Assembly (NCBI GenBank): GCA_030068145.1
Contig: JAPJBO010000010.1
Span: 310,001-374,000 of the forward strand
DNA length: 64,000 nucleotides
Origin: Diplonema papillatum
Lineage: Eukaryota; Euglenozoa; Diplonemea; Diplonemida; Diplonemidae
Direction: 5' to 3'
The position numbers and the translations under genes were made by a program. The notes under the pieces are model-generated. The model had not been told where the DNA came from, ran no database searches, and saw only the letters and a list, made by a program, of their open reading frames with translations. Below are positions 1 to 64,000 of this stretch, one piece after another (within the stretch, counting starts at the first letter, position 1; every line of letters begins with the position of its first letter).

Positions 1-1128
1 ATGGGGATGAAGCATGATGACATGGAAGAGAGAGAGAAAAAGGAAGAAGAGGGGCCGTCTTTCCAACAGCTTTCTTCGGCCCCTGCAACCTCCTAGGTAG
101 GGGAGAAATGCTTCCCATTGTTCGGAAGTCACCCCTTACCGACCAAATACGCATGTACGTGTGCGGAGAATGTGCAAAACGTAGGTGCCCCTGTGGTTCA
201 CCACTGTGATTAATCGGCTCTATCTGGCATGTGTCGACAGATGTCATAGCCGTCTTTGCAGCATGAGAGATCAAAACAGAAACGCAAGGTACATCCTATC
301 ACCCGGGTTCAGTTCAATTTCTTGTCCAGACAATATGTAACATTTTCATGCACCGCAGATTATCAATGCAAACCGGATTCCCGAAAATCCAAAAACGTTG
401 TCGAGAGCCCCTCGTTGAGTTACACGAGGAAAGAGCTTGAATGCGTGCGACCTTCGGGCCACAGAGGAGAGAATCTCCCTCCTTGCTGCATGTTCTTCCC
501 AATCTCCCCTCAGAAACCGGAAAGAACTGCGTAGTTTTTCAGGACGAACCCGCGTGTCGACTGTTCGTGCTCGCCACAACGGTGCTCCCTATTCCTTACT
601 GGCCCGCACCGCCTAGAGAGGTGTTATCACCGTTTTCCAAGGATACGGCACGCATCACCCTCAGGATGTTGTACGCTTGGGGAATTCGACTACGCACCGC
701 AAAGGGAAACGCTTCTCCTTTCAATGCTGTGGAACAGCTTTGGCTGGAGACTGACTGACTGATTGAAACCAGCGACCGCCGACCTTCTTGTGTTTTGCCC
801 CCGCTCCTATAGGTGGCGGGCGAGTCGGGTTTGCGGCCCACTGGAGGGACCGGGAACGGTCTAACTTCTTCCTTTCCCCCTTTGTGAGTCCGGTGGCCCA
901 CTCGTACGTTTTTTCAATAAGCGGGAGCGGGACGTTGGTCTGAATATATGTTCGTTCCGAGGTTTGTTTGGTCAGTTCGCCCCATTCTAATAGTTTGGAT
1001 GAGGACGCGGCGGCAATTGCAGCAAGAAAGGCTTTCACGAGGAAGGCGCAGGTGTGTGAGAGACGCCTCCTCGGTCTTTGCGAGTCCGCGGAGTTCGCTC
1101 GAGAAAGAACAGTTTCCGGGGATCTTGC
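1..1128. other. No gene recognised
   Basis: I see no convincing coding region here. The open frames are short, overlap one another on both strands and have no recognisable motif. Nothing repetitive was recognised before the family A repeat that begins near 1129. Confidence 0.6.
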
Positions 1129-1251
1129 CAGTGTCAGACTCACGAAACAACGGGCAATCAGCAGTCATGAGGGAGGGGGATGCCAAGAACGTGCTTGGAA
1201 TGAAGATGTGCTCAACACCGCGCTGGTCCCGTCTGCGCCGTGTTCCGACGA
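1129..1251 (+). repeat. Dispersed repeat family A, copy 1
   Basis: This copy contains the family core CAAGAACGTGCTTGGAATG followed by TGTGCTCAACACCGC and CGTCTGCGCCGTGT. The same core recurs near 13686-13975 (two tandem units), 14588-14730, 22735-22790 and 55466-55545. The left part (CGGGCAATCAGCAGTCATGA) recurs at about 1640-1675. It looks like a tandem or dispersed non-coding repeat. No terminal inverted repeat was seen. Confidence 0.7.
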
Positions 1252-1587
1252 GCCGGACATTTTTGTTCGGTTCTTAACCCTATTCCAACAGGACACGAAT
1301 TTTGGTCTCCGAGAGGCAATAGAAAGATACTTCACAAACCGTTTCACTCCATATTATTTTGGATTATATTGGTGCCCCCGGCGTACATCCGGCAAGCAGC
1401 GAGGAAAGAACCCCCGATTAAACTGGACATATATCGCTCGTCCTTTCCCCCGTTACGATCCCCATTCGCTTCAGCAAGTGCTTGGGTTGACACCCAAGAG
1501 AATAAAATATTGTCAGCTCCCTTCTTCCTACCTCTCTGTTTCCCTGGGAACCCCCGCGACATGGACGGCTCGTCGGAACTTAGCCTG

Positions 1588-1683
1588 AGTGAGTGTCTGC
1601 AGACAGGACAGCGGTGTGAGTCTGGTTTGTCACAGACAGCTGTTCGAAACGACGGGCAATCAGCAGTCATGAAGGAGGGGGTG
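1588..1683 (+). repeat. Dispersed repeat family A, partial copy
   Basis: This stretch contains GAGTGTCTGCAGACAGGACAGC, TCTGGTTTGTCA and CGGGCAATCAGCAGTCATGA. These are shared with the copies at 1129-1251 and 14680-14730. It appears to be the left half of the family A unit. Confidence 0.6.
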
Positions 1684-1731
1684 GTGGCGGTCAGATGGTT
1701 CTTTTTGCTACGCGGTGGTCCGCCTCAGAAT

Positions 1732-1885
1732 TTGGAGCTAGAAGAGGGTGTGCTCGAATCACACCCGAAAAGCGGATGTGCTACGATCAAAACGCGTGTA
1801 AATGCACACCCGAAAAGGGGGTGTGAGACCCGCTTTTTTAACTCCAGCCTTAGCTCCAGCTTCTGAGGGAGCTCACCGTGTAGCA
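1732..1885. mobile_element. Palindromic MITE-like family C, copy 1
   Basis: The stretch carries repeated CACACCCGAAAAG motifs in both orientations and the end AACTCCAGCCTTAGCTCCAGC. Two better copies lie at 13283-13455 and 27025-27197, where both inverted ends (CCAGCCT..AGCTGGAGTTAA and its complement) are visible. The left end of this copy is degenerate. It is non-coding and foldback-like. Confidence 0.6.
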
Positions 1886-2451
1886 TTCGTCTGACGTCTC
1901 CCACGTGCAAGCCGATGTTCCGTGAAGATTTCCTTCGTACAACGAGGAAAGTTAGCACCAGAGGAACACAAAGCGAGCGGAGGCATAGATTGCCCTCATC
2001 ATCGTTCGTTCCACCCAACAGAGCGTTGGTAGCTGGCCCTTGAACAAATTTGTCTTTGCCGTGGCACTTGCACCTTTTTATGGTAACAAGCTTGCTTGTC
2101 TGTATCAAAAAGTGTCGGATGGCAGCGTGCTGTGTTAAATCACTCAAAACAGGGTTTTCACACGTACGCACAAACAAACGGAATGCCTGCCAGTCGGAAA
2201 ACGTCACAAGAACTCGGAACAGCACGGTGGTTGGAGACACACCCAGATCATGACATTTAGTTCCGCAACCCGCATCCCCCCATCGAACTTGGGCTTTTGA
2301 AGACCGGTGTTGCTCCTTTCTTTTTGCGGTGGACGGAAACATTTCCGTTTCCCTCAGATATTCAACGTCACCGTTGATGAGCCGGCCCATGAAAGCGCAT
2401 CTAGTTGCCTGCCACGCCATGGTCTTCGCAGGCCCATCCCTCTCCTCTGGA
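1886..2451. other. No gene recognised
   Basis: A minus-strand open frame crosses this stretch, but it starts and ends in repeats and shows no family motif. I see no other feature. Confidence 0.5.
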
Positions 2452-2567
2452 GCATGATAAAATTGCTTGGAGCTGGCTATCACGGTACAATCGCTACAGA
2501 TACTCTGCATTCATCTATCCTCAAACTATCACGATACACCGTGGTCTGTCAGGAGGGGATGGACCGG
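2452..2567 (+). mobile_element. MITE-like family B, right-end fragment
   Basis: The stretch ends in GGGGATGGACCGGC. Its interior (ATCGCTACAGATA, CTATCACG, CCGTGGT) is typical of family B, whose complete copies at 42902-43081 and 22896-23178 begin TGAGCC and end GGCTCA. Only the right end is preserved here. Confidence 0.55.
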
Positions 2568-3203
2568 CGTAGTTGTCTCTTGGCCAAGCCAATGAGCTTG
2601 CACCCCATCCCAGGGAAAAAAAGAGCGTTATTCAACGGAAGACATTCTTTTTTCAGCAGCTGGCCGGGCGCGGCAACCCTCCGTCGCTTGCCGTGTGTGT
2701 TCTGTGTGGGGAAGCTTCTTGGGGTGGGGGGGTTTCCTTATCTAGTGCTTGCGGTGCAAGCTGCTATGCTCCGCAGGCAATCGAACGATGATTTGGTGAA
2801 GGGAGGAGGACCGAATGTGCTCAAGCGTCGGATTCAAAGGAGTCGGTGCTGTGGCGCCGTTGATCCGCGCGCGCAACGTCTTCGGGCGAGATTTCGTCAT
2901 CGACGAGGCCTGTTGAGATGATTTCAGTTCAGCTGCAGAACAGCAGGATAATACTACCGTTGCTAGGCGGTGACTGTGGAATGCGTATCTGCTAGTAGAT
3001 GTTGACCGAGGAAGGCAAATTGCTCCCATCATCCATTGGCGCACTGGGTAGGGCTGTGGTCGGTCGCAGTGCAATAGCGAGGGAGAGCGCCGAACTTTCT
3101 CTGCAAAGTAAACTCCAAGCCGCACACGACTTTGGAGTTTACGGTTTGGCAAAACGCGAGAAAAGTACACCCGCTCTTTGGATGTCCCAAGGGGGGGGGG
3201 GGG
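2568..3203. other. No gene recognised; flank of the Penelope-like element
   Basis: I see no supported gene. The stretch ends in a run of 13 G that abuts the retroelement. On the minus strand this is sequence that would have continued beyond the C-run in the PP2C gene before the insertion. Confidence 0.5.
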
Positions 3204-3584
3204 AAACTTAGTTTAATGTTTAGGCAGAGTACTGCCTCGCATGCATGTTTGATGCTAGCATCAAGTCTTCGTCGAAGAAAGTGTAAAATAAAATAGGGGA
3301 AAGGGAAAAGGGTCGCAGGGAGTGTAAGACTCCGCAGGTAGGGTCTGGAACCTTGAGGGACTATTCCTCTGTATTCTTTTTTTCTTTTTTTCTTTTTTTC
3401 ACCGCGGTGTTGTGAGCACCTCGTTCTTTGTCTCTGGTTTCGCTCTTGAACGCATACCAATCCAAAGTTAGAGCTCTTCAGTGGGTCCTTTGGACGGGGA
3501 CTTTCGGTCCTGTTCCGGTGCTTTCACAACTTTCTGGTTCCAATGTTTATCGCATCCTTCCTTCGTCAGATTAAAAAAAGGGGG
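3204..3584 (-). repeat. 3' pLTR of the Penelope-like element
   Basis: This 381-bp direct repeat is matched at 8930-9303. At its 3' end (minus orientation) it carries three successive perfect hairpins at 3223-3236, 3249-3264 and 3267-3277. It also carries a T-rich (C T7)n tract, one unit longer than in the other copy, and a hammerhead-like core at 3438-3481. Confidence 0.92.
3438..3481 (-). ncRNA. Hammerhead-like ribozyme core (3' pLTR)
   Basis: Read on the minus strand, CTGAAGA (the conserved CUGANGA box) is followed directly by GCTCT, a loop, AGAGC and GAAA. GCTCT and AGAGC pair as a five-base stem II, including the usual G10.1-C11.1 pair, and AAC/GUU can extend it past a bulge. Penelope-like elements are known to carry hammerheads in their pLTRs. 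I could not find convincing stem I and stem III partners or a cleavage triplet, so activity is unproven. Confidence 0.45.
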
Positions 3585-3649
3585 TTCTGGTTTGGGTTGT
3601 GGCTCGTAACCAACCGCCACGGGGCACTGCTTCCACTGAGTGAAAGTGT

Positions 3650-6600
3650 TTATATCTTCTCAAGGGAGACGATGTAACCGTTCGAAACGAACTTTCCGGC
3701 ACATGCTTCCCATGAGAGCACTGATACTTGCTGGTCGTCATAACACACCCATTCGTCTGCTTCTTTCATAATGGTGTAATAGTGCCCAGCATGTACTTTT
3801 CCAGTGTGGATTATGAAACCCGTCACCATGTACGTGTCTTCGCCAATCCCAATGGTTGATTGGATTGGTGTGCGGGCTTTCACTTTTATCTCCTCGCCTG
3901 TCCTCTTCGACCGTTGGGCCCGTTTCAGTGCCACGTCCATCATATTTGGAAAGGCATAGACCTCTTTCGAGGAGCCTACCGTCTTTTTTCGGCATGTTGT
4001 ACAGTCGAGGTCGACATCGGCTGCTCTCTTGTTCTTTACTTTGTTTACAAGAGCTTCAACCGTCTCGGTGTAGGAGTTCTCCCTGTTTTTGAGCTCTACA
4101 AGGAGAAATGGTTCTAACACCGGCACCGCTGTCGAGGTCTCCTGACACACTTTACAGGTGGTTCGCCGTGAGTATGTAACCATCGTTGGGTCATTGTTAT
4201 CCCCCCTCACGCAGCTTCTCATCCATGTCAGCAGTTCGTGGGCATCACGGTGTTCGGAGTCGTTCTCAGTTGTGCCGAAAACGAGACTTCGAATTTCTGC
4301 CATCGAACCATGGATGTCACGGCCAGCATCAAAATCCGTGAAAAGTCGACGGATTTTCAACTGTTCTTCATCCGGACGCTCAATAGTTTCGAGTTGGTTC
4401 CGGAAGTTTCGTTTGCGTGCCAGAAATTGGACGCTGGCGGCAAAGAAGCACGTGTTGCGAACGTTGGTGATGCCGTTGCGGTTGCGTTTGGGAGAACCTG
4501 TTGGTTCGTTTGAGGGCGAGACCGTCGTTGTGGTGTTTTCGGGCTCGGGCGGGTTGGGCGTCTGATGTGGTGGGGAGGTGGGTCGGTTCGGCTGTCGGGT
4601 GTTGATGAACGGCTTCTCTTCGTTCGTTGGGCGTCCTTCGTCATAGGCTTTCCCAACATAGTGGTAAAACTGTGTCAGCACCCGTGCGTCCAGTTCGTAC
4701 TTGCCGTATGTCTGCACGACAAAAGTATCGAACGTGTGTCGCAGTTCACGTCCGGAGAACCCACGATCTCGCAACCGGTAATACACCTTCATGATCTCGA
4801 CTTTGAGATCAGGCATGTTGTTGCAGATGCGGGCTGCTCGTATCAGGGCACCTTTGAATATCGAGGTTCCGGTGTTTCGCGGGACCGTCGACTCGGCATG
4901 CGTGTATTTGATGGGGTACCATGGAAACTCTTCACCCTTGTCCAGAACGGAGAGTCGGATGAAGTTGGCCTTGTTACCCCTCTCAACTCTAACGCGCATT
5001 CCCAAGAAGACTACGTCGTCAACGTCTTTCGACGTTTCCGAATATTCCATGCCGTAGATTGCTTCCGGTGGTGGTCGTGCACTCCAAGTCAGGAAGTCAT
5101 CGATGAACCTGACGCTGTCGGCGTGGGCTCTGGCTTCTTCATGGCGTCCTTCCGTGATCAGGCTATCGATGTAAAGCTTTTCACACCAGTAGCAATACAG
5201 ATTCGCCAGATCTGGGCTTGCGTTACCGCCCATTGGAATTCCAGTTACCTGCTGGTAACATTGACCACCGTTCGTCACAAACGTGTTGCCGACAATGAAT
5301 TCGACCAATTCCCGGATCTCCTCGACGTTGTATGCTGTCGCGTCCATCGCGTCAGCATTGCTGAACTCGAACTGCTGCTTCGACCGTCGTGCCTTCAGGT
5401 CACAACCACGTTCCGCCTTCGCGTACTCGAATGCTTCCGACACAGCGAGCATGACGTACTCTACAATTCGCTGTTGCGGAATCTTTGTGTACATTTCTTT
5501 GAAATCGAATGTACGTGGGACCTTCTGGCGTAGCCGTGCGTAGTTTGTCTTAATGTGAACGGCTACGCCGTCAATTGATTCGACGACGAAGAAGCGACGT
5601 ATCCCCGTCTTTGCCCGAGACGCTTCGTCCTTGCCTTGCAGTGTGGCTAGAACCAGTTTTAGGATGCCCGATGTCTCTTGGTGGGCTGGTGTTGTTGAGG
5701 CGCGCGTCTTCGGTTGCTTCTTGTTGGGAGTTTTTTCAGCTTTTGCCTGCTGTTCGTCCGTTTTCTCCGTGTTTCCCTTCTCTGAAACGCCGGCAATGTA
5801 CCGCATCCGAGGCTCGGGTTTGTGTAGCTTCGGAGTACCATATAGATATGGCAGGATGTTGGAGTGGGTGAAGTTGTGGGACTTGTTGAAGGTTTGGTGT
5901 TGCTGGAGAATGTCTGCCATCGAGGTGTCAACATGTTTGTAGGCTGAGCTTTGGTGTAGCTCTTTTCGAATGAGTTCCTTGTACTTTTCCTTGCAGATGA
6001 AACCGAAATCGTGTGCAGTTTTGTCTACAGGAAGAATGACAAGGTGTTCTTGCAGTTTCTTCAGCGTCCGCAGGGCATCTCGGAGGTGCGGCTCGTCCGT
6101 GTGTGCGTTGAGCGTTCCAAGAACGGTGTCGAACTCTTCTGTCAGTGTTGCTGCAAAATGCGATTTCTCGCTCTCGCTTGACTTCCTAAAGTTATTGGTA
6201 ACGAACTCTTCGACGTCGAACCGCATCGAATCGTAGAGTGACATAGGGCTGCTGGCTACTCGGTACTTTCGTCCCTTGCGGAAAAGTGACAAAAGGGCCT
6301 CGTCTGTCTTCAGGTCCGTTGCTAGCCCCAGAGCGTGTCCGTCGAGGTGACTAGTCTGTATGTGTTGTTTGCACGGACAGGTCGCCTCGGTGTTTGTCGG
6401 GTGGTGCGTCTCGTAGCTGACCTCGGTGAAGTTGCACAGGAGTGTCGCCAACGGTGGTTTCAGGCGGTTGCTCACCATGAGATTATCGAGAACCGCCGGG
6501 TTGGGGCATGCCTCGCGAATCCTTGTTCGAGAAAGGACACCAGCGATTGCCGTGCGGTCTTGTGCCGGGTGTTGGTGGGTCAGCTTGAAGTATCGGCGGG

Positions 6601-7876
6601 GAGGTGCTGCTTTCTTCTCGGTCCGGTTCCTGATGCGTTGACTGAGAAGTCGTTCGAGAGTTCTCACGTTGTCTGTTACGCTCTCGCCCTGTATGAAGGT
6701 TCTCAGCCAGGTGCGGAGGCGTAGGGCGCGGTTCGGGTGCCAAGTGGACAAGTCATACATCCCCAACTGGTCAGGGGGAAGCCTGATGAGGTGGTCCAGT
6801 TGTTTCCGCAACCCAGAACAAAAGCCTGGCGAGGTGTCGATTTCGAGCTTGCCGTCCCGCATGCGGTGCCAGGTGTTGCCATCGCTGCGCCGTTTTCGGA
6901 GACGCTGTGGTGGGCGCTGTCGTTTCTTCTTTTTATGCGGCTTGTGGCCAACCTTTTCCCCTTGGCGTCGATTCGTCATGTTCAGGGGAGGGTTGAGCCA
7001 CTTTATCCAGAAGTCCTCAATCGGTAGCGCTACCCGCGGGAAGTCTGCTGGTTGCGTGTAGAGTCGCTCCGGGACGTTCTGGATCGGGCATGCGTACAGT
7101 TTACGGCCTCGTTTGCGAAGTTGTTGTGCAACGCGGTTGCGCTTGGAGTTACGGTTCTCCCAGTGCTTGTTGTTACGCGTCTCGGCCGTCTTCGACGTCT
7201 GCCCAACGTAGAGGGCTGTGCCCCCTTCGTTCACGAGCACGTAGATGACACCTGTTCCGTCGTCAGCGACGTTCTTTGTGTCGATCCCGCACTTCGTTCG
7301 CCCGTCTGTTACCTTCTTACCGTAGCGCTTCCAAAAAAGCTGGATCGCATTTCGTCTTCGTTCTGCATGTCCGTCGTCGTTGTATGGATTGTTGCGGGTG
7401 TTGACGAAGGCGGCGAGGAAGCGGGTGTCTGACTTGGGCCGTTTTGTTTTTTGCCGATCTTTTTTCTCTTTTTTATGGGCGCGTTGTTCGTTTTTGGTTT
7501 TTTGTTTTTTTGGTTTTTTTGCCTCAGAGTCCTGTGGTCGTTGATCCGATTTTGTGCGGCTTTTTTGTGCTCTGAGGGTTTCTTTTTTTGGCCTCTTTTG
7601 TTCGCGCTCTTTTTGTCGGTTGGTGTGACCCGGGTGCTGTGCGGCGACCCGGGTCCTTTGTTTTGGGGCTGTTTGGGGTCTGGAAAGACCTTCGTCGCAG
7701 CTTTTCTCTTCCTTTCCTTCCGTTCGTTTCATTGGGAATCGACCAACAAGTTCAGGTCCTTCCTGGGAATGGCTTTGTCGGAAAATAAGACATTCGTCAT
7801 CTGTCCGAATCGGAATTCCAACGATTGTCTTACCGGTTGTTCCCTCGAGTTCGTCATCAAAGTAGTTCACTTTCAT
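3650..7876 (-). CDS. GIY-YIG / reverse transcriptase / USP polyprotein
   Basis: This is the retroelement protein. From the first ATG (7876) it has 1408 residues; the frame stays open about 40 codons further upstream. Residue numbers below count from a GTG 21 codons before that ATG. A K/R-rich stretch spans 90-170. A GIY-YIG nuclease lies at about 229-300 (GVIYVLV, then LYVGQT). A CPC motif occurs near 521. The Penelope N-domain motif VDK is near 639. The RT has YGTPKLHKP near 700, FDFKEMYTKIP near 811 (motif A), TGIPMGGNASP near 899 (motif B) and RFIDDFL near 944 (catalytic Asp pair). After a P/T-rich linker (1105-1150) comes a compact USP fold. It has a Cys box (GITNVRNTCFF, Cys1164), a DAHELL box near 1232, a zinc ribbon (CKVC 1262, CTTC 1313) and a His box (HAGHYYT, His1386; YDD, Asp1401). 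All three USP catalytic residues are present. Inferred role: target-primed retrotransposition plus deubiquitination or protein processing. Confidence 0.93.
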   Translation of the reverse strand: MKVNYFDDELEGTTGKTIVGIPIRTDDECLIFRQSHSQEGPELVGRFPMKRTEGKEEKSCDEGLSRPQTAPKQRTRVAAQHPGHTNRQKEREQKRPKKETLRAQKSRTKSDQRPQDSEAKKPKKQKTKNEQRAHKKEKKDRQKTKRPKSDTRFLAAFVNTRNNPYNDDGHAERRRNAIQLFWKRYGKKVTDGRTKCGIDTKNVADDGTGVIYVLVNEGGTALYVGQTSKTAETRNNKHWENRNSKRNRVAQQLRKRGRKLYACPIQNVPERLYTQPADFPRVALPIEDFWIKWLNPPLNMTNRRQGEKVGHKPHKKKKRQRPPQRLRKRRSDGNTWHRMRDGKLEIDTSPGFCSGLRKQLDHLIRLPPDQLGMYDLSTWHPNRALRLRTWLRTFIQGESVTDNVRTLERLLSQRIRNRTEKKAAPPRRYFKLTHQHPAQDRTAIAGVLSRTRIREACPNPAVLDNLMVSNRLKPPLATLLCNFTEVSYETHHPTNTEATCPCKQHIQTSHLDGHALGLATDLKTDEALLSLFRKGRKYRVASSPMSLYDSMRFDVEEFVTNNFRKSSESEKSHFAATLTEEFDTVLGTLNAHTDEPHLRDALRTLKKLQEHLVILPVDKTAHDFGFICKEKYKELIRKELHQSSAYKHVDTSMADILQQHQTFNKSHNFTHSNILPYLYGTPKLHKPEPRMRYIAGVSEKGNTEKTDEQQAKAEKTPNKKQPKTRASTTPAHQETSGILKLVLATLQGKDEASRAKTGIRRFFVVESIDGVAVHIKTNYARLRQKVPRTFDFKEMYTKIPQQRIVEYVMLAVSEAFEYAKAERGCDLKARRSKQQFEFSNADAMDATAYNVEEIRELVEFIVGNTFVTNGGQCYQQVTGIPMGGNASPDLANLYCYWCEKLYIDSLITEGRHEEARAHADSVRFIDDFLTWSARPPPEAIYGMEYSETSKDVDDVVFLGMRVRVERGNKANFIRLSVLDKGEEFPWYPIKYTHAESTVPRNTGTSIFKGALIRAARICNNMPDLKVEIMKVYYRLRDRGFSGRELRHTFDTFVVQTYGKYELDARVLTQFYHYVGKAYDEGRPTNEEKPFINTRQPNRPTSPPHQTPNPPEPENTTTTVSPSNEPTGSPKRNRNGITNVRNTCFFAASVQFLARKRNFRNQLETIERPDEEQLKIRRLFTDFDAGRDIHGSMAEIRSLVFGTTENDSEHRDAHELLTWMRSCVRGDNNDPTMVTYSRRTTCKVCQETSTAVPVLEPFLLVELKNRENSYTETVEALVNKVKNKRAADVDLDCTTCRKKTVGSSKEVYAFPNMMDVALKRAQRSKRTGEEIKVKARTPIQSTIGIGEDTYMVTGFIIHTGKVHAGHYYTIMKEADEWVCYDDQQVSVLSWEACAGKFVSNGYIVSLEKI

Positions 7877-8929
7877 GTTATCGGACTCGGTGGTTGCGGA
7901 CGATCCACTAAGCCGTCGTAGTATGTGCTTCTTAGGCACTTTCTGTGTCGGTTTCGGAACGGTAAAGGGGGTTTTTACTTTGAGTCTGCCAGCGTGTCAG
8001 GCTGACGGGTCCAAAGGCGGTCCTGCGGTTTTCTTTTACGGTCACACGGCAAGGGGCCATCGTGTGGTTGCAACATCCTTTTGTTCGGTTGTGTTTCGGG
8101 TTTTTGGTTGTCGCCCGGGGTTATGGTTTCCCTGGCTTTGCATCACACGGGTGTGGATGATACCTGTGCTCTTCTGTGAACCCTGTTGGGGGTTGTGATG
8201 GGGTGAAAGTGGGGTTTGTTCGGGGGAGACGGTAAAGTTTGACTGTTTGCTTCCTCCCGTCAGTTGTTAATGGCTGCCCCAACAAGAGCCACTGTCGAGA
8301 AATCGGCTTGCGGTCAGCTAGTATCGTCTCTGTTCCAAACGGGTGGGGAGAAGTGGGTTGCTGGAAGGTAGACATCCTTCCTCTCTGACGCGGGGTGTGG
8401 GGCGGGTTTAAATAAAACTTTTACTTTGCTGGGGGCCGGTTCGTTACGGCACTCGGAAGCGCTGTTTATAGATCCGGCAACGCGGCCAACAAAGGGATGC
8501 GGGGTTTTGCTTCCGGACTTCAGTCGCCGTTGCTGCAGAGAAGCGTTGGGACGTCACATTTGCATCCGTTAGGTGGGGAGGGGAAAGGCTGTATGGTTCG
8601 CTTTCCGTTTACCATCCGGAAGACTGGTCTTGTTGGGTTTGAAGGAGGGAAGAGAATGACTGACAGTCAACCTTTTCCCGCGTAGACAACGCGGTCCTTT
8701 CCAAACTTCACATTTTTTGTGAGGTCGGAGGTGGGGTCTCTGTCAGCTCGGTGCTATTTGGGTCTGGTTCCCGTTGCCGGTGCTGCTTTGTCACAGTCGG
8801 TTGGGGGTTTTTCCTATCTTCGTAGGTTTTTGGGTATTCCCATATTTTCTGAGAATCGATGTCTTCTCCGTCTTGGAGAGCAGAGTGAGACCTGTGCCCT
8901 CAGAGGGCCGGCAGACTCTGTCGGGGGGA
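7877..8929 (-). other. 5' leader of the Penelope-like element
   Basis: About 1 kb lies between the 5' pLTR and the first ATG. No second ORF with recognisable motifs was seen. The final 40 codons before the ATG are open in frame with the polyprotein, so a non-AUG start is possible. Confidence 0.6.
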
Positions 8930-9303
8930 AAACTTAGTTTAATGTTTAGGCAGAGTACTGCCTCGCATGCATGTTTGATGCTAGCATCAAGTCTTCGTCG
9001 AAGAAAGTGTAAAATAAAATAGGGGAAAGGGAAAAGGGTCGCAGGGAGTGTAAGACTCCGCAGGTAGGGTCTGGAACCTTGAGGGACTATTCCTCTGTAT
9101 TCTTTTTTTCTTTTTTTCACCGCGGTGTTGTGAGCACCTCGTTCTTTGTCTCTGGTTTCGCTCTTGAACGCATACCAATCCAAAGTTAGAGCTCTTCAGT
9201 GGGTCCTTTGGACGGGGACTTTCGGTCCTGTTCCGGTGCTTTCACAACTTTCTGGTTCCAATGTTTATCGCATCCTTCCTTCGTCAGATTAAAAAAAGGG
9301 GGG
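8930..9303 (-). repeat. 5' pLTR of the Penelope-like element
   Basis: This direct repeat is essentially identical to 3204-3584 apart from one missing CTTTTTTT unit. Its outer end (AAAAAAAGGGG on the plus strand) abuts the C-run at the end of the PP2C reading frame and supplies that frame with its TAA stop. Confidence 0.92.
9156..9199 (-). ncRNA. Hammerhead-like ribozyme core (5' pLTR)
   Basis: This is the second copy of the core described at 3438-3481. The CTGAAGA box (complement of 9193-9199), the GCTCT/AGAGC stem II and the GAAA box (complement of 9156-9159) are all preserved exactly. Stems I and III were not resolved. Confidence 0.45.
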
Positions 9304-10935
9304 GGGGGGGCGGGGAGACGGGAACATACACGGAAGAAAGGCAAGGGGCTTGGCGGTCGGAAGAAGTCCGCGGTCGGACGGTGTAGAGAAGATGTTGCGC
9401 GGGGTGCAGCAAGCGGACGGAGACTGCGGTGTGGACGGCGACCCGGGCGAGGGCGAAGCGTCCATCGACAGGTCGCCGCCGGCGCGCGCTGCGGCGGCGG
9501 CGCCGAAGGACGACGAGCAGGCCCCGGGCTCGCACGAGGCCGACGCCGCCCGCGGGTCGCACGGCTTTTTCGCCGCCGACACGATCGAGTGCACGTCGTG
9601 CAGCAGGAAGATCATGACGGTGATGTTGTCGCCGCTGCGCCGCTCTATGGCGGTGCGGATGAGCTCCCTGCACACTCGGTTGCGCAGGAAGTCTTCCTTG
9701 GACCGGTGCATGTCGACGGGCGTCGACGCATACTTTTCGACGTCGCCCTGGTAAAAGGGGGTGTCGGCCAGGGTGCGATTGACGATGTCAACGGCCTCCT
9801 GGTCCTGCACCACGTCCCACAGCCCGTCCGAAGCGATGATCGCAAACGTGGTGGACTGCGTGATGGGGAAGCTCGTGACCTCCGGCCGGTTCGAAATGGC
9901 GATCTCGTGGTTCTCCTTGATGCCGTGCTTGCCCGAAAAGTCGCCGATGGCGCGCGTCACCAGCGGCAGCTGGATGGCCTCAACACCAGCGACGCGCTTC
10001 TGCCGGCTGACTTCTTCTTCATTCTTCATGTTGTGGTCACGAGTCAGGGGAACGGCAACACCCGCATCGCATAGCACCGCGCGAGAGTCGCCAACCCAGG
10101 CCACGTTGCATTCTGAGTCAGATACGGCGATGACGGTGGCGGTGGTGCCTTGGTTCATGTAGCGGCCGGCTTGCAGCAGTTTGAGGTCGGTTTCGATGAG
10201 CGAGTCGGTCAGCAGGTGCGGGAACTCGAGCGCGCGGAACGCCGACGAGTGGTGCATGATCGACTGCAGCTTCTCCTTCGCCTGGCGGATGACCTCGCGG
10301 CAGCAGTACTCGGCAACCTGCGCGCCGCCGTGCCCGTCGCAGACGATGCCGATCGCGACGTCGTCGAATTTCTCCGAGAAAAAGTCGTCTTCCATCGTGC
10401 TCCGCGGACCCTTCTCCAGCACCGCGGCGATGGTAGGATTCGACTTCTCGACCGTAGCGTTTGCCGGCCGATGCACCCGCCACATCTGCAGCGGCTCGGT
10501 CTTCCGGTCGCGCCGCATGTACGTCAAGTTCGGGTCCAAGCTCTCGACGCCCTCGGAGATCACGAACCCGTCGTCGTCGTCGCACGGCAACCCCATGAAG
10601 CTCTTCTGCTTCTTGAACCGGGCGTGCGGCGCGTCCGCGTGGTCGTCTACGAACATGAACCCGCCGGCCGCAACCGCCGGATGCGTCGCTGCGCGGCTGC
10701 CGACGATCCCCGGGCCGGCGGACCCTGCCGTCGGCGTCCACGCCACCGGGCTGCTGCTGGACTCCGACTTCCCGCGGCCGTAGGGGGGGCTCCGCAGGCC
10801 GGAGTCGAGGGTGCCGCCCATGCTGGACGTGGAGTATATCAAGTCGTCGTCGTCGTTGTCGCGCATGTCCCACAGCGCACGCGCGGCGGCGCATTGGCCC
10901 CCGCTCCTGAGCGGCGGCGGCGCGTACATGTCCAT
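9289..10935 (-). CDS. PP2C-family (PPM) Ser/Thr protein phosphatase
   Basis: This is a 548-residue frame starting at ATG 10935, the first of two close Met codons; upstream in-frame codons run into a low-complexity GA tract. Residues 1-165 are disordered and acidic or Ser/Pro-rich. The PP2C domain spans about 166-447, with motifs in order RSTMEDDFF (Glu182, Asp183), CDGHGG (Asp200), GTTATV near 263, WVGDSRAVL (Asp283), SDGLWDV (Asp370) and SGDNITVMI (Asp436). These Asp residues are the expected metal ligands of a Mg/Mn-dependent phosphatase, which removes phosphate from Ser/Thr. No signal peptide or membrane segment was seen, so it is probably cytosolic or nuclear. The tail is Ala/Ser/Pro-rich. 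The last residues (PPPPFF) and the stop lie in a C-run and in the inserted retroelement, so the native C-terminus is not shown here. A GTATGT just before the C-run could instead be a splice donor. Confidence 0.9.
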   Translation of the reverse strand: MDMYAPPPLRSGGQCAAARALWDMRDNDDDDLIYSTSSMGGTLDSGLRSPPYGRGKSESSSSPVAWTPTAGSAGPGIVGSRAATHPAVAAGGFMFVDDHADAPHARFKKQKSFMGLPCDDDDGFVISEGVESLDPNLTYMRRDRKTEPLQMWRVHRPANATVEKSNPTIAAVLEKGPRSTMEDDFFSEKFDDVAIGIVCDGHGGAQVAEYCCREVIRQAKEKLQSIMHHSSAFRALEFPHLLTDSLIETDLKLLQAGRYMNQGTTATVIAVSDSECNVAWVGDSRAVLCDAGVAVPLTRDHNMKNEEEVSRQKRVAGVEAIQLPLVTRAIGDFSGKHGIKENHEIAISNRPEVTSFPITQSTTFAIIASDGLWDVVQDQEAVDIVNRTLADTPFYQGDVEKYASTPVDMHRSKEDFLRNRVCRELIRTAIERRSGDNITVMIFLLHDVHSIVSAAKKPCDPRAASASCEPGACSSSFGAAAAARAGGDLSMDASPSPGSPSTPQSPSACCTPRNIFSTPSDRGLLPTAKPLAFLPCMFPSPRPPPPFF

Positions 10936-11253
10936 GCGCCTCTTCCCCCACCGAGTGACAGAGAGCCGAAGAGAAAGAGAGAGAGAGAGAGAGAAAAAAA
11001 AGAGAGAGAGAGAACAAGAGCGGCTAGATCCGGCCAGGCACAAAAACTTGGAGTCGAACCGTTTCTTTTCGAACGCGCGCCCGCGCGGCAGCTCAGGCAG
11101 AGGGGGGGGCGGCCCCGTCAACAGTCTCCCGTCCCGTAGCTTGCCTCCACTTTCTTTCCCACCTTCTCCAACCCCGGTCTATTTGCCTGAAGGGGAACAT
11201 GCGTTGTGCGGTGGACCGACGGCTCCGCGAGCCAATAGAGACGAAAGGTGGGT
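10936..11253. other. Upstream region of the PP2C gene with GA tract
   Basis: This holds a purine-rich GA/A tract (about 10967-11014) immediately 5' of the phosphatase start, likely leader or promoter sequence. No TATA-like motif or other gene was recognised. Confidence 0.5.
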
Positions 11254-12035
11254 GGATATTATTTTTTTTCCGACCGAGGCCTGCGTGTGGTGTCATGGTA
11301 GGTACCAGGGAAAGCCTGCTACACGGGAGCCAAGCTTCACGCGTTCGGCGGTACTGCAGAGCCACGGGCCTACGGGTCAAGTGGCTACCGATTTCCCAAA
11401 CTAAAGCATCAAGGCATGGCGCACTTTGGGGCTTGGCGCTCGCGCTGAACACAAGCTCGTCGAGACGGTCAGCCACAGGGCAGAGCGGACGGGGTTGTGG
11501 CACTGTGTTGCCCCGGACTCAAGCTTTGCAAGCTGTGGTTGACCGTCACGTTCCTGGACCAGGAGCGGCCTTTTTCTTCTGTTTCTTCTTCTTCTTCCGA
11601 CCGAGGCCTGCAGTGTGGTGTCATGGGGGGGCCTTCACGTGGCGACACTTTTGACCGCACCTTAATTGAGTCGCGGTAGCCCCCAACCGCCAGCATCATG
11701 TACTTGATGCGACGCGGAACAAGTGCTGACAGCACCGCCCGGCGAATAGAGGGCCACAAAAGTGGCAAATCGACCGGTCGGGGGGCGCTTGGCAGCCAAT
11801 GGCCTGATGGCTGAGTGCACACCTGTAGCCGTGTTGTGTATAAGGCTTCGTGGAGGTCTGGGCAACCACCTCATCACAATAGGCGCAAACCGTCTCGACA
11901 GTGATTGGACAGTCGGGATGCCGGGGGCGGGTCTCCATGAAGAAGAGAAAAGTAAAGCAAGACCTGCTCCCTGCGCTGCTGTCTCCGGCTTCGGCAGACG
12001 ACGCATACTACTACTACTTGACTGTGGCGGGCTGC
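11254..12035 (-). repeat. Dispersed repeat family D, copy 1
   Basis: The segment from about 11640 to 12030 is closely similar, in inverted orientation, to 25950-26350. Shared landmarks are CCGCCAGCATCATGTACTTG, the run GTGCTGACAGCACCGCCCGG and GGTCTCCATGAAGAAGAG. The motif CCGACCGAGGCCTGC occurs twice (about 11270 and 11600), bounding a sub-unit whose GGGCTTGGCGCTCGCGCTG recurs near 21880. It is a multi-part repeat that may be a retroposed or tandem unit. A short conserved frame lies within it. Confidence 0.7.
11696..11938 (-). CDS. Small Cys/His-rich ORF in repeat family D
   Basis: This 80-residue frame begins at an ATG. It has CAYC, an internal His/Cys-spaced stretch, then CHFCGPLFAG and RCCQH, an arrangement that could bind zinc. 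A related frame (83 residues) at 26029-26280 keeps the same start, the same CAYCDEVV segment and the same C-terminal 25 residues. Between them the two copies differ by indels that shift frame and then restore it, which argues against strong coding constraint across the middle. I do not recognise the family. It may be a small gene carried by the repeat or a coincidental open frame. Confidence 0.35.
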   Translation of the reverse strand: METRPRHPDCPITVETVCAYCDEVVAQTSTKPYTQHGYRCALSHQAIGCQAPPDRSICHFCGPLFAGRCCQHLFRVASST

Positions 12036-13282
12036 CTTGATGTTACTTTGATCAAACTCACACTAAGCTGAAACTACTACTACTACTACCGACTGAGGCC
12101 GGTCCAGCCGGCATTTCCCCTTGAGCTGCGTCGTTGCCTGAGGTCGCCAGAACCTTGAGCAATTCGGCAGCAATTGTTCAGGGGTTTCCCTTTTGAGCAT
12201 AATTCCAAGTACGGTGGCAACCACTGGTCCGAGTTTCACGTTGAAACTCTCTGCCTTTCACGTCGAAGTAGAACTGCCTCACCTTGCTCACACAATCTCA
12301 AGCGCCCCCTGAACGCGTTAGGGGACACGAAACCCGCGAAGTTCGCCCTGTTTTGTTTGATCGTTCGCGGGACACGCGAGCACTTTGCTAAGATGTTCGG
12401 CTGGCAGATCCAGCACAGTCCTGTTGGTGAAGAGCTCGACCTGGCCCGGCCAAGTTGGCGCGGACCTGCGGGGAACGCGATGATAGCACTGAGGCTTGTA
12501 AGAACGCGCAGGCAGGTGCAGCCGACGGAGGACTCCGCTTACACGCCCCGTTTGCTCCTTCGATCGCGACTTGCGGCAGATCAAGACTTTCCGAAGAGAT
12601 CGAAATATTTTATTCTGGTTGCCACCAGTGAGACACCCACCTCCTCCAGCACACGGCACTAGGTGCGTTGAGCCTGATTCCAGACGCTCGGTACGCCAAC
12701 CATTCTCATGCTGATCCCAGACGCCCGGCACCTTCTCCCACACAAGCCTGGTTCCAGCACATAGCGCTAGGAGCGTTGACCGTTCTCGAGCCTGATTCCA
12801 GACGCTCGGTACGTCGATCATTCATGACACGATGCGTCCACCATCACGTCAAGAGATAGCAACAGGTCCGAGGTGAAACCCCCCGTGATGCAGTGACACA
12901 ACCTACAAAACGGCGGAGGAACTTCAAAGATTCTCTCCTGTTTGAATCTGAAACATCCGCGAGAGCATCGCCAAGACTAAAAAGAAAACAGGAAGACGAT
13001 CCTCCAAGGCACCACGGCGCGGGGAGGATTGGAGACGGGGAAGGGCAGTGCGAGCTGGAGCAGGGAAGCAGTGGCTACAACAGCCCGATTTCGAGTGGGG
13101 GAGCGGGCGGAGGGTGCGGGTGGGAACCTTGGGCAACAACAACAGAAAAAAAAGAACTCGACTGGTGGCTGGGCGACGTTTCAGGTTCAGAACACGTGCT
13201 AATTGCTGTTCTGAGGGGGACACGACACCTTTGACTGTTTTTAGAGTGCAAGTTCCTTTTTGCAGAAGCTCGTCTCTCCTGC
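12036..13282. other. No gene recognised; short internal duplications
   Basis: The stretch contains GAGCCTGATTCCAGACGCTC twice (about 12669 and 12788) with related CTGATCCCAGACGCCCGG between them. A minus-strand frame of 167 codons (12318-12821) spans this duplication but has no recognisable domain. I consider it unsupported. Confidence 0.5.
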
Positions 13283-13455
13283 ACGGTGAGGCCCAGCCTT
13301 AGAGCTGGAGTTAAAAAGGATTTGCCCGAGCCACACCCCACGGTGTGCTATAACCAAAAACGCGTGTAAATCCACACCCGAAAAGCGGGTGTGACCACCC
13401 CGCTTTTCAACTCAGCTTAACCCCAGCCTCTTAAGGCTGGACTCCGCCGTGTGTG
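13283..13455. mobile_element. Palindromic MITE-like family C, copy 2
   Basis: This foldback element of about 170 bp has a left end CAGCCTTAGAGCTGGAGTTAA mirrored by TTAACCCCAGCCTCTTAAGG at the right. Between them are inverted CACACCCG and CGGGTGTG motifs around GCGTGTAAATCC. Other copies lie at 1732-1885 and 27025-27197. There is no coding capacity. Confidence 0.7.
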
Positions 13456-13685
13456 TGGTGACAGTACCTGCCAACTTTCTAGTTTCTGGTCAAGGACTTC
13501 GCAACCCACTCTTAGAGACACGCTGAGTAAGTCGCCAGGTCCTGATCCCGTCGTTTCCCTCCAGGCGGGTTTCAGGGGGACAATCGAGTTTTCACCGATA
13601 GGCAATCTGGGCAGATTGCTGCGGCGCACTTCCCTTTTTTGCTGACATTGGGTGGCAAGCGCTGTCGGCGACCGCCGTCGCTTTA

Positions 13686-13975
13686 GGCTGGGGGAATGGC
13701 AAGAACGTGTTCAGGAATGGATATGTGCTCAACACCGCACTGGCCGTCTGCGCCGTGTTTCGGTCTAAGCCACGGACCCATAAGGCGGAGCACCGTCAGC
13801 GCGGAAGTTATGGCCGAACTTTAAGTTTTAGGCTGGGGGATTGCAAGAACGTGCTTGGATTGGATACGTGCTCAACACCGCACTGGTCGTGTCTGCGCCG
13901 TGTTTCGGTCCTTTAAGCCACGGACCCATAAGGCGGACCACCATCAGCGCGGAACGTATGACTGAACTTTAAGCT
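13686..13975 (+). repeat. Family A, two tandem units
   Basis: Two adjacent copies with a period of about 150 bp each run from GGCTGGGGGA through GCAAGAACGTG, GTGCTCAACACCGCACTGG and CCACGGACCCATAAGGCGGA to CAGCGCGGAA and AACTTTAAG. This is the clearest evidence that family A can exist as a tandem repeat. Confidence 0.75.
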
Positions 13976-14290
13976 TAGGCTGGGAGGTGGCAGGCAGTCG
14001 CTTCTCGGACCAAGCCTCGTCGCCCGCGCCAGCAAGGTCCGAATACGAAGAAACGAGGGCCCCCCCACAGGTGTGTAGTTTGGGCGCTCCGTGCGCGTGG
14101 GCTGGGCCGCCTGCCGAAATGGATCGAAGCCCTTCTTTTTCCTGAGTGGATCCTAGCGCAGTGACCGAGTGTGTGAAGAAGCACACGTGGCGCGGGCTTG
14201 CAGTGCAGTGCGTGGGAAACCCGCCTGCCGAGAGGAATTCTTCTGAGACTGAGATTAGGAATTCGATCGTTCACGGGAGCAAAATGAAAA

Positions 14291-14541
<251 letters not shown>

Positions 14542-14587
14542 TGTCTCTCATCTCTCCGGGAATCTCCGGCCTCTCTGCTCCCCCGTA

Positions 14588-14730
14588 TTGTGTGCTCCAC
14601 ACCGCACTGGTCCTATCTGCACCATGTTTCGGTCCTTTAAGCCACGGACACAGCGGACCATCATCAGCGCGGAACCTGAGTGTCGGCAGATAGGACAGCA
14701 GTGCGAGTCTGGTTTGTCAGGCGGCTTTTT
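14588..14730 (+). repeat. Dispersed repeat family A, copy
   Basis: GTGCTCCACACCGCACTGG, CATGTTTCGGTCCTTTAAGC and CATCAGCGCGGAACC are followed by GAGTGTCGGCAGATAGGACA. This joins the right part of one family A unit to the left part of the next, as expected for a fragment of a tandem array. Confidence 0.7.
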
Positions 14731-15558
14731 CGCAGATCGTCACAGCCAGGACCGGACCACCCATGCATAACGCGATCACAGGCAAGTCCGCGCGGGGAGG
14801 CGTCGTCTGCGCTACGTTTCGGGGCTCGCTTATTTTTAGAAGATACGAGCGGAAAAATGACGCTCCGCCTTGACAGGTTTCCAAAGCGCCTTTGCTGAAG
14901 GTGTTGTACGCTCCAGAGGTCCACACAGGCCTTCGTGTCGACTGGTGCCGTGAAATACTCGACGTAGCTGCTTCGACTCCGAATGGAAGGGAGGAAATCC
15001 AATACAAACACAATCTGATTTGTTCTTCGCTTACACCACCGTGTGTTCACTCAGGACTTTGACCTGTTTTGTTTGTGTGATTCGTCGTGTAGGGGAAGAC
15101 CCGCATGACCTCACACCCGTTTTGCCTCACGTCCGTTCAACACGTGGTTCGGTAGTTACAACACTTGGGATCCCTTCTGTTCTTTGTCGGGCAGCATCGT
15201 CGAGCATTTCCTTTCAAGCTGGCGCTTATGTAAACAAACTACTTTTTAGAGTGGAAGTTCGCTCAGAGACTTTTGTAGTCAGGTTCCCCCTGAGGTGAGG
15301 TATCTTCGACTTTCCCTAATACCCCCAGTGTTTTTGTTTTCCCTTGGTGTCTTTCGACCTTTTGCTATTTTTTTCTACTTTGCTCTGCATAAGTTTGCAG
15401 GTTCGCAGGTAAGCACAGCTTCGCCTGCCAGTCGCACCTTCACGTTCGTTTCCAACACAATAAGTTTGCAACACCAGGATTCACGGAAGCAAACTTTCGT
15501 TCGCGCCGACACGTACATTTCGCGTGCCCAGATACTTGGGCAGCTACTCTAGCACAGA
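14731..15558. other. No gene recognised
   Basis: Short open frames only. Near 15245 a TTTTAGAGTGGAAGTTCG motif of dispersed family E occurs. GAGCATTTCCTTTCAAGC near 15200 resembles the end of family F. Confidence 0.5.
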
Positions 15559-15703
15559 GGTCAAACGATTGCGATAATATGCGACAGTCCGTACAATACT
15601 GTATTTGCCCGGGTGTTAATCGTGCGATAATGCAAATGAAAATGCTGTAAGTGGCACCAAAATCCCAAATGCGATAATATGCGACAAAGCGAATCGTTTG
15701 ACC
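15559..15703. mobile_element. 145-bp MITE-like foldback element
   Basis: GGTCAAACGATTGCG at the left end is mirrored by CGAATCGTTTGACC at the right. GCGATAATATGCGACA occurs as a direct repeat inside each end. The interior is AT-rich and non-coding. The structure fits a miniature inverted-repeat element; no transposase relative was seen in the window. Confidence 0.6.
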
Positions 15704-16768
<1,065 letters not shown>

Positions 16769-16990
16769 AATCCTACATCCTGTCCTGAGGTTACGTTGTC
16801 TTTGGTTGTTGCTGTCGTTGCTCAGGTTGCTGCGGCTCAGGCTTCAGTCGCAGAACAGCATAAGAAGGGAAAGACAAACAAAGGAACCCATCGAAACATT
16901 TCTTCTTGCGCAAGGAAACAAACAGACGAGCATCTGGCCAGTGCGTGATGGAGGGTGAATAGACCGCGAAAACGGCGCATCACAACAGAA

Positions 16991-17018
16991 GGGGAAGGGG
17001 GAGATACAAACAAGTAGG
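16991..17018. repeat. 28-bp direct repeat, copy 1 (3' side of YR element)
   Basis: GGGGAAGGGGGAGATACAAA followed by CAAGTAGG lies just downstream of the RT/RNase H stop codon. The same 28 bases lie at 20969-20996 before the Gag start. Tyrosine-recombinase retroelements often carry split direct repeats that template a circular intermediate, and these may be such repeats. Confidence 0.7.
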
Positions 17019-17041
17019 ACCTCTGTGCGATGCCTCCTTGA

Positions 17042-18742
17042 TCAGACTTGGACGGCTGTATGGTGGTCCAATGCGAACCCCCCAGGGCATGTCTTCACAC
17101 CTTCTCGGCAGACTCGAAAGGCATCACTACCAACTGTGCCCCTGCGCGAGTACGAGTCAGCGGGCATTCTGTCTGTGGGAAGCCAAGCCACTAGTGCCCC
17201 CAAGGCGAATGAGCGAAAAATAGCAAAGTGTTCTTTCAACATGGCGTTGGCCAAACGAGTCGTCGAGTGTCCCTTTGTCAGAACGTGAAATACGGCCATG
17301 TTGTCAGTTAGGAAAAGCGGCGACCTGCAACCCAAACTGCGGGCGGTGCGAACGGCACGCAGTGCGGCACGCAGCTCCAGATGGAAGATACCATCTGTCG
17401 TCGACCACCTACCCCAACTGGCACCAGCAGTGGTGCATGTGTTGTAGCACACGCCCCATCCAACGCTGCTAGCATCCGACCATAACACACAATCAAAGAC
17501 CTCCGGAGGCCTCGACCTCGGGGGCATCCAGTCGGGTACACGAAGCCTGCTGAGGAAAACAGCTACATCACTGCGAAAACCTTGAGGGAGACACTGAGGG
17601 GACGACCAGGTTAGTTGTCCCTTTCCAATCTTAGCTGCACGATCTCGCACCCACTCCAACACCTCGGCATAATGACACAACCAGTGCCCCGTTGCGTAAC
17701 ACGTCCAGACAATACAACCTACTACGTACCATACCTGTCTGACCGAAACCACCGGGGACCGCAACAGCCCTGCTATCGCGTCCGTGGTGTCAGCTCGCCA
17801 AAGGTCAGGCAGGCGAAAGCCGGAGCCTGCAAGGTCCCATTCGATCCCAAGATATTCCAACTGTTGTGTTGGTTGCAAAATACTCTTGGCATCGTTAATC
17901 TCGGCCCTGACCTGAGCCGACCTTTCAAGAAATTGTGCTGCGTTCGACTGACACTCGATGGCTGTCCTCCCTAAAATGATGATATCGTCGTAGCACGCCG
18001 CGCCACAATTTAACAGACCAGGACCCATTATGGTTTCAGTGGACCGCTGTGCCACGTAGGGTGCCCATGACCAGCCCATGGGCATTCTGGTCCAGCGATA
18101 CCAGGTCGACCCCACGCGAAACACAAAAAAGGAGGAATTGTAGGCGTCGAGAGGAAACTGATGGAAGTATCCCCGGAAATCAATCTTGATTGCCCATTTA
18201 AATCCTGACGAAAGGATGAGGTGGGACAGAGTCAATGGGCTAGGCAACTTGAAGGCGGGCGGACGATGCATGATGTCATTGACCGGTCTACCGTCGACGA
18301 CGAGCCGTCGTACCATGGGGTCCTTCTTAGGCACATCGAAAAGCGACACTACCGCACGCACCGGGTCTGAACGATGTTGCGGAAGCGCCACGTGCTGGGC
18401 AACGCACTGATGGATAAAAGCGGCCGGCATCCGGGTTTTTGGACCGGGAACCGGAGATCGAGAGAGCACTGCCTGTGAAAACGCGCCGGTCTCTTGCAGC
18501 ATGTCGATGAAAGATACGTCCCATCCTGAATCTAACGCCATGCGTCTGAGTGCCTTCAAGTCTATTAGACCCGTCGGGAAATCATCCAGACGGGCTCCGG
18601 GAGCGCGATTGTCAGCAGCCTTTGAAAAGGAGGCGAGGAAAGGTATGAGCTCCGAGTATACGAACCTCCAGAACTCATCTGGGTATGCACATATACCTTC
18701 CCCAAAAAGTATCCTGTACAAGTCAGGGACCCGCGCATGCCT
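17042..18742 (-). CDS. Reverse transcriptase / RNase H of the YR retroelement
   Basis: This frame follows the recombinase stop codon directly. It is open far upstream, overlapping the recombinase in another frame, but recognisable protein begins only around 18742. No Met lies near that point, so expression by a -1 shift from the recombinase frame is likely; no classic slippery heptamer was seen. Motifs in order are KIDFRGYFHQFPL (RT motif A), RMPMGWSWAPYVAQ (motif B), CYDDIII (catalytic Asp pair, coded near 17975-17990) and YLGIEWDL. RNase H follows, with LWSDASSVGWG, FHLELRAA and LTDNMAVFHVL. The RT type, with RMPMGW before the DD box, is that of DIRS-order elements. Role: reverse transcription of the element RNA and removal of its RNA strand. 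The product is about 566 residues without the overlapping lead. Confidence 0.9.
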   Translation of the reverse strand, partial: RHARVPDLYRILFGEGICAYPDEFWRFVYSELIPFLASFSKAADNRAPGARLDDFPTGLIDLKALRRMALDSGWDVSFIDMLQETGAFSQAVLSRSPVPGPKTRMPAAFIHQCVAQHVALPQHRSDPVRAVVSLFDVPKKDPMVRRLVVDGRPVNDIMHRPPAFKLPSPLTLSHLILSSGFKWAIKIDFRGYFHQFPLDAYNSSFFVFRVGSTWYRWTRMPMGWSWAPYVAQRSTETIMGPGLLNCGAACYDDIIILGRTAIECQSNAAQFLERSAQVRAEINDAKSILQPTQQLEYLGIEWDLAGSGFRLPDLWRADTTDAIAGLLRSPVVSVRQVWYVVGCIVWTCYATGHWLCHYAEVLEWVRDRAAKIGKGQLTWSSPQCLPQGFRSDVAVFLSRLRVPDWMPPRSRPPEVFDCVLWSDASSVGWGVCYNTCTTAGASWGRWSTTDGIFHLELRAALRAVRTARSLGCRSPLFLTDNMAVFHVLTKGHSTTRLANAMLKEHFAIFRSFALGALVAWLPTDRMPADSYSRRGTVGSDAFRVCREGVKTCPGGFALDHHTAVQV

Positions 18743-19695
18743 TACTGAAGGGCAGACAGTTGTGCCGGCCTGCGGCCTATGTCCGCAGGTGCCGTTTGCA
18801 TCATATACCGGCGTGTCGTGCGGGGATCGGAATGGCGGAGCAACTCGACGAGCTCCTGCCTCGTGGCTCCATCCCTCTCTAGTACCTGGGTGGCGCCACG
18901 ACGGAAACTGTGCAAGACGGCTCCTGGCGGCAAGGCAGCTCGGATCCTCTGAAGGGCGACATCGTACTCTTGTTTCGTCTGAGCAAATACGGGTCCCGAC
19001 CGGGTCGCTCGGACGAGTCGAACCAGCCGTGCAGTGAGAAGCCCGGGCGGCATGTACTCCGGAGCATTGTAGGACTTTGCCTGTTTCTCCTTCATGTACA
19101 GTTGCAGCCCGACCATCTGCGGGGAGGCACCCCGGTTGTGGATCTCCTCCACATCTTCGCACGTCAGCACGCGGAGATCGGGAACTCGAGCCCGAGTCAA
19201 CCATACCGTCGCTACCATCGCGGCCTCGCGTGCATGGCCTTTCTGCTCCAGCCTTTCGACTGTCGCTCTCGCCTGAGCCGTATCGAGCGGCGTCGCCTGA
19301 TGGGGTCGAACCATCACCGAAAGCCGCTTCAAGGCCTGCGCCGTCTGCTGGACACGTCTCGTCCTCACCCCGCGTATGCCGTGGTCCACCAATACCTTCA
19401 TGAGCCGCGAGAGGTAATTTCGCACGGTCAACGGCTGGGCCGGTCCCAAACGACTCCAAGCAAACCGAACGAGAGACAAATCGACGGGGGCGCGCCTCTC
19501 TTGCGTCTCCAGGAAACGAGAGAACTGGGCCAGCAGCCGGTCGGCCTCGCCGACATTTCTCGGACCCGTTGCGAACAGATGTGCGTGTTCGGGCGGGATG
19601 CTGCTGGCAATGGCGCGAGCCAGTGCGTGTCCGTCGCGAATCAAGAACAGCTCGTGTTCTAGTCTCTCGCGGGCGCTCTGGTTTCGCAGAAGCAT
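18742..19695 (-). CDS. Tyrosine recombinase of the retroelement
   Basis: This 317-residue protein starts at ATG 19695, five bases after the Gag stop (TGA-GCAGC-ATG), a spacing that suits termination-reinitiation. The N-terminal half (about 70-120) looks like the core-binding helices of phage-integrase-type recombinases. The catalytic half carries LTRARVPDL (Arg170), HSFRRGA (His262, Arg265), RHSDPRTT (His288) and RRYM (Tyr297), so the Arg-His-Arg-His-Tyr set is complete. Role: integrating the circular DNA copy by strand exchange instead of a DDE integrase. Its position before RT is unusual for DIRS-order elements. The (TG)n on both sides may reflect its target preference. A longer in-frame opening upstream overlaps Gag and is not needed. 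Confidence 0.9.
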   Translation of the reverse strand: MLLRNQSARERLEHELFLIRDGHALARAIASSIPPEHAHLFATGPRNVGEADRLLAQFSRFLETQERRAPVDLSLVRFAWSRLGPAQPLTVRNYLSRLMKVLVDHGIRGVRTRRVQQTAQALKRLSVMVRPHQATPLDTAQARATVERLEQKGHAREAAMVATVWLTRARVPDLRVLTCEDVEEIHNRGASPQMVGLQLYMKEKQAKSYNAPEYMPPGLLTARLVRLVRATRSGPVFAQTKQEYDVALQRIRAALPPGAVLHSFRRGATQVLERDGATRQELVELLRHSDPRTTRRYMMQTAPADIGRRPAQLSALQ

Positions 19696-19700
19696 GCTGC

Positions 19701-20960
19701 TCACTTCTGCCGGGCGAACGACTTCTTGCCCTCGCTCCCAGATCTGCTGCCCTCTGAACGGGGGCGAAATCCGGACTGCTTCGGCCGACGTTCTCGGCCT
19801 CCGCCTCCCCGAGACCGACGGCGATACGCATGTGTCCTGGGCGCGGCTGCCTCGTTGATAGCTGCCGCCGCCGCGACCTCTGCTGCCTGCTTCGCCCGCT
19901 TCATGCGCTGTGGCACCACTTCGGGGTCCTCGAGGGCGCCGGCGAACGCATCCGCGGCCTGGTACCCCAGTTTCTCGCGGACCCTCCAAAACTCCAACTG
20001 CTCGGCGATCCTGCTCAACACGGCACCGTCGTCTTCTCCTGACAGGACCATCCTGACGATGTCCGTCAGTTGCCGGTAAGCCGCTGCCGCAGCGACCTGT
20101 AGGGGGGCTCGATTCCCTAGCTCTGTGAGCAAGAGCTGGGAAAAACCCGGCTCGTCGTCCGCAAAAACCGGCCACGACGCGCCATCGTGTAAAACAGCTC
20201 TGACGGAGCCCGAGTCGAGACGTCTCTTGTCGTTCCTGTCTTCCGGAACATAGGCCTTTGATGGGGGAACGGCGGGCTCTGGCGCGGCGACTAGCTTCCA
20301 AAAACGCTTCAGCTGATGATGCGGGACAGGCTGAAACGTGCTCTGGCCCAAAACGACGAGGGTGACACCCTCCAGTCCGATGTCGGTTATCACGGCCGTG
20401 ACCGTACCATCCGTCATCTTTGCTCCAAGCTCCAACCCTTCCATCAGCGTCGGGGCGGGAAACTCCTCCGCCTGCTGTTGAGGCTCGGTGGACTCGCTTG
20501 CCTTGTTCTCCAATGCACCCACCCGGTTCGCAATGCCCGACAACACGCTCAACACCTCTTCCAGCTTCGCTTCGACGGAGCCGGAGAGGCTAGGGGCCGG
20601 CACGACCGGTGTGGCGGGGGCCGTCTGAGACGTCACATTCTTCTTTATCGCCGCCGTCGTGGACGCCGCGTCCTTTTCCATGCAGGTCGTGACGACTCCC
20701 AAAATTGCGGTCGCCGACATCTTCCCGAGTTCAGCGTACGGGACAGCTAAGAGGTCGACGATCACCCCTTTCGCCTGCTCGACGGTGTGATGAGAAAACC
20801 CACCAAACCAGTCGCGGCAGTTCTTCTCCATCTCGGCGGTGCTGAAATTCCGTCGTGCAGTGCCAGGAGCTGAGCCGAAAACGGCGGTCCATCTCTGAAC
20901 TAGCGGTGCAGGAAAATTGAAGTCTGCGCGTTCTCGTGCCGGGAGGGGCGAGCCTTGCAT
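19701..20960 (-). CDS. Putative Gag-like protein of the YR retroelement
   Basis: This 419-residue frame starts at ATG 20960, the first ATG after the upstream direct repeat. It lies first in the element, where Gag is expected. I see no zinc knuckle. The N-terminal half contains a predicted-helical segment (MEKNCRDWFGGFSHHTVEQA), the middle is Ala/Val/Pro-rich, and the C-terminal 60 residues are Arg/Lys/Gly/Ser-rich, suited to binding nucleic acid. Identification as Gag rests on position and composition, not on a conserved motif. Its TGA stop is followed after five bases by the recombinase ATG. Confidence 0.65.
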   Translation of the reverse strand: MQGSPLPARERADFNFPAPLVQRWTAVFGSAPGTARRNFSTAEMEKNCRDWFGGFSHHTVEQAKGVIVDLLAVPYAELGKMSATAILGVVTTCMEKDAASTTAAIKKNVTSQTAPATPVVPAPSLSGSVEAKLEEVLSVLSGIANRVGALENKASESTEPQQQAEEFPAPTLMEGLELGAKMTDGTVTAVITDIGLEGVTLVVLGQSTFQPVPHHQLKRFWKLVAAPEPAVPPSKAYVPEDRNDKRRLDSGSVRAVLHDGASWPVFADDEPGFSQLLLTELGNRAPLQVAAAAAYRQLTDIVRMVLSGEDDGAVLSRIAEQLEFWRVREKLGYQAADAFAGALEDPEVVPQRMKRAKQAAEVAAAAAINEAAAPRTHAYRRRSRGGGGRERRPKQSGFRPRSEGSRSGSEGKKSFARQK

Positions 20961-20968
20961 TATTCTCG

Positions 20969-20996
20969 GGGGAAGGGGGAGATACAAACAAGTAGG
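20969..20996. repeat. 28-bp direct repeat, copy 2 (5' side of YR element)
   Basis: This is an exact copy of 16991-17018. It ends about ten bases before the Gag start codon in the minus-strand sense. About 55 bases separate it from the (TG)n array. Confidence 0.7.
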
Positions 20997-21050
20997 GGGC
21001 GTTCGAGCGGTGAGCCTGCTTGTGTTCGTGTGACTACCCCTTTTAAATCG

Positions 21051-21545
<495 letters not shown>

Positions 21546-21740
21546 TATAAGCACCTGCGAGACTGCCAGTTGCGATAGATCAAAGGAGGTAAATGTGCTG
21601 TAGCCCACACGAAACACAGGTAAATCTGGGTTTAGTGGCGGGCAACAAAAAAGACCCACTTTGTAGTTGTGTTGTTTTCTCCCCCTCTGGCCTCTTCGAA
21701 ATGAGCACAAGGCAGTCCCTCGAGTATTTTTGTATGTTAG
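21546..21740 (-). repeat. Dispersed repeat family F, copy 1 (inverted)
   Basis: TATAAGCACCTGC, TTGCGATAGATCAAAGG, CACACGAAACACAGGTAAAT, AAAGACCCACTTTGTAGTTG and GGCAGTCCCTCGAGTATTTT appear in reverse order and complemented at 57536-57755. A more diverged copy lies at 23630-23960. The unit is non-coding. Confidence 0.75.
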
Positions 21741-22038
21741 GGTTTGCTTTGGCCCTTTTGTGGGGGGCGGCGGCGTCTCACTTTTTTTTTCGCAGAGAAA
21801 CCCCGCAGAGCCGCCGGCTGCATGATCGAGCGGCTGCCAGAGTTCGCAAATCGACGCGCCAAGGCGCGGCGTACCTTCTGGGCTTGGCGCTTGCGCTGAA
21901 CACAAGCCCGCGGAGGTAAGCAACCAGCCTGGAGCAGAGCGAACGGTAGCGCAATTTTCGCACTGCGGCGGTTGACCGCCGACGCAGCACAGCCCGATCT
22001 GATTTACTGGAAGGAAATTGAGGTTAAAGACACTTGCC
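21741..22038. other. Repeat-derived segment
   Basis: GGGCTTGGCGCTTGCGCTG followed by AACACAAGC (about 21879-21905) matches part of repeat family D near 11430. No gene was recognised. Confidence 0.5.
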
Positions 22039-22449
22039 GGGGCCCGAAAGATGGTGAACTACTCTAAAAAGGAACGAAAGCCGCAGTCTAGTCATGAGGG
22101 ACAAGTTACGGTTCATATAACCCAAGGAAGAAACACCTACCGTATGCGAGATGTGCAAGGTGGCTCGCTGACACACTGCGCGCCAAACTCTAAAAAACGG
22201 CGGCTCACCTCTGCCCACGTTGTGGCCCGCCTCCTAAGGGGCCGCTCTGACTTGGTAATGTCTCAGTTCAACTGCAGATGACGCCAGAGGATAGACGTAC
22301 CATTGACTATGCCTGAATAGGACGAAGCCAGGGGAAACCCTGGTGAAGGTCCGTTGCAATGTTGACGTGTCAATCGCTCGTCAAAGCTGGGTATAGAGGC
22401 GAAAGACCCATCGAACCATCTAACAGCTGGTTCCCTCCGAAGTTTCCCC
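22039..22449 (+). rRNA. LSU (28S-type) rRNA fragment, interrupted
   Basis: The segment 22306-22449 carries the conserved cytosolic LSU rRNA stretch with ACTATGCCTGAATAGGACG, GGGGAAACCCTGGTG, GGGTATAGAGGCGAAAGACC, ATCGAACCATCTAACAGCTG and TTCCCTCCGAAGTTTCCC. Immediately upstream in rRNA should be CCCGAAAGATGGTGAACTA, and this is found at 22043-22061, about 245 bases earlier. The fragment is therefore split by an insertion or intron of about 245 bp. Neither side continues into the rest of the LSU, so this is a displaced fragment, not a functional rDNA unit. It is of eukaryotic cytosolic type, not plastid. Confidence 0.8.
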
Positions 22450-22895
22450 CGAGTCCTGCTGGGAATCCCGCGTGTTTCGGAGCTTGAATAGTATACGATG
22501 TGGGCGAGGGGGGTGTGGGACCGCGGGCTTCTTATCCTGAGGCGGAACCGCTCACTGAGGGAAAGAAAACTGCGTACTTGAAACTGTTGGCTGTACTTGC
22601 ATGAGATAGAGGGGGGCAGGGGGGAGGGGTTGCAGGATGTACGTAAAGACGGCCGAGCGCCAAGAAATGGCGCCCCTTCTTTTCACTGTGTGGGATCCTG
22701 CTCTTGGGATTTTGTCGCGAGGGGAGGGGGGAGGATGGTAAGAACGTGCTTGGATTGGTGTGTGCTTCAACACTGCGTCCAATCAGCTTCGGATCTCTCA
22801 CGCTTTGATTTTTTAGCAGCTGACATGAGCACGGTTCGCAGACCACCCGCGCTACGAACGCGGGAAAATCCCTTTGGAAGGGGAACCTAATCGCC
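22450..22895. other. No gene recognised; family A remnant
   Basis: AAGAACGTGCTTGGATTGG near 22739 is a family A remnant. G-rich runs occur near 22610-22735. Nothing coding was recognised. Confidence 0.5.
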
Positions 22896-23178
22896 TGAGC
22901 CAGTCCACCCCTATTTCCTGGAAGTGCATCGAATTGCCTGCATCACCGTTATCAGGGGTGGACTAATATTATTATCAGGGGTGGACTAAGCCGGTCCATC
23001 CCTCCTGATAGACGGATAGACAGAATAGTGCAGCTCCTGGCAATTTTATGCAGCTCTAGGGGATAGGGATGGACCTGATAAACTGTGGTGGACCTCGATT
23101 CGCTACAATGAACAGCGGCAGGCAATTAGATGCAGTTTCAGGAGATAGGGATGGACCGGCTTAGGGTGGACCGGCTCA
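22896..23178. mobile_element. MITE-like family B, compound copy
   Basis: It begins TGAGCCAGTCCACCCCTATT and ends GGTGGACCGGCTCA. Inside are further ends (ATCAGGGGTGGACTA twice, GCCGGTCCATCCC, GGGATGGACCGGC), as if one copy is nested in another. CCTGGAAGTGCATCGAATTG is shared with the copies at 24037 and 38560. It is non-coding. Confidence 0.7.
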
Positions 23179-23629
23179 CAAATACAACATGCAAAGCAGC
23201 GCAAAAAAGTGAGCGTGGGGTCGCTGGGTGCAGCACCAATGGTTGAAGAATCGAAGAGAACGAGGAGTATGGCTACACGAAGCCGTCTTTGTCAAAGCGG
23301 CCTTGGGTGATTGCATGAGAGAGACCGCGACGGAGCTTCAATATCTCCGCGCCCCCGTCTTCAGGAGCTGCAACAGCGTCGGACGTTTGGTGCTTCAGCT
23401 GAAGCAGCAGGTGCAGTCCAATGCCGCGGTTTAGCTGCCTCGTGATCCTGTTCTGTGGTTCCGATACCTGGAGTTTTTCGGCACAATGCGCACCTGTTTT
23501 GTGTCTGAGCGCTTAGGTCGAGCTTGGGGCGCAAACGCCGCCACACAATCCGCAATTGAAGCGTGTGGCTCGGGGGTGCAGGGGATGCGGCAAAACAAGA
23601 ATCACCCCGAGAGGCCGCCCAGTTCCGCA
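23179..23629. other. No gene recognised
   Basis: Short overlapping open frames only, with no motif. Confidence 0.5.
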
Positions 23630-23960
23630 GAGACTAGAAGGGAAACAATACAACTACATCGTTGAACGCTTTCGCCCGGCCCCGAATCCATATTTACATG
23701 TTTTTCGCGTGGTTACAGCACGTTCCCTCCTTTGAGAGTTTGCAACTGGCGGCCACCTCGAGGCCCACGTTTTGTCGTCCACCTGCGCTACTTGACGGGA
23801 CAAAGGGTGCTTGTGCGTTTGCCGGCCGATCAGCTTTCCCCCTTGTTGCTTCTTGTTCGGCTTCCGGTTCTACACCGATTGCGGCACCAGCTGGGAGGAA
23901 CTTGGGATACCATCGGGCGCCTCTTCGAGCATTTCCTGCAGAGCCGGTGCATAAACAAAA
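23630..23960 (+). repeat. Dispersed repeat family F, diverged copy
   Basis: AACAATACAACTACA, GTTGAACGCTTTCGCCCG, TTTTTCGCGTGG, CCTTTGAGAG and GAGCATTTCCTGCAGAGC follow the order of the copy at 57536-57755. An insertion sits between the middle and the right end. Confidence 0.6.
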
Positions 23961-24036
23961 TCAAATTGTCGGTAACTTTGGTGGCTCAGGTGGCCCGTCC
24001 ACGGAAGGCAATCCACCGCTCCTCCAAGGTTTTGAC

Positions 24037-24123
24037 TGAGCCAGCCCGCCTCTATTTCCTGGAAGTGCATCGAACTGCCTCTTCCTGTCTATCACAGTCT
24101 ACCGGCCGGGGTAGACCGGCTCA
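24037..24123. mobile_element. MITE-like family B, short copy
   Basis: TGAGCCAGCCCGCCTCTATT at the left and GGGTAGACCGGCTCA at the right form imperfect inverted ends of an 87-bp element. The interior (GAAGTGCATCGAACTGCC, TATCACAGTCTACC) is shared with other copies. Confidence 0.7.
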
Positions 24124-24927
24124 GTTTTGACACTCGTTCCACGGTCAAACGCGTGGAACTCTGCGTCGGACGCAGGCTTGGGGTGACAAAAGTGCACGCT
24201 TTCAGAACATTTCAGAAAACGAAGAAGAAAGAAAAGGAATCAGAGGGTCAGACTCAGGCGGTTCAGTTTTACACAGTTGCATAGCTAAAGACATTGCGCA
24301 CACAACTCATAGCTTCTTGTTTGACTGCTAGGATTCCAATTCCGGGATTAAAGCCAGCGCGTCACTGTAGTTTGTTCCTGCTGGATCCCGGGAATCCCCG
24401 AACTCTCTCTCTCTCTCGCTCTTTCGTCGGTAAATACTTCTTGACTAAGCACCAGCAATGTAGTGGAAAATCACTTACGTGCGCACAAAACCTCGAGAGC
24501 AAACTTTCTATCGCGCTTCTATCCTTGTTCAGCTTGTACATCGAAGAAGGCAAGCATGTGGCTGCCTACATGAGCTCCTGTTTGAAGCTAGTTACAACAC
24601 GATCCGCTTGCAAACCCACTTTTGTGATGAAAAACGCGTTTGTCGCCCTAAGAAGTCGCTGGATTACCTCCCTCACCCCCTCCCTGTCTTGAAGGTCGCG
24701 CTTGCGCCACTTCGCTGGTGCGCTCCGTACCCGCCGCCCTTCTCCTTTGCCTCAGAATCTTCGGCTGATTCGTACCAAAAAGAGGGCAGTAACATTGGCT
24801 CGCAAGTGGTTGCTCGTCGGTTGAGTGTTCTCGGGTGGGTTCAAATTGTATTACGGAACAGCTCTGTGTATCTATTGCGCGCAAAGAGGCTGGTTTGGTC
24901 GGCTGCGAGTCCATGCAGTTCGGCGCC
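24124..24927. other. No gene recognised
   Basis: There are open frames on both strands, none with a motif. I see no repeat beyond a short CT-rich run near 24402-24418. Confidence 0.5.
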
Positions 24928-25300
24928 ATGACCACTGGAAACTTTGTTCTGGGGGAACGGGAAAATTACTCGAGACTTTAATGCATTGTTCTTTGGTAAA
25001 TTTCCCTTATATCCCGCCACAAACAAATAAGTGCCCTTTTATCCTGGACCGGGATACAAGGGCAGTACACCTTGTTCTTTCCTCTTCCAAAAGGGTTGCC
25101 GATTATTATTTGCTTACCTTTTCTTTTTTTTTTTTGGGTTGGCATCAAAAAGCTTGTTCCACGGCGACCAGTGAAAACTCTGTTCTGGGGAACGGGAGCC
25201 TGACTCGGGACGTTTGATGCATTGTCCCTTCCTCTTTCCAAAGAGAGTTACCGATTTTATTTACCCATCTTTCTTTTTGGTTGGCATCGAAAAAGCTTAA
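24928..25300 (+). repeat. Imperfect tandem duplication
   Basis: Two adjacent units share GTTCTGGGGGAACGGGA, CTCGAGACTTTAATGCATTG (CTCGGGACGTTTGATGCATTG in the second), TTTCCTCTTCCAAA, a T-rich tract and TTGGCATCAAAAAGCTT. The first unit carries about 100 extra bases. It is non-coding. Confidence 0.65.
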
Positions 25301-25756
25301 GTCGCATACCAGATGCAGAGCGCTCTTTTGCGGAGACGTTCGCTTGGCGTGCTTAGATAGTACTGGAAAAAAGACAGGCGTTTCGTTTTGTCATTTTTAG
25401 AGTGAAAGTTCGTTTGAAACTCCGGGGTTTTAAAGTCTCCGGGTGACCTTCGTCGTTATGGGAAAATATCCTTTGTGCTCTGAGTGTCGTAAGAGTGGTG
25501 GTTACACGAGGTGAGAGGATCGGTGGGTACCTTGGTTGTTGGTCAATGGTGGTTTCAGCCATTGTCCACATACCTTACTTACGGTAGGCCCTCCTCGGTA
25601 TGGTGCCGCAGTAGGTGACAGTCTGTCTTCTTGTTACCGTATGATCGTCTCTTTTCGTGAATTTGTGGTGCTGCTTATGGTTTGCGCAGGTTGAATATCC
25701 GTATTGCAATACGGGTGAGGTGCTACAATTAACGCGCAGCAAGGATTCGCGATTAG

Positions 25757-25795
<39 letters not shown>

Positions 25796-25949
25796 GGATC
25801 TGGCACTTCCTTCAAACCTGTTTTGTTCATCTAACGGGAGTGAGGATAGTACGCTGGCATCAGTTTTTGTTCTTGACAAATTGCACTTGTTAGACACAAA
25901 ACTGTACACCGCGAGAGTAGGAGCGGAAGTAGCCGCGAAAGTAGTTGTA
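25301..25949. other. Family E motif and poly(A) tract; no gene recognised
   Basis: A TTTTTAGAGTGAAAGTTCG..CTCCGGGGTTTTAAAGTCTC motif lies at about 25396-25450 (family E). A 34-base A-run at 25761-25794 may mark the 3' end of a retroposed sequence on the plus strand. No coding region was recognised. Confidence 0.5.
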
Positions 25950-26350
25950 AGTAGTAATATGTCGTCTGCCGAAGCAGCCGGAGACAGCAGGCGCAGGGGG
26001 CAGGTCTTGCTTTACTTTTCTCTTCTTCATGGAGACCCGCCCCCGGCATCCCGACTGTCCAGTCACTGTCGAGAAAGTTTGCGCCTATTGTGATGAGGTG
26101 GTTGACCCCCACGAAGCCTTATACACGGCTACAAGGATGCAGCCCTGCTTAGGTGTGCACTCTCAGCCATCAGGCCATTGGCTGCTAAGCACCCCCGACC
26201 GGTTGATTTGCCACGTTTGTGGCCCTCTATTCGCCGGGCGGTGCTGTCAGCACTTGTTCCGCGTCGCATCAAGTACATGATGCTGGCGGTTGGGGAATCG
26301 GCGACCGCGACTCAATTAAGGTGCCTCGTGAAGGCCCCCCATGACACCAA
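25950..26350 (+). repeat. Dispersed repeat family D, copy 2
   Basis: This is the inverted counterpart of 11640-12030, with high identity over most of its length and several short indels in the middle. The right end (GAAGGCCCCCCATGACACCA) matches the complement of 11615-11640. It is followed by an A-run and (GA)n at 26365-26396. Confidence 0.75.
26029..26280 (+). CDS. Small Cys/His-rich ORF in repeat family D, copy 2
   Basis: This 83-residue frame from an ATG shares its first 25 or so residues (CAYCDEVV) and last 25 or so (CHVCGPLFAG, RCCQH) with the 80-residue frame at 11696-11938. The middle differs because of indels that leave and re-enter the frame. It could be a short zinc-binding protein encoded by the repeat, or an open frame preserved by chance. 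No family was recognised. Confidence 0.3.
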   Translation: METRPRHPDCPVTVEKVCAYCDEVVDPHEALYTATRMQPCLGVHSQPSGHWLLSTPDRLICHVCGPLFAGRCCQHLFRVASST

Positions 26351-27024
26351 AATTGCATGTGGCTAAAAAAAAAAAAAGAGAGAGAGAGAGAGAGACGAGT
26401 TAGAGTGCAGGGACCATCTCTCCGAGGAGTATCCGGTCGCCCCACTACTATCCCGTACTACTACGGCGGGCGCAAGTCGTTGCGCCGTGGGCGCGGAGCG
26501 AGCCGTGGCCCTGTCAAAGATGATTGTTGCACCGATGGTGGCGCAGCCGGGGGCGTTCTGACTGGCGGACGAGACCGCCTGGCAGGCGTGTGTTGGCACG
26601 TTGTTTCGCGGGCTCTCCTCCTTTTGGCAATAGAAAAAATTGTTTGTGTGTGCCGGTTGATCGTTCTCCCACTATGTTAACCGTGTGTCTTTTTCAGGTA
26701 AGGAACTCTGACCAACCCCCAAAATACGCTGCCTGCGTCTTTTTAGCGCTGCACAATACATTGAAGGGCAACCCGCAAGATTGTTGGTACTAAAAAAAAA
26801 CTCGGGGGGGGAAATCTTAGTTTCGTGTTCAGGCTCGGGGGGGGGGGGGGGGGGGGGCGGGGGAGATGGACCTTTACTGTCGCTTTTTTTGTCGACCCGA
26901 CAGTCGCATCGGAGGAGAGAAGCTGACGGGGAGTGGGGCTAGAGGCTGAGATAAGAACGGCCAGCAGGAGCGGAGAAGAAGTTTGAGGTTTAAACAAGGA
27001 GGGGCGGGGGGTCGTTGTAGGTGC
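26351..27024. other. Repeat-derived sequence, no gene recognised
   Basis: The segment 26638-26797 (TTGATCGTTCTCCCACTATG, AGGTAAGGAACTCTGACCAA, GGGCAACCCGCAAGATTGTT) occurs inverted at about 37825-37978. At 26805-26835 GGGGAAATCTTAGTTTCGTG resembles the start of the Penelope-like pLTR but diverges within about 35 bases. A G-run follows. Confidence 0.55.
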
Positions 27025-27197
27025 ACGATGGAGTCCAGCCTCAGAAGCTGGAGTTAAAGCTGGAGGTTGCAAAAGCGGGTGTCACACCCGCCTTTCGAGT
27101 GTGAATTTACACGCTTTTCGGTTGTAGCACACCCGCTTTCGGGTGTTACTCAAGCACACGCTCGTAACTCCAGCTTCTTGAGGTTGGACCTCACAGC
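27025..27197. mobile_element. Palindromic MITE-like family C, copy 3
   Basis: The left end GTCCAGCCTCAGAAGCTGG plus AGTTAA is mirrored at the right by TAACTCCAGCTTCTTGAGGT. Internal GCGGGTGTCACACCCGC is itself a perfect hairpin. This is the best preserved of the three copies and has no coding capacity. Confidence 0.75.
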
Positions 27198-28088
27198 GTG
27201 GTTCTGATTCTGAGAGCATGAGGGTGGGGGTTATGGAATGATCTCCGTAGTCCTCCAGTAACCTTTAGCATGGACGCTCTGTGCCAGCATTCTCGCGTCC
27301 ATCGGAAAAGGTTTGGGGTTAACGAGAAAGAGATAAGAAAGCTTGCGGCAATCTCTCCGTTGGTTCGGTAGCGGTCCTCCAATAACCTATCGTTTTATTG
27401 GCACGTACACTCTGTTTCAGCATTCACGCACCAATCGAAAAAGCCTGGGTCAAACGCGAGAATAGTTGAGTTGCAGCTCTTGAAAAAGACAGATGGAAAA
27501 AAGAAGGTGTTTTTATTCTTCGCTTTTTCTCACGAACGGGGGGGTCGGTCCTGCTTTGGGCTATGTAGGTTCTCCCGACTCCCCAAATCGTGGTTGGCAC
27601 AAACTCAAGAGGTCTAGTCAACTATTCCCTGCAGCATTACTTACTAGCATACTTTCAAAACTCAGCGACAATCAATCATCCGTGGGGTGGCTATCCAGCG
27701 TGGGCAAAAAAACTGGCCGTTCTCGAGCATTTTCTCTCTTGCCGCCAGATTCAATCCCACCCCCTCATCGAAGGTTCTCGCGCACTTACCTAGCCAAATA
27801 TGCAAATTAGGCCTTTCCAAGCTTCCAGAACAGAGCCCTGTTTTTTTTCGGTCATCCCCTCCTAATGAACCGTGACAAACTATGAAATGCCGTGACAATG
27901 TAAGGCAGGTTCGGGAGATAGTGGGGTCTGATAGGCGATGGCGTAACGTGGTCAATTGTGATGGACAGCGAGCGAATGCGATGCAACTCCAGGATAGGAA
28001 TGGACGCGGCTCGGTTTAGGAGAACAACATGACGAATCGATCCACTCGTGGACCGGCTTGCGCACTGCCGCATCGGAGCTTTGGCGAT
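27198..28088. other. No gene recognised; possible degraded family B copy
   Basis: The stretch near 27860-28020 has ATGCGATGCAACTCCAGGAT and TAGGAATGGACGCGGCTC, suggesting a degraded family B element. AGGTCTAGTCAACTATTCCC near 27611 recurs near 62687. No gene was recognised. Confidence 0.45.
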
Positions 28089-28295
28089 GCACCTGGGGAA
28101 AGGAAGCTTGCATACGCGCCTCTCGTGAAGACCTCCAAAGCTGCCCACAAACACGGCACGTAAACAGAGCTGGTGGATCCGACGGCAAGACAGAGGAACC
28201 CGGGAACAGAGCAAAGAACACAGTAATTCCAACGCAACTCCTGTTTGCACCTGGGGAAAGGAAAGCTTGCATACGCGCCTCTCATGAAGACCTCC
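28089..28295 (+). repeat. 48-bp direct repeat pair
   Basis: GCACCTGGGGAAAGGAAGC followed by TTGCATACGCGCCTCTCGTG and AAGACCTCC occurs at about 28089 and again at about 28246 with two or three differences. The copies are about 157 bp apart. Confidence 0.75.
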
Positions 28296-30159
28296 GAGGC
28301 TGGTGACTGCGAAGCTTCAGGGCAATCTCTTCGAGGGGCCCTCCAACCGTGCCTGAGCCGGAGTTGTCTAGTGCCTAGACATTAAAACGAAGACACCCCC
28401 CCCCCGCTAGTTCACGGGCCGGTGCGTTCGGTGAGCAGCGGTCACAGGTCGTGCGGGCGCTATAAAGCAGGTTTTGCGTATTCACAAAAAAGGACGACTT
28501 TGAGCCCGCGGGTCAGCGGGGGTATTATATTGTTGTTGTCTTGGTTGACGTGATAGCAGGGCTGGCTGTAGCTGGACTCTCGGGGTTACACGACGAACCG
28601 AGGCGGAAGCCCAGAAACACACGGTGCAATTTCTTCAAAAAATTACTGGACGGTGGCGACCGGCCAATATCTCCCCGACAGTCGGCACACCGCCACTGCA
28701 CAAAGCACAATGGATCCATGCACTCGCTCTTCACGAGCCCCATCGGGCGCTGCTGTACAGGAACTCGGTCACGGCTGGACGAGTTTTTCTGCGCTAGCTT
28801 CACTGGCACCTGGCCTTTGGCGCATGGAGCGCCAAGTATCCCGTCCGACTCGTGTGGCGAGCCATTGGCGGCGCCAGTCACTTGCCCGATTTTCGGGTAA
28901 CGCGCTCAAAGCTGTCCGGAGCTGAGAGTCTCATCATGGGCACAGGCGTTTCTTTTCTTTTTTTGCTTTCTTCTTTTTTTGTTGTTTAAGTTTGAGTGCT
29001 TGGCGAATGGCGAGTGTTTCTCTCTCACTTGCACATCGTATTTAGGTTTTTCTCAACTGTTGACAACAAAGAACTTCAGTACAACTGCGCTCGCCACAAT
29101 TACCTGGCGTCAGGACGCAGGAGGCAAGCGGGTGGGGTGGGTAATAAAGAACCTTGGGAACGTTTATATTACGTGCTGGTCATTAGAGTACATCAAGCTC
29201 CTTTCCTTTCCTATGAGCAACCTGCGAAGTGGGTGAAGCCTTCTCTTTCGCTTCCTTGAGTGTTGATTCGCACCCGGCATTAATGATGACGGGTACTGAC
29301 ACGGAAAGTTCAACGTGGGGCTCACCACTCCTGATGCAAGGCCCGCGCCCTCCTCCTTGATGTGCGTGCTGACTGGGGCGTATAGGTTGGGCTCGCCTTG
29401 TTCGCGCCTTGGTTGATTGCGTGGCCTGTTGGGCTACTCGCCCCCCGCCCCCCTGGAATCACCGCATTCGAACGGCGTCCATTGCGCAGCCCTATTACCC
29501 GGATGTGTACGTAGAGGCGTTTGTTGTCACCTTCACCACACGGTAACACCACGTAGACACTACGACACTACGGGGTCTCACCTGATACCACTTAGAGGGG
29601 TTTTGGCACCTATACTACGAGTTAGAATATAGCATCTATTTGGTATCGGAAAGTAGGTGCGAGATCAGGCAAACCTTGCGCGCTAGCTTCGTTTAACCGT
29701 GGATCTAATAAACAGGGCCTACCCCAAATTCTCGCTTTCATTTCATCAGCCCTGCGACAGTTAGTATCTTCACCGCTTCTGCCAACGCGACCTTTTCCGG
29801 AGGAAGACAACAAGAGCTTGCCCCAGCGGTAGTGCTGCTCTTGGAGTTGCAGGCTCCACTTGCACCTTAGCCAATCTATGTTGTCTGTGAGTGCCTTTGG
29901 GACCTTTGAGTGCAAGATGTCTCAGTTCCTTCGTTGCGTCTGGGTTGGCTTCTTGCGCCAGAGAGCATGACGGAAAAACTTGGGATTCACTCAGCTACAA
30001 GTGAGCGTAGTCGGGAAGCTAAAGCTGTCTCTCGCTGAAAGAAATAGCGCAGAAGCCACCCCTTGTCCTGGTGGAAGAGGCAGGACGTTTGCCCGGAGGG
30101 AGAGGAAGAGAGAGAAAGATAGCACGGCCAAGAAACTTTATTCGGGTCCTTTTCCCCCC
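28296..30159. other. No gene recognised
   Basis: Opposed open frames of about 118 codons lie at 28525-28900. Neither has a recognised motif. I see no repeat family in the rest of the stretch. Confidence 0.45.
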
Positions 30160-30745
30160 CGACGACAGCTTGCGTCAGACCAGCCCATCCATGGGGCTGT
30201 GGGTTCCGAGGTTGGGTCTCCTTCGATTGACCTGCTTCGTCCACACACCGCTGCCATTGCTAGCGTTGGTTCTTGTCTCGGTCAATTGCATCCACCTCGA
30301 CCCCGCGATTTTAAGGCCACGGCGATGAATCGAGTTGATTCTTCTGGCGTATATCAGCAATGGAGTTACCTTGTTATCCAACTGACACCTTCCCCGCGTA
30401 GATTGCCACCGATTTAATGAGCCCTCTGCAGACCCACTGTTAATCCATTTACTCTGACTACCGTTTGGAAGTTGCATGGGTTCAGAAATGATAGGCTTTC
30501 TCTTTTTTGTGTTTTCCCTACGACAGCAAGTGTCACACTGGCCCACCCGAAGGCGGCTGATTCCTTGTTAGGCAGCTTTTCTCTGCCGGCGGAAGTTGCT
30601 TGGGGTTTGGAAGGGGGGTTTGGGGCAGATTCTTTTTTCTGTTCTTTTTTTTTTTTTCCGACGACAGCTTGTGTCAGACTTAGCCCACCCAGGGGTTGGT
30701 TTCTTCTTTGTAGCCTCTCCACCGTTCTGGAAGTTGCTTGGTCTC
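30160..30745 (+). repeat. Dispersed repeat family G, three units
   Basis: Three units begin ACGACAGC(T/A)TGTGTCAGAC and continue GCCCACCC (GCCCATCC in the first), at about 30163, 30522 and 30660. Two of them continue to GGCGGAAGTTGCTTGG or TTCTGGAAGTTGCTTGG. Related units are at 41020-41130, 60255-60420, 60880-60955 and 61575-61710. The function is unknown; they may be a SINE-like family. Confidence 0.65.
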
Positions 30746-30832
30746 CGTTTTCGTCTTGTGTGTGCGTGCGTGCGGAATTAAATGATAGGTAGCCCCGCGG
30801 AGTATGGCCAGTGTGTGTGTTAAGAACCTATT

Positions 30833-33800
30833 TTAACGTGGCCCCCCTCTTAGCGAGAGTGCGTCCACGCGCGGTTTCTTCTGGGTTACTGCTGATGCTC
30901 CCCCGGGCTGCTGATGGGGGCCTGGAGTTTCGTGCGGGCCGGAGTGGTGCTTGAGGCAGCATGGTCTTTCTTCCTCCGTCTCTCTGCACCGCTCTAGTCC
31001 ATGAGGTCGGCAGTGTTCGGCTTCTGGACGTGGGCACTGTCGGCTGCGTCGCGCGCACACAAGTTCCTTGACTTCTCGTCCGCCCGGGCCCTTCTTCTCC
31101 TGGGGTCTAACCGGGCTCCGTGGGGCTTCCCTTCGAGTTCCTTCCCTGCGGTATTCGTCGACGTTTTTCGGCCTCGCCCGTCTGGCTCCGGGTTGCGACC
31201 ATCCTTCGGGGTATGTTTCCTCCGGCTGAAAAGTAGCGGCCCATGCCAGGTGCTGCGGGAACAGCGGTGTCTCCTCTGCAGAAAAGTGATCGCTTTGTAC
31301 ATGCTCCCTGACACCCAGGATAACGTCCTCGGCCGCTCTCGTGATCTGCGCTCTGCACGATACTCCCCGCACAATGGTCCCTCCAAGCGACGTTAGTACT
31401 GTCGTCGGCGTGTCGAACCCGAAGTGCCATGGCCGCTTCGTCACCTTCGTGTATGAGCTTCCCAGCTCAATCAGGCTCAGTGCCTTCCCAAGGAGTGACT
31501 TCTGCAACTGTCGCAGCAGCAGCATCTGCTCCTGTCGGGGTGGCCGGCTCCGCTGCACTACGTCCATCGCCGCGTTGCTGAGCGCGTCCGCATCGCGGTT
31601 GCGCTCCCGCCGAACGTGTTCGACTGCCACTTGTAACCGCTGCTGGATGGCGCTTATGCGGGTACTTGCGCGGGTGAGCATCGGCCTTAGCTGCTCAGAG
31701 CAACTTGTTCGTCGTGTCACTTGGCCCACTGCGAGGGCGGAGTCGCCGCGGACCACGCAGCGCACTTCCCGCTCGACTCTTACTTGCTGAAGGAGCTCTA
31801 AGCTAGCCAGGAGTCCTTCATACTCCGCGACGTTGTTCGTGCGCACGTTTGGCAGGGGCAGTACAATCTCCGCTTCTTTCTTGCCGTTCCGGTACAATAC
31901 AGCCCCTGCTCCCGCTACTGCAAAAGCGGTGCCGTTTCCACGCGCACCTCCGTCGAAGTACACTGCGATTCCGTCTTCGGCTTCTTCGTCCGGCAGCGTG
32001 TCCCGTGCTGTTGTCGGCTTGTTCCTGGGGACTTCGGGTGGCGGGGCGTAGAACCGATTCTTTACCGGGGGCAGCTTGCATCCCGTTTCCAACTCAAAGG
32101 CTACCGCTAGCTCCATGTAGCTGATTCCCGTTTCCTGCCCCGGCGACGCCCACTTGAGCGCTTTCAGCCAGCCCGTGAAAGCTGTCCAGAGGCTCGGGCC
32201 ATGCTTCCATTTCGAGGTGGTTGCTGTGTGTGGGATGTCCGGTACGCTCAAGACCCGGGGGACCGTCGGTACCCATCCTCGCGGATACTCTACCGTCCGG
32301 TGGTGTCGCGTGGACCGATCCGCCAAACCATCCGCTTCCTGTCTGGCCACCAGTACCGCTACGAAGAACCTCTGCAGTCTCACCACTACACGGAGACGCT
32401 GGTGCTCGTCGATGGGCAGCGGGTATGCGTTTTGCGTTTGGGGGCACAGGGGGACTACTCCACAAAGACGTAGACACGGCGGCCAAGTTCCTTGGACGTT
32501 CTCCAGGTCAGCGTACTCCGACCTCGTTTGCGCCCACGCCGTGCACCTCCAGAAAAGGTGTTCAACTGTTTCTCGTTCCAGCGAGCCGCAATACTTGCAC
32601 GGGGCCTCGAGACCGGTTCGCCCTGTGGCCGGTGTTGCCCCCGCAATTACTGTTCTCAGCATTCCTGCTTGATAAGCGGTCAGTGGCGTTTCCTGCGTCT
32701 CAAGAAGGTGCCTTGTGGCCCGCGTGTCGATGCCGTGTTGGGCTCCGTCGAAGTCTGCCGGCCTTCTTGTCGCTAGCTTCTTCATCTCCTGCAGACGCAG
32801 CGCTTGGCGAACGTCATGCTGCAGAAGCTTTGTGTTGCCCATTGACGCTGCATCGTGGGTCACCGTCTCTCCGGCATCGTTCTCGTACGTGACCGTCGTT
32901 GGCGCCGTCCACCGCCAACCTATGTCCACCAGTGCGTCCTTGAAAAAGGCGAACGGCCCCCGCACCTGTGCGAGCGCAGCATCTCGCTGCCACGCCACTT
33001 GCGCCAGCCTCCGGACATGATCCCATTTTTGGCTCTGCTCCGCCCACGTCGTAATCCTTCGGTATTGGGGAACTACGATTGGATCTAGCCTGTGTCCGTG
33101 GTGAAGGATGTGCAGTACAGCTTCTTGGGCACGGCGGGGGCCGCCTGTCCATACCGCCGCAGTGAACAGCCTTCTCAAACGCGCAGCGTCTGTCCTTCCG
33201 ATGGTCGTCACAACTGCACCATAGTACCGCTTCGCCCCGGCTGCCATGCTGACTGCTAAATCTTTGGCCTGCGCGGGTAGCGGTAGGAGGGCGGCTCTTC
33301 TTAGGACCGCTTCTGCTTCTGCATTACGCTGTGTGATTCTGCTCGAGAGGGTGAGTCTTCTGTTTGGTGACTGGGGTTTTGTGGACAGCATCACCCCCAA
33401 TGCGTCGAACTCAACCCGTCTGGCGAGCGTCACCGGTGGCGCTGCCGGTTGCAACGCCCTATCAAGCTCGGTGTATTGCACTGGCTCCAATGCACCCTGT
33501 GCTGTGGTGAAGCAAAAGGACTTCTTCTGCGCGCACACTCGCATTCCCGTTAGCCCGGCGAACTCGCTTGAACGTTGTACCGCCTCCTTCAGGTTTGCGC
33601 AGTTCTTCAGCAATGCGTAGAGATCGTCCACGTAAGACAATGGAATCGCTGCGTCAAGCTCAGCGATGTGTCTCATCCAAACGCTGATCAGCACGTTTAT
33701 GAGCACCACGCTGATTGGACACCCTTGCATGATCCCATTCGTGGGTATGAAACCTTCCCCAATTGTGTTTCCAACACGGAAGTGACGCTGCATGTTGGCA

Positions 33801-36475
33801 TACGCGGCTCGCAAAGTTCGGAGGACAGTCGGATGGAACCCCAGCTCTTCGGCGAGTTTGAATGCTATTTCCGCAGGCACCGAGTCAAAGCACTTTTGGA
33901 AGTCCAGCGCTAGGCCGTATAGCGGCTGTCCCGTTATCTGTGCTTCCTCAATTAGTGCGGCAAGGTGCCAGATGAGGTCGTCAGTTCCGTGTTTCTTCCG
34001 GCACCCGTGGAGCCCACTGGGCGCTATGGCGTCCATCCACTCCAATGCATCCCGCGCCCTTATCGAGGCCCATATTCTGTATAATACCGGGGTTATCGTT
34101 ATTGGGCGCTGCGACAACGGGTCTCCGGTGCTCTCCGGTTTGGGAAGCAGATGGATGATTGCGTGCATCAGCGGTGCCGGCCATTCCCCGTCTCGCTCCA
34201 CGCAGTTCATTGCGTCCGCCATGAGTTCCAGGACCTGTGGCGGCAGCTGCTGCAGCTCGTAGACGCGCCACCCATGGAGCCCGGGTGACGACGTTTTCTT
34301 CATCTTCGCCAGTGCCGCCTTCAGGTCCGATGTCGTGATGAGATTGTGTTGCATCGCTTGCCGTGCAGGGAGGAATCGCGCGTAGTGGATTTTAAAGGTA
34401 TCCCAACTTGGTTCGGGGGTCCCAGCATATCTGCAAAAGATCCCTCCCCACGCGTCGTCGCCCCTTAGCATTTCGTCAATCTCGGTGCTGCAGGCCGTCA
34501 GCGTCCCGTCTTTCCTTCTGAGCAGGGCTAGCGGACCACTTCGGCTCCCCGCCAGAAACCGGTATACCTCGCCTCTTCCTGCTCCGTTCCATGCGCTTTG
34601 CATTTTCTCCTTCCAGGCGCGGCACCGCTGCTGCTTAAGGGAGTTAATGGCATCTCGCTGGGTCCCTTCCAGCTCGATGAGGGTTTCCATTAATTGCTCG
34701 AGCTCAAGTGGGCTCCCATTTATTTGGCGCAGGCGGGACCCCAGCGGTTGCGTCCCCGCCGTTTTAAATAGGGCCTCTCGCGCTCTTTGCTCTGCGAAGG
34801 TCCGGGTCCCTACCGACCCATGTTCGAGTCCCCGCCGCGCCTCTAAGATGGTGGTTCGGAGCAGGCCGATGACCTTATCGCGCTGCCTTGCTGACCAGTC
34901 GAGCGCCCCCCTCGTCGAACAAGCCTGCCGTGCCGATACTTGCTTCATCCTCTGTTGAAACCCGGCCGTTCTGCCTTTGCATCCCCGCAGCGCGTCAGGC
35001 TGCCTGAGCTCGAGCAGGTAGGATTCAGCGACTTCCGTCGCGTTCCGGTATGAGCCAGACACCCCATCCACCTCTTTCCTCTGCCGTAGCGCTACTTCAA
35101 GCACTTCCTTCTTCTTCGTCGATGACAGCAGCGGCAGGTTCCTCGGAAAAGGCGCCGGAATCCAGGTGATAGGGCTCGGCTGTGTAAACATTTCCAAACT
35201 GAGGGTGACGAACACCGGGCAGTGAGTCGGGATGTCGTATTGGTCTTTCTCAGCGGTCTTTACCGCGACTAGTGCCGGTGCCGCCACTCGGTTGACAAAG
35301 CACATGTCGATGCGCGATCCGCCCTCTCCAGCCCAGCAGGTAGCTGGGGCGACGTGTGACCGTGCTCGCGCCATGACTTCCGCTGCATCAATCCATCCAC
35401 CGAGTCCGCAGGCTGCCACGAGTGCTGGACTATCTGCAGTCTCGGTGTTGAAATCCCCCAAAATGACAACGGGAACTTGGCCCAGCCCCGCTGCCATCTC
35501 GAACACGTCGGATATGAGTTTTTCCCGCTGCCTCGTCGCCTCGGAATCTCTCCCCACGTGCGCATATACCGAAATTACGTGCAGTGTTGAACGCGCATTT
35601 CCCGTCGCTACCACCGCATGCGCGACTCGAGTGCTGCCGAAGAGATTCCTCTCTAGCTCATTCGAGGGTTGGGCTACCGTCGCTACCATGTTGCTTTTCG
35701 TGGTGACTGCTGTCCCTCCCGGCACGCGCTGTCCAATTCCGCTCGTTCCTACGACAACCGGCACGTCCTCCCCCCAGTGGCACTTTACGCCATACGCCCC
35801 GAGGTAGAACTCGCTGGTTCTTTTCACTTCCGGCCCTGCCCGGGTTTCCTGTAACGCGATGATGTCCGCCGGCAGCGTTGCCACGCTGTGACATCTCGAG
35901 TTCAGCGAACCGAGGTTAGTCGTCGCAAGGGTTACCATCCCTCGGGATTTGTGGCTCTCCCGTGGGACTCGCGCGACTGTTGTTGCTTCGAGCTGCTGCA
36001 ACGGAATAGTCGACGTGCCCCCTTCCTCCGTCGCAATCCTCTGCAATACCCTGTGCGGCAGAGCCAGCGCATCGTAATGCTCCGGCCGATACGTCAGGAC
36101 GACGACACGGGTTGCCCTTGCCGCCCTTCCTTCGCACCTGAGCTGAGTCAAGTTCCGCGTCGACAGGACCCACACGCTTGCTTTTAACACCTCTGCAGCC
36201 GCTTGGAGGGTGTAGTGATCCCCATAGACCCCGTCAGCTGCGACCTCGAAGAGGTAGTCAGCAAAGGATTTTGGGGTTTCGGGAACAAAAGGCGTAGGCG
36301 GGTTAGTCCGGAGTTGTCGTGTGACTTTCTGTCGCAAGGCGGCAGCCGTAAGGTTCAGCCTGCCGCCGCGGATCAGTGCCTGATACTCTGCAGCCGCTTC
36401 TCGTACTTGGCCTCCCAGGCGGCTCGGGCTTCGGCTTGCGCTACCTCCCGATGTCGCTGCTGCTGGTGCGCCCAT
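30833..36475 (-). CDS. LINE ORF2: OTU-like, APE endonuclease, RT, RNase H
   Basis: This protein has about 1880 residues from ATG 36475, overlapping the end of ORF1 by about 100 bases. Numbers count from a GTG three codons earlier. Residues 50-140 resemble the C-terminal two thirds of an OTU cysteine protease (YGDHYTLQAAAEVL, then YRPEHYDAL with a His at the catalytic position), but no Cys box precedes it. The APE endonuclease spans about 183-432 (LQETR Glu213, GDFN Asp344, RIDM Asp393, THCPV His421). The RT has LALDFQKCFD (Asp861), GIMQGCP near 917 and YVDD at 951. A zinc knuckle has Cys1296, Cys1299, His1309 and Cys1314. RNase H (YFDGGARGNG, Asp1511; NVAEYEGL) resembles the archaeal-like type known in some LINEs. 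A Pro/Arg-rich tail of about 240 residues is unexplained. Role: nicking target DNA and reverse transcribing the element RNA. Confidence 0.92.
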   Translation of the reverse strand: MGAPAAATSGGSASRSPSRLGGQVREAAAEYQALIRGGRLNLTAAALRQKVTRQLRTNPPTPFVPETPKSFADYLFEVAADGVYGDHYTLQAAAEVLKASVWVLSTRNLTQLRCEGRAARATRVVVLTYRPEHYDALALPHRVLQRIATEEGGTSTIPLQQLEATTVARVPRESHKSRGMVTLATTNLGSLNSRCHSVATLPADIIALQETRAGPEVKRTSEFYLGAYGVKCHWGEDVPVVVGTSGIGQRVPGGTAVTTKSNMVATVAQPSNELERNLFGSTRVAHAVVATGNARSTLHVISVYAHVGRDSEATRQREKLISDVFEMAAGLGQVPVVILGDFNTETADSPALVAACGLGGWIDAAEVMARARSHVAPATCWAGEGGSRIDMCFVNRVAAPALVAVKTAEKDQYDIPTHCPVFVTLSLEMFTQPSPITWIPAPFPRNLPLLSSTKKKEVLEVALRQRKEVDGVSGSYRNATEVAESYLLELRQPDALRGCKGRTAGFQQRMKQVSARQACSTRGALDWSARQRDKVIGLLRTTILEARRGLEHGSVGTRTFAEQRAREALFKTAGTQPLGSRLRQINGSPLELEQLMETLIELEGTQRDAINSLKQQRCRAWKEKMQSAWNGAGRGEVYRFLAGSRSGPLALLRRKDGTLTACSTEIDEMLRGDDAWGGIFCRYAGTPEPSWDTFKIHYARFLPARQAMQHNLITTSDLKAALAKMKKTSSPGLHGWRVYELQQLPPQVLELMADAMNCVERDGEWPAPLMHAIIHLLPKPESTGDPLSQRPITITPVLYRIWASIRARDALEWMDAIAPSGLHGCRKKHGTDDLIWHLAALIEEAQITGQPLYGLALDFQKCFDSVPAEIAFKLAEELGFHPTVLRTLRAAYANMQRHFRVGNTIGEGFIPTNGIMQGCPISVVLINVLISVWMRHIAELDAAIPLSYVDDLYALLKNCANLKEAVQRSSEFAGLTGMRVCAQKKSFCFTTAQGALEPVQYTELDRALQPAAPPVTLARRVEFDALGVMLSTKPQSPNRRLTLSSRITQRNAEAEAVLRRAALLPLPAQAKDLAVSMAAGAKRYYGAVVTTIGRTDAARLRRLFTAAVWTGGPRRAQEAVLHILHHGHRLDPIVVPQYRRITTWAEQSQKWDHVRRLAQVAWQRDAALAQVRGPFAFFKDALVDIGWRWTAPTTVTYENDAGETVTHDAASMGNTKLLQHDVRQALRLQEMKKLATRRPADFDGAQHGIDTRATRHLLETQETPLTAYQAGMLRTVIAGATPATGRTGLEAPCKYCGSLERETVEHLFWRCTAWAQTRSEYADLENVQGTWPPCLRLCGVVPLCPQTQNAYPLPIDEHQRLRVVVRLQRFFVAVLVARQEADGLADRSTRHHRTVEYPRGWVPTVPRVLSVPDIPHTATTSKWKHGPSLWTAFTGWLKALKWASPGQETGISYMELAVAFELETGCKLPPVKNRFYAPPPEVPRNKPTTARDTLPDEEAEDGIAVYFDGGARGNGTAFAVAGAGAVLYRNGKKEAEIVLPLPNVRTNNVAEYEGLLASLELLQQVRVEREVRCVVRGDSALAVGQVTRRTSCSEQLRPMLTRASTRISAIQQRLQVAVEHVRRERNRDADALSNAAMDVVQRSRPPRQEQMLLLRQLQKSLLGKALSLIELGSSYTKVTKRPWHFGFDTPTTVLTSLGGTIVRGVSCRAQITRAAEDVILGVREHVQSDHFSAEETPLFPQHLAWAATFQPEETYPEGWSQPGARRARPKNVDEYRREGTRREAPRSPVRPQEKKGPGGREVKELVCARRSRQCPRPEAEHCRPHGLERCRETEEERPCCLKHHSGPHETPGPHQQPGGASAVTQKKPRVDALSLRGGPR

Positions 36476-37125
36476 GCCTGCCACGCCTGGGCAGTCTCGT
36501 CACCAGGGCGGGCCGCACCCTCGTCGTCCTGCATGGTCGCGTCGCCAGCCCCTTCGGCCTTCGGCTGCAACTCGCTCAGCAGAGCCCGTAGGCGTGCGGT
36601 CTGCTTCTTCCGGCCCTCTGTGTGCGCCTTCAGAGCCGCGCGCCACTCCCTCTCCGCTTCTTTCTTCCCGAATTCCGCCACGAACTCCGCCTTTGAGTAC
36701 GTGCGGCCTTTTGGGGCGCTGTTGTCAGGGAGGCGCTGAGGCGGGTGTGCCGTGGTTAGGCGCTCGATCTGCTGCTCGAGGCTGCGCACCCTCTCTTGCC
36801 TCTGCTCTTCGCGTTGCCGCTTCTCCTGCTCCTCGAGGTCGACGATGTCGGCTTCTTCGTCGCCGACGCGCACCCTCTGCGCTGGTGGTGGTGTCGAGGC
36901 TTCGATTAGCGCCGCGCCGCGCCGCATCCTGACCCGTGCCCCCGTCCACCCAATCTGTTCGATGACAGATTCGTAGGCACCTACCTTGCCCTTCAACCCG
37001 CTCAATTGCAGTGAGAACTGCTTGAACGTTGGCAGATGCACCACACGCACCGACGCGGACGTTTCGCTTCCCGAGCCAGCTGCTCCGGGACCCAGGGGGA
37101 CCGCGTGGAGGTTGTCCGCGTTCAT
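36373..37125 (-). CDS. LINE ORF1, coiled-coil protein
   Basis: This 250-residue protein starts at ATG 37125, the first Met after the (CA)n tract; the same frame reads through the microsatellite further upstream but that is not coding. Residues 30-75 form a mixed domain (FSLQLSGLKGKVGAYE). Residues 95-135 are a Glu/Gln/Arg-rich coiled coil (DLEEQEKRQREEQ). The rest is basic and Ala/Gln-rich. No zinc knuckle or RRM signature was seen. By position it is the ORF1 RNA-binding or multimerising protein of a LINE. The TGA stop lies about 100 bases inside ORF2. Confidence 0.75.
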   Translation of the reverse strand: MNADNLHAVPLGPGAAGSGSETSASVRVVHLPTFKQFSLQLSGLKGKVGAYESVIEQIGWTGARVRMRRGAALIEASTPPPAQRVRVGDEEADIVDLEEQEKRQREEQRQERVRSLEQQIERLTTAHPPQRLPDNSAPKGRTYSKAEFVAEFGKKEAEREWRAALKAHTEGRKKQTARLRALLSELQPKAEGAGDATMQDDEGAARPGDETAQAWQAWAHQQQRHREVAQAEARAAWEAKYEKRLQSIRH

Positions 37126-37162
37126 CTTAGTCAATAGAGTGTGTGCTATGTGGTTTTTCCCC

Positions 37163-37478
<316 letters not shown>

Positions 37479-38034
37479 CCCAAAGGACGTTCATCGTTTT
37501 TAGCATTATTATAGACTGTTTCATTACTTTCTTTCGTTTATTATGGCTTCAGGCAGGTCGTTTCAAACCCCCTTGGGCTTCCGATTTTGGAGCGTAGTTC
37601 GTTGTGTTGCCGTCGTCGTTGCTTTTTTTTTTTTTTAGAGTTAAAAGTCGCTTGAGAATTTTTTTTACACTACTTTTCAGTCCCAACTTCAAGTTACACA
37701 CACGCATTGAACGCCGCCTTACCGGCACGGATGTCGGCAGGCAGGTCTCGTGGGACCCTGTTCCAAATGTTGGCTCAGTCATTTAGACTTGTTCTGCGTG
37801 TGCGTGCCGGGTATCGTATTCCCAGTTTTTAGTACTAACAATCTTGTGGGTTGCCCTTCAATGTATTGTGCAGGCTAAAAAGACGTAGACAGCGTGGTTT
37901 GGTAGTTGATCAGAATTCCTTACCTGAATACACACAGGGTAAATACAAGTGGGAAAACGATCAACCGGCACGCACAAACAAAACGAAGCGCCTGTCTTTT
38001 TTAAGCTGTTTCTTTTCCGGGCAAGGAAGTCTGA
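37479..38034. other. Repeat-derived sequence, no gene recognised
   Basis: A TTTTTAGAGTTAAAAGTCGC motif of family E occurs near 37630. The segment 37825-37978 is the inverted partner of 26638-26797 (AACAATCTTGTGGGTTGCCC, GAAAACGATCAACCGGCACG). Confidence 0.55.
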
Positions 38035-38145
38035 TTGACCTTGAGAAGCCTTCACGTGGGCCAACTTTTCTGAAGGGACTGACCTTTAGAAGCCTTGACG
38101 TGGGCCAACTTTTCTGAAGGAACTGACCTTTAGAAGCCTTGATGT
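38035..38145 (+). repeat. 44-bp tandem repeat, about 2.4 units
   Basis: GAAGCCTTGACGTGGGCCAA followed by CTTTTCTGAAGGAACTGACC and TTTA repeats with a 44-base period at 38045, 38089 and 38133 (partial). Confidence 0.85.
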
Positions 38146-38559
38146 GGAGACCCCTCAAAAACACGGTTATTCTCGTTTTTTTGTGAATTATTTCATACCT
38201 GGTACTTTCTTCAGGGATATTTGTGGATTAGAGGGTCGGTATGTTAAAGTCTCCGGTTGAGTGGAGTGAAAGTTTTTCTTCCATGCTTCAAAGGAAAATG
38301 GACAAACAGGGTTCGTGAGACATGAACTTCAATTCAGCTTCCGTTTGCGCCAAGAAAAAAAAGAAGAGAGAAAAAGTCTTCGACTTTGCACTGCAGCATC
38401 TCGTTCTCGCTTATTTTTCCCCCCCTTTTCCGTCAAATGTCTTTCGTTCGCCGAGGTAATGAACAGCGTCGGGGTATTTAGCACAGTAAAAACGAAAATG
38501 GTCGATCCGGGCAAACAGTTCTCAGCGAGTTCTGCAGACTTCCGATCAAACATTGTACT
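38146..38559. other. No gene recognised
   Basis: AAAGTCTCCGGTTGAGTGGA near 38247 is a family E fragment. Short open frames show no motif. Confidence 0.5.
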
Positions 38560-38755
38560 TGAGCCAGTCCACCGATATTTCCTGGAACTGCATCGAATTG
38601 TCTGCTGCTGTCGATCACAGTCAGGCTATCCTAGCGAGTAATGCAGGCCATCGCTACAGATATTTTGCATTCTAACCTCAGCTATCATATCTAACCTCAA
38701 CTATCATAGGCTATCACGCTACCAGGAGTTCACCAGCAGCGGGTGGACGGGCTCA
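38560..38755. mobile_element. MITE-like family B, copy
   Basis: This 196-bp element has TGAGCCAGTCCACCGATATT at the left and GGGTGGACGGGCTCA at the right. The interior (CTGGAACTGCATCGAATTG, TCGCTACAGATATTTTGCA, CTATCACGCTACC) is shared with other copies. It also holds two short direct repeats of TCTAACCTCA. Confidence 0.75.
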
Positions 38756-39609
38756 GTGTACTGTTCAATATTGTGAATGCAGGTGCCACAAGGACAGTGC
38801 ACCGATCGAGGCTAGGTGTCTTTATGGGGACTTTCGCGTGTGCATCGGTTGGTACTTCTGAATAGTGTTTTACCGGGTCCCGGCCTGGATCCTGTATGGT
38901 ACGTAACCCACTGCATCGAACTGGCGCTGTGGTCCTTCTCGCCCCCACCAGTCTCTCGAGGAACAGCAAGATACGCGCGGTGAAGCGACCAAGCGAAGGT
39001 GATGCGCAATGACTGCAAGGAATAGTGCGTTGCTCAGGGTAGTCGAAGGCCTGACAATCACACGAATGCAACAAATTGAGGCAGCAGTCAGCTAGATCTG
39101 GCAGGTGAGTTGCGCCACCTCCCATGCGAGCAACCGCGAGCAGAGTGCGTAGCCACCGCCTGCCTGATTATGCAGGCGTGCACGGGCATCGGGTACGCCC
39201 GGTGACTCGGGAGATGTGCTCCCTCGCGAACAGGTATGGCCCCCCCACCCCCCCCCCCTCCCATCCTTCTCCGAGGGAGGCGGGTGCCTTGTGTGTCCGT
39301 GGAACAACCGCCAGCAGCATTGCTTTGGGCTGCAAATCAACAGGGTGCACTCGTCCAGCGTGAAAACGCAAAACAGAGATCCTGAAACTATGCGCCACCG
39401 CAGAGACATCAGTCCCGCGGCGACAGATATTTGCTACTCATTATGCAACTACGAGCTGAACAAAGAGGATTCTCCTCCTTGCCTCTCCGCTTTTTACGGT
39501 AGAAGCGGAGGTTCGAAACGATTGCGCCTGTCGCGCTTTAGGGTAGGCTAATGTTGGAGAATGGGAGGGATTTGAAAGTCGTGCTCAAAAAGGGGGGGCT
39601 TGTCAAGAC
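38756..39609. other. No gene recognised
   Basis: Overlapping frames on both strands and no motif. AGGCCTGACAATCACACGAA near 39047 is partly shared, inverted, with 43690-43710 (CCTTCGACTACCCTGAGCAA). Confidence 0.45.
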
Positions 39610-39728
39610 ACAGCACTCTAAGTAATGGTCAAAATAGTGGATTTCTGATTAGTGGAGCATTTAATTAATTTTTTGCGATTTTGGGGGGATCCGCGCTCAT
39701 TAGAAATCCACTAATTAGAGTGCAGTGT
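39610..39728. mobile_element. MITE-like foldback element of about 120 bp
   Basis: CAGCACTCTAA and TAGTGGATTTCTGATTAGTG on the left are mirrored by CATTAGAAATCCACTAATTAG and AGTGCAGTG on the right. The centre is an AT-rich segment plus a G-run. It is a non-coding inverted-repeat element. Confidence 0.65.
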
Positions 39729-40232
39729 GTACCGTCCACCGGCGGTATGACCGTACGGCATACCTGAGAATGCAAGAGGTTTGCCTGTTGCACTTTCAGG
39801 GCCCTTTCGACTTATCACTTGGCCTCTTGCAGGCACACTCGAAACATTCCTTTTTTGGCCTTTTTTGTTGTCGAAGTTGCTGTGGGTACCTTTGTTGATT
39901 CCTTCATAACGATTTGCTTTTTTTTTTCACTCACTGGCAGGAGGTTTTCCATGATCAGGTACCTTTCTCGGCTCGGGAGGAAAGTGCTTGGGTTGATGTT
40001 TGGGCCGGCCCGCCACTGCCTCGCGAGGGCGGGAAGCAGCTCCCGCGAAAGGGAGCGTCGACGAAGGATTGCCCTCTCAAAGAAGCATCCCCCCGCCTTG
40101 ACGTTTCGCTTCTGGAATTAACAGAGCGTTGCCGCAGCCGCATACAGCGTCTCCTGCGGCTGCTGCTACACCGCAAGCGTACTGCTGAGGGAGGAAGCAC
40201 CGTACCTGCTGCAAACCTCGATAGACAGGGAA
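39729..40232. other. No gene recognised
   Basis: I see no supported gene or repeat in this stretch. Confidence 0.45.
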
Positions 40233-40824
40233 TAAGCCGGTCCACCCCCGCCTGATAGTCCACGGTATACCGTGATGAGCATAGTGTGGTACTCATTTGC
40301 GTGCAAATGACTCCCCACTAACGCAACAAGAAGTAACGAAGCTTATCCGAGTGTCCGATGAAATTGTCAATACCACCCAACGACTGCGACGCGCGTGCGA
40401 AATGTCGGACGCTAACGTCTGTCAAGAGCATGCGTGACTCAGCCGTGTTTTAAAGGTGAGATGAGAGGCATCGGCTCACTCTGTCAAAGGACCATACCAC
40501 TAACGCAACAAGAAGACGGTATACGGTGATAGTTTGAGGTTGAGAATACAGAATATCTGTGGCGATGGGCCCTGCATATAGTCCCCGGTGACTATCTTTT
40601 TGATCGACGCCGTTTCGTGCTCCAGGCGCCCGCCACGCATTCGAATCATCGTTTTCGCACGGTCGCTTTTGCGGGTTTTCCCTTTCTCGCCGGTGATAGT
40701 GTGAAGTTAGAATGTAGAGTATCTGCAGCGATGATCTGCAATGCCATCACAATGTACCGTGGTACCGTGATAGACAGCGGCAGGAAATCCGGTGCAGTTC
40801 CGGGGGATATGGGTGGACCGGCTT
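40233..40824. mobile_element. MITE-like family B, interrupted copy
   Basis: The left end TAAGCCGGTCCACCCCCGCC and right end GGGTGGACCGGCTT bound a segment with typical interior pieces (GGTATACCGTGAT, GTGATAGTTTGAG, ATACAGAATATCTGTGGCGA). It is expanded to about 590 bp by other sequence, including the hairpin repeat at 40278-40332. Confidence 0.6.
40278..40332. repeat. Short hairpin repeat, copy 1
   Basis: GTGTGGTACTCATTTGC, one base, TGCAAATGACTCCCCACTAA and CGCAACAAGA form an imperfect hairpin around CATTTGC-GTGCAAATG. The same unit lies at 43620-43674, and its right part again near 40498. Confidence 0.75.
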
Positions 40825-41019
40825 CGCGATGCACCGAATAACGTGATCGAAACGTGATTCATTTGCACATTTGCTTGCAATCTCGATAGATCAGGGGTGG
40901 GCAATGTGGAATGGCTCGTTACCCCACCCACCAGAACGCAGAAATTGTGGTGCCCGCGTTGTGCTTGCGCCCTCCTCAGCTCCTGTTTTCGTTTCTTTTC
41001 AGATTATTTTCTTTTCTTC

Positions 41020-41130
41020 GCCAACGACAGCTTGTGTCAGACTGGCCCAGAGGGGGGGGGAGGGGGGGGGCGATTGGTTCCTTCGAGGTAGGGCTTCTAC
41101 CCGTTCGGGAGTTTGCATGGGTTTGGAAAT
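41020..41130 (+). repeat. Dispersed repeat family G, unit
   Basis: CGACAGCTTGTGTCAGACTG plus GCCCAGAGG, then TTGGTTCCTTCGAGGTAGGG and CATGGGTTTGGAAATGAA, parallel the units near 30160-30745. Confidence 0.6.
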
Positions 41131-42901
41131 GAATTTCTGTTTACTTTTCTGTTTTCGTTCGAGAAATGTGTAAGGGCTGCGGCTGATCTCAAGGACGAAA
41201 CGACACTTACTTCAGTGAGCACGGCCAGCAGCCTCGATGCCGGGGCACCTGTCATATCGAGTGGAGCTTCATTTTACATAGAAGCTGGTGAAACAGATGC
41301 CACGGTCCCTTTTCGCAAGCCAACCGGGACTCTTCCTCGCTCTCGGTTTGTTTGATGGCATTGCAACTTTCAAGCATGTGGCGCAGTTTGAAACCCTGTT
41401 ATCCATACCGTCGAAAGAAGAAAGAAAAACTTCGCAAGCAACCTTCGGCGGCCCCAGAAAATTATGAGCACCCCCCCCCCCCCGGGCTGGCGCGCCCAGC
41501 GGGAATGACGGGGATCGTATTTCTTCCTGGCATGGCTGTCCTCGCTGGACAAAACGCGTCGGCAGCCGGGGCATTTCTAGGCGCAATTTGCATCCGTCGG
41601 CGTTAAAGTAAATACTACTGCCAAACGCTCCCTGTTGGGTAGTGAGTATTCTAGCGTTATTTGTGGATTAGTCTCTCTCAGGAATCAGGTGTTGGGTATC
41701 GCGAAACTCGTCGATGCAAACCTTGAGCTTGCACTGAGCACAATGTCGTTGTGAGGGCTCGTGGAGCAGCAAAACGGACGGGTTGTAACACCGTGCAAGC
41801 TCGCGGATTAAATCATTCACGCAAGCGAGAGAAGACATGCTCGTCAAAAGAGTGTTCCTGTGTCCAAATACCGCACTGCCCTCCTTTGCAGTGTAACTGT
41901 AGGTTGCACCCTGGATATACAGCTTTACAAAGGCCTGCCCGGAGAGTAAAAATTTAAGTGGCATCTAGCTCCGCTTGTCCCGAGAAGGAACAGCCAAAAC
42001 GAAGTCCTTCGTTTGCGCGAGATCAACAGGGACTGCCGGGGTCGCACCCCTGCGCCTTACGTGAAAACATTCCCACAACTGGTCTTCATTAATCGAGATC
42101 GGGGGCGCCAGTATCCAAGGTGGCCGGATACTGTCGCAGCCCATGCTGGAAACGATGCCGTCTCAGGATCCAGGAGTCCGCGTCACTTCTCCCCGAGCAA
42201 AAAACTGGGCTCAGCGGTGCGCCTGACAGGTCTGCGCTGCCAGTAACAGCCCGTAACCGTCAGGTAGACTGCCATGGTACATAAGCTAAAAATCAAACGC
42301 ACCGCTCAGGGGGAAGAAGTGCGTTCGCAAATGCTGAAAAGATCACCAGGCGCAAAGTGTGCGACGAGTGTCTCTATCAATCAAGGACCAAGAGCAAAAC
42401 TGCTGCATGCTTGCGTTGGGACGCATGCAGGAAGAACTGTGAAAACGGGAACGACGTGACCTGCCCTCCGGCTGCCACTCGGCACGAAGGAATGCAAATT
42501 GGCGAGAACCGACATCTGAGCTTCGTGCTGGGTACCGGGGAGGTGTTGGCTCGAAGGCAGTTTCCTTCGCCCTTTTTGTGGAATGCTTTTTTCTCCGGGT
42601 TGCTCTGTAACATATAAAACACCTCAAGTCTCTCGCGGTATCCGTCTTTCCGAACTTTTCTTTTTAACTGTTTCGTGTTTTAAGGAGTTTTTCGTTTTTG
42701 TGTCGTTGTTTTCTGTTTCTTTCTTCCTTACTTTTCTCTGTTTTCGTTCAGACTTTCAACTTGACGCTCTCCTCCGTGTAAAAGATTGGATGAGCAAAGC
42801 GGTTAGTTCTTGCAGTTTGTTTCGGAATAGTGTTAGTCCATTCAGTCGCGCCCGTCCCTTTCTCAAAAAAAAATACTCGGAAAGGCCATCCATTGCATAA
42901 A
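41131..42901. other. No gene recognised
   Basis: There are several frames of 80-105 codons on both strands, none with a recognised motif. A C-run lies at about 41468-41484. I see no repeat family. Confidence 0.45.
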
Positions 42902-43081
42902 TGAGCCGGTCCGTCCCTATCTCTTGAAACAGCATCGAAGTGCCTGCCGCTGTTTATCACCGTGAATCACGGTCCACCACGGTCTATTAGGACCATCCCT
43001 AGTCCCTAGAGCTGCATCGAATTGCCCCGTGCTGTATTCTTCGGTCTATCACGGTCTATCAAGAGGGAATGGACGGGCTCA
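42902..43081. mobile_element. MITE-like family B, best complete copy
   Basis: This 180-bp element has TGAGCCGGTCCGTCCCTATC at the left and AGGGAATGGACGGGCTCA at the right. The middle holds repeated CATCGAA(G/T)TGCC and (G)TCTATCACGGT units, partly in mirrored order. It is non-coding. Confidence 0.8.
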
Positions 43082-43170
43082 ATATATCGACGGAGGTTAG
43101 AGGGGAGGAACAACCACCGAATGTGGTCTTTTTTTTTCTTCTGCCCCGCCCGGCTCGAAACTCAGATTCA

Positions 43171-43218
43171 CCTGCGTTTTTAGCGTTTATTGTACCTGCG
43201 TTTTTAGCGTTTATTGTG
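43171..43218 (+). repeat. 24-bp tandem repeat, two units
   Basis: ACCTGCGTTTTTAGCGTTTA followed by TTGT is present twice in perfect tandem, followed by GATTTAGAGGTTCGG (family E-like). Confidence 0.85.
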
Positions 43219-43619
43219 ATTTAGAGGTTCGGTGTTTTAGGGTCTCCGGTTGACCATTGAGGCTGTGAGGCTGGGGGTAGTAGGTATGAATATACACTTT
43301 AACTACGGCTAGCCAAGTTTGTGGATGTTGCGACCAACACCAAGAAGAGGTTCGCTTTGAACTTAGTCTTGCCCCCCCTTTGGTGAGAGGGCTGCAGCGC
43401 ATTTCCTCCTTTGTGATTGTTGCGGTACTGGTATTGTCCTTTGCACCACAGTGTGTGAGCCAATGCCTCTCATGAGACACGGCTGTGCCACGCATGCTGT
43501 TGACAGACGCTAGCGTCCGGCGTGCATCTGTGTTTCAGTCGTTGTGTGGTGTTGACAAGATGCTGCACCGGCGTTGCTCGCCCGTCGTGCATGAGCCCGC
43601 CACCAGGTGTAAATTTGTT

Positions 43620-43674
43620 GCATTAGTGTGGTACTCATTTGCTTGCAAATGACTCCCCACTAACGCAACAAGAC
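43620..43674. repeat. Short hairpin repeat, copy 2
   Basis: GTGTGGTACTCATTTGCTTG and CAAATGACTCCCCACTAACG match 40278-40332. The arms around CATTTGC-TTGCAAATG can fold into a stem of about 20 bp. Confidence 0.75.
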
Positions 43675-43794
43675 GACGCATTAGTGTGATTGTCAGGCCT
43701 TCGACTACCCTGAGCAACGCACTATGCACCACCAGGTGTTCTAGAGCACAACAAATGCCCAGACTGAGACGCTCAGTAAATTACACCTGAGCGA

Positions 43795-43962
43795 CCACCC
43801 GAAGACTGTAAAAATCCCGGAGTCTCAAGTGAAAGATTACACTCTGAAAAACTAGCTCCCTGCGTAAAGCACGAAAGAAACGAAGCCAACGGAAAAAGCG
43901 GAAGCCGCTCTTTCCCAGAGAGTTTTGATCAAAATGAGCGAATCCCTCTCCCGCGATTTTTT

Positions 43963-44002
<40 letters not shown>

Positions 44003-44065
44003 GACGAAGGCCACCCGGATACTTTAAAACCCCGGAGTTTCAAGCGAACTTTCACTCTAAAAATA
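43795..44065 (-). repeat. Family E repeat pair with poly(A) tract
   Basis: Two related motifs in the same orientation lie at about 43797-43850 and 44010-44064 (minus sense AGAGTGAAAGTTCGCTTGAA, CTCCGGGGTTTTAAAGTATC). Between them is a 38-base A-run (43964-44001). The copy near 59910 is likewise followed by a T-run, so the homopolymer seems part of the element. Other family E fragments lie near 13240, 15245, 25400, 37630, 38250, 56415, 58850 and 63040. Confidence 0.6.
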
Positions 44066-44936
44066 TAGTGGCCGCCTGCTTTGTTGGAAATAACTCCAGG
44101 GAAGGCCGCCAAACGCTCTGAACCTGATTACGAACTAGCCCCACCAAAGGCGACCCTTCCGGCGTCATTTGCCAAAAGGTCCCGCGTTGCGCATCGCCTG
44201 GCGATCGCGTCCGGCGAGAATGTATGCCACAGCCGTATCTGGAATCCCTCTGTCAAAGGACAGACCACGACAACCACAACCGATGCGATCAAGCATCCTT
44301 CCGCTTGTGATTACCTACCACAGGGCTATGGCTACCCATGGCTGGACCATGGGGCAGGGTGCTTCGTTGCGAGTGCTTGATGGGACACGGCGGGTTACGC
44401 AGTGCCGCGCAGTGGTCTGGACAAGCACTGGCAATGAAGTCCTCGAGACTTCAAAATGAAACGCAAAGGGGGCTTCCCCTTGTCAAACCCCGATGGGGAG
44501 GTCGCATGCGGCATGTTCCCCGCAATATCTTCCAAATCCAAGCAACCGGGAGGCCGACGTTTCGACTCAATTTTCGGCCTTCTGCAGGCACGCGCGGGAA
44601 CCTTCTTTAGACGTCCGCAAAGTGGTTCATTCTTCCCAAGGAGGAAATGGTGGTACTACCGGCACGCGCCTTGCCTGGGCGACTCACTTCTTTTGAGTGC
44701 AAATTCACTTAGTCTTCTTTGTCATTGTCTTTCTTGCAACGTTTTTTATTTTTCTTTATTGAGAGCAGCGTGTCTTCTTTTCAGTTTTCTTTCCTCAGGG
44801 GGTAATCCATTAAGGGGGGTCTGCCGGCAATACGGAACGGGAACAATGTCCGGCGTTACGGACTTGCAACAACAAAACGAGGCACGAACAAACAGCATGA
44901 ACCGACGAAAGATCATGAATTGTGAAAATGATGAGG
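44066..44936. other. No gene recognised
   Basis: Plus-strand frames of 90-160 codons overlap here without motifs. I see no repeat until the TIR element begins at 44937. Confidence 0.45.
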
Positions 44937-45009
44937 TACCCTAAAAGTAAATATGATGGATGGTAAAAATGATGGATAGCCAGACTTATCCATCATTCTT
45001 CTTAGAACA

Positions 45010-45648
45010 AACTGTCTTCTATGTCCGGCATAGTTTCAGGAGTTGTCTTATATAGCGTTATTTGTCCGAGAAAGTTTCGTGATTGTGGAAAGTTTAATTC
45101 AACCTGTTATATGTCCGACATAGTTTCAAAATTGTCATGTGTGTCCGACATAGTTTCAAAAGTTGTCTTATATGTCCGACATAGTTTCAGAAGTTGTCTT
45201 ATATGTCCGACATAGTTTCAGAGTTGTCTAATCGTGTCCGACACAGTTTCCGAGCATGTCCAGCATAGTTTCAGAAGTTGCCTTATATGTCCGACATAGT
45301 TTCACAAATGTCTAACAGTGTCCGACACACTTTCTGAGCATGTCCGACATAGTTTCAGAGTTGTCTTATATGTCCGAAATAGTTTTGAAAGTTGTCTTAC
45401 ATGTCCGACATAGTTTCAGAACTGTCGTGCATGTCCGACATAGATTCAAAGGTTGTTTTATATGTCCGACATAGTTTCAAAGGGTTTCTTACATGTCCGA
45501 CATAGTTTCAAAGGTTGTCTTATATGTCCGACATAGTTTCAGAAGTTGTCTTATATGTCCGACATAGTTTCAGAAGTTGTCTTACATGTCCGAGATACTT
45601 TCAAAAGTTGTCTTACATGTCCGACATTGTTTAAAGAGTTGTCTCCTA
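45010..45648 (+). repeat. Left subterminal array of TATGTCCGACATA units
   Basis: About 20 head-to-tail units follow the pattern TATGTCCGACATAGTTTC, then A-rich bases, then AGTTGTCTTA, with a spacing near 32 bp. TATGTCCGACATA is itself a perfect 13-base palindrome around one C. Units vary by a few substitutions. It looks like a cluster of binding sites. Confidence 0.9.
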
Positions 45649-46179
45649 TAGCTTTGGTATACCTTCATGGGCTTACCCGCCAGGGTTGCCACAAGAGGCG
45701 CCGACGAGACTTCCGACGACGACGACAGAGACGAAGCCGAAGAAGTAGACCTGCTGTCCGAGGAATGCAATTCGTGTCTGCAGGGCAGAACGTCTCAGAA
45801 GTTGTCGTATATACTTTTAGGTTACTCACCATCTGTCCTTCTGGCAGAACACAGTCATGACCCTCACCACCTTCTGAAGACTTCTCCAGCTATCCTATCA
45901 CTTTGCTTACGCACGCCCTGAACCACGTACCTTCTGAACCTGCTTTTGAACCACATTACCACAAAAGTTGAGTTCGACTGCTTTTGGAGCCAAATTATGT
46001 ACCACAAAAGTTGAGTTCGAGTATCGAATCGAGAATGAGTTTTTACGTTACACGTGGGCGACTGGACGGCAAAATAGCCATGCGCAAACAAACCCCCAAA
46101 CACCCCCCACGGCCGACCTGGGTACCCTTGTCACTGGTCACAGGCAGGGGTGGCCTCTGTATCTGTTCTGCAGTGAAAA

Positions 46180-46893
46180 ATGGATCTACTCGTTACAGTG
46201 GACGAGCTTCCATTTGAGAACGAGGAAGACGCCGCCAGGATTATGGCCTACACCGCCCAGCACAAAGAGGAAGTGAATGGACTGGTTGTCGCAATGAAGC
46301 ACAGGCCAGAACGCACGGGGACGAAGCTCTGGTGCGGCCAGTGGGACAGCACACAGAGGAAGTGAATGGACAGGTTGTGGTGGGTGAAACTTGTTCCCGT
46401 CAGCTGCGCGAAGCCATAGTAAGAGCGGGGGTGAAACTTTCACCGACCGCACCTAAGAACGGGTCCTTCTACAGCTGCTTAACAGCAGCTAACTTTTGGT
46501 ATTTCTTTCAGTTCCGAGAGAAAGCTAACCCCCATGCCCTCTTGCAGAAGAATCTATTCGCGCAGCCCCTGAGTGCGGATATTGTGCAAAGATTTGAAGG
46601 CAGATGGGCGGAAGCGATAGTTCAGAATAGGGTTGGCACACCCCCGGATGCCATAACTCTGCTGCTGATGGCGTGCGCGTTCAAGGTTCAACTCGCCGTC
46701 TTCACATGCAAGATGGGTACAAGGGGGAACGTTCAGTGGGAAGCTGACGAACACAGTGCCACCAGGAAGCACGGTCACATCCATCCCTCTCCTTAATGAC
46801 CAGGGGCAGTACTGGTTGGTGACGACGAGACCCACTCGCCTGCTGCAGGGCATCAAGCAGAATCATCGCTCTGTCGTACAGTTGGCCATGTAG
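46180..46893 (+). pseudogene. Broken OTU-like gene inside the TIR element
   Basis: ATG 46180 opens a 61-codon frame (MDLLVTVDELPFENEED) that closes after a partial duplication. The segment CAGCACAAAGAGGAAGTGAA (46258) recurs 89 bases on at 46347, shifting the frame. The second frame continues with NGSFYSCLTAANFW, which resembles the OTU Cys box (D-G-x-C-F-Y) with the Cys codon missing. It continues through GTPPDAITLLLMACAFKVQLAVF, written here only as two pieces of the OTU core: PPDAITLL and KVQLAVF. A further shift near a G-run at about 46722 is needed to reach SIPLLNDQGQYWLVT and a stop at 46891. The fold assignment is tentative. An alternative is that the duplicated segment is an intron (GT..AG at about 46279-46372). 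As it stands the gene is not intact. Confidence 0.4.
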
Positions 46894-47339
46894 TCGTAGA
46901 TGCGGAACCGAAACCACATTGACCCCCTCAGACAGAAATCACCCAGTGTCTAGTAAAGCTGAATCAGTTTTTCCCCGTCTCCTAATGCTCGGATGCCGAT
47001 GCCGAAAAGCGATTTCCACCCCTCATCGTTTTTACTGTTTTTTGGTGACGTGTCCTCATTTTTCCACGGTCCGCGACCCCTCGTTTAGAGACACCAGGCA
47101 AGTGCGGCGTCACCCCCAGAGCCTGCGCGAAAAGGTCTGGTAATCACCCCCATTCTTCAACCTCATTGATGTCCTGAAGAACCTTCAACGATGCCCGTTC
47201 TTATCGAACAGCTCGAATCCTGGCGGTGTCGGGTACTGGTCACGAAACCCTCCAGTCAACTGCGTCGGGCGGAGCAAGGCGGCTGCAAATGAAATAGTGG
47301 GTGCTTGCTTCGCTGTTGTCCGAGAACTATGCCGTGGAC

Positions 47340-48162
47340 GTGTAAGCAACTTCTGAAACTATTTCGGACATATAAGACAACTAATGAAACTATGTCGAAC
47401 ATGCTCAGAAACTATGTCGGACATGTAAGACAACTTCTGAACTTTGTCAAACATGCAAGACAACTTTGAAATTATGTCGGACACCTACGACAACTTTTGA
47501 AACTGTGTTGGACATATAAGACAACTTCTGAAACTATTTCGGACATATAAGACAACTAATGAAACTATGTCGAACATGCTCAGAAACTATGTCGGACATG
47601 TAAGACAACTTCTGAACTTTGTCAAACATGCAAGACAACTTTGAAATTATGTCGGACACCTACGACAACTTTTGAAACTGTGTTGGACATATAAGACAAC
47701 TTCTGAAACTATTTCGGACATATAAGACAACTAATGAAACTATGTCGAACATGCTCAGAAACTATGTCGGACATGTAAGACAACTTCTGAACTTTGTCAA
47801 ACATGCAAGACAACTTTGAAATTATGTCGGACACCTACGACAACTTTTGAAACTATGTCGGACATATAAGACAACTAATGAAACTATGTCGGACATGTAG
47901 TCGCAAAACTATGTCGGACATATAAGACAACTTTTGAAACTTTGTCGGACATCCAAAACTATGTCGGACATATAAGACAACTTTGAAACTCTGTCGGACA
48001 TATAAGACAACTTTGAAACTCTGTCGGACATATAAGACAACTTTGAAACTATGTCGGACATATAAGACAACTTTTGAAACTGTGTCGGACATATAAGACA
48101 ACTTTGAAACTATGTCGGACATGTACGACAACTTTTGAAACTATGTCGGACATGTACGACAT
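47340..48162 (-). repeat. Right subterminal array, inverted, with 175-bp higher order
   Basis: The same unit as 45010-45648 occurs in reverse orientation (ACTATGTCGGACATATAAGA, CAACTTTTGAA), roughly 25-30 copies. From 47348 to about 47870 five or six units form a higher-order block that repeats at 175 bp (starts at 47348, 47523 and 47698) nearly unchanged. Later units are simpler. Confidence 0.9.
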
Positions 48163-48560
48163 TTCACTCTTTTTCTTATCCATCATATTTACGCTGTGCA
48201 AAAACACTTTGCAGAAATGGGGAATCAGAGATACTTTTCCTGGAGCTGAAATTTATGTTGGCGTGTTTTTCCTCCACTTTGAACCAGGAACGTGGCGTTG
48301 TCGGCACCACAGAAAAATACACCAAGTGTTATCTCTGAAGACAACACTGATAAGGCAGATTTCTTCTCAGAAAACTACGCACACTTCTTAAGCCAGTGAT
48401 TTTTGATCACACATAACATACATGTAATGGAAGATTTTGTTGTGAGGCGTGAGTGCTTCACTTTTTTGGAAAGCAGCGAGTGCCCTTTGGCGAGCCAAGC
48501 CTGACAGAGTCGTCAGAAAGAACAACAAGCCCGTTTGGCGGGCAGTCCTCTGTTTAAACA

Positions 48561-48776
48561 TTGGAACCGCGATCCGTCACTGATGCAACTGCTGTGAGAT
48601 TCTTCAAGCTGTCGAAGAAACCCTTCTCCAAGCCGCAGGAACGAGGCAGACACACCATCCTCACAACCGAGGAAGAATTCCTACTCCTCAAGCTCCCCAC
48701 GGCGGCCCGAAACGATGAAAGAAAAAACATGGACCGTCCCGGCCATCCAATGTCGGTCAATGCTGGCAAGGGTTGA
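48561..48776 (+). pseudogene. Possible coding remnant in the TIR element
   Basis: A 71-codon open stretch without an early ATG includes GRHTILTTEEEFLLLKL. This faintly resembles the helix-turn-helix region before a pogo/CENP-B-type transposase. There is no DDE domain downstream. The call is weak and based on a short motif and the TA-ending TIRs. Confidence 0.2.
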
Positions 48777-49044
48777 CAAAGACTTTAAGTCTAAATAGGT
48801 GGTGCAGCCCGGGCATACGCAGCTCTTTGGTCTTGGAGCTAAATACCTACTGAAAATCAGTACGTAGGGTCAGGCAAAAAAGAAATAGAGCATAGGGGGC
48901 TCACCTGCCAGTGTGCACGTCTTTGCCTCTGCCTCCTCTCCGGCCTCAACCCTCCAGTGTCGCGGTGGTTAGCAACAGCAGGATCTGTCGACCGGAATCC
49001 TCGGTACTGCGGTTGATTCCCAGATGAATCTGCAGAAAAGATAG

Positions 49045-49126
49045 TACGTGCTGATAACGTACTGATTCAGCACGTGTACAAAAAGAAACTAAGAAAAGTA
49101 ACGTGCTGAAATCAGTACGTTCATGT
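49045..49126. repeat. Hairpin near the right end of the TIR element
   Basis: AACGTACTGATTCAGCACGT and AACGTGCTGAAATCAGTACG are inverted copies separated by about 26 bases. A related CTGAAAATCAGTACGTAGG lies at 48852. Confidence 0.7.
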
Positions 49127-49295
49127 CAAAGCGAGGCTGCTTGCACCGAGTATATGCCCAGTTGAGCTGGCTACATGGGGATGCTGGAAGGTCGAACTTT
49201 CCTCAAGCTGAGGCATATTTGAGGTGCTTTGGAGGTGGCTGGTATTCACTTTTTTCCCGTAAGTGCACATAGTCCTCCCCACCCCCCAAACAATT

Positions 49296-49369
49296 ATGGA
49301 TGGTAAAAATGATGGATAGCCAGCACAGATGGATAATTTTTACTATCCATCATTTTTCCTTTTAGGGTA
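49296..49369. repeat. Terminal foldback of the TIR element
   Basis: ATGGATGGTAAAAATGATGG plus ATAGCCAG is shared directly with 44955-44983 at the left end. Locally GGTAAAAATGATGGATAG is mirrored by CTATCCATCATTTTTCC, giving a self-complementary end of about 70 bp. Confidence 0.75.
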
Positions 49370-50026
49370 AACGATTTCTTGTTTTTTCGCGTGAACCTGT
49401 ACTACTGCTGTATCAACTATTGATCGGTTTCGTGTTTTTTTCATCGTGCTGCCGTTGACAACGGCGTTGTTCCTGAAAAGTTTTCGTTCAGTACAACAGT
49501 ATTCCCTGAGAATATTATGGGACTTGTTTTTGCGCAATCGGGATGCGCGGATGCGGTGGCACGGCACACCACGGTAGAAGAAATACGGGCCAAGTCTTTA
49601 TGGGGGCAGCGTTTGTAAAGGACGAAAACCTTCGCTCGAACCCGCATCAATCAGCGCAGGAAAAGAAAGCAAACGAGCATGCTCATAGCAGTACAGCGAG
49701 TGAACAGGGCTGAGCTCAAGCCTGAACCGTGATTCAACGGTTTTCGGATGCCTCACCAAGTACTTCAACAGCGCGGCTCTCCGCTGACTGTTATTTTTTG
49801 CGCGAAACCCCCTGTTTCGAGCGTAGATTTTCGTCCTGTAGCATCCCCTGTCGGCACACACAAAACAAAGAAAATTCCGGTCACCGGGTGTGAGATAAGA
49901 AAAGAAGCCGGGTCTGACCGTGTGCCACGGTGTGTGCCTATTATCTGCTATTCGAGTCCGCACAACAAGACGCGCTGCTTTGGGCAGCTGGCGTGCTCGG
50001 CTTGTATCCCCCCTCCTCCCTCCTGT
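49370..50026. other. No gene recognised; downstream flank of the kinase gene
   Basis: Short frames only, with no motif. This is the 3' side of the kinase gene on the minus strand; no clear polyadenylation signal was read. Confidence 0.5.
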
Positions 50027-51853
50027 CTACGGCTTCCTTGCGTCGGACGCGCGTTGCGATTGGGAGAAATCACGCATTTTGTCCGCAAGGGCCTGGGCCG
50101 ACGGACGATCACGAGGAGACTGCAGAAGCTCGCCGACGATGCCGGCGAAGCGGGGACCGCAGGTGTTCGTCAATGATTGAGGATCGATGCAGTGGAGGTC
50201 GTCGATAGGGTCGCAGACTCCCTCCCGTCCAACCTCGATGACGGATAATCCGAGAGCGTAGACGTCGCATCGGTCTATCAGGTGCCTGGGGTACGCCTCT
50301 CGCAGAAGCCGCTCATCAACGTATCGTCCATCTCCATCGACATCCCAATCTCCATCTTCAGCGAGGCCAGCTACTTCGCGACACATACCGAAGTCCCCTA
50401 GTACAAACGTCACATTCTCCCACTGACCTTCTAGTGTGGTGGCGTCGTCGTCTTGCACGGATGGGTTGGGGGGCAGTTTGATGAGGACGTTGTCGATCTT
50501 CACGTCAAGGTGGACGAGCCCCCGGCTGTGGATGTAAGCCAGGGCCGACGCGACGTGCGAGACGAGGGCGGCGAGAACAGCTGCCGACGGCTTGTTCTTC
50601 CGGAACGCCGAGGCCGAGCCGCCGTCGCACCACTCCTGTGCCACGCAGACGTGGCCCTGCGGCTCGACCCAGACGGAGTGGTACCGCGCGACGTGCGCGT
50701 GGCGCAGCGACGCCAGCAGCCGCGCCTCGCGGAACTTGACCTCGCGGTCCCCCGCCGAGGATATCTTGCTCGCCAGCCGTTTGATCGCGTACAGCCGGCC
50801 GTCCAGCTTGTGCCGGTAGCACTGCACCTCTCCGAAGGCGCCTCGGCTGATCTTCTTCCCCTTCACGCGTTGGTAGTCCAGCAGGATCCGTTCTTCAGGT
50901 TCGTCCTCCGGCGCCTCGTGTGCCGCGCTTGAATGCGAACCTCCTGCAGCCGACAAACCCGTGTGCGACGTCTCGCTCACCCGCTCGTCGTCGTCGACGA
51001 GCTCCGAGTGAAGGCGAAAAGGCGGCCAGGAGAGGAGGTCGATGTGGAACGGCCCCCGCGGCTTCAGAATCGGCGACTTCGCCGACGGCGTGGCGCCCGC
51101 CGGCTGCGGCTGGCGCTCGAGGCCGGACAGCGGTGCGAAGCCGGGCTTTTCGCGCGCGGGCTCGCCGCCGGCGAGCGCCGCCGACCCGCCTTCGCCGAAC
51201 ATGTGCAGCAGCAGCTGCGCCTGCGACCGGCCGCGCCCGCGGGGCGGCGGGTGGGCGGACCAGTCGGCCGGCGCGATGAACGGCGGAGGGGACACCCCGG
51301 GGAGGCTCACGCGGGCGTCGTCCGGCGTGTGGAGGTCTGCCTCGGCAACGTGCGGCGGCGGCGTCGTGCAGAACAGTAGGCGGGCGGCTGCCGACGATGC
51401 AGGCTGCCCGGGGGTCCCTGGCTTGACCGGATGGAGGTGGTAGTAGTCGTCGGCGTCGTGCGCGGGGCTCATTTCCCGCCAGGCGCCGCCCGCGGCTGGG
51501 CCCAGCTCTTCCTGTGCCGCGCCCCCTTCCACCGACGCCGGCGCGTCGCTGTTGCTGCTGTTGCTCGCCAGGCTCCCGGGGCTCCCGGGCGCCCGATCGA
51601 CGGGTCTAAGCCGCAGCTGCGGGCACTCGGTGCGCTGGGCGCACTGCGGACACAGGGGGATCGGGTGCGCCACGCAGTCTGCACCAGCACTCGGCGTCCC
51701 TTCTGCAGCCTCCTCGGGCGCCGGCTGGATCTCGTGCTTTGTCGGAGAGAGGCCGCGCGCAGACCCACCTTCGGGACCGGCGCAACACGCCTTCAGCGCC
51801 GTCCAGCCAGGGAGCGGGTCCAAACGGTGCCGTGCTAGCTCACACGGCGACAT
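50027..51853 (-). CDS. WEE1-like protein kinase
   Basis: This 608-residue protein runs from ATG 51853. Residues 1-325 are disordered and rich in Pro/Ala/Ser/Gly. The kinase domain spans about 326-595: Gly loop ISRGAFGEV (338-343), AIKRL (Lys358), FREARLL (Glu376), HLDVKIDN (Asp450, Asn455), LGDFG (Asp487) and DVYALGLSVIE (530-540). WEE1-type hallmarks include HLDVKIDN with Leu in place of the usual HRD Arg, AIKR, HVARYHSVW, EWCDGGS and a DGDGRYVDERLL stretch after DFG in place of a normal APE activation segment. WEE1 and MYT1 kinases phosphorylate Cdk1 on its Gly-loop Tyr/Thr to delay mitosis, so this is likely a cell-cycle regulator in nucleus or cytosol. No transmembrane segment was seen (against MYT1). 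The domain is uninterrupted by introns. Another Ser/Thr kinase related to EIF2AK/WEE is the alternative. Confidence 0.85.
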   Translation of the reverse strand: MSPCELARHRLDPLPGWTALKACCAGPEGGSARGLSPTKHEIQPAPEEAAEGTPSAGADCVAHPIPLCPQCAQRTECPQLRLRPVDRAPGSPGSLASNSSNSDAPASVEGGAAQEELGPAAGGAWREMSPAHDADDYYHLHPVKPGTPGQPASSAAARLLFCTTPPPHVAEADLHTPDDARVSLPGVSPPPFIAPADWSAHPPPRGRGRSQAQLLLHMFGEGGSAALAGGEPAREKPGFAPLSGLERQPQPAGATPSAKSPILKPRGPFHIDLLSWPPFRLHSELVDDDERVSETSHTGLSAAGGSHSSAAHEAPEDEPEERILLDYQRVKGKKISRGAFGEVQCYRHKLDGRLYAIKRLASKISSAGDREVKFREARLLASLRHAHVARYHSVWVEPQGHVCVAQEWCDGGSASAFRKNKPSAAVLAALVSHVASALAYIHSRGLVHLDVKIDNVLIKLPPNPSVQDDDATTLEGQWENVTFVLGDFGMCREVAGLAEDGDWDVDGDGRYVDERLLREAYPRHLIDRCDVYALGLSVIEVGREGVCDPIDDLHCIDPQSLTNTCGPRFAGIVGELLQSPRDRPSAQALADKMRDFSQSQRASDARKP

Positions 51854-53056
51854 GTGCCGAGCCAGGAGTGGCGCGCCACCTCTAGAACGTTGCAACCGAG
51901 AAGCGTGGCGGCGGACTTATTTTCGAGCAAACTTCGTCTGCGTCCGGTGGTGGTGCTACTTTGAAGAAGAAAAGAAAAAGGGGGAGAGAGGGTGATTTAT
52001 TCTTGTTGTGTTGCCGACAATCAACCGGGGTTGATGTGCAAGGTGGTTTATTTTGTTTCCTCCTGAACCGGGAGGTTGTTCTGGTTGGGCGGCGGGGGCG
52101 GCGTCTTATGACGTTGTGTCCTTTTGTTTTTTTGCTTGTTTTGCTTGTGCTTTTCTTTTTTTTTTTTTTTTTCTCCTTTTTTTAATGCGACGGCCGCCAA
52201 GGCGTTCCCTCCCCGTTCCTTTACGCGGCGAGAATCGGTTGCAGAGGGGGGCCACACCGCCGCTGCGTGCGTGGGGGAGCAAGCAAAGATCGCTCGGATT
52301 CTCTTTTTCTGTGTTTCCGAACGATCAGCCCCGGCGTTGTCGTGCTGCCTGTGTTGTCTTTCGACTTTGTTTTTTCTTCTTTGCTTTTGTCTGTATTTTA
52401 TGGAAAAGAGTATTACTTCGCTTGAAACGCTTTTTTGTTTCCTCCTTCTATTTGAATCTCAAAACCCTGAAGTATTTTTGTTTAACACGTGTGTGTCTGT
52501 GTGTTTGTCTTGTGTGGAGAAAACCAAGCGCGGGGGTGTTGTTTCTTCGGGTTGTGTAGTTGTGTGTCTCGCTTGCTGCTCTTGCAACGCTGTAGTAGAT
52601 TGTGGTAAAGTGCGTACGAAGATGATGTGTGGGGCGCTCTCGATTGCTTAGTGCACAGTGCCCACACACACACAAACAATAGGTATCTCTACCTATTTGG
52701 TACGGAAAGTAAGTGAGACATGAACACCTTATGCGCTAACCGTGAATCTAACATGAAGGGTTGGCGGAGTGGGTGCCAGTCTTTACGACGTTTTTTAGCG
52801 TTATTTATTTTTTGTTGAGTCTTGCTCCCACTGACTCTTCGAAATGCCGGAGGCATAAATGTCGGTAGAATAATCTTTCGTTTCCTGTTCGTGCTCAGGT
52901 GCGGGGAGTATTTTTGAGGAATTCCTCTGGGTCTTTCCTCAGCGGGAGTACTGGAGTCGTGAGATCTTGAGGAAGACGCTTGACCACTTGGATTGGATTC
53001 ACTTCGTTTTGTGCGCATAGGTTGCGTGTGGCGCGCCGACTCCAGAACCTTTGACA
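51854..53056. other. No gene recognised; upstream of kinase gene
   Basis: Immediately upstream of the kinase start is pyrimidine/purine-skewed sequence with T-runs near 52150-52175. GTTGTGTTGCCGACAATCAA plus CCGGGGTTGATGTG near 52006 recurs at 60167. No gene was recognised. Confidence 0.5.
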
Positions 53057-53206
53057 TCAGCAAATTGTTAACCCCGACGCCAGCACTTTCAAGATCTGTT
53101 GCATACGTCCCATCCGCCAAGCGGCCTGCGAATACTGCAATTGCTTGAATGACCTCTCCCCGATCTCAGCCTTCGACGGCACGCGCCCCTTGTTCGCTAT
53201 CCAGTT
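53057..53206 (-). CDS. Possible terminal exon, unknown gene
   Basis: On the minus strand a long (CTT)n-rich pyrimidine tract ends TTTCAG. It is followed by a 49-codon frame (NWIANKGRVPSKAEIGERSF first) that closes at 53057. The composition looks protein-like and the splice acceptor context is good. No upstream exon was identified and the family is not recognised. It could equally be chance. Confidence 0.2.
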   Translation of the reverse strand, partial: NWIANKGRVPSKAEIGERSFKQLQYSQAAWRMGRMQQILKVLASGLTIC

Positions 53207-53279
53207 CTGAAACGAAGCGGCGAGAAGAGAAAGCTTGAAAGAAGAAGAAGAAGAAGAAGAAGAAGACACGAAGAAGAAA

Positions 53280-53520
53280 AAAAAAGAGAACCCCGATTTT
53301 CTTTGTCTCTCTCTCTCTCTCGGAAATGTCAGCGCGGTAGCGATGACAGCGAGAACACATATAGGTGGGAGGGGAGAGGCCCTGGGACTGCTAAGGCGTG
53401 ACAACCCCGCCCCTGTCCCTCCCAGGGAGCCACCCCGAAACTAGCCTGCCCACCTGACGGTGGGGGCCCACCTGACGACCGAGGCCCACACCCTTTGACT
53501 TGTTTTATGTGTTCTCTCTC
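53280..53520 (-). repeat. Repeat J, inverted copy with insertion
   Basis: In the minus sense AACAAGTCAAAGGGTGTGG, TATGTGTTCTCGCTGTCATC and CGCTACCGCGCTGACATTTC precede a GA tract, as at 14330-14410. About 90 extra bases are inserted between the first two pieces. Confidence 0.65.
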
Positions 53521-54949
53521 TTTCTGAACTTCGTATCCTGGGCTTATTTGGACCGGCCGCGTTTCTGCCCTCAAACTTTGCACTCGTGTGCGAACAAGAA
53601 ATGGTAGAACAGCAAATCAAACTAGACCACCAGACTGCACTACTTGGGTGCCGAAGAAGATACATCCCGATGCTACTGTGTGCACCTGAGGTCTGTGTGT
53701 TCGTACTTGACCAACAGGTCTACCTTCCCGCACGCCAAGTCCGCCCTTCGGTATAAGCACGTCCAGAACGTCTCTCACTTCGTTCACGAAGTTCTGGCTC
53801 CCTCTCTCTCTCTCTCTCTCTTGTTCAATTACCCAGCGCGACTTTGATTTCCGCGACGTGCTTCGTTTAGCAGCCTGCTTTGTGTTTTGGAAAAAGCTGG
53901 GGGGTTTGCAGACGGGTTTCGCAACCGTCATTTTTTCTCCTGTTTTTGGGGGAGTGGGCTTCGTTTTCGCAATTTCTGTTCTGTTTTCTTGTTGAGTAAA
54001 GTGAACGTTTTTTTGTGCGGGAAAAAAGTAGCAGGGTCACCTCGCGTGTGGGGTCTTGTGCAATTTGCCAACAGAAGCGAGTGATGGATGCCGAAAGGGG
54101 TTGGGCTTTTCCGAACACGTTCAGTACAAATACCTGTGGCCGGTAGGCCTAAGAAGGAACCTGAATACTGCGTGATCGTTGGTTGATGCCTCGATCAATT
54201 GTATCCACGCTCGTTTCTGTGACGCCCCCCTTGACGGGTACTTCCACCTTGCTCCTGCGCAATGTCAGTGTTCCGCTATCCGTCCGTCCCTTGACGGTAG
54301 TAGTCACTGGTTGGCAAATGAGGCGGGGCGCTTTCTCTCTCTCCCTCTCTCTCTCTCGGGGGGGGGGGTCCCTTGCAAAGTCGTTGGGGGCTCTCAGGGT
54401 AGTGTCAGCACTGTCCCCCCCCCCAGTGCTGATGCTAAGGCCCCTAAACTCGGCATCGTTGTCAGCCGGACGGCAACGAGGGGTGGGTGGGTACCCCCCC
54501 CCCCCTAAACACCCCCCCCCAGGGTGCGCACGCGATTGGGCCGATTTACCATGTGCTTTCCCCAAAATGCCAATACCCCCCAAAAACTGTTTTTCAGGCA
54601 AATCCGCTGGGAAACGTACTTCGAGAATTTCGAAAAAACGGCACCAGGAAAACCACGAAAGGGCAGATTTTCCCGGTTTCAGCCTGTGTTTTGCACGTCA
54701 AATTTCAGGCCTCACAGACGAACTGAGGACGGAGTGGAAAGATCCATCGCGAAAGAGCGCGTTTAAGGGGGTCCCCGGAAAAAAGGGTGGGGGGGTACCC
54801 GGCCACCAGGTGCACCAAACAGGACCCCCCCCCCCCCCCCTTCCAAATTTAGCAGACGTTGACGTTGCCCGTTGCACCCCCCAATCCTTAGTGCGCCCCC
54901 TGCCCCCCCCCCCCCCCCCCCCCTCCTGCAGGGCCTGTGTGCAGCAGGG
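53521..54949. other. No gene recognised; homopolymer-rich from 54340
   Basis: CT-rich run at 53799-53821. From about 54330 the sequence is punctuated by CT, G and C runs (54358-54368, 54415-54424, 54496-54506). Plus-strand frames through here are Pro/Gly-rich artefacts of these runs. Confidence 0.5.
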
Positions 54950-55440
54950 TGGTGACCGCTCTAAGGTGGTTTCCTCAGCAGCGACCAAGAAAAAAAAAAT
55001 TTTTTTTTGGCCCAAATCCTCCCAAAAAAGCACTCGAAAAAAAAAGAATTTGACCCACTTTTTCTACCATTTCACCTTAGAGAATTTAGCTAAGGTGGGT
55101 CCCACAGTAGGTCCACAGTGGGTTGCACCAGGAGGGGGGGGGGGGGGGGGGGGGCAGCGCTCTTGTTAAGGATCAGCCACTTTGGCCGGATGGCCGGATA
55201 AACCAGACCCCCCCCCCCCCCCCCCTCTACAGTGCAGTTGCCTTGGAGGCTGGGTGGTCAAATTCTCTAAGGTGAAATGGTCAAAATTCCCTGCCAAAAG
55301 TGGGCCCACAAAAATTTTCCAAAGTGTGGTATTTGGGGCAAAAAAAAAAAATTTTTTTTTTCTGACCACCCAACTGTGGTGACCACCTCAGGAGGTCAGA
55401 TTCTGCCAACGACTCCGCAATCTGGCCGCTTAGGGCCACC
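54950..55440. repeat. Large imperfect foldback with homopolymer blocks
   Basis: ACCATTTCACCTTAGAGAAT plus TT (55069-55090) is mirrored perfectly by AAATTCTCTAAGGTGAAATG plus GT (55259-55280). Outside these arms, A-run/T-run blocks next to GGCCC and GGGGC mirror each other (54990-55015 and 55336-55362). Inside, a G-run (55133-55154) faces a C-run (55209-55225). The symmetry centre is near 55175. It is non-coding and probably a foldback element. Confidence 0.75.
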
Positions 55441-55465
55441 CCTGGGGGGGGGGGGGGGGGTTTGC

Positions 55466-55545
55466 AAGAACGTGCTTGGAATGGGTATGTGCTCAACACC
55501 GCACTGGTCCCGTCTGCGCCGTGTTTCCGTCCTTTAAGGGGGGGG
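55466..55545 (+). repeat. Dispersed repeat family A, copy
   Basis: GCAAGAACGTGCTTGGAATG, GTGCTCAACACCGCACTGGT and CCCGTCTGCGCCGTGTTTCC match the copies at 1129-1251 and 13686-13975. It follows directly on a G-run. Confidence 0.75.
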
Positions 55546-56906
55546 GTCCCGATGCGACTCGTGTCAATTGAGTTCTGAGTGCGCACGCCCGGTTTGTAAG
55601 GGCGAGCCACTCTTTAATCGGATACTGGTTTGCGTCTGTTTTTTGTGGGGGGGGGTTTCAGTGTTGTGGCAGGGTTCCGTACGGCCATGGAAGCTTCCCT
55701 GTCGGTGCCAAAAAGAAGTGGTTGTGTTGTTCAATTTTGACCCCCACATCGAAAGCCTTGTTCAATGTCAAGTTTCGCTCGCGAGACAACCGCGGCCACC
55801 AAGCGAGCCTGTTGGCCCTGTACAAGTTAGCCATGCTTGCTGGTGCCCCCAATTGTCCCCTAAAAAAAACCTGACCACCGAAGGGACGACAACCCTGGAT
55901 TGGAGCACCCTTGCATCATTCCGTACAAATTTCTGCTGTAGACCAACTGGTTTCCAACACTGAGCGACGACGCCACTTTCCGAGAGGGGCCCGCACCCCC
56001 AAAAAGAATACAAGCTATAGTCGGAAGAGTTTTCCGATCGTGTCTACAGACACCGAAGTCGACCGTTTTTTAGCGAGAATCGCGCCTCCTCTCTTCGTCC
56101 ACCGACTCTGGTTCAAAGCCGATCCGGGCCAGTCGCCAGCCAGTAGTGTTCTGACTCACGAGCATCTGGAAAACAAAAAGGGAGACGGCGAAATGGGAGA
56201 AAAAAAGGAAGAGAGATGGGTAGGGGAGACGAAGAAAACGCGTGCTCCATTCAGATCGCGGGGGGGGGTGTGGGGGCACCAGAAATGGTGACTTTTGGCA
56301 AGTGCACTTTCAGTTGTTCGTGACACGTTTCCGCTTAGCCAACAAAATGAAACTGGTTGGCTAAAAACTTTCACGGTTCACAAAAAGAGGTCAAAAAATT
56401 TCTCTCGACCGTTCTTTTTAGAGTGAAAGTTCGCTTGAAACTTTTTGCACGGTGTTAGGAGGGTCGGCAGGTGGTGGCTTCCGCTTTGGTGTAGAACTGG
56501 GTTTTGGATTTGTGAGCTTGCTGTAGAACTGTGTGTAGATGGAAGTCCTGTGGCGAAAAGAAGTTTTTCAGCTAACTCCATTTTTCGTGGAAAAATGGTT
56601 TTCTACCTACACCTAGTGTCGCCTCCGTTTAGCCCTTGTCGGTGGCGCCTTCTGGCCTGAAAACGCGAGGCGGCACTAACACGAGAAGACGGTTCTCAAT
56701 AGGGTTCCCCGTATTTGCATGAATGTCTCGTCCTCACCAACGGCTTCCCGTGTTAGTGTCGCCTTTTAGGAAAAGGTGCCTTGAGGTAGGCGACACTGGG
56801 GTAGGTAGGCAAAATAATATTTTTAAGCCACACAGGAAAAACATTGCGCGTATGCGTTAGTACCAGCGTATCTACCATTAGCGTGTGGCTCGTCCTTCCC
56901 AGGTCT
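55546..56906. other. No gene recognised
   Basis: TTTTTAGAGTGAAAGTTCGC near 56414 is a family E fragment. Other open frames are short and motif-free. Confidence 0.45.
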
Positions 56907-57437
56907 CGAAATTGAGCATTTAGAGTGCCGGGTTCCGTAGAATACCCCTTCGGACCTAGGACCACCTGAACCCCTACAATCGAGTCTGTACAGCCGAACA
57001 TGAAGGGGCCAGATCGAATGATCAGGGTTCTAGGGAGGCCGACTGGCGGACCCTCAAGAAGTCTGACTGGCGGACGGAAGTCTACTATTCAGACGCGTGT
57101 CAGGCATCTGTTATCATTCGACCACCTGCAACTTTGCCACCGACTGTAGCACCCGCCAGGCTCCCCCGACCGAAAAAAAAGCGATCAACCTCGCTGAGTG
57201 CGCGGACGGAGCGGGGTCTGCGGTCCGAGTCGAAAAGGGGTTTCCGCCGAAAGGGAGAAAAAGGTACCTGCTTGTCCTCCCCCCCGTAGCCACGCCCAGG
57301 CGGGTGAGGGGCAAGAACGTAGCGACACTAACCGGTCGTTATCGATTCCGTGATGCTCACCCCCCTGTCGCGCGATTTAGAGGCCGGGTTCCGTAGAATA
57401 CCCCCTTGAACCTAGGACCACCTGAACCCCTACAATG
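56907..57437 (+). repeat. Direct repeat pair of about 65 bp
   Basis: GCCGGGTTCCGTAGAATACC and CCTAGGACCACCTGAACCCC plus TACAAT occur at about 56928-56978 and 57379-57436. The right copy leads into family F, so the repeat may be one end of a larger unit. Confidence 0.7.
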
Positions 57438-57535
57438 TGGTACTTGGTGGTGGGGTACTCAGAATTGTGCAAGCCGCTTCCTTCCCCTGAATATAAGGGG
57501 GTGAGGTTTAAAAGGATAGGCTTGTTCAAGCCTTG

Positions 57536-57755
57536 TAAAAAATACTCGAGGGGCTGCCTTGTGCTTACTTCGAAGGAGGCTAGAGGGGGGAGAAAACAAT
57601 ACAACTACAAAGTGGGTCTTTTTTGTTGAACGCTTACGCCCGCCACTAAACCCAGATTTACCTGTGTTTCGTGTGGGCTACAGCACATACCGCCTTTGAT
57701 CTATCGCAACTGGCAGTCTCCTCAAGCATTTCCTACAAAGCAGGTGCTTATACTT
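57536..57755 (+). repeat. Dispersed repeat family F, copy 3
   Basis: AAAAATACTCGAGGGGCTGC, GAAAACAATACAACTACAAA, GCCACTAAACCCAGATTTAC, TGATCTATCGCAACTGGCAG and CAGGTGCTTATA parallel, inverted, the copy at 21546-21740. Confidence 0.75.
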
Positions 57756-59981
57756 ACTTATACTTTTTTTTTTTCCTCCAGAAAGTGACCCCCTCCTCGG
57801 CCACCAGGCGCGGCCTACCGCAACTAGCACACTGACTGGTCTCACCGTGCGTACTTGTAGACTTTGTGTCCTCAGATACAGTGTCAGCTCACCGTTGCGA
57901 CAGCCGAAGAATAGACAACGACCAGACTGTGATAAAACCAAGAAAACAATGCAATACACCTTGAGTGGACTCTGATTGGCCTTGATCGATGCAGTTCCAG
58001 GGAGATAGGGAGGCTGGACCGGCAGAGGTGGGAGTCCAAGTATACCTGTTTCTGTGGTCGTTGTCGATGCGGAGAATTGGAGCATGAAGTGGCATCAACG
58101 GCGCGCGTGTCCAGAAAGAAGATCAGGAAAAAAGACAATGAATAGAACAACATATTGTGCGAAAACATGAAACTTGGATCGGTGAGGAGTCGGAGAGTGT
58201 GCAAAAAAGAGAAACGGAGCAATGTTCGAGGAGCAAGAAAAAGAAGGAGGACTTTCAAAAAAAAAAAAAAAAAAACAAGGGCGAAGGGAAAAGGTATCGG
58301 GCAAGAAACAACAGAAAAAAGAAGAGAGAGTTTGAGATGCTCAAGAGCCTCGTTTTGTTTTCTTAGAGTTTTTTTGGCCGACGATGCGCCGCGTGTATCA
58401 TGGGGTTTAACATGGAAACGTGCAGGCGTAGGAAAGGCGCAAATTACCCACGTCAAACGTTGTCGGACGCATCGTAATAGAAGGACGAAAGGCAACGAGA
58501 GCAAAAAAAGCGAAGAAGAAAACGGCAATCAAAAGACAGGCAGAGAGAGACGACAGCAACAGGTCACCAACAAAAAAAAAGAAGAGAAACCGAAGTAAGT
58601 CCGGGCTTCATTCGTGCCCACTAGCGGTGGCGCCTACGTTGTATTTGACATGCTTACATCTCACGGTAGCCGCACCACTTTTTTCCATCCTCCTTAAATT
58701 CTCAAGAACCTCCTTTCACTCGGAATCGGGAACTTGACGAACAACATTTTCCGGAGTTGGGGCTTGTGTTGATGAATAGGGCAACGGACAGTCAGTATTA
58801 TGAACTGACCGTACCTTCAGCAATTATGGACTGTTTCTTGCGTTGTGAGTGAAAGTTCGCTTGAGAATCCGGGGGTTTGTCGAAAGGGTTCTTGAAGCGA
58901 AAGTTCTTTGTCTGTGCGGACTAGCGGTACTCACCTGTTCTGGTAAGTTGCATGTCAGTACGCTGCCTACTACTATTGTAGCGTTTTTAGTACCAACAAT
59001 GTCTTGTTGACACAAAAATAACGTGGGAGCCGGTTTGTGCACAACCATACCCACACTGCTAGAGTGCACTTCTAGTCACCACTTCGCGCTAAAATGAGCT
59101 GGTGGATCTGGCGGCAAAAAGAAAAAAAACAGCTGGTAATAGAGCTAAGAAAGAAATTGGCGTAGTTTTGTGCTTCTCTTGAAAATCCGTATCTTGACCC
59201 TAGTACAACTGTACTAGGAAGAGAGAACATTTCCGGAGTTGGGGCTTCCACTGATAAACGAAGTAACGGAGCAACAACTGTCCAAAGGCGATGAAAATGA
59301 TAAGGCAAAGGTTTCTTGCTCTTCGCATGTACGTACGGGCATAAATCTCGGCCTGCATTAGCACGTCTTCAGAGTCAAAATTTGTCGTCGGCTTCGATTT
59401 CTCATTTGGTATGCAACCGTTGTTCCGGAAATGTTCGCTTCAGTACAAACGCCACAAAGAAAGAAAAGGGGGATTGTGTGTGCTCAAAAAAAAAGCAGGA
59501 GGCCCGTTAGACGCAGTCCGGGCCCGTTTCGCTTAGCGGTGTCGGCTGCAGTCCAGGCGGACCTTAGCGATTGCAGGTGACCGACCGTCCAACCGAGACT
59601 CGAAATCCCGTGACACGTTTCGCGAGTGAAATTCTTCTCTTGTTTCGAATTCAGACTTGTTGGGTTGTGTGGTCGCAGAGCGTCGTGTGCTGATGCGCCG
59701 TCTTTGTTTCTGTGTTCCATAGGTCAAAGCTTTTTCCGTTTTTTTTTTTTTCTTCTTTTTGAGTTGGCTGTTTGTTTTTTGAAAGAGTGAAAGCTTTCTC
59801 GTGCGACCCTGTGTTTCTGGAGCGTCTTCCTCCTTTTCGTGGAGTTTTGGTCGAAGTAGCCGTGGCTACAGCTAGGCTACTTTCTTGTGGTTCCCTTCTT
59901 TTTTTTCTTTTAAGAGTGAAAAGTTCGTTGAGACTCCGGGGTTTTACAGTCTCCGGGTGACGCCCAGCGATTGGAGTTGTG

Positions 59982-60012
<31 letters not shown>

Positions 60013-60254
60013 CGCAATGCGACTGTTGAACTGCGGTTTTTCCTTGGTTCGTCCGTCACTGTGGCAGCGTGTTGTACCCCGCTGAAGAACGAAGCCAACA
60101 GCTCTTTTGGACTGTTTCGCGCTTCTCTTTCCCCGAGCAGTTGTTTCACATTTCATTCGTTTTTACTGTTGTGTTGCCGACAATCAACCGGGGGTTGATG
60201 TGCAGTCTGGTGTCTTTCGACGTTTCTTGTTACCTACCGTCCCCCCCCTGTCGA
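57756..60254. other. No gene recognised; scattered repeat fragments
   Basis: A family B right end (ATGCAGTTCCAGGGAGATAG..GGCTGGACCGGC) lies at about 57987-58022. CATTTTCCGGAGTTGGGGCT near 58747 recurs near 59229. A family E copy at about 59911-59960 is followed by a 30-base T-run (59983-60012). The Phe/Leu-rich minus-strand frame at 57884-58528 reflects purine-rich sequence on the plus strand. Confidence 0.5.
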
Positions 60255-60955
60255 CACTTGACTCGACAGCAAGTGTCCGACCAGCCCAGGGGTATTTTGC
60301 ACCGTGGCAGGTTCTCTGCCGTTCTGGAAGTTGCTTGGTCATCTTCGTTGTCGACTACCCCCCGCCCGGAGGTGGTTGATGCCTTCTGGCAGGGTTTCTC
60401 TACCCGGCGGGAGATGCTTGAATCTGTTGAAGCCTCGGGAATAAGCATTCCTCCCTCAACCTTACACATCGGTGTTCCGATGGGAAAGCTGGATTACCAC
60501 GGGGAAATGCGAAGCGCGCTGGAATAGTATGCGCTCAGCACAGTGTTCTACCTGTTCGTGCTTCGCACCCGCTTCATCTTACACTCAGAGCCCAGGCATA
60601 CCCCTTCGTGAAGATGTCCGTACCGACGGTCAAACAAGTGCTCGTAGCACGACTTTGCGAAGCAGCTTGTCTTCTAAGATCCAAGGATCTTAAAAGGACG
60701 AAAAAAAAGCAAGGGACACGGGGAAATCGGCACTTGCAAAGTGCCCACCGTTACAAATCAATGGTTCACTTCTAGAAAGCTCATTGTGGTCCGTGATTTC
60801 TAGGTCATTCTTTGTGGTGTTCTTTTTCAAACTACTTTGTGTTGTAAGAAAGTCGGTGTTTTCTTCTTCCTCCCCCCCCCAACAGCAAATGTCACTAACC
60901 CTCCTTGAAAAGGGGTCGATTCCTCAAGCAGTTTTCTCTACCGGCGGAACTTGTT
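60255..60955 (+). repeat. Dispersed repeat family G, two diverged units
   Basis: Units start CGACAGCAAGTGTCCGACCA (about 60268) and AACAGCAAATGTCACTAACC (about 60882). The second continues to TTTTCTCTACCGGCGGAACT, as in the unit near 30580. A third diverged unit (ACGACAGCAACTGCAGCCCA) lies at 61578. Confidence 0.55.
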
Positions 60956-61733
60956 TTGGTTACCTTTTTTTCCCATTCCCTGAGAATTTCCCTCCCATCT
61001 TTTTCCAATTTTCCCACACAGAGCCGTCGTTTCACATGAGACCCTTCTACAGCAGATAGTCGTAGACTGGCGGAATTCGGTCACGAGCCAGTGTAACACA
61101 CGGCGGAGGAAGACAGCCTCAGATGCCCGAGCCCAAAGAGGCGTCCACGCCCATTGTACAGACGGTTCCGTAAGACCGTGGCCCTGAGCGAACTCAGAAC
61201 ACCGGCTTCGCGAGCTGCGATTTTGACGCACTACGCGCTCGTGCCCCCCCACCGCGGAGACGTTCTCGTTCTTTTTCATTGCTGAGAGACCGCTTCTTCG
61301 CTCTTCATGTTCATCAGGCGCCATGAAAGTCAAAAAACCGAATAGCTTCTGATCTCTTTCCTTTTGCAGGCTTATTTGCACACATGGAGGGGGGGGGGGG
61401 GGTGTTCTGAAAAGGGGTGATTTCGTTTGGAACTCCAGGGATTTTTCTCGGGTGCTTGCGGGGTGGTCGGGATGACCCTTCCGGTATCACGCGCCAACTG
61501 CCTCAACTACAAACTCAAGACGACGGTGTTTCCTGCGATAGCGCTCTGTTGCCTGTGACTTGCCCGCAGATTGTATTGTCTCCTACGACAGCAACTGCAG
61601 CCCACCCTGAGGTGGTCGTTGACTGTTCCGACCGGCAGCTGTTGCTTGAACTCACTCGTCCTTTTCCATCCGGATTGCCGTGGTCGGCCTTTTCTATACC
61701 GGGGGGGGCGGCTGGGCTGGCTGCATACGTATG
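60956..61733. other. No gene recognised
   Basis: Apart from the family G unit near 61578 and a G-run at 61387-61402, I see nothing supported. Confidence 0.45.
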
Positions 61734-61773
61734 CGTATGCGTATGCGTATGCAGATTTGAAAATCTGCATACG
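61734..61773. repeat. Perfect 19-bp hairpin from a GTATGC repeat
   Basis: CGTATGCGTATGCAGATTT and AAATCTGCATACGCATACG are perfect inverted copies with a two-base spacer (GA). The left arm belongs to a short GTATGC tandem (about 61722-61752). The structure could form a cruciform or, if transcribed, a stable stem. Confidence 0.9.
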
Positions 61774-61925
61774 CATACGGCTGCATAAGTATGCATCACC
61801 ACAAGACCGGTATCCTGCGACCGCTGTTCCTCATTTCCTTCAGCTCCTGTATTCCAAGAATTCCTGCTCCCGAACTGCCGCTTTTCAGCCTACGGTTTGC
61901 AGGGCGACGGTTGGATAATTTGAGG

Positions 61926-62180
61926 ATGGCCGACCAGCCACACAAAGAAGACCAAGAAGATTCGCAACAGCATCGGCAAGATAGGCAAGACGGGGGTCCG
62001 GTACACTTGAATGTCCACAAACCAGCAAAGTACCCCTCGCGGCTTCAGGTCAAGCATATGGAGGTGGTGCCGCGGCGACCACGTGCTGTGCACCTCGTTG
62101 AGAAGGGAGCGGACATGGTGCTCACCATGACTTCTTTGAACCGAGAGATGAGAGCAGGGAAATGTTACAGGGAATGTTAA
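61926..62180 (+). CDS. Small hydrophilic ORF, function unknown
   Basis: This 84-codon frame runs from ATG 61926, beginning MADQPHKEDQEDSQQH and remaining charged and Gln/His/Arg-rich with no hydrophobic core. No family or motif was recognised and no splice or promoter evidence was seen. It is listed because of its distinct composition; it may well be non-coding. Confidence 0.15.
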   Translation: MADQPHKEDQEDSQQHRQDRQDGGPVHLNVHKPAKYPSRLQVKHMEVVPRRPRAVHLVEKGADMVLTMTSLNREMRAGKCYREC

Positions 62181-63133
62181 CGAGGGTTTAGCACGAGACG
62201 GATGAGTCACATGATTGGTCCCATGAGCCCATAAGCAAGCACGCTCGGCCACCACGTTTCCCCAGTCACCCACGTATGTTCCGTCGATCAGGGACGCCAG
62301 TTTTCGGGAAAGTTTCAGGCATTTTTGGCCAGTTTCAGGCATTTTTGGCCAGCACGAGAATACGACTCGTATGCACTGTATGCCTGGAGGGGGACCGCCA
62401 AAAAGCCCTCTTTGACGATGAATTGATCCCAACTCGGAGCGATTAAAAGATTGAAAACGTTGTTTCGCACGTTCGTCCTCCTTCAAAGTTCTGGCTGGGA
62501 GGAGGAGGAAATAAACGGTGTAACCCGAGCGCACTTTCTTCTTGAGACTGGACTCCCCGTCTCTTTTTGATACTGACAAACGCGTTTGTTACCATGAGTG
62601 ACCAGAAACAGTCCAGGAAGTATTATTCCCGCGAAAGGGCGTCAACGACTTCCGACCCCCACGATCGTGAGGAGCATGAACGCAACAGGTCTAGTCAACT
62701 ATTCCCCGCAGTTTTTTGCGAACGTGCGCAGAATAGATAGTTGAAGCAGCAGCACCCCTTTCCCTCCTCCCTGCGGAAGCCCGCGCCTGCGCACCTTGTA
62801 TCCGTCCCACCTGATATGATGGAGCTGACAACAGAAGCGACCGTCAGGTGAAACGACAGCTGCGCGATGCTGGAAAGCGTATGATAACCCCCCCGATAAA
62901 TACGTTGGTTTTTTGCAACTGTGCCTTTTGTGTTCAAGCTTTTTCTTTTTCTTTTTTGAGATTGGTCTTAGCAGGGATCTATATAGCTGGCCTACCCAAC
63001 CCAGTTCAGGACTGATTTAAAGTCGGCGGTGTTTTTTTATTTTTTAGAGTTAATAGTTTTTATGGCCCTTATGGCATGGACATGATCTCCGCCTACCCAT
63101 CACTCCCATCTTCCAAATTGTTTCTTGCATGTT
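62181..63133. other. No gene recognised
   Basis: GTTTCAGGCATTTTTGGCCA is present twice in tandem (about 62309-62349). GGTCTAGTCAACTATTCCCC at 62689 recurs at 27611. No gene was recognised. Confidence 0.5.

Positions 63134-64000
<867 letters not shown>

Follow-up and report, generated by a model that had tools for sequence, protein, structure and literature searches.

Does a retroelement of Diplonema papillatum encode its own deubiquitinase? The question arises at a locus where an earlier note, made from the sequence alone, had placed a ubiquitin-specific protease (USP) domain at the C-terminus of a Penelope-like protein, in one frame with GIY-YIG endonuclease and reverse transcriptase (RT) domains. 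The window analysed here is a stretch of 64,000 nucleotides (C10:310001-374000 of the 271-Mb assembly), and genome-wide searches covered that assembly.

A single frame joins endonuclease, RT and USP

The minus strand of the window holds an uninterrupted frame (3650-7939), continuous through all three domains as the note had claimed, with 1429 codons counted from a GTG at 7939 and 1448 from the preceding stop; it is open to 7996. GTG is unlikely to start translation in a eukaryote, and in the window copy the first in-frame ATG is found at 7876, giving a likely real ORF of 1408 residues (3650..7876, minus strand), and an ATG occupies the aligned place in four aligned copies, one each of subfamilies A-D. 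In two of the three subfamily B copies that were read (L010 and L025) the long frame starts elsewhere than in L011; these two thus differ upstream, with an N-terminus out of frame with the others. Residue numbers of the window copy, which represents A, are counted from the GTG.

The order within the frame is GIY-YIG endonuclease, RT and, at the C-terminus, USP. The GIY-YIG domain (6989..7252, minus strand) lies N-terminal to the RT and is matched by Pfam at residues 230-317 (E=5.4e-6, above the cut-off). All four members A-D match this model at E up to 0.1. In the second clade described below, E scores 22.9 bits, just above the cut-off of 22.6, and F (L042) scores 22.5, just below it. Lys/Arg-rich stretches adjoin the domain and are candidate nuclear signals.

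The RT region (4640..6172, minus strand) contains the motifs LVILPVDK, LYGTPKLHK, FDFKEMY, GIPMGGNASP and FIDD, which span residues 633-948. The Pfam RVT_1 match of A (residues 870-954, E=0.094) falls below the cut-off, so that the RT call rests on motifs (FDFKEMY, GIPMGGNASP, FIDD), which we take to agree with a Penelope/telomerase-type RT. RVT_1 matches two of the four members A-D, with a best E of 0.04, and none of the three E-G proteins (Pfam, E up to 0.1). PDB sequence matches of the RT were all weak and were taken for chance, as was a Pfam match to an arenavirus glycoprotein (E=0.023, below the cut-off, one of the four members A-D).

RT and USP are connected by a Pro-rich, variable linker (4475..4640, minus strand), which is 48-52% identical in the pairs A-B, A-C and A-D. 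The linker bears on a proposal of the earlier note, that the USP might process the element's own polyprotein. Retroelements and viruses do encode proteases for polyprotein cleavage, but USPs cleave after the Gly-Gly end of ubiquitin, and Pfam finds no ubiquitin-like domain in the A-D or E-G proteins. Gly-Gly occurs in A only at 239, 891 and 904, inside GIY-YIG and RT and not in the linker, and the linkers of B-D, E and F lack it as well, as judged by eye. Self-processing is disfavoured by these features, and we give it very little credence.

The C-terminal domain is a USP

Window positions 3650-4495 (minus strand) correspond to residues 1149-1429 and contain the USP (UCH, peptidase C19-type; 3650..4474, minus strand). 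With the whole protein as query, the Pfam UCH model (PF00443) matches residues 1156-1412 with E=3.6e-18 and 66.5 bits (cut-off 23.9), and the C-terminus alone gives E=1.3e-19. The same model is matched by all four members A-D and by three of three further proteins (L041, L042 and L045).

In A, the Cys box GITNVRNTCFF holds Asn1159 and Cys1164, Asp1232 sits in the DAHELL box, and two CxxC pairs (Cys1262/1265 and Cys1313/1316) make up four Zn-type cysteines. His1386 lies in AGHYY and is followed by Asp1401 in WVCYDD. The catalytic Asn and Asp are presumed ones, assigned by analogy with USP7. An alignment of eight element sequences (A, B, C, D, E, F, F2 and G) shows that the Cys-box Asn, the Cys and the first CxxC are kept in all eight, as are the GHY/GHF His and the following DD; the second pair is CxxC in A-D and CxC in E-G. 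The claim that a USP domain ends the retroelement protein is borne out. At the sequence level the domain is complete, with its catalytic residues intact, and we infer that it would be an active deubiquitinase.

The best PDB sequence match of the C-terminus of A is USP21 (E=1.1e-7 from a single sequence and 3.9e-8 from a profile of four members). USP15, USP36 and USP28 are further relatives by sequence, and the matches also include entry 3mhh, 'Ubiquitin carboxyl-terminal hydrolase 8', which we take to be the yeast SAGA enzyme Ubp8. For the clade E USP, USP12 is the best match, accompanied by USP46 and USP36; USP12 and USP46 have a role on histones. It is conceivable from such relatives that the USP acts at the insertion site on ubiquitinated histones or on repair or replication factors, opening chromatin or steering repair. 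The fusion to an endonuclease-RT would deliver it to the cut, and the possible nuclear signals beside GIY-YIG point the same way. However, these matches concern the USP family at large and single out no subfamily, and Pfam finds no histone-binding module in the A-D or E-G proteins. We consider a role at the insertion site rather unlikely, although it is the main rival of the role proposed below.

The fusion is shared among copies in the genome

The USP query gave at least 141 genome matches (138 of 1103 candidates scored) and the RT query at least 85 (84 of 677 candidates scored). Among the 85 listed RT matches, 80 extend to the RT end and five stop short of it, and a listed USP lies downstream in 73 of the 80 (both compared by eye). 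Six have no listed USP (C604, C1725, C1796, C318, C98 and one of two on C187), but the fetched DNA contains USP sequence in all six, broken or partial in some; one RT copy (C1753) runs off its contig. USP sequence, in some cases broken, is thus found in 79 of 79 testable RT copies among the matches listed, which rules out a private insertion or a chimera. Of the 141 listed USP matches, 33 sit in frames that stay open for 1400 aa or more. Judged from these copies, the predicted fusion is real, intact by sequence and shared. The earlier note had named two outcomes that would refute it, a missing UCH-family match and other copies that end before the domain; neither was observed.

At C604, C1562, C364 and other places the RT or USP is interrupted by stops or incomplete, beside intact copies. 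A family of ageing retroelements would show such a mixture. The 3' flank differs in each of seven family A copies, which hence represent separate insertions. Where compared, family A copies are 99.7-99.9% identical in DNA, and this identity together with the distinct flanks indicates that the element has probably moved recently. The broken USPs could instead mark the domain as a dead passenger, if the fusion is not an artefact of assembly. Against both stand the seven distinct 3' flanks, the intact catalytic residues in eight of eight aligned sequences and dN/dS values well below 1, although most pairs have a nearly saturated dS. A passenger or artefact is extremely improbable in our view.

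No relatives were confirmed in viral_contigs, where the USP and RT alignments were each scanned with two short peptide patterns, and the plasmid collection gave no match to the element.

A second deep clade has the same domain order

A Pfam UCH search of the genome gave at least 149 matches (149 of 935 candidates scored). Among those listed, 112 resemble repeated elements in score or type (54 E-type, 41 F-type and 17 others); the other 37 comprise host-like, fragmentary and unassigned matches. Frames that stay open for 1400 aa or more contain 39 of the E- and F-type matches among the 149, with scores like those of the fetched element copies. The three of these 39 that were read (L041, L042 and L043) encode GIY-YIG, RT and USP in the same order as A; the fetched frames of L044 and L045 begin after GIY-YIG. 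Identity to A is 0.32 in GIY-YIG, 0.36 in RT and 0.23 in USP for E, and 0.26, 0.34 and 0.23, respectively, for F. The RT of this clade has at least 85 genome matches, some of them in 1590-aa frames outside the listed UCH matches. E-G constitute a second deep clade with the same predicted domain order and putative catalytic residues.

Selection on the USP and its origin

By the Nei-Gojobori method, as pairwise averages, the dN/dS of the USP is 0.10-0.25 in six pairs of A-D and 0.13-0.26 in six pairs of E, F, F2 and G, while the A-D values are 0.05-0.12 for the RT and 0.13-0.32 for the linker; with dS near saturation in most pairs, the ratios are rough. USP divergence between A and C is 0.22/0.20/0.52 by codon position. 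By these estimates, the USP is under purifying selection in two deep clades (A-D and E-G).

The USP also evolves faster than the RT, with an A-C identity of 67% against 78%. This fits a host-facing arms race, in which the USP would counter host defence in trans by deubiquitinating silencing or immune factors, to the benefit of all copies and of non-autonomous relatives. Yet selection is purifying on pairwise averages, and a benefit in trans is hard to select on one copy, which makes such a role improbable.

The origin of the domain was addressed with a tree of 24 USP sequences and 286 columns, including 15 host-like USPs from 20 places fetched. L058 was taken as H; the element copies L062, L064 and L065 were left out, as was L063, which has 13 stops. 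A-D and E-H lie apart in this tree (SH-aLRT/UFBoot support 75/81), but the AU test does not reject a tree that forces them together (p=0.283), so one or two USP captures are both compatible with the data. It is possible, though we lean towards doubting it, that two deep lineages independently captured different host USPs and kept them. If this is true, selection would have favoured a deubiquitinase in these elements more than once, and the host would rely on ubiquitination as a major brake on them.

Architecture of the element

The gene is flanked by direct repeats some 380 bp long and 5.7 kb apart, which form the 5' pseudo-LTR (8923..9302, minus strand) and the 3' pseudo-LTR (3197..3584, minus strand). 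A tandem array on C510 comprises three copies 5726 bp apart, and one of its junctions reads from USP through pseudo-LTR into leader. Pseudo-LTRs and tandem copies are described as Penelope-like features in the available text of two studies (PMC11167929; PMC3846280).

Each pseudo-LTR of A contains a hammerhead-like core (CTGAAGA...GAAA with a 5-bp stem II; 9156..9199, minus strand, and a second copy at 3438-3481). The core, recognised with its stem II, is also found in two B copies and appeared in 0 of 200 mononucleotide shuffles. The pattern is absent from the scanned stretches of C, D, E and F, of which those of E and F may include less than a complete pseudo-LTR, and Rfam gives no hammerhead match in the element sequence.

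Between the 5' pseudo-LTR and the ORF lies a leader of about 1 kb (7877..8922, minus strand), which is conserved between subfamilies at the DNA level and has no codon periodicity. Over the leader and the first ~500 nt of the ORF, A-B identity is 75-94% and A-C identity 67-87% per 100 columns, with little or no codon periodicity. The A-C divergence of the leader is about 0.2 at all three codon positions, unlike that of the USP, and dS in the N-terminal region is 0.10-0.47. In PAc of Anolis, the protein is believed to bind an RNA signal held by the first 172 nt of the ORF, according to the available text (PMC11167929). By analogy, the leader and ORF start may hold an RNA signal bound by the element protein.

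At L009, L016, L018, L019, L020 and L024, and at the family C loci L022, L014, L021 and L026, the 3' end is mostly TTTTCCCCCC; on the 5' side of the same set, where read, a C run is followed by T's. The C run and TTTTCCCCCC at the insertion ends possibly reflect a C-tract target or a copying signal.

The assignment to Penelope-like elements in the earlier note agrees with the pseudo-LTRs, the tandem copies, GIY-YIG and the hammerhead-like core (A and B). On the basis of these element features, and not of RT phylogeny, an autonomous Penelope-like retroelement is the best explanation of the predicted architecture.

Other features of the window and further families

Two other RT-containing frames of the window give no UCH match (Pfam, E up to 0.01): a 952-aa frame (17045-19900, minus strand) with an RVT_1 match (E=5e-14), and a LINE-like frame of 1887 aa (30839-36499, minus strand) with endonuclease/exonuclease, RVT_1 and RNase H-type matches. 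Open frames on the minus strand also match a PP2C phosphatase (9292-11178, E=5e-43), its low end overlapping the pseudo-LTR edge by a few bases, and a protein kinase (50030-51916, E=1.8e-25). An isolated 109-bp fragment of eukaryotic LSU rRNA lies on the plus strand (22306-22414, E=9.6e-24).

Further repeated GIY-YIG families occur in the genome, with open frames of 2210, 1544 and 1457 aa (C42:53347, C168:308527, C2479:5675 and others; L066). The L066 translation has a domain that resembles that of A, and L067 has stops in the one frame read.

A proposed role in protecting the element

From the predicted fusion it seems that the element is equipped to undo ubiquitin tags by itself, perhaps tags that would destroy it. 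Ubiquitination restricts the mammalian L1 proteins ORF1p (PMC5570191) and ORF2p (PMC10716122), as stated in the available text of both reports. Because host ubiquitin ligases restrict these proteins, our first choice is that the USP acts on the element's own particle and frees it of ubiquitin, a role to which we give even weight for and against. The earlier note had likewise proposed such protection, alongside action on chromatin ubiquitin at the target.

According to this scheme, the element protein would bind its own RNA, and host E3 ligases would attach ubiquitin to the protein or its partners. The USP, placed C-terminally on a flexible linker behind GIY-YIG and RT, would take the ubiquitin off. 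Deubiquitination would let the particle escape proteasomal degradation up to the point at which the target is nicked by the endonuclease; the RT would then copy the element RNA into the nick. Particle protection has points against it as well: the precedents come from mammals, which are distant from this host, the faster divergence of the USP relative to the RT could mean a host-facing substrate, and host USPs in this genome could do the same job in trans.

A retroelement with its own deubiquitinase would make it directly testable whether ubiquitin brakes retrotransposition outside animals, and how retroelements respond. The USP would be a new enzyme class for Penelope-like elements, whose mobility cycle remains poorly known, and an RT and a deubiquitinase in one protein would offer a natural entry to finding the ubiquitinated step of integration. 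Among the literature matches listed, covering titles and abstract openings with subscription papers mostly outside, no USP-retroelement fusion was found.

Comparison with known systems

The Cys, His and Asp boxes and the Zn-type cysteines are common to the element USPs and to their matches USP21 and USP28 (A) and USP12, USP46 and USP36 (E). In contrast to these enzymes, the element USP is a domain of about 280 aa within a retroelement protein, and in E-G it carries a CxC pair.

Naiad and Chlamys elements are Penelope-like elements defined by a GIY-YIG N-terminal to the RT. The element presented here has the same arrangement, a likeness by domain order and not by RT phylogeny. We know of no USP in Naiad or Chlamys.

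The OTU-like protease of Helentrons belongs to a protease family different from that of the USPs. Helentrons are nonetheless comparable as mobile elements with a deubiquitinase-like cysteine protease, but they are rolling-circle DNA transposons (PMC6431247, available text). Burro, a group of giant Gypsy-like elements with MATH/TRAF, BIR and RING-like motifs, is likewise a case of retroelements with ubiquitin-pathway motifs; these are LTR retrotransposons, and the available text describes no USP in them (PMC6431247).

In Penelope/Poseidon elements such as PAc of Anolis, GIY-YIG is C-terminal, whereas it is N-terminal here, and no USP is described in the available text (PMC11167929). PAc has a hammerhead ribozyme at the junction of pseudo-LTR and ORF, whereas in our element only a hammerhead-like core was seen, in its pseudo-LTRs (PMC11167929 for PAc). 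Both, however, combine RT and GIY-YIG in a single ORF, and both have pseudo-LTRs and tandem copies (PMC11167929).
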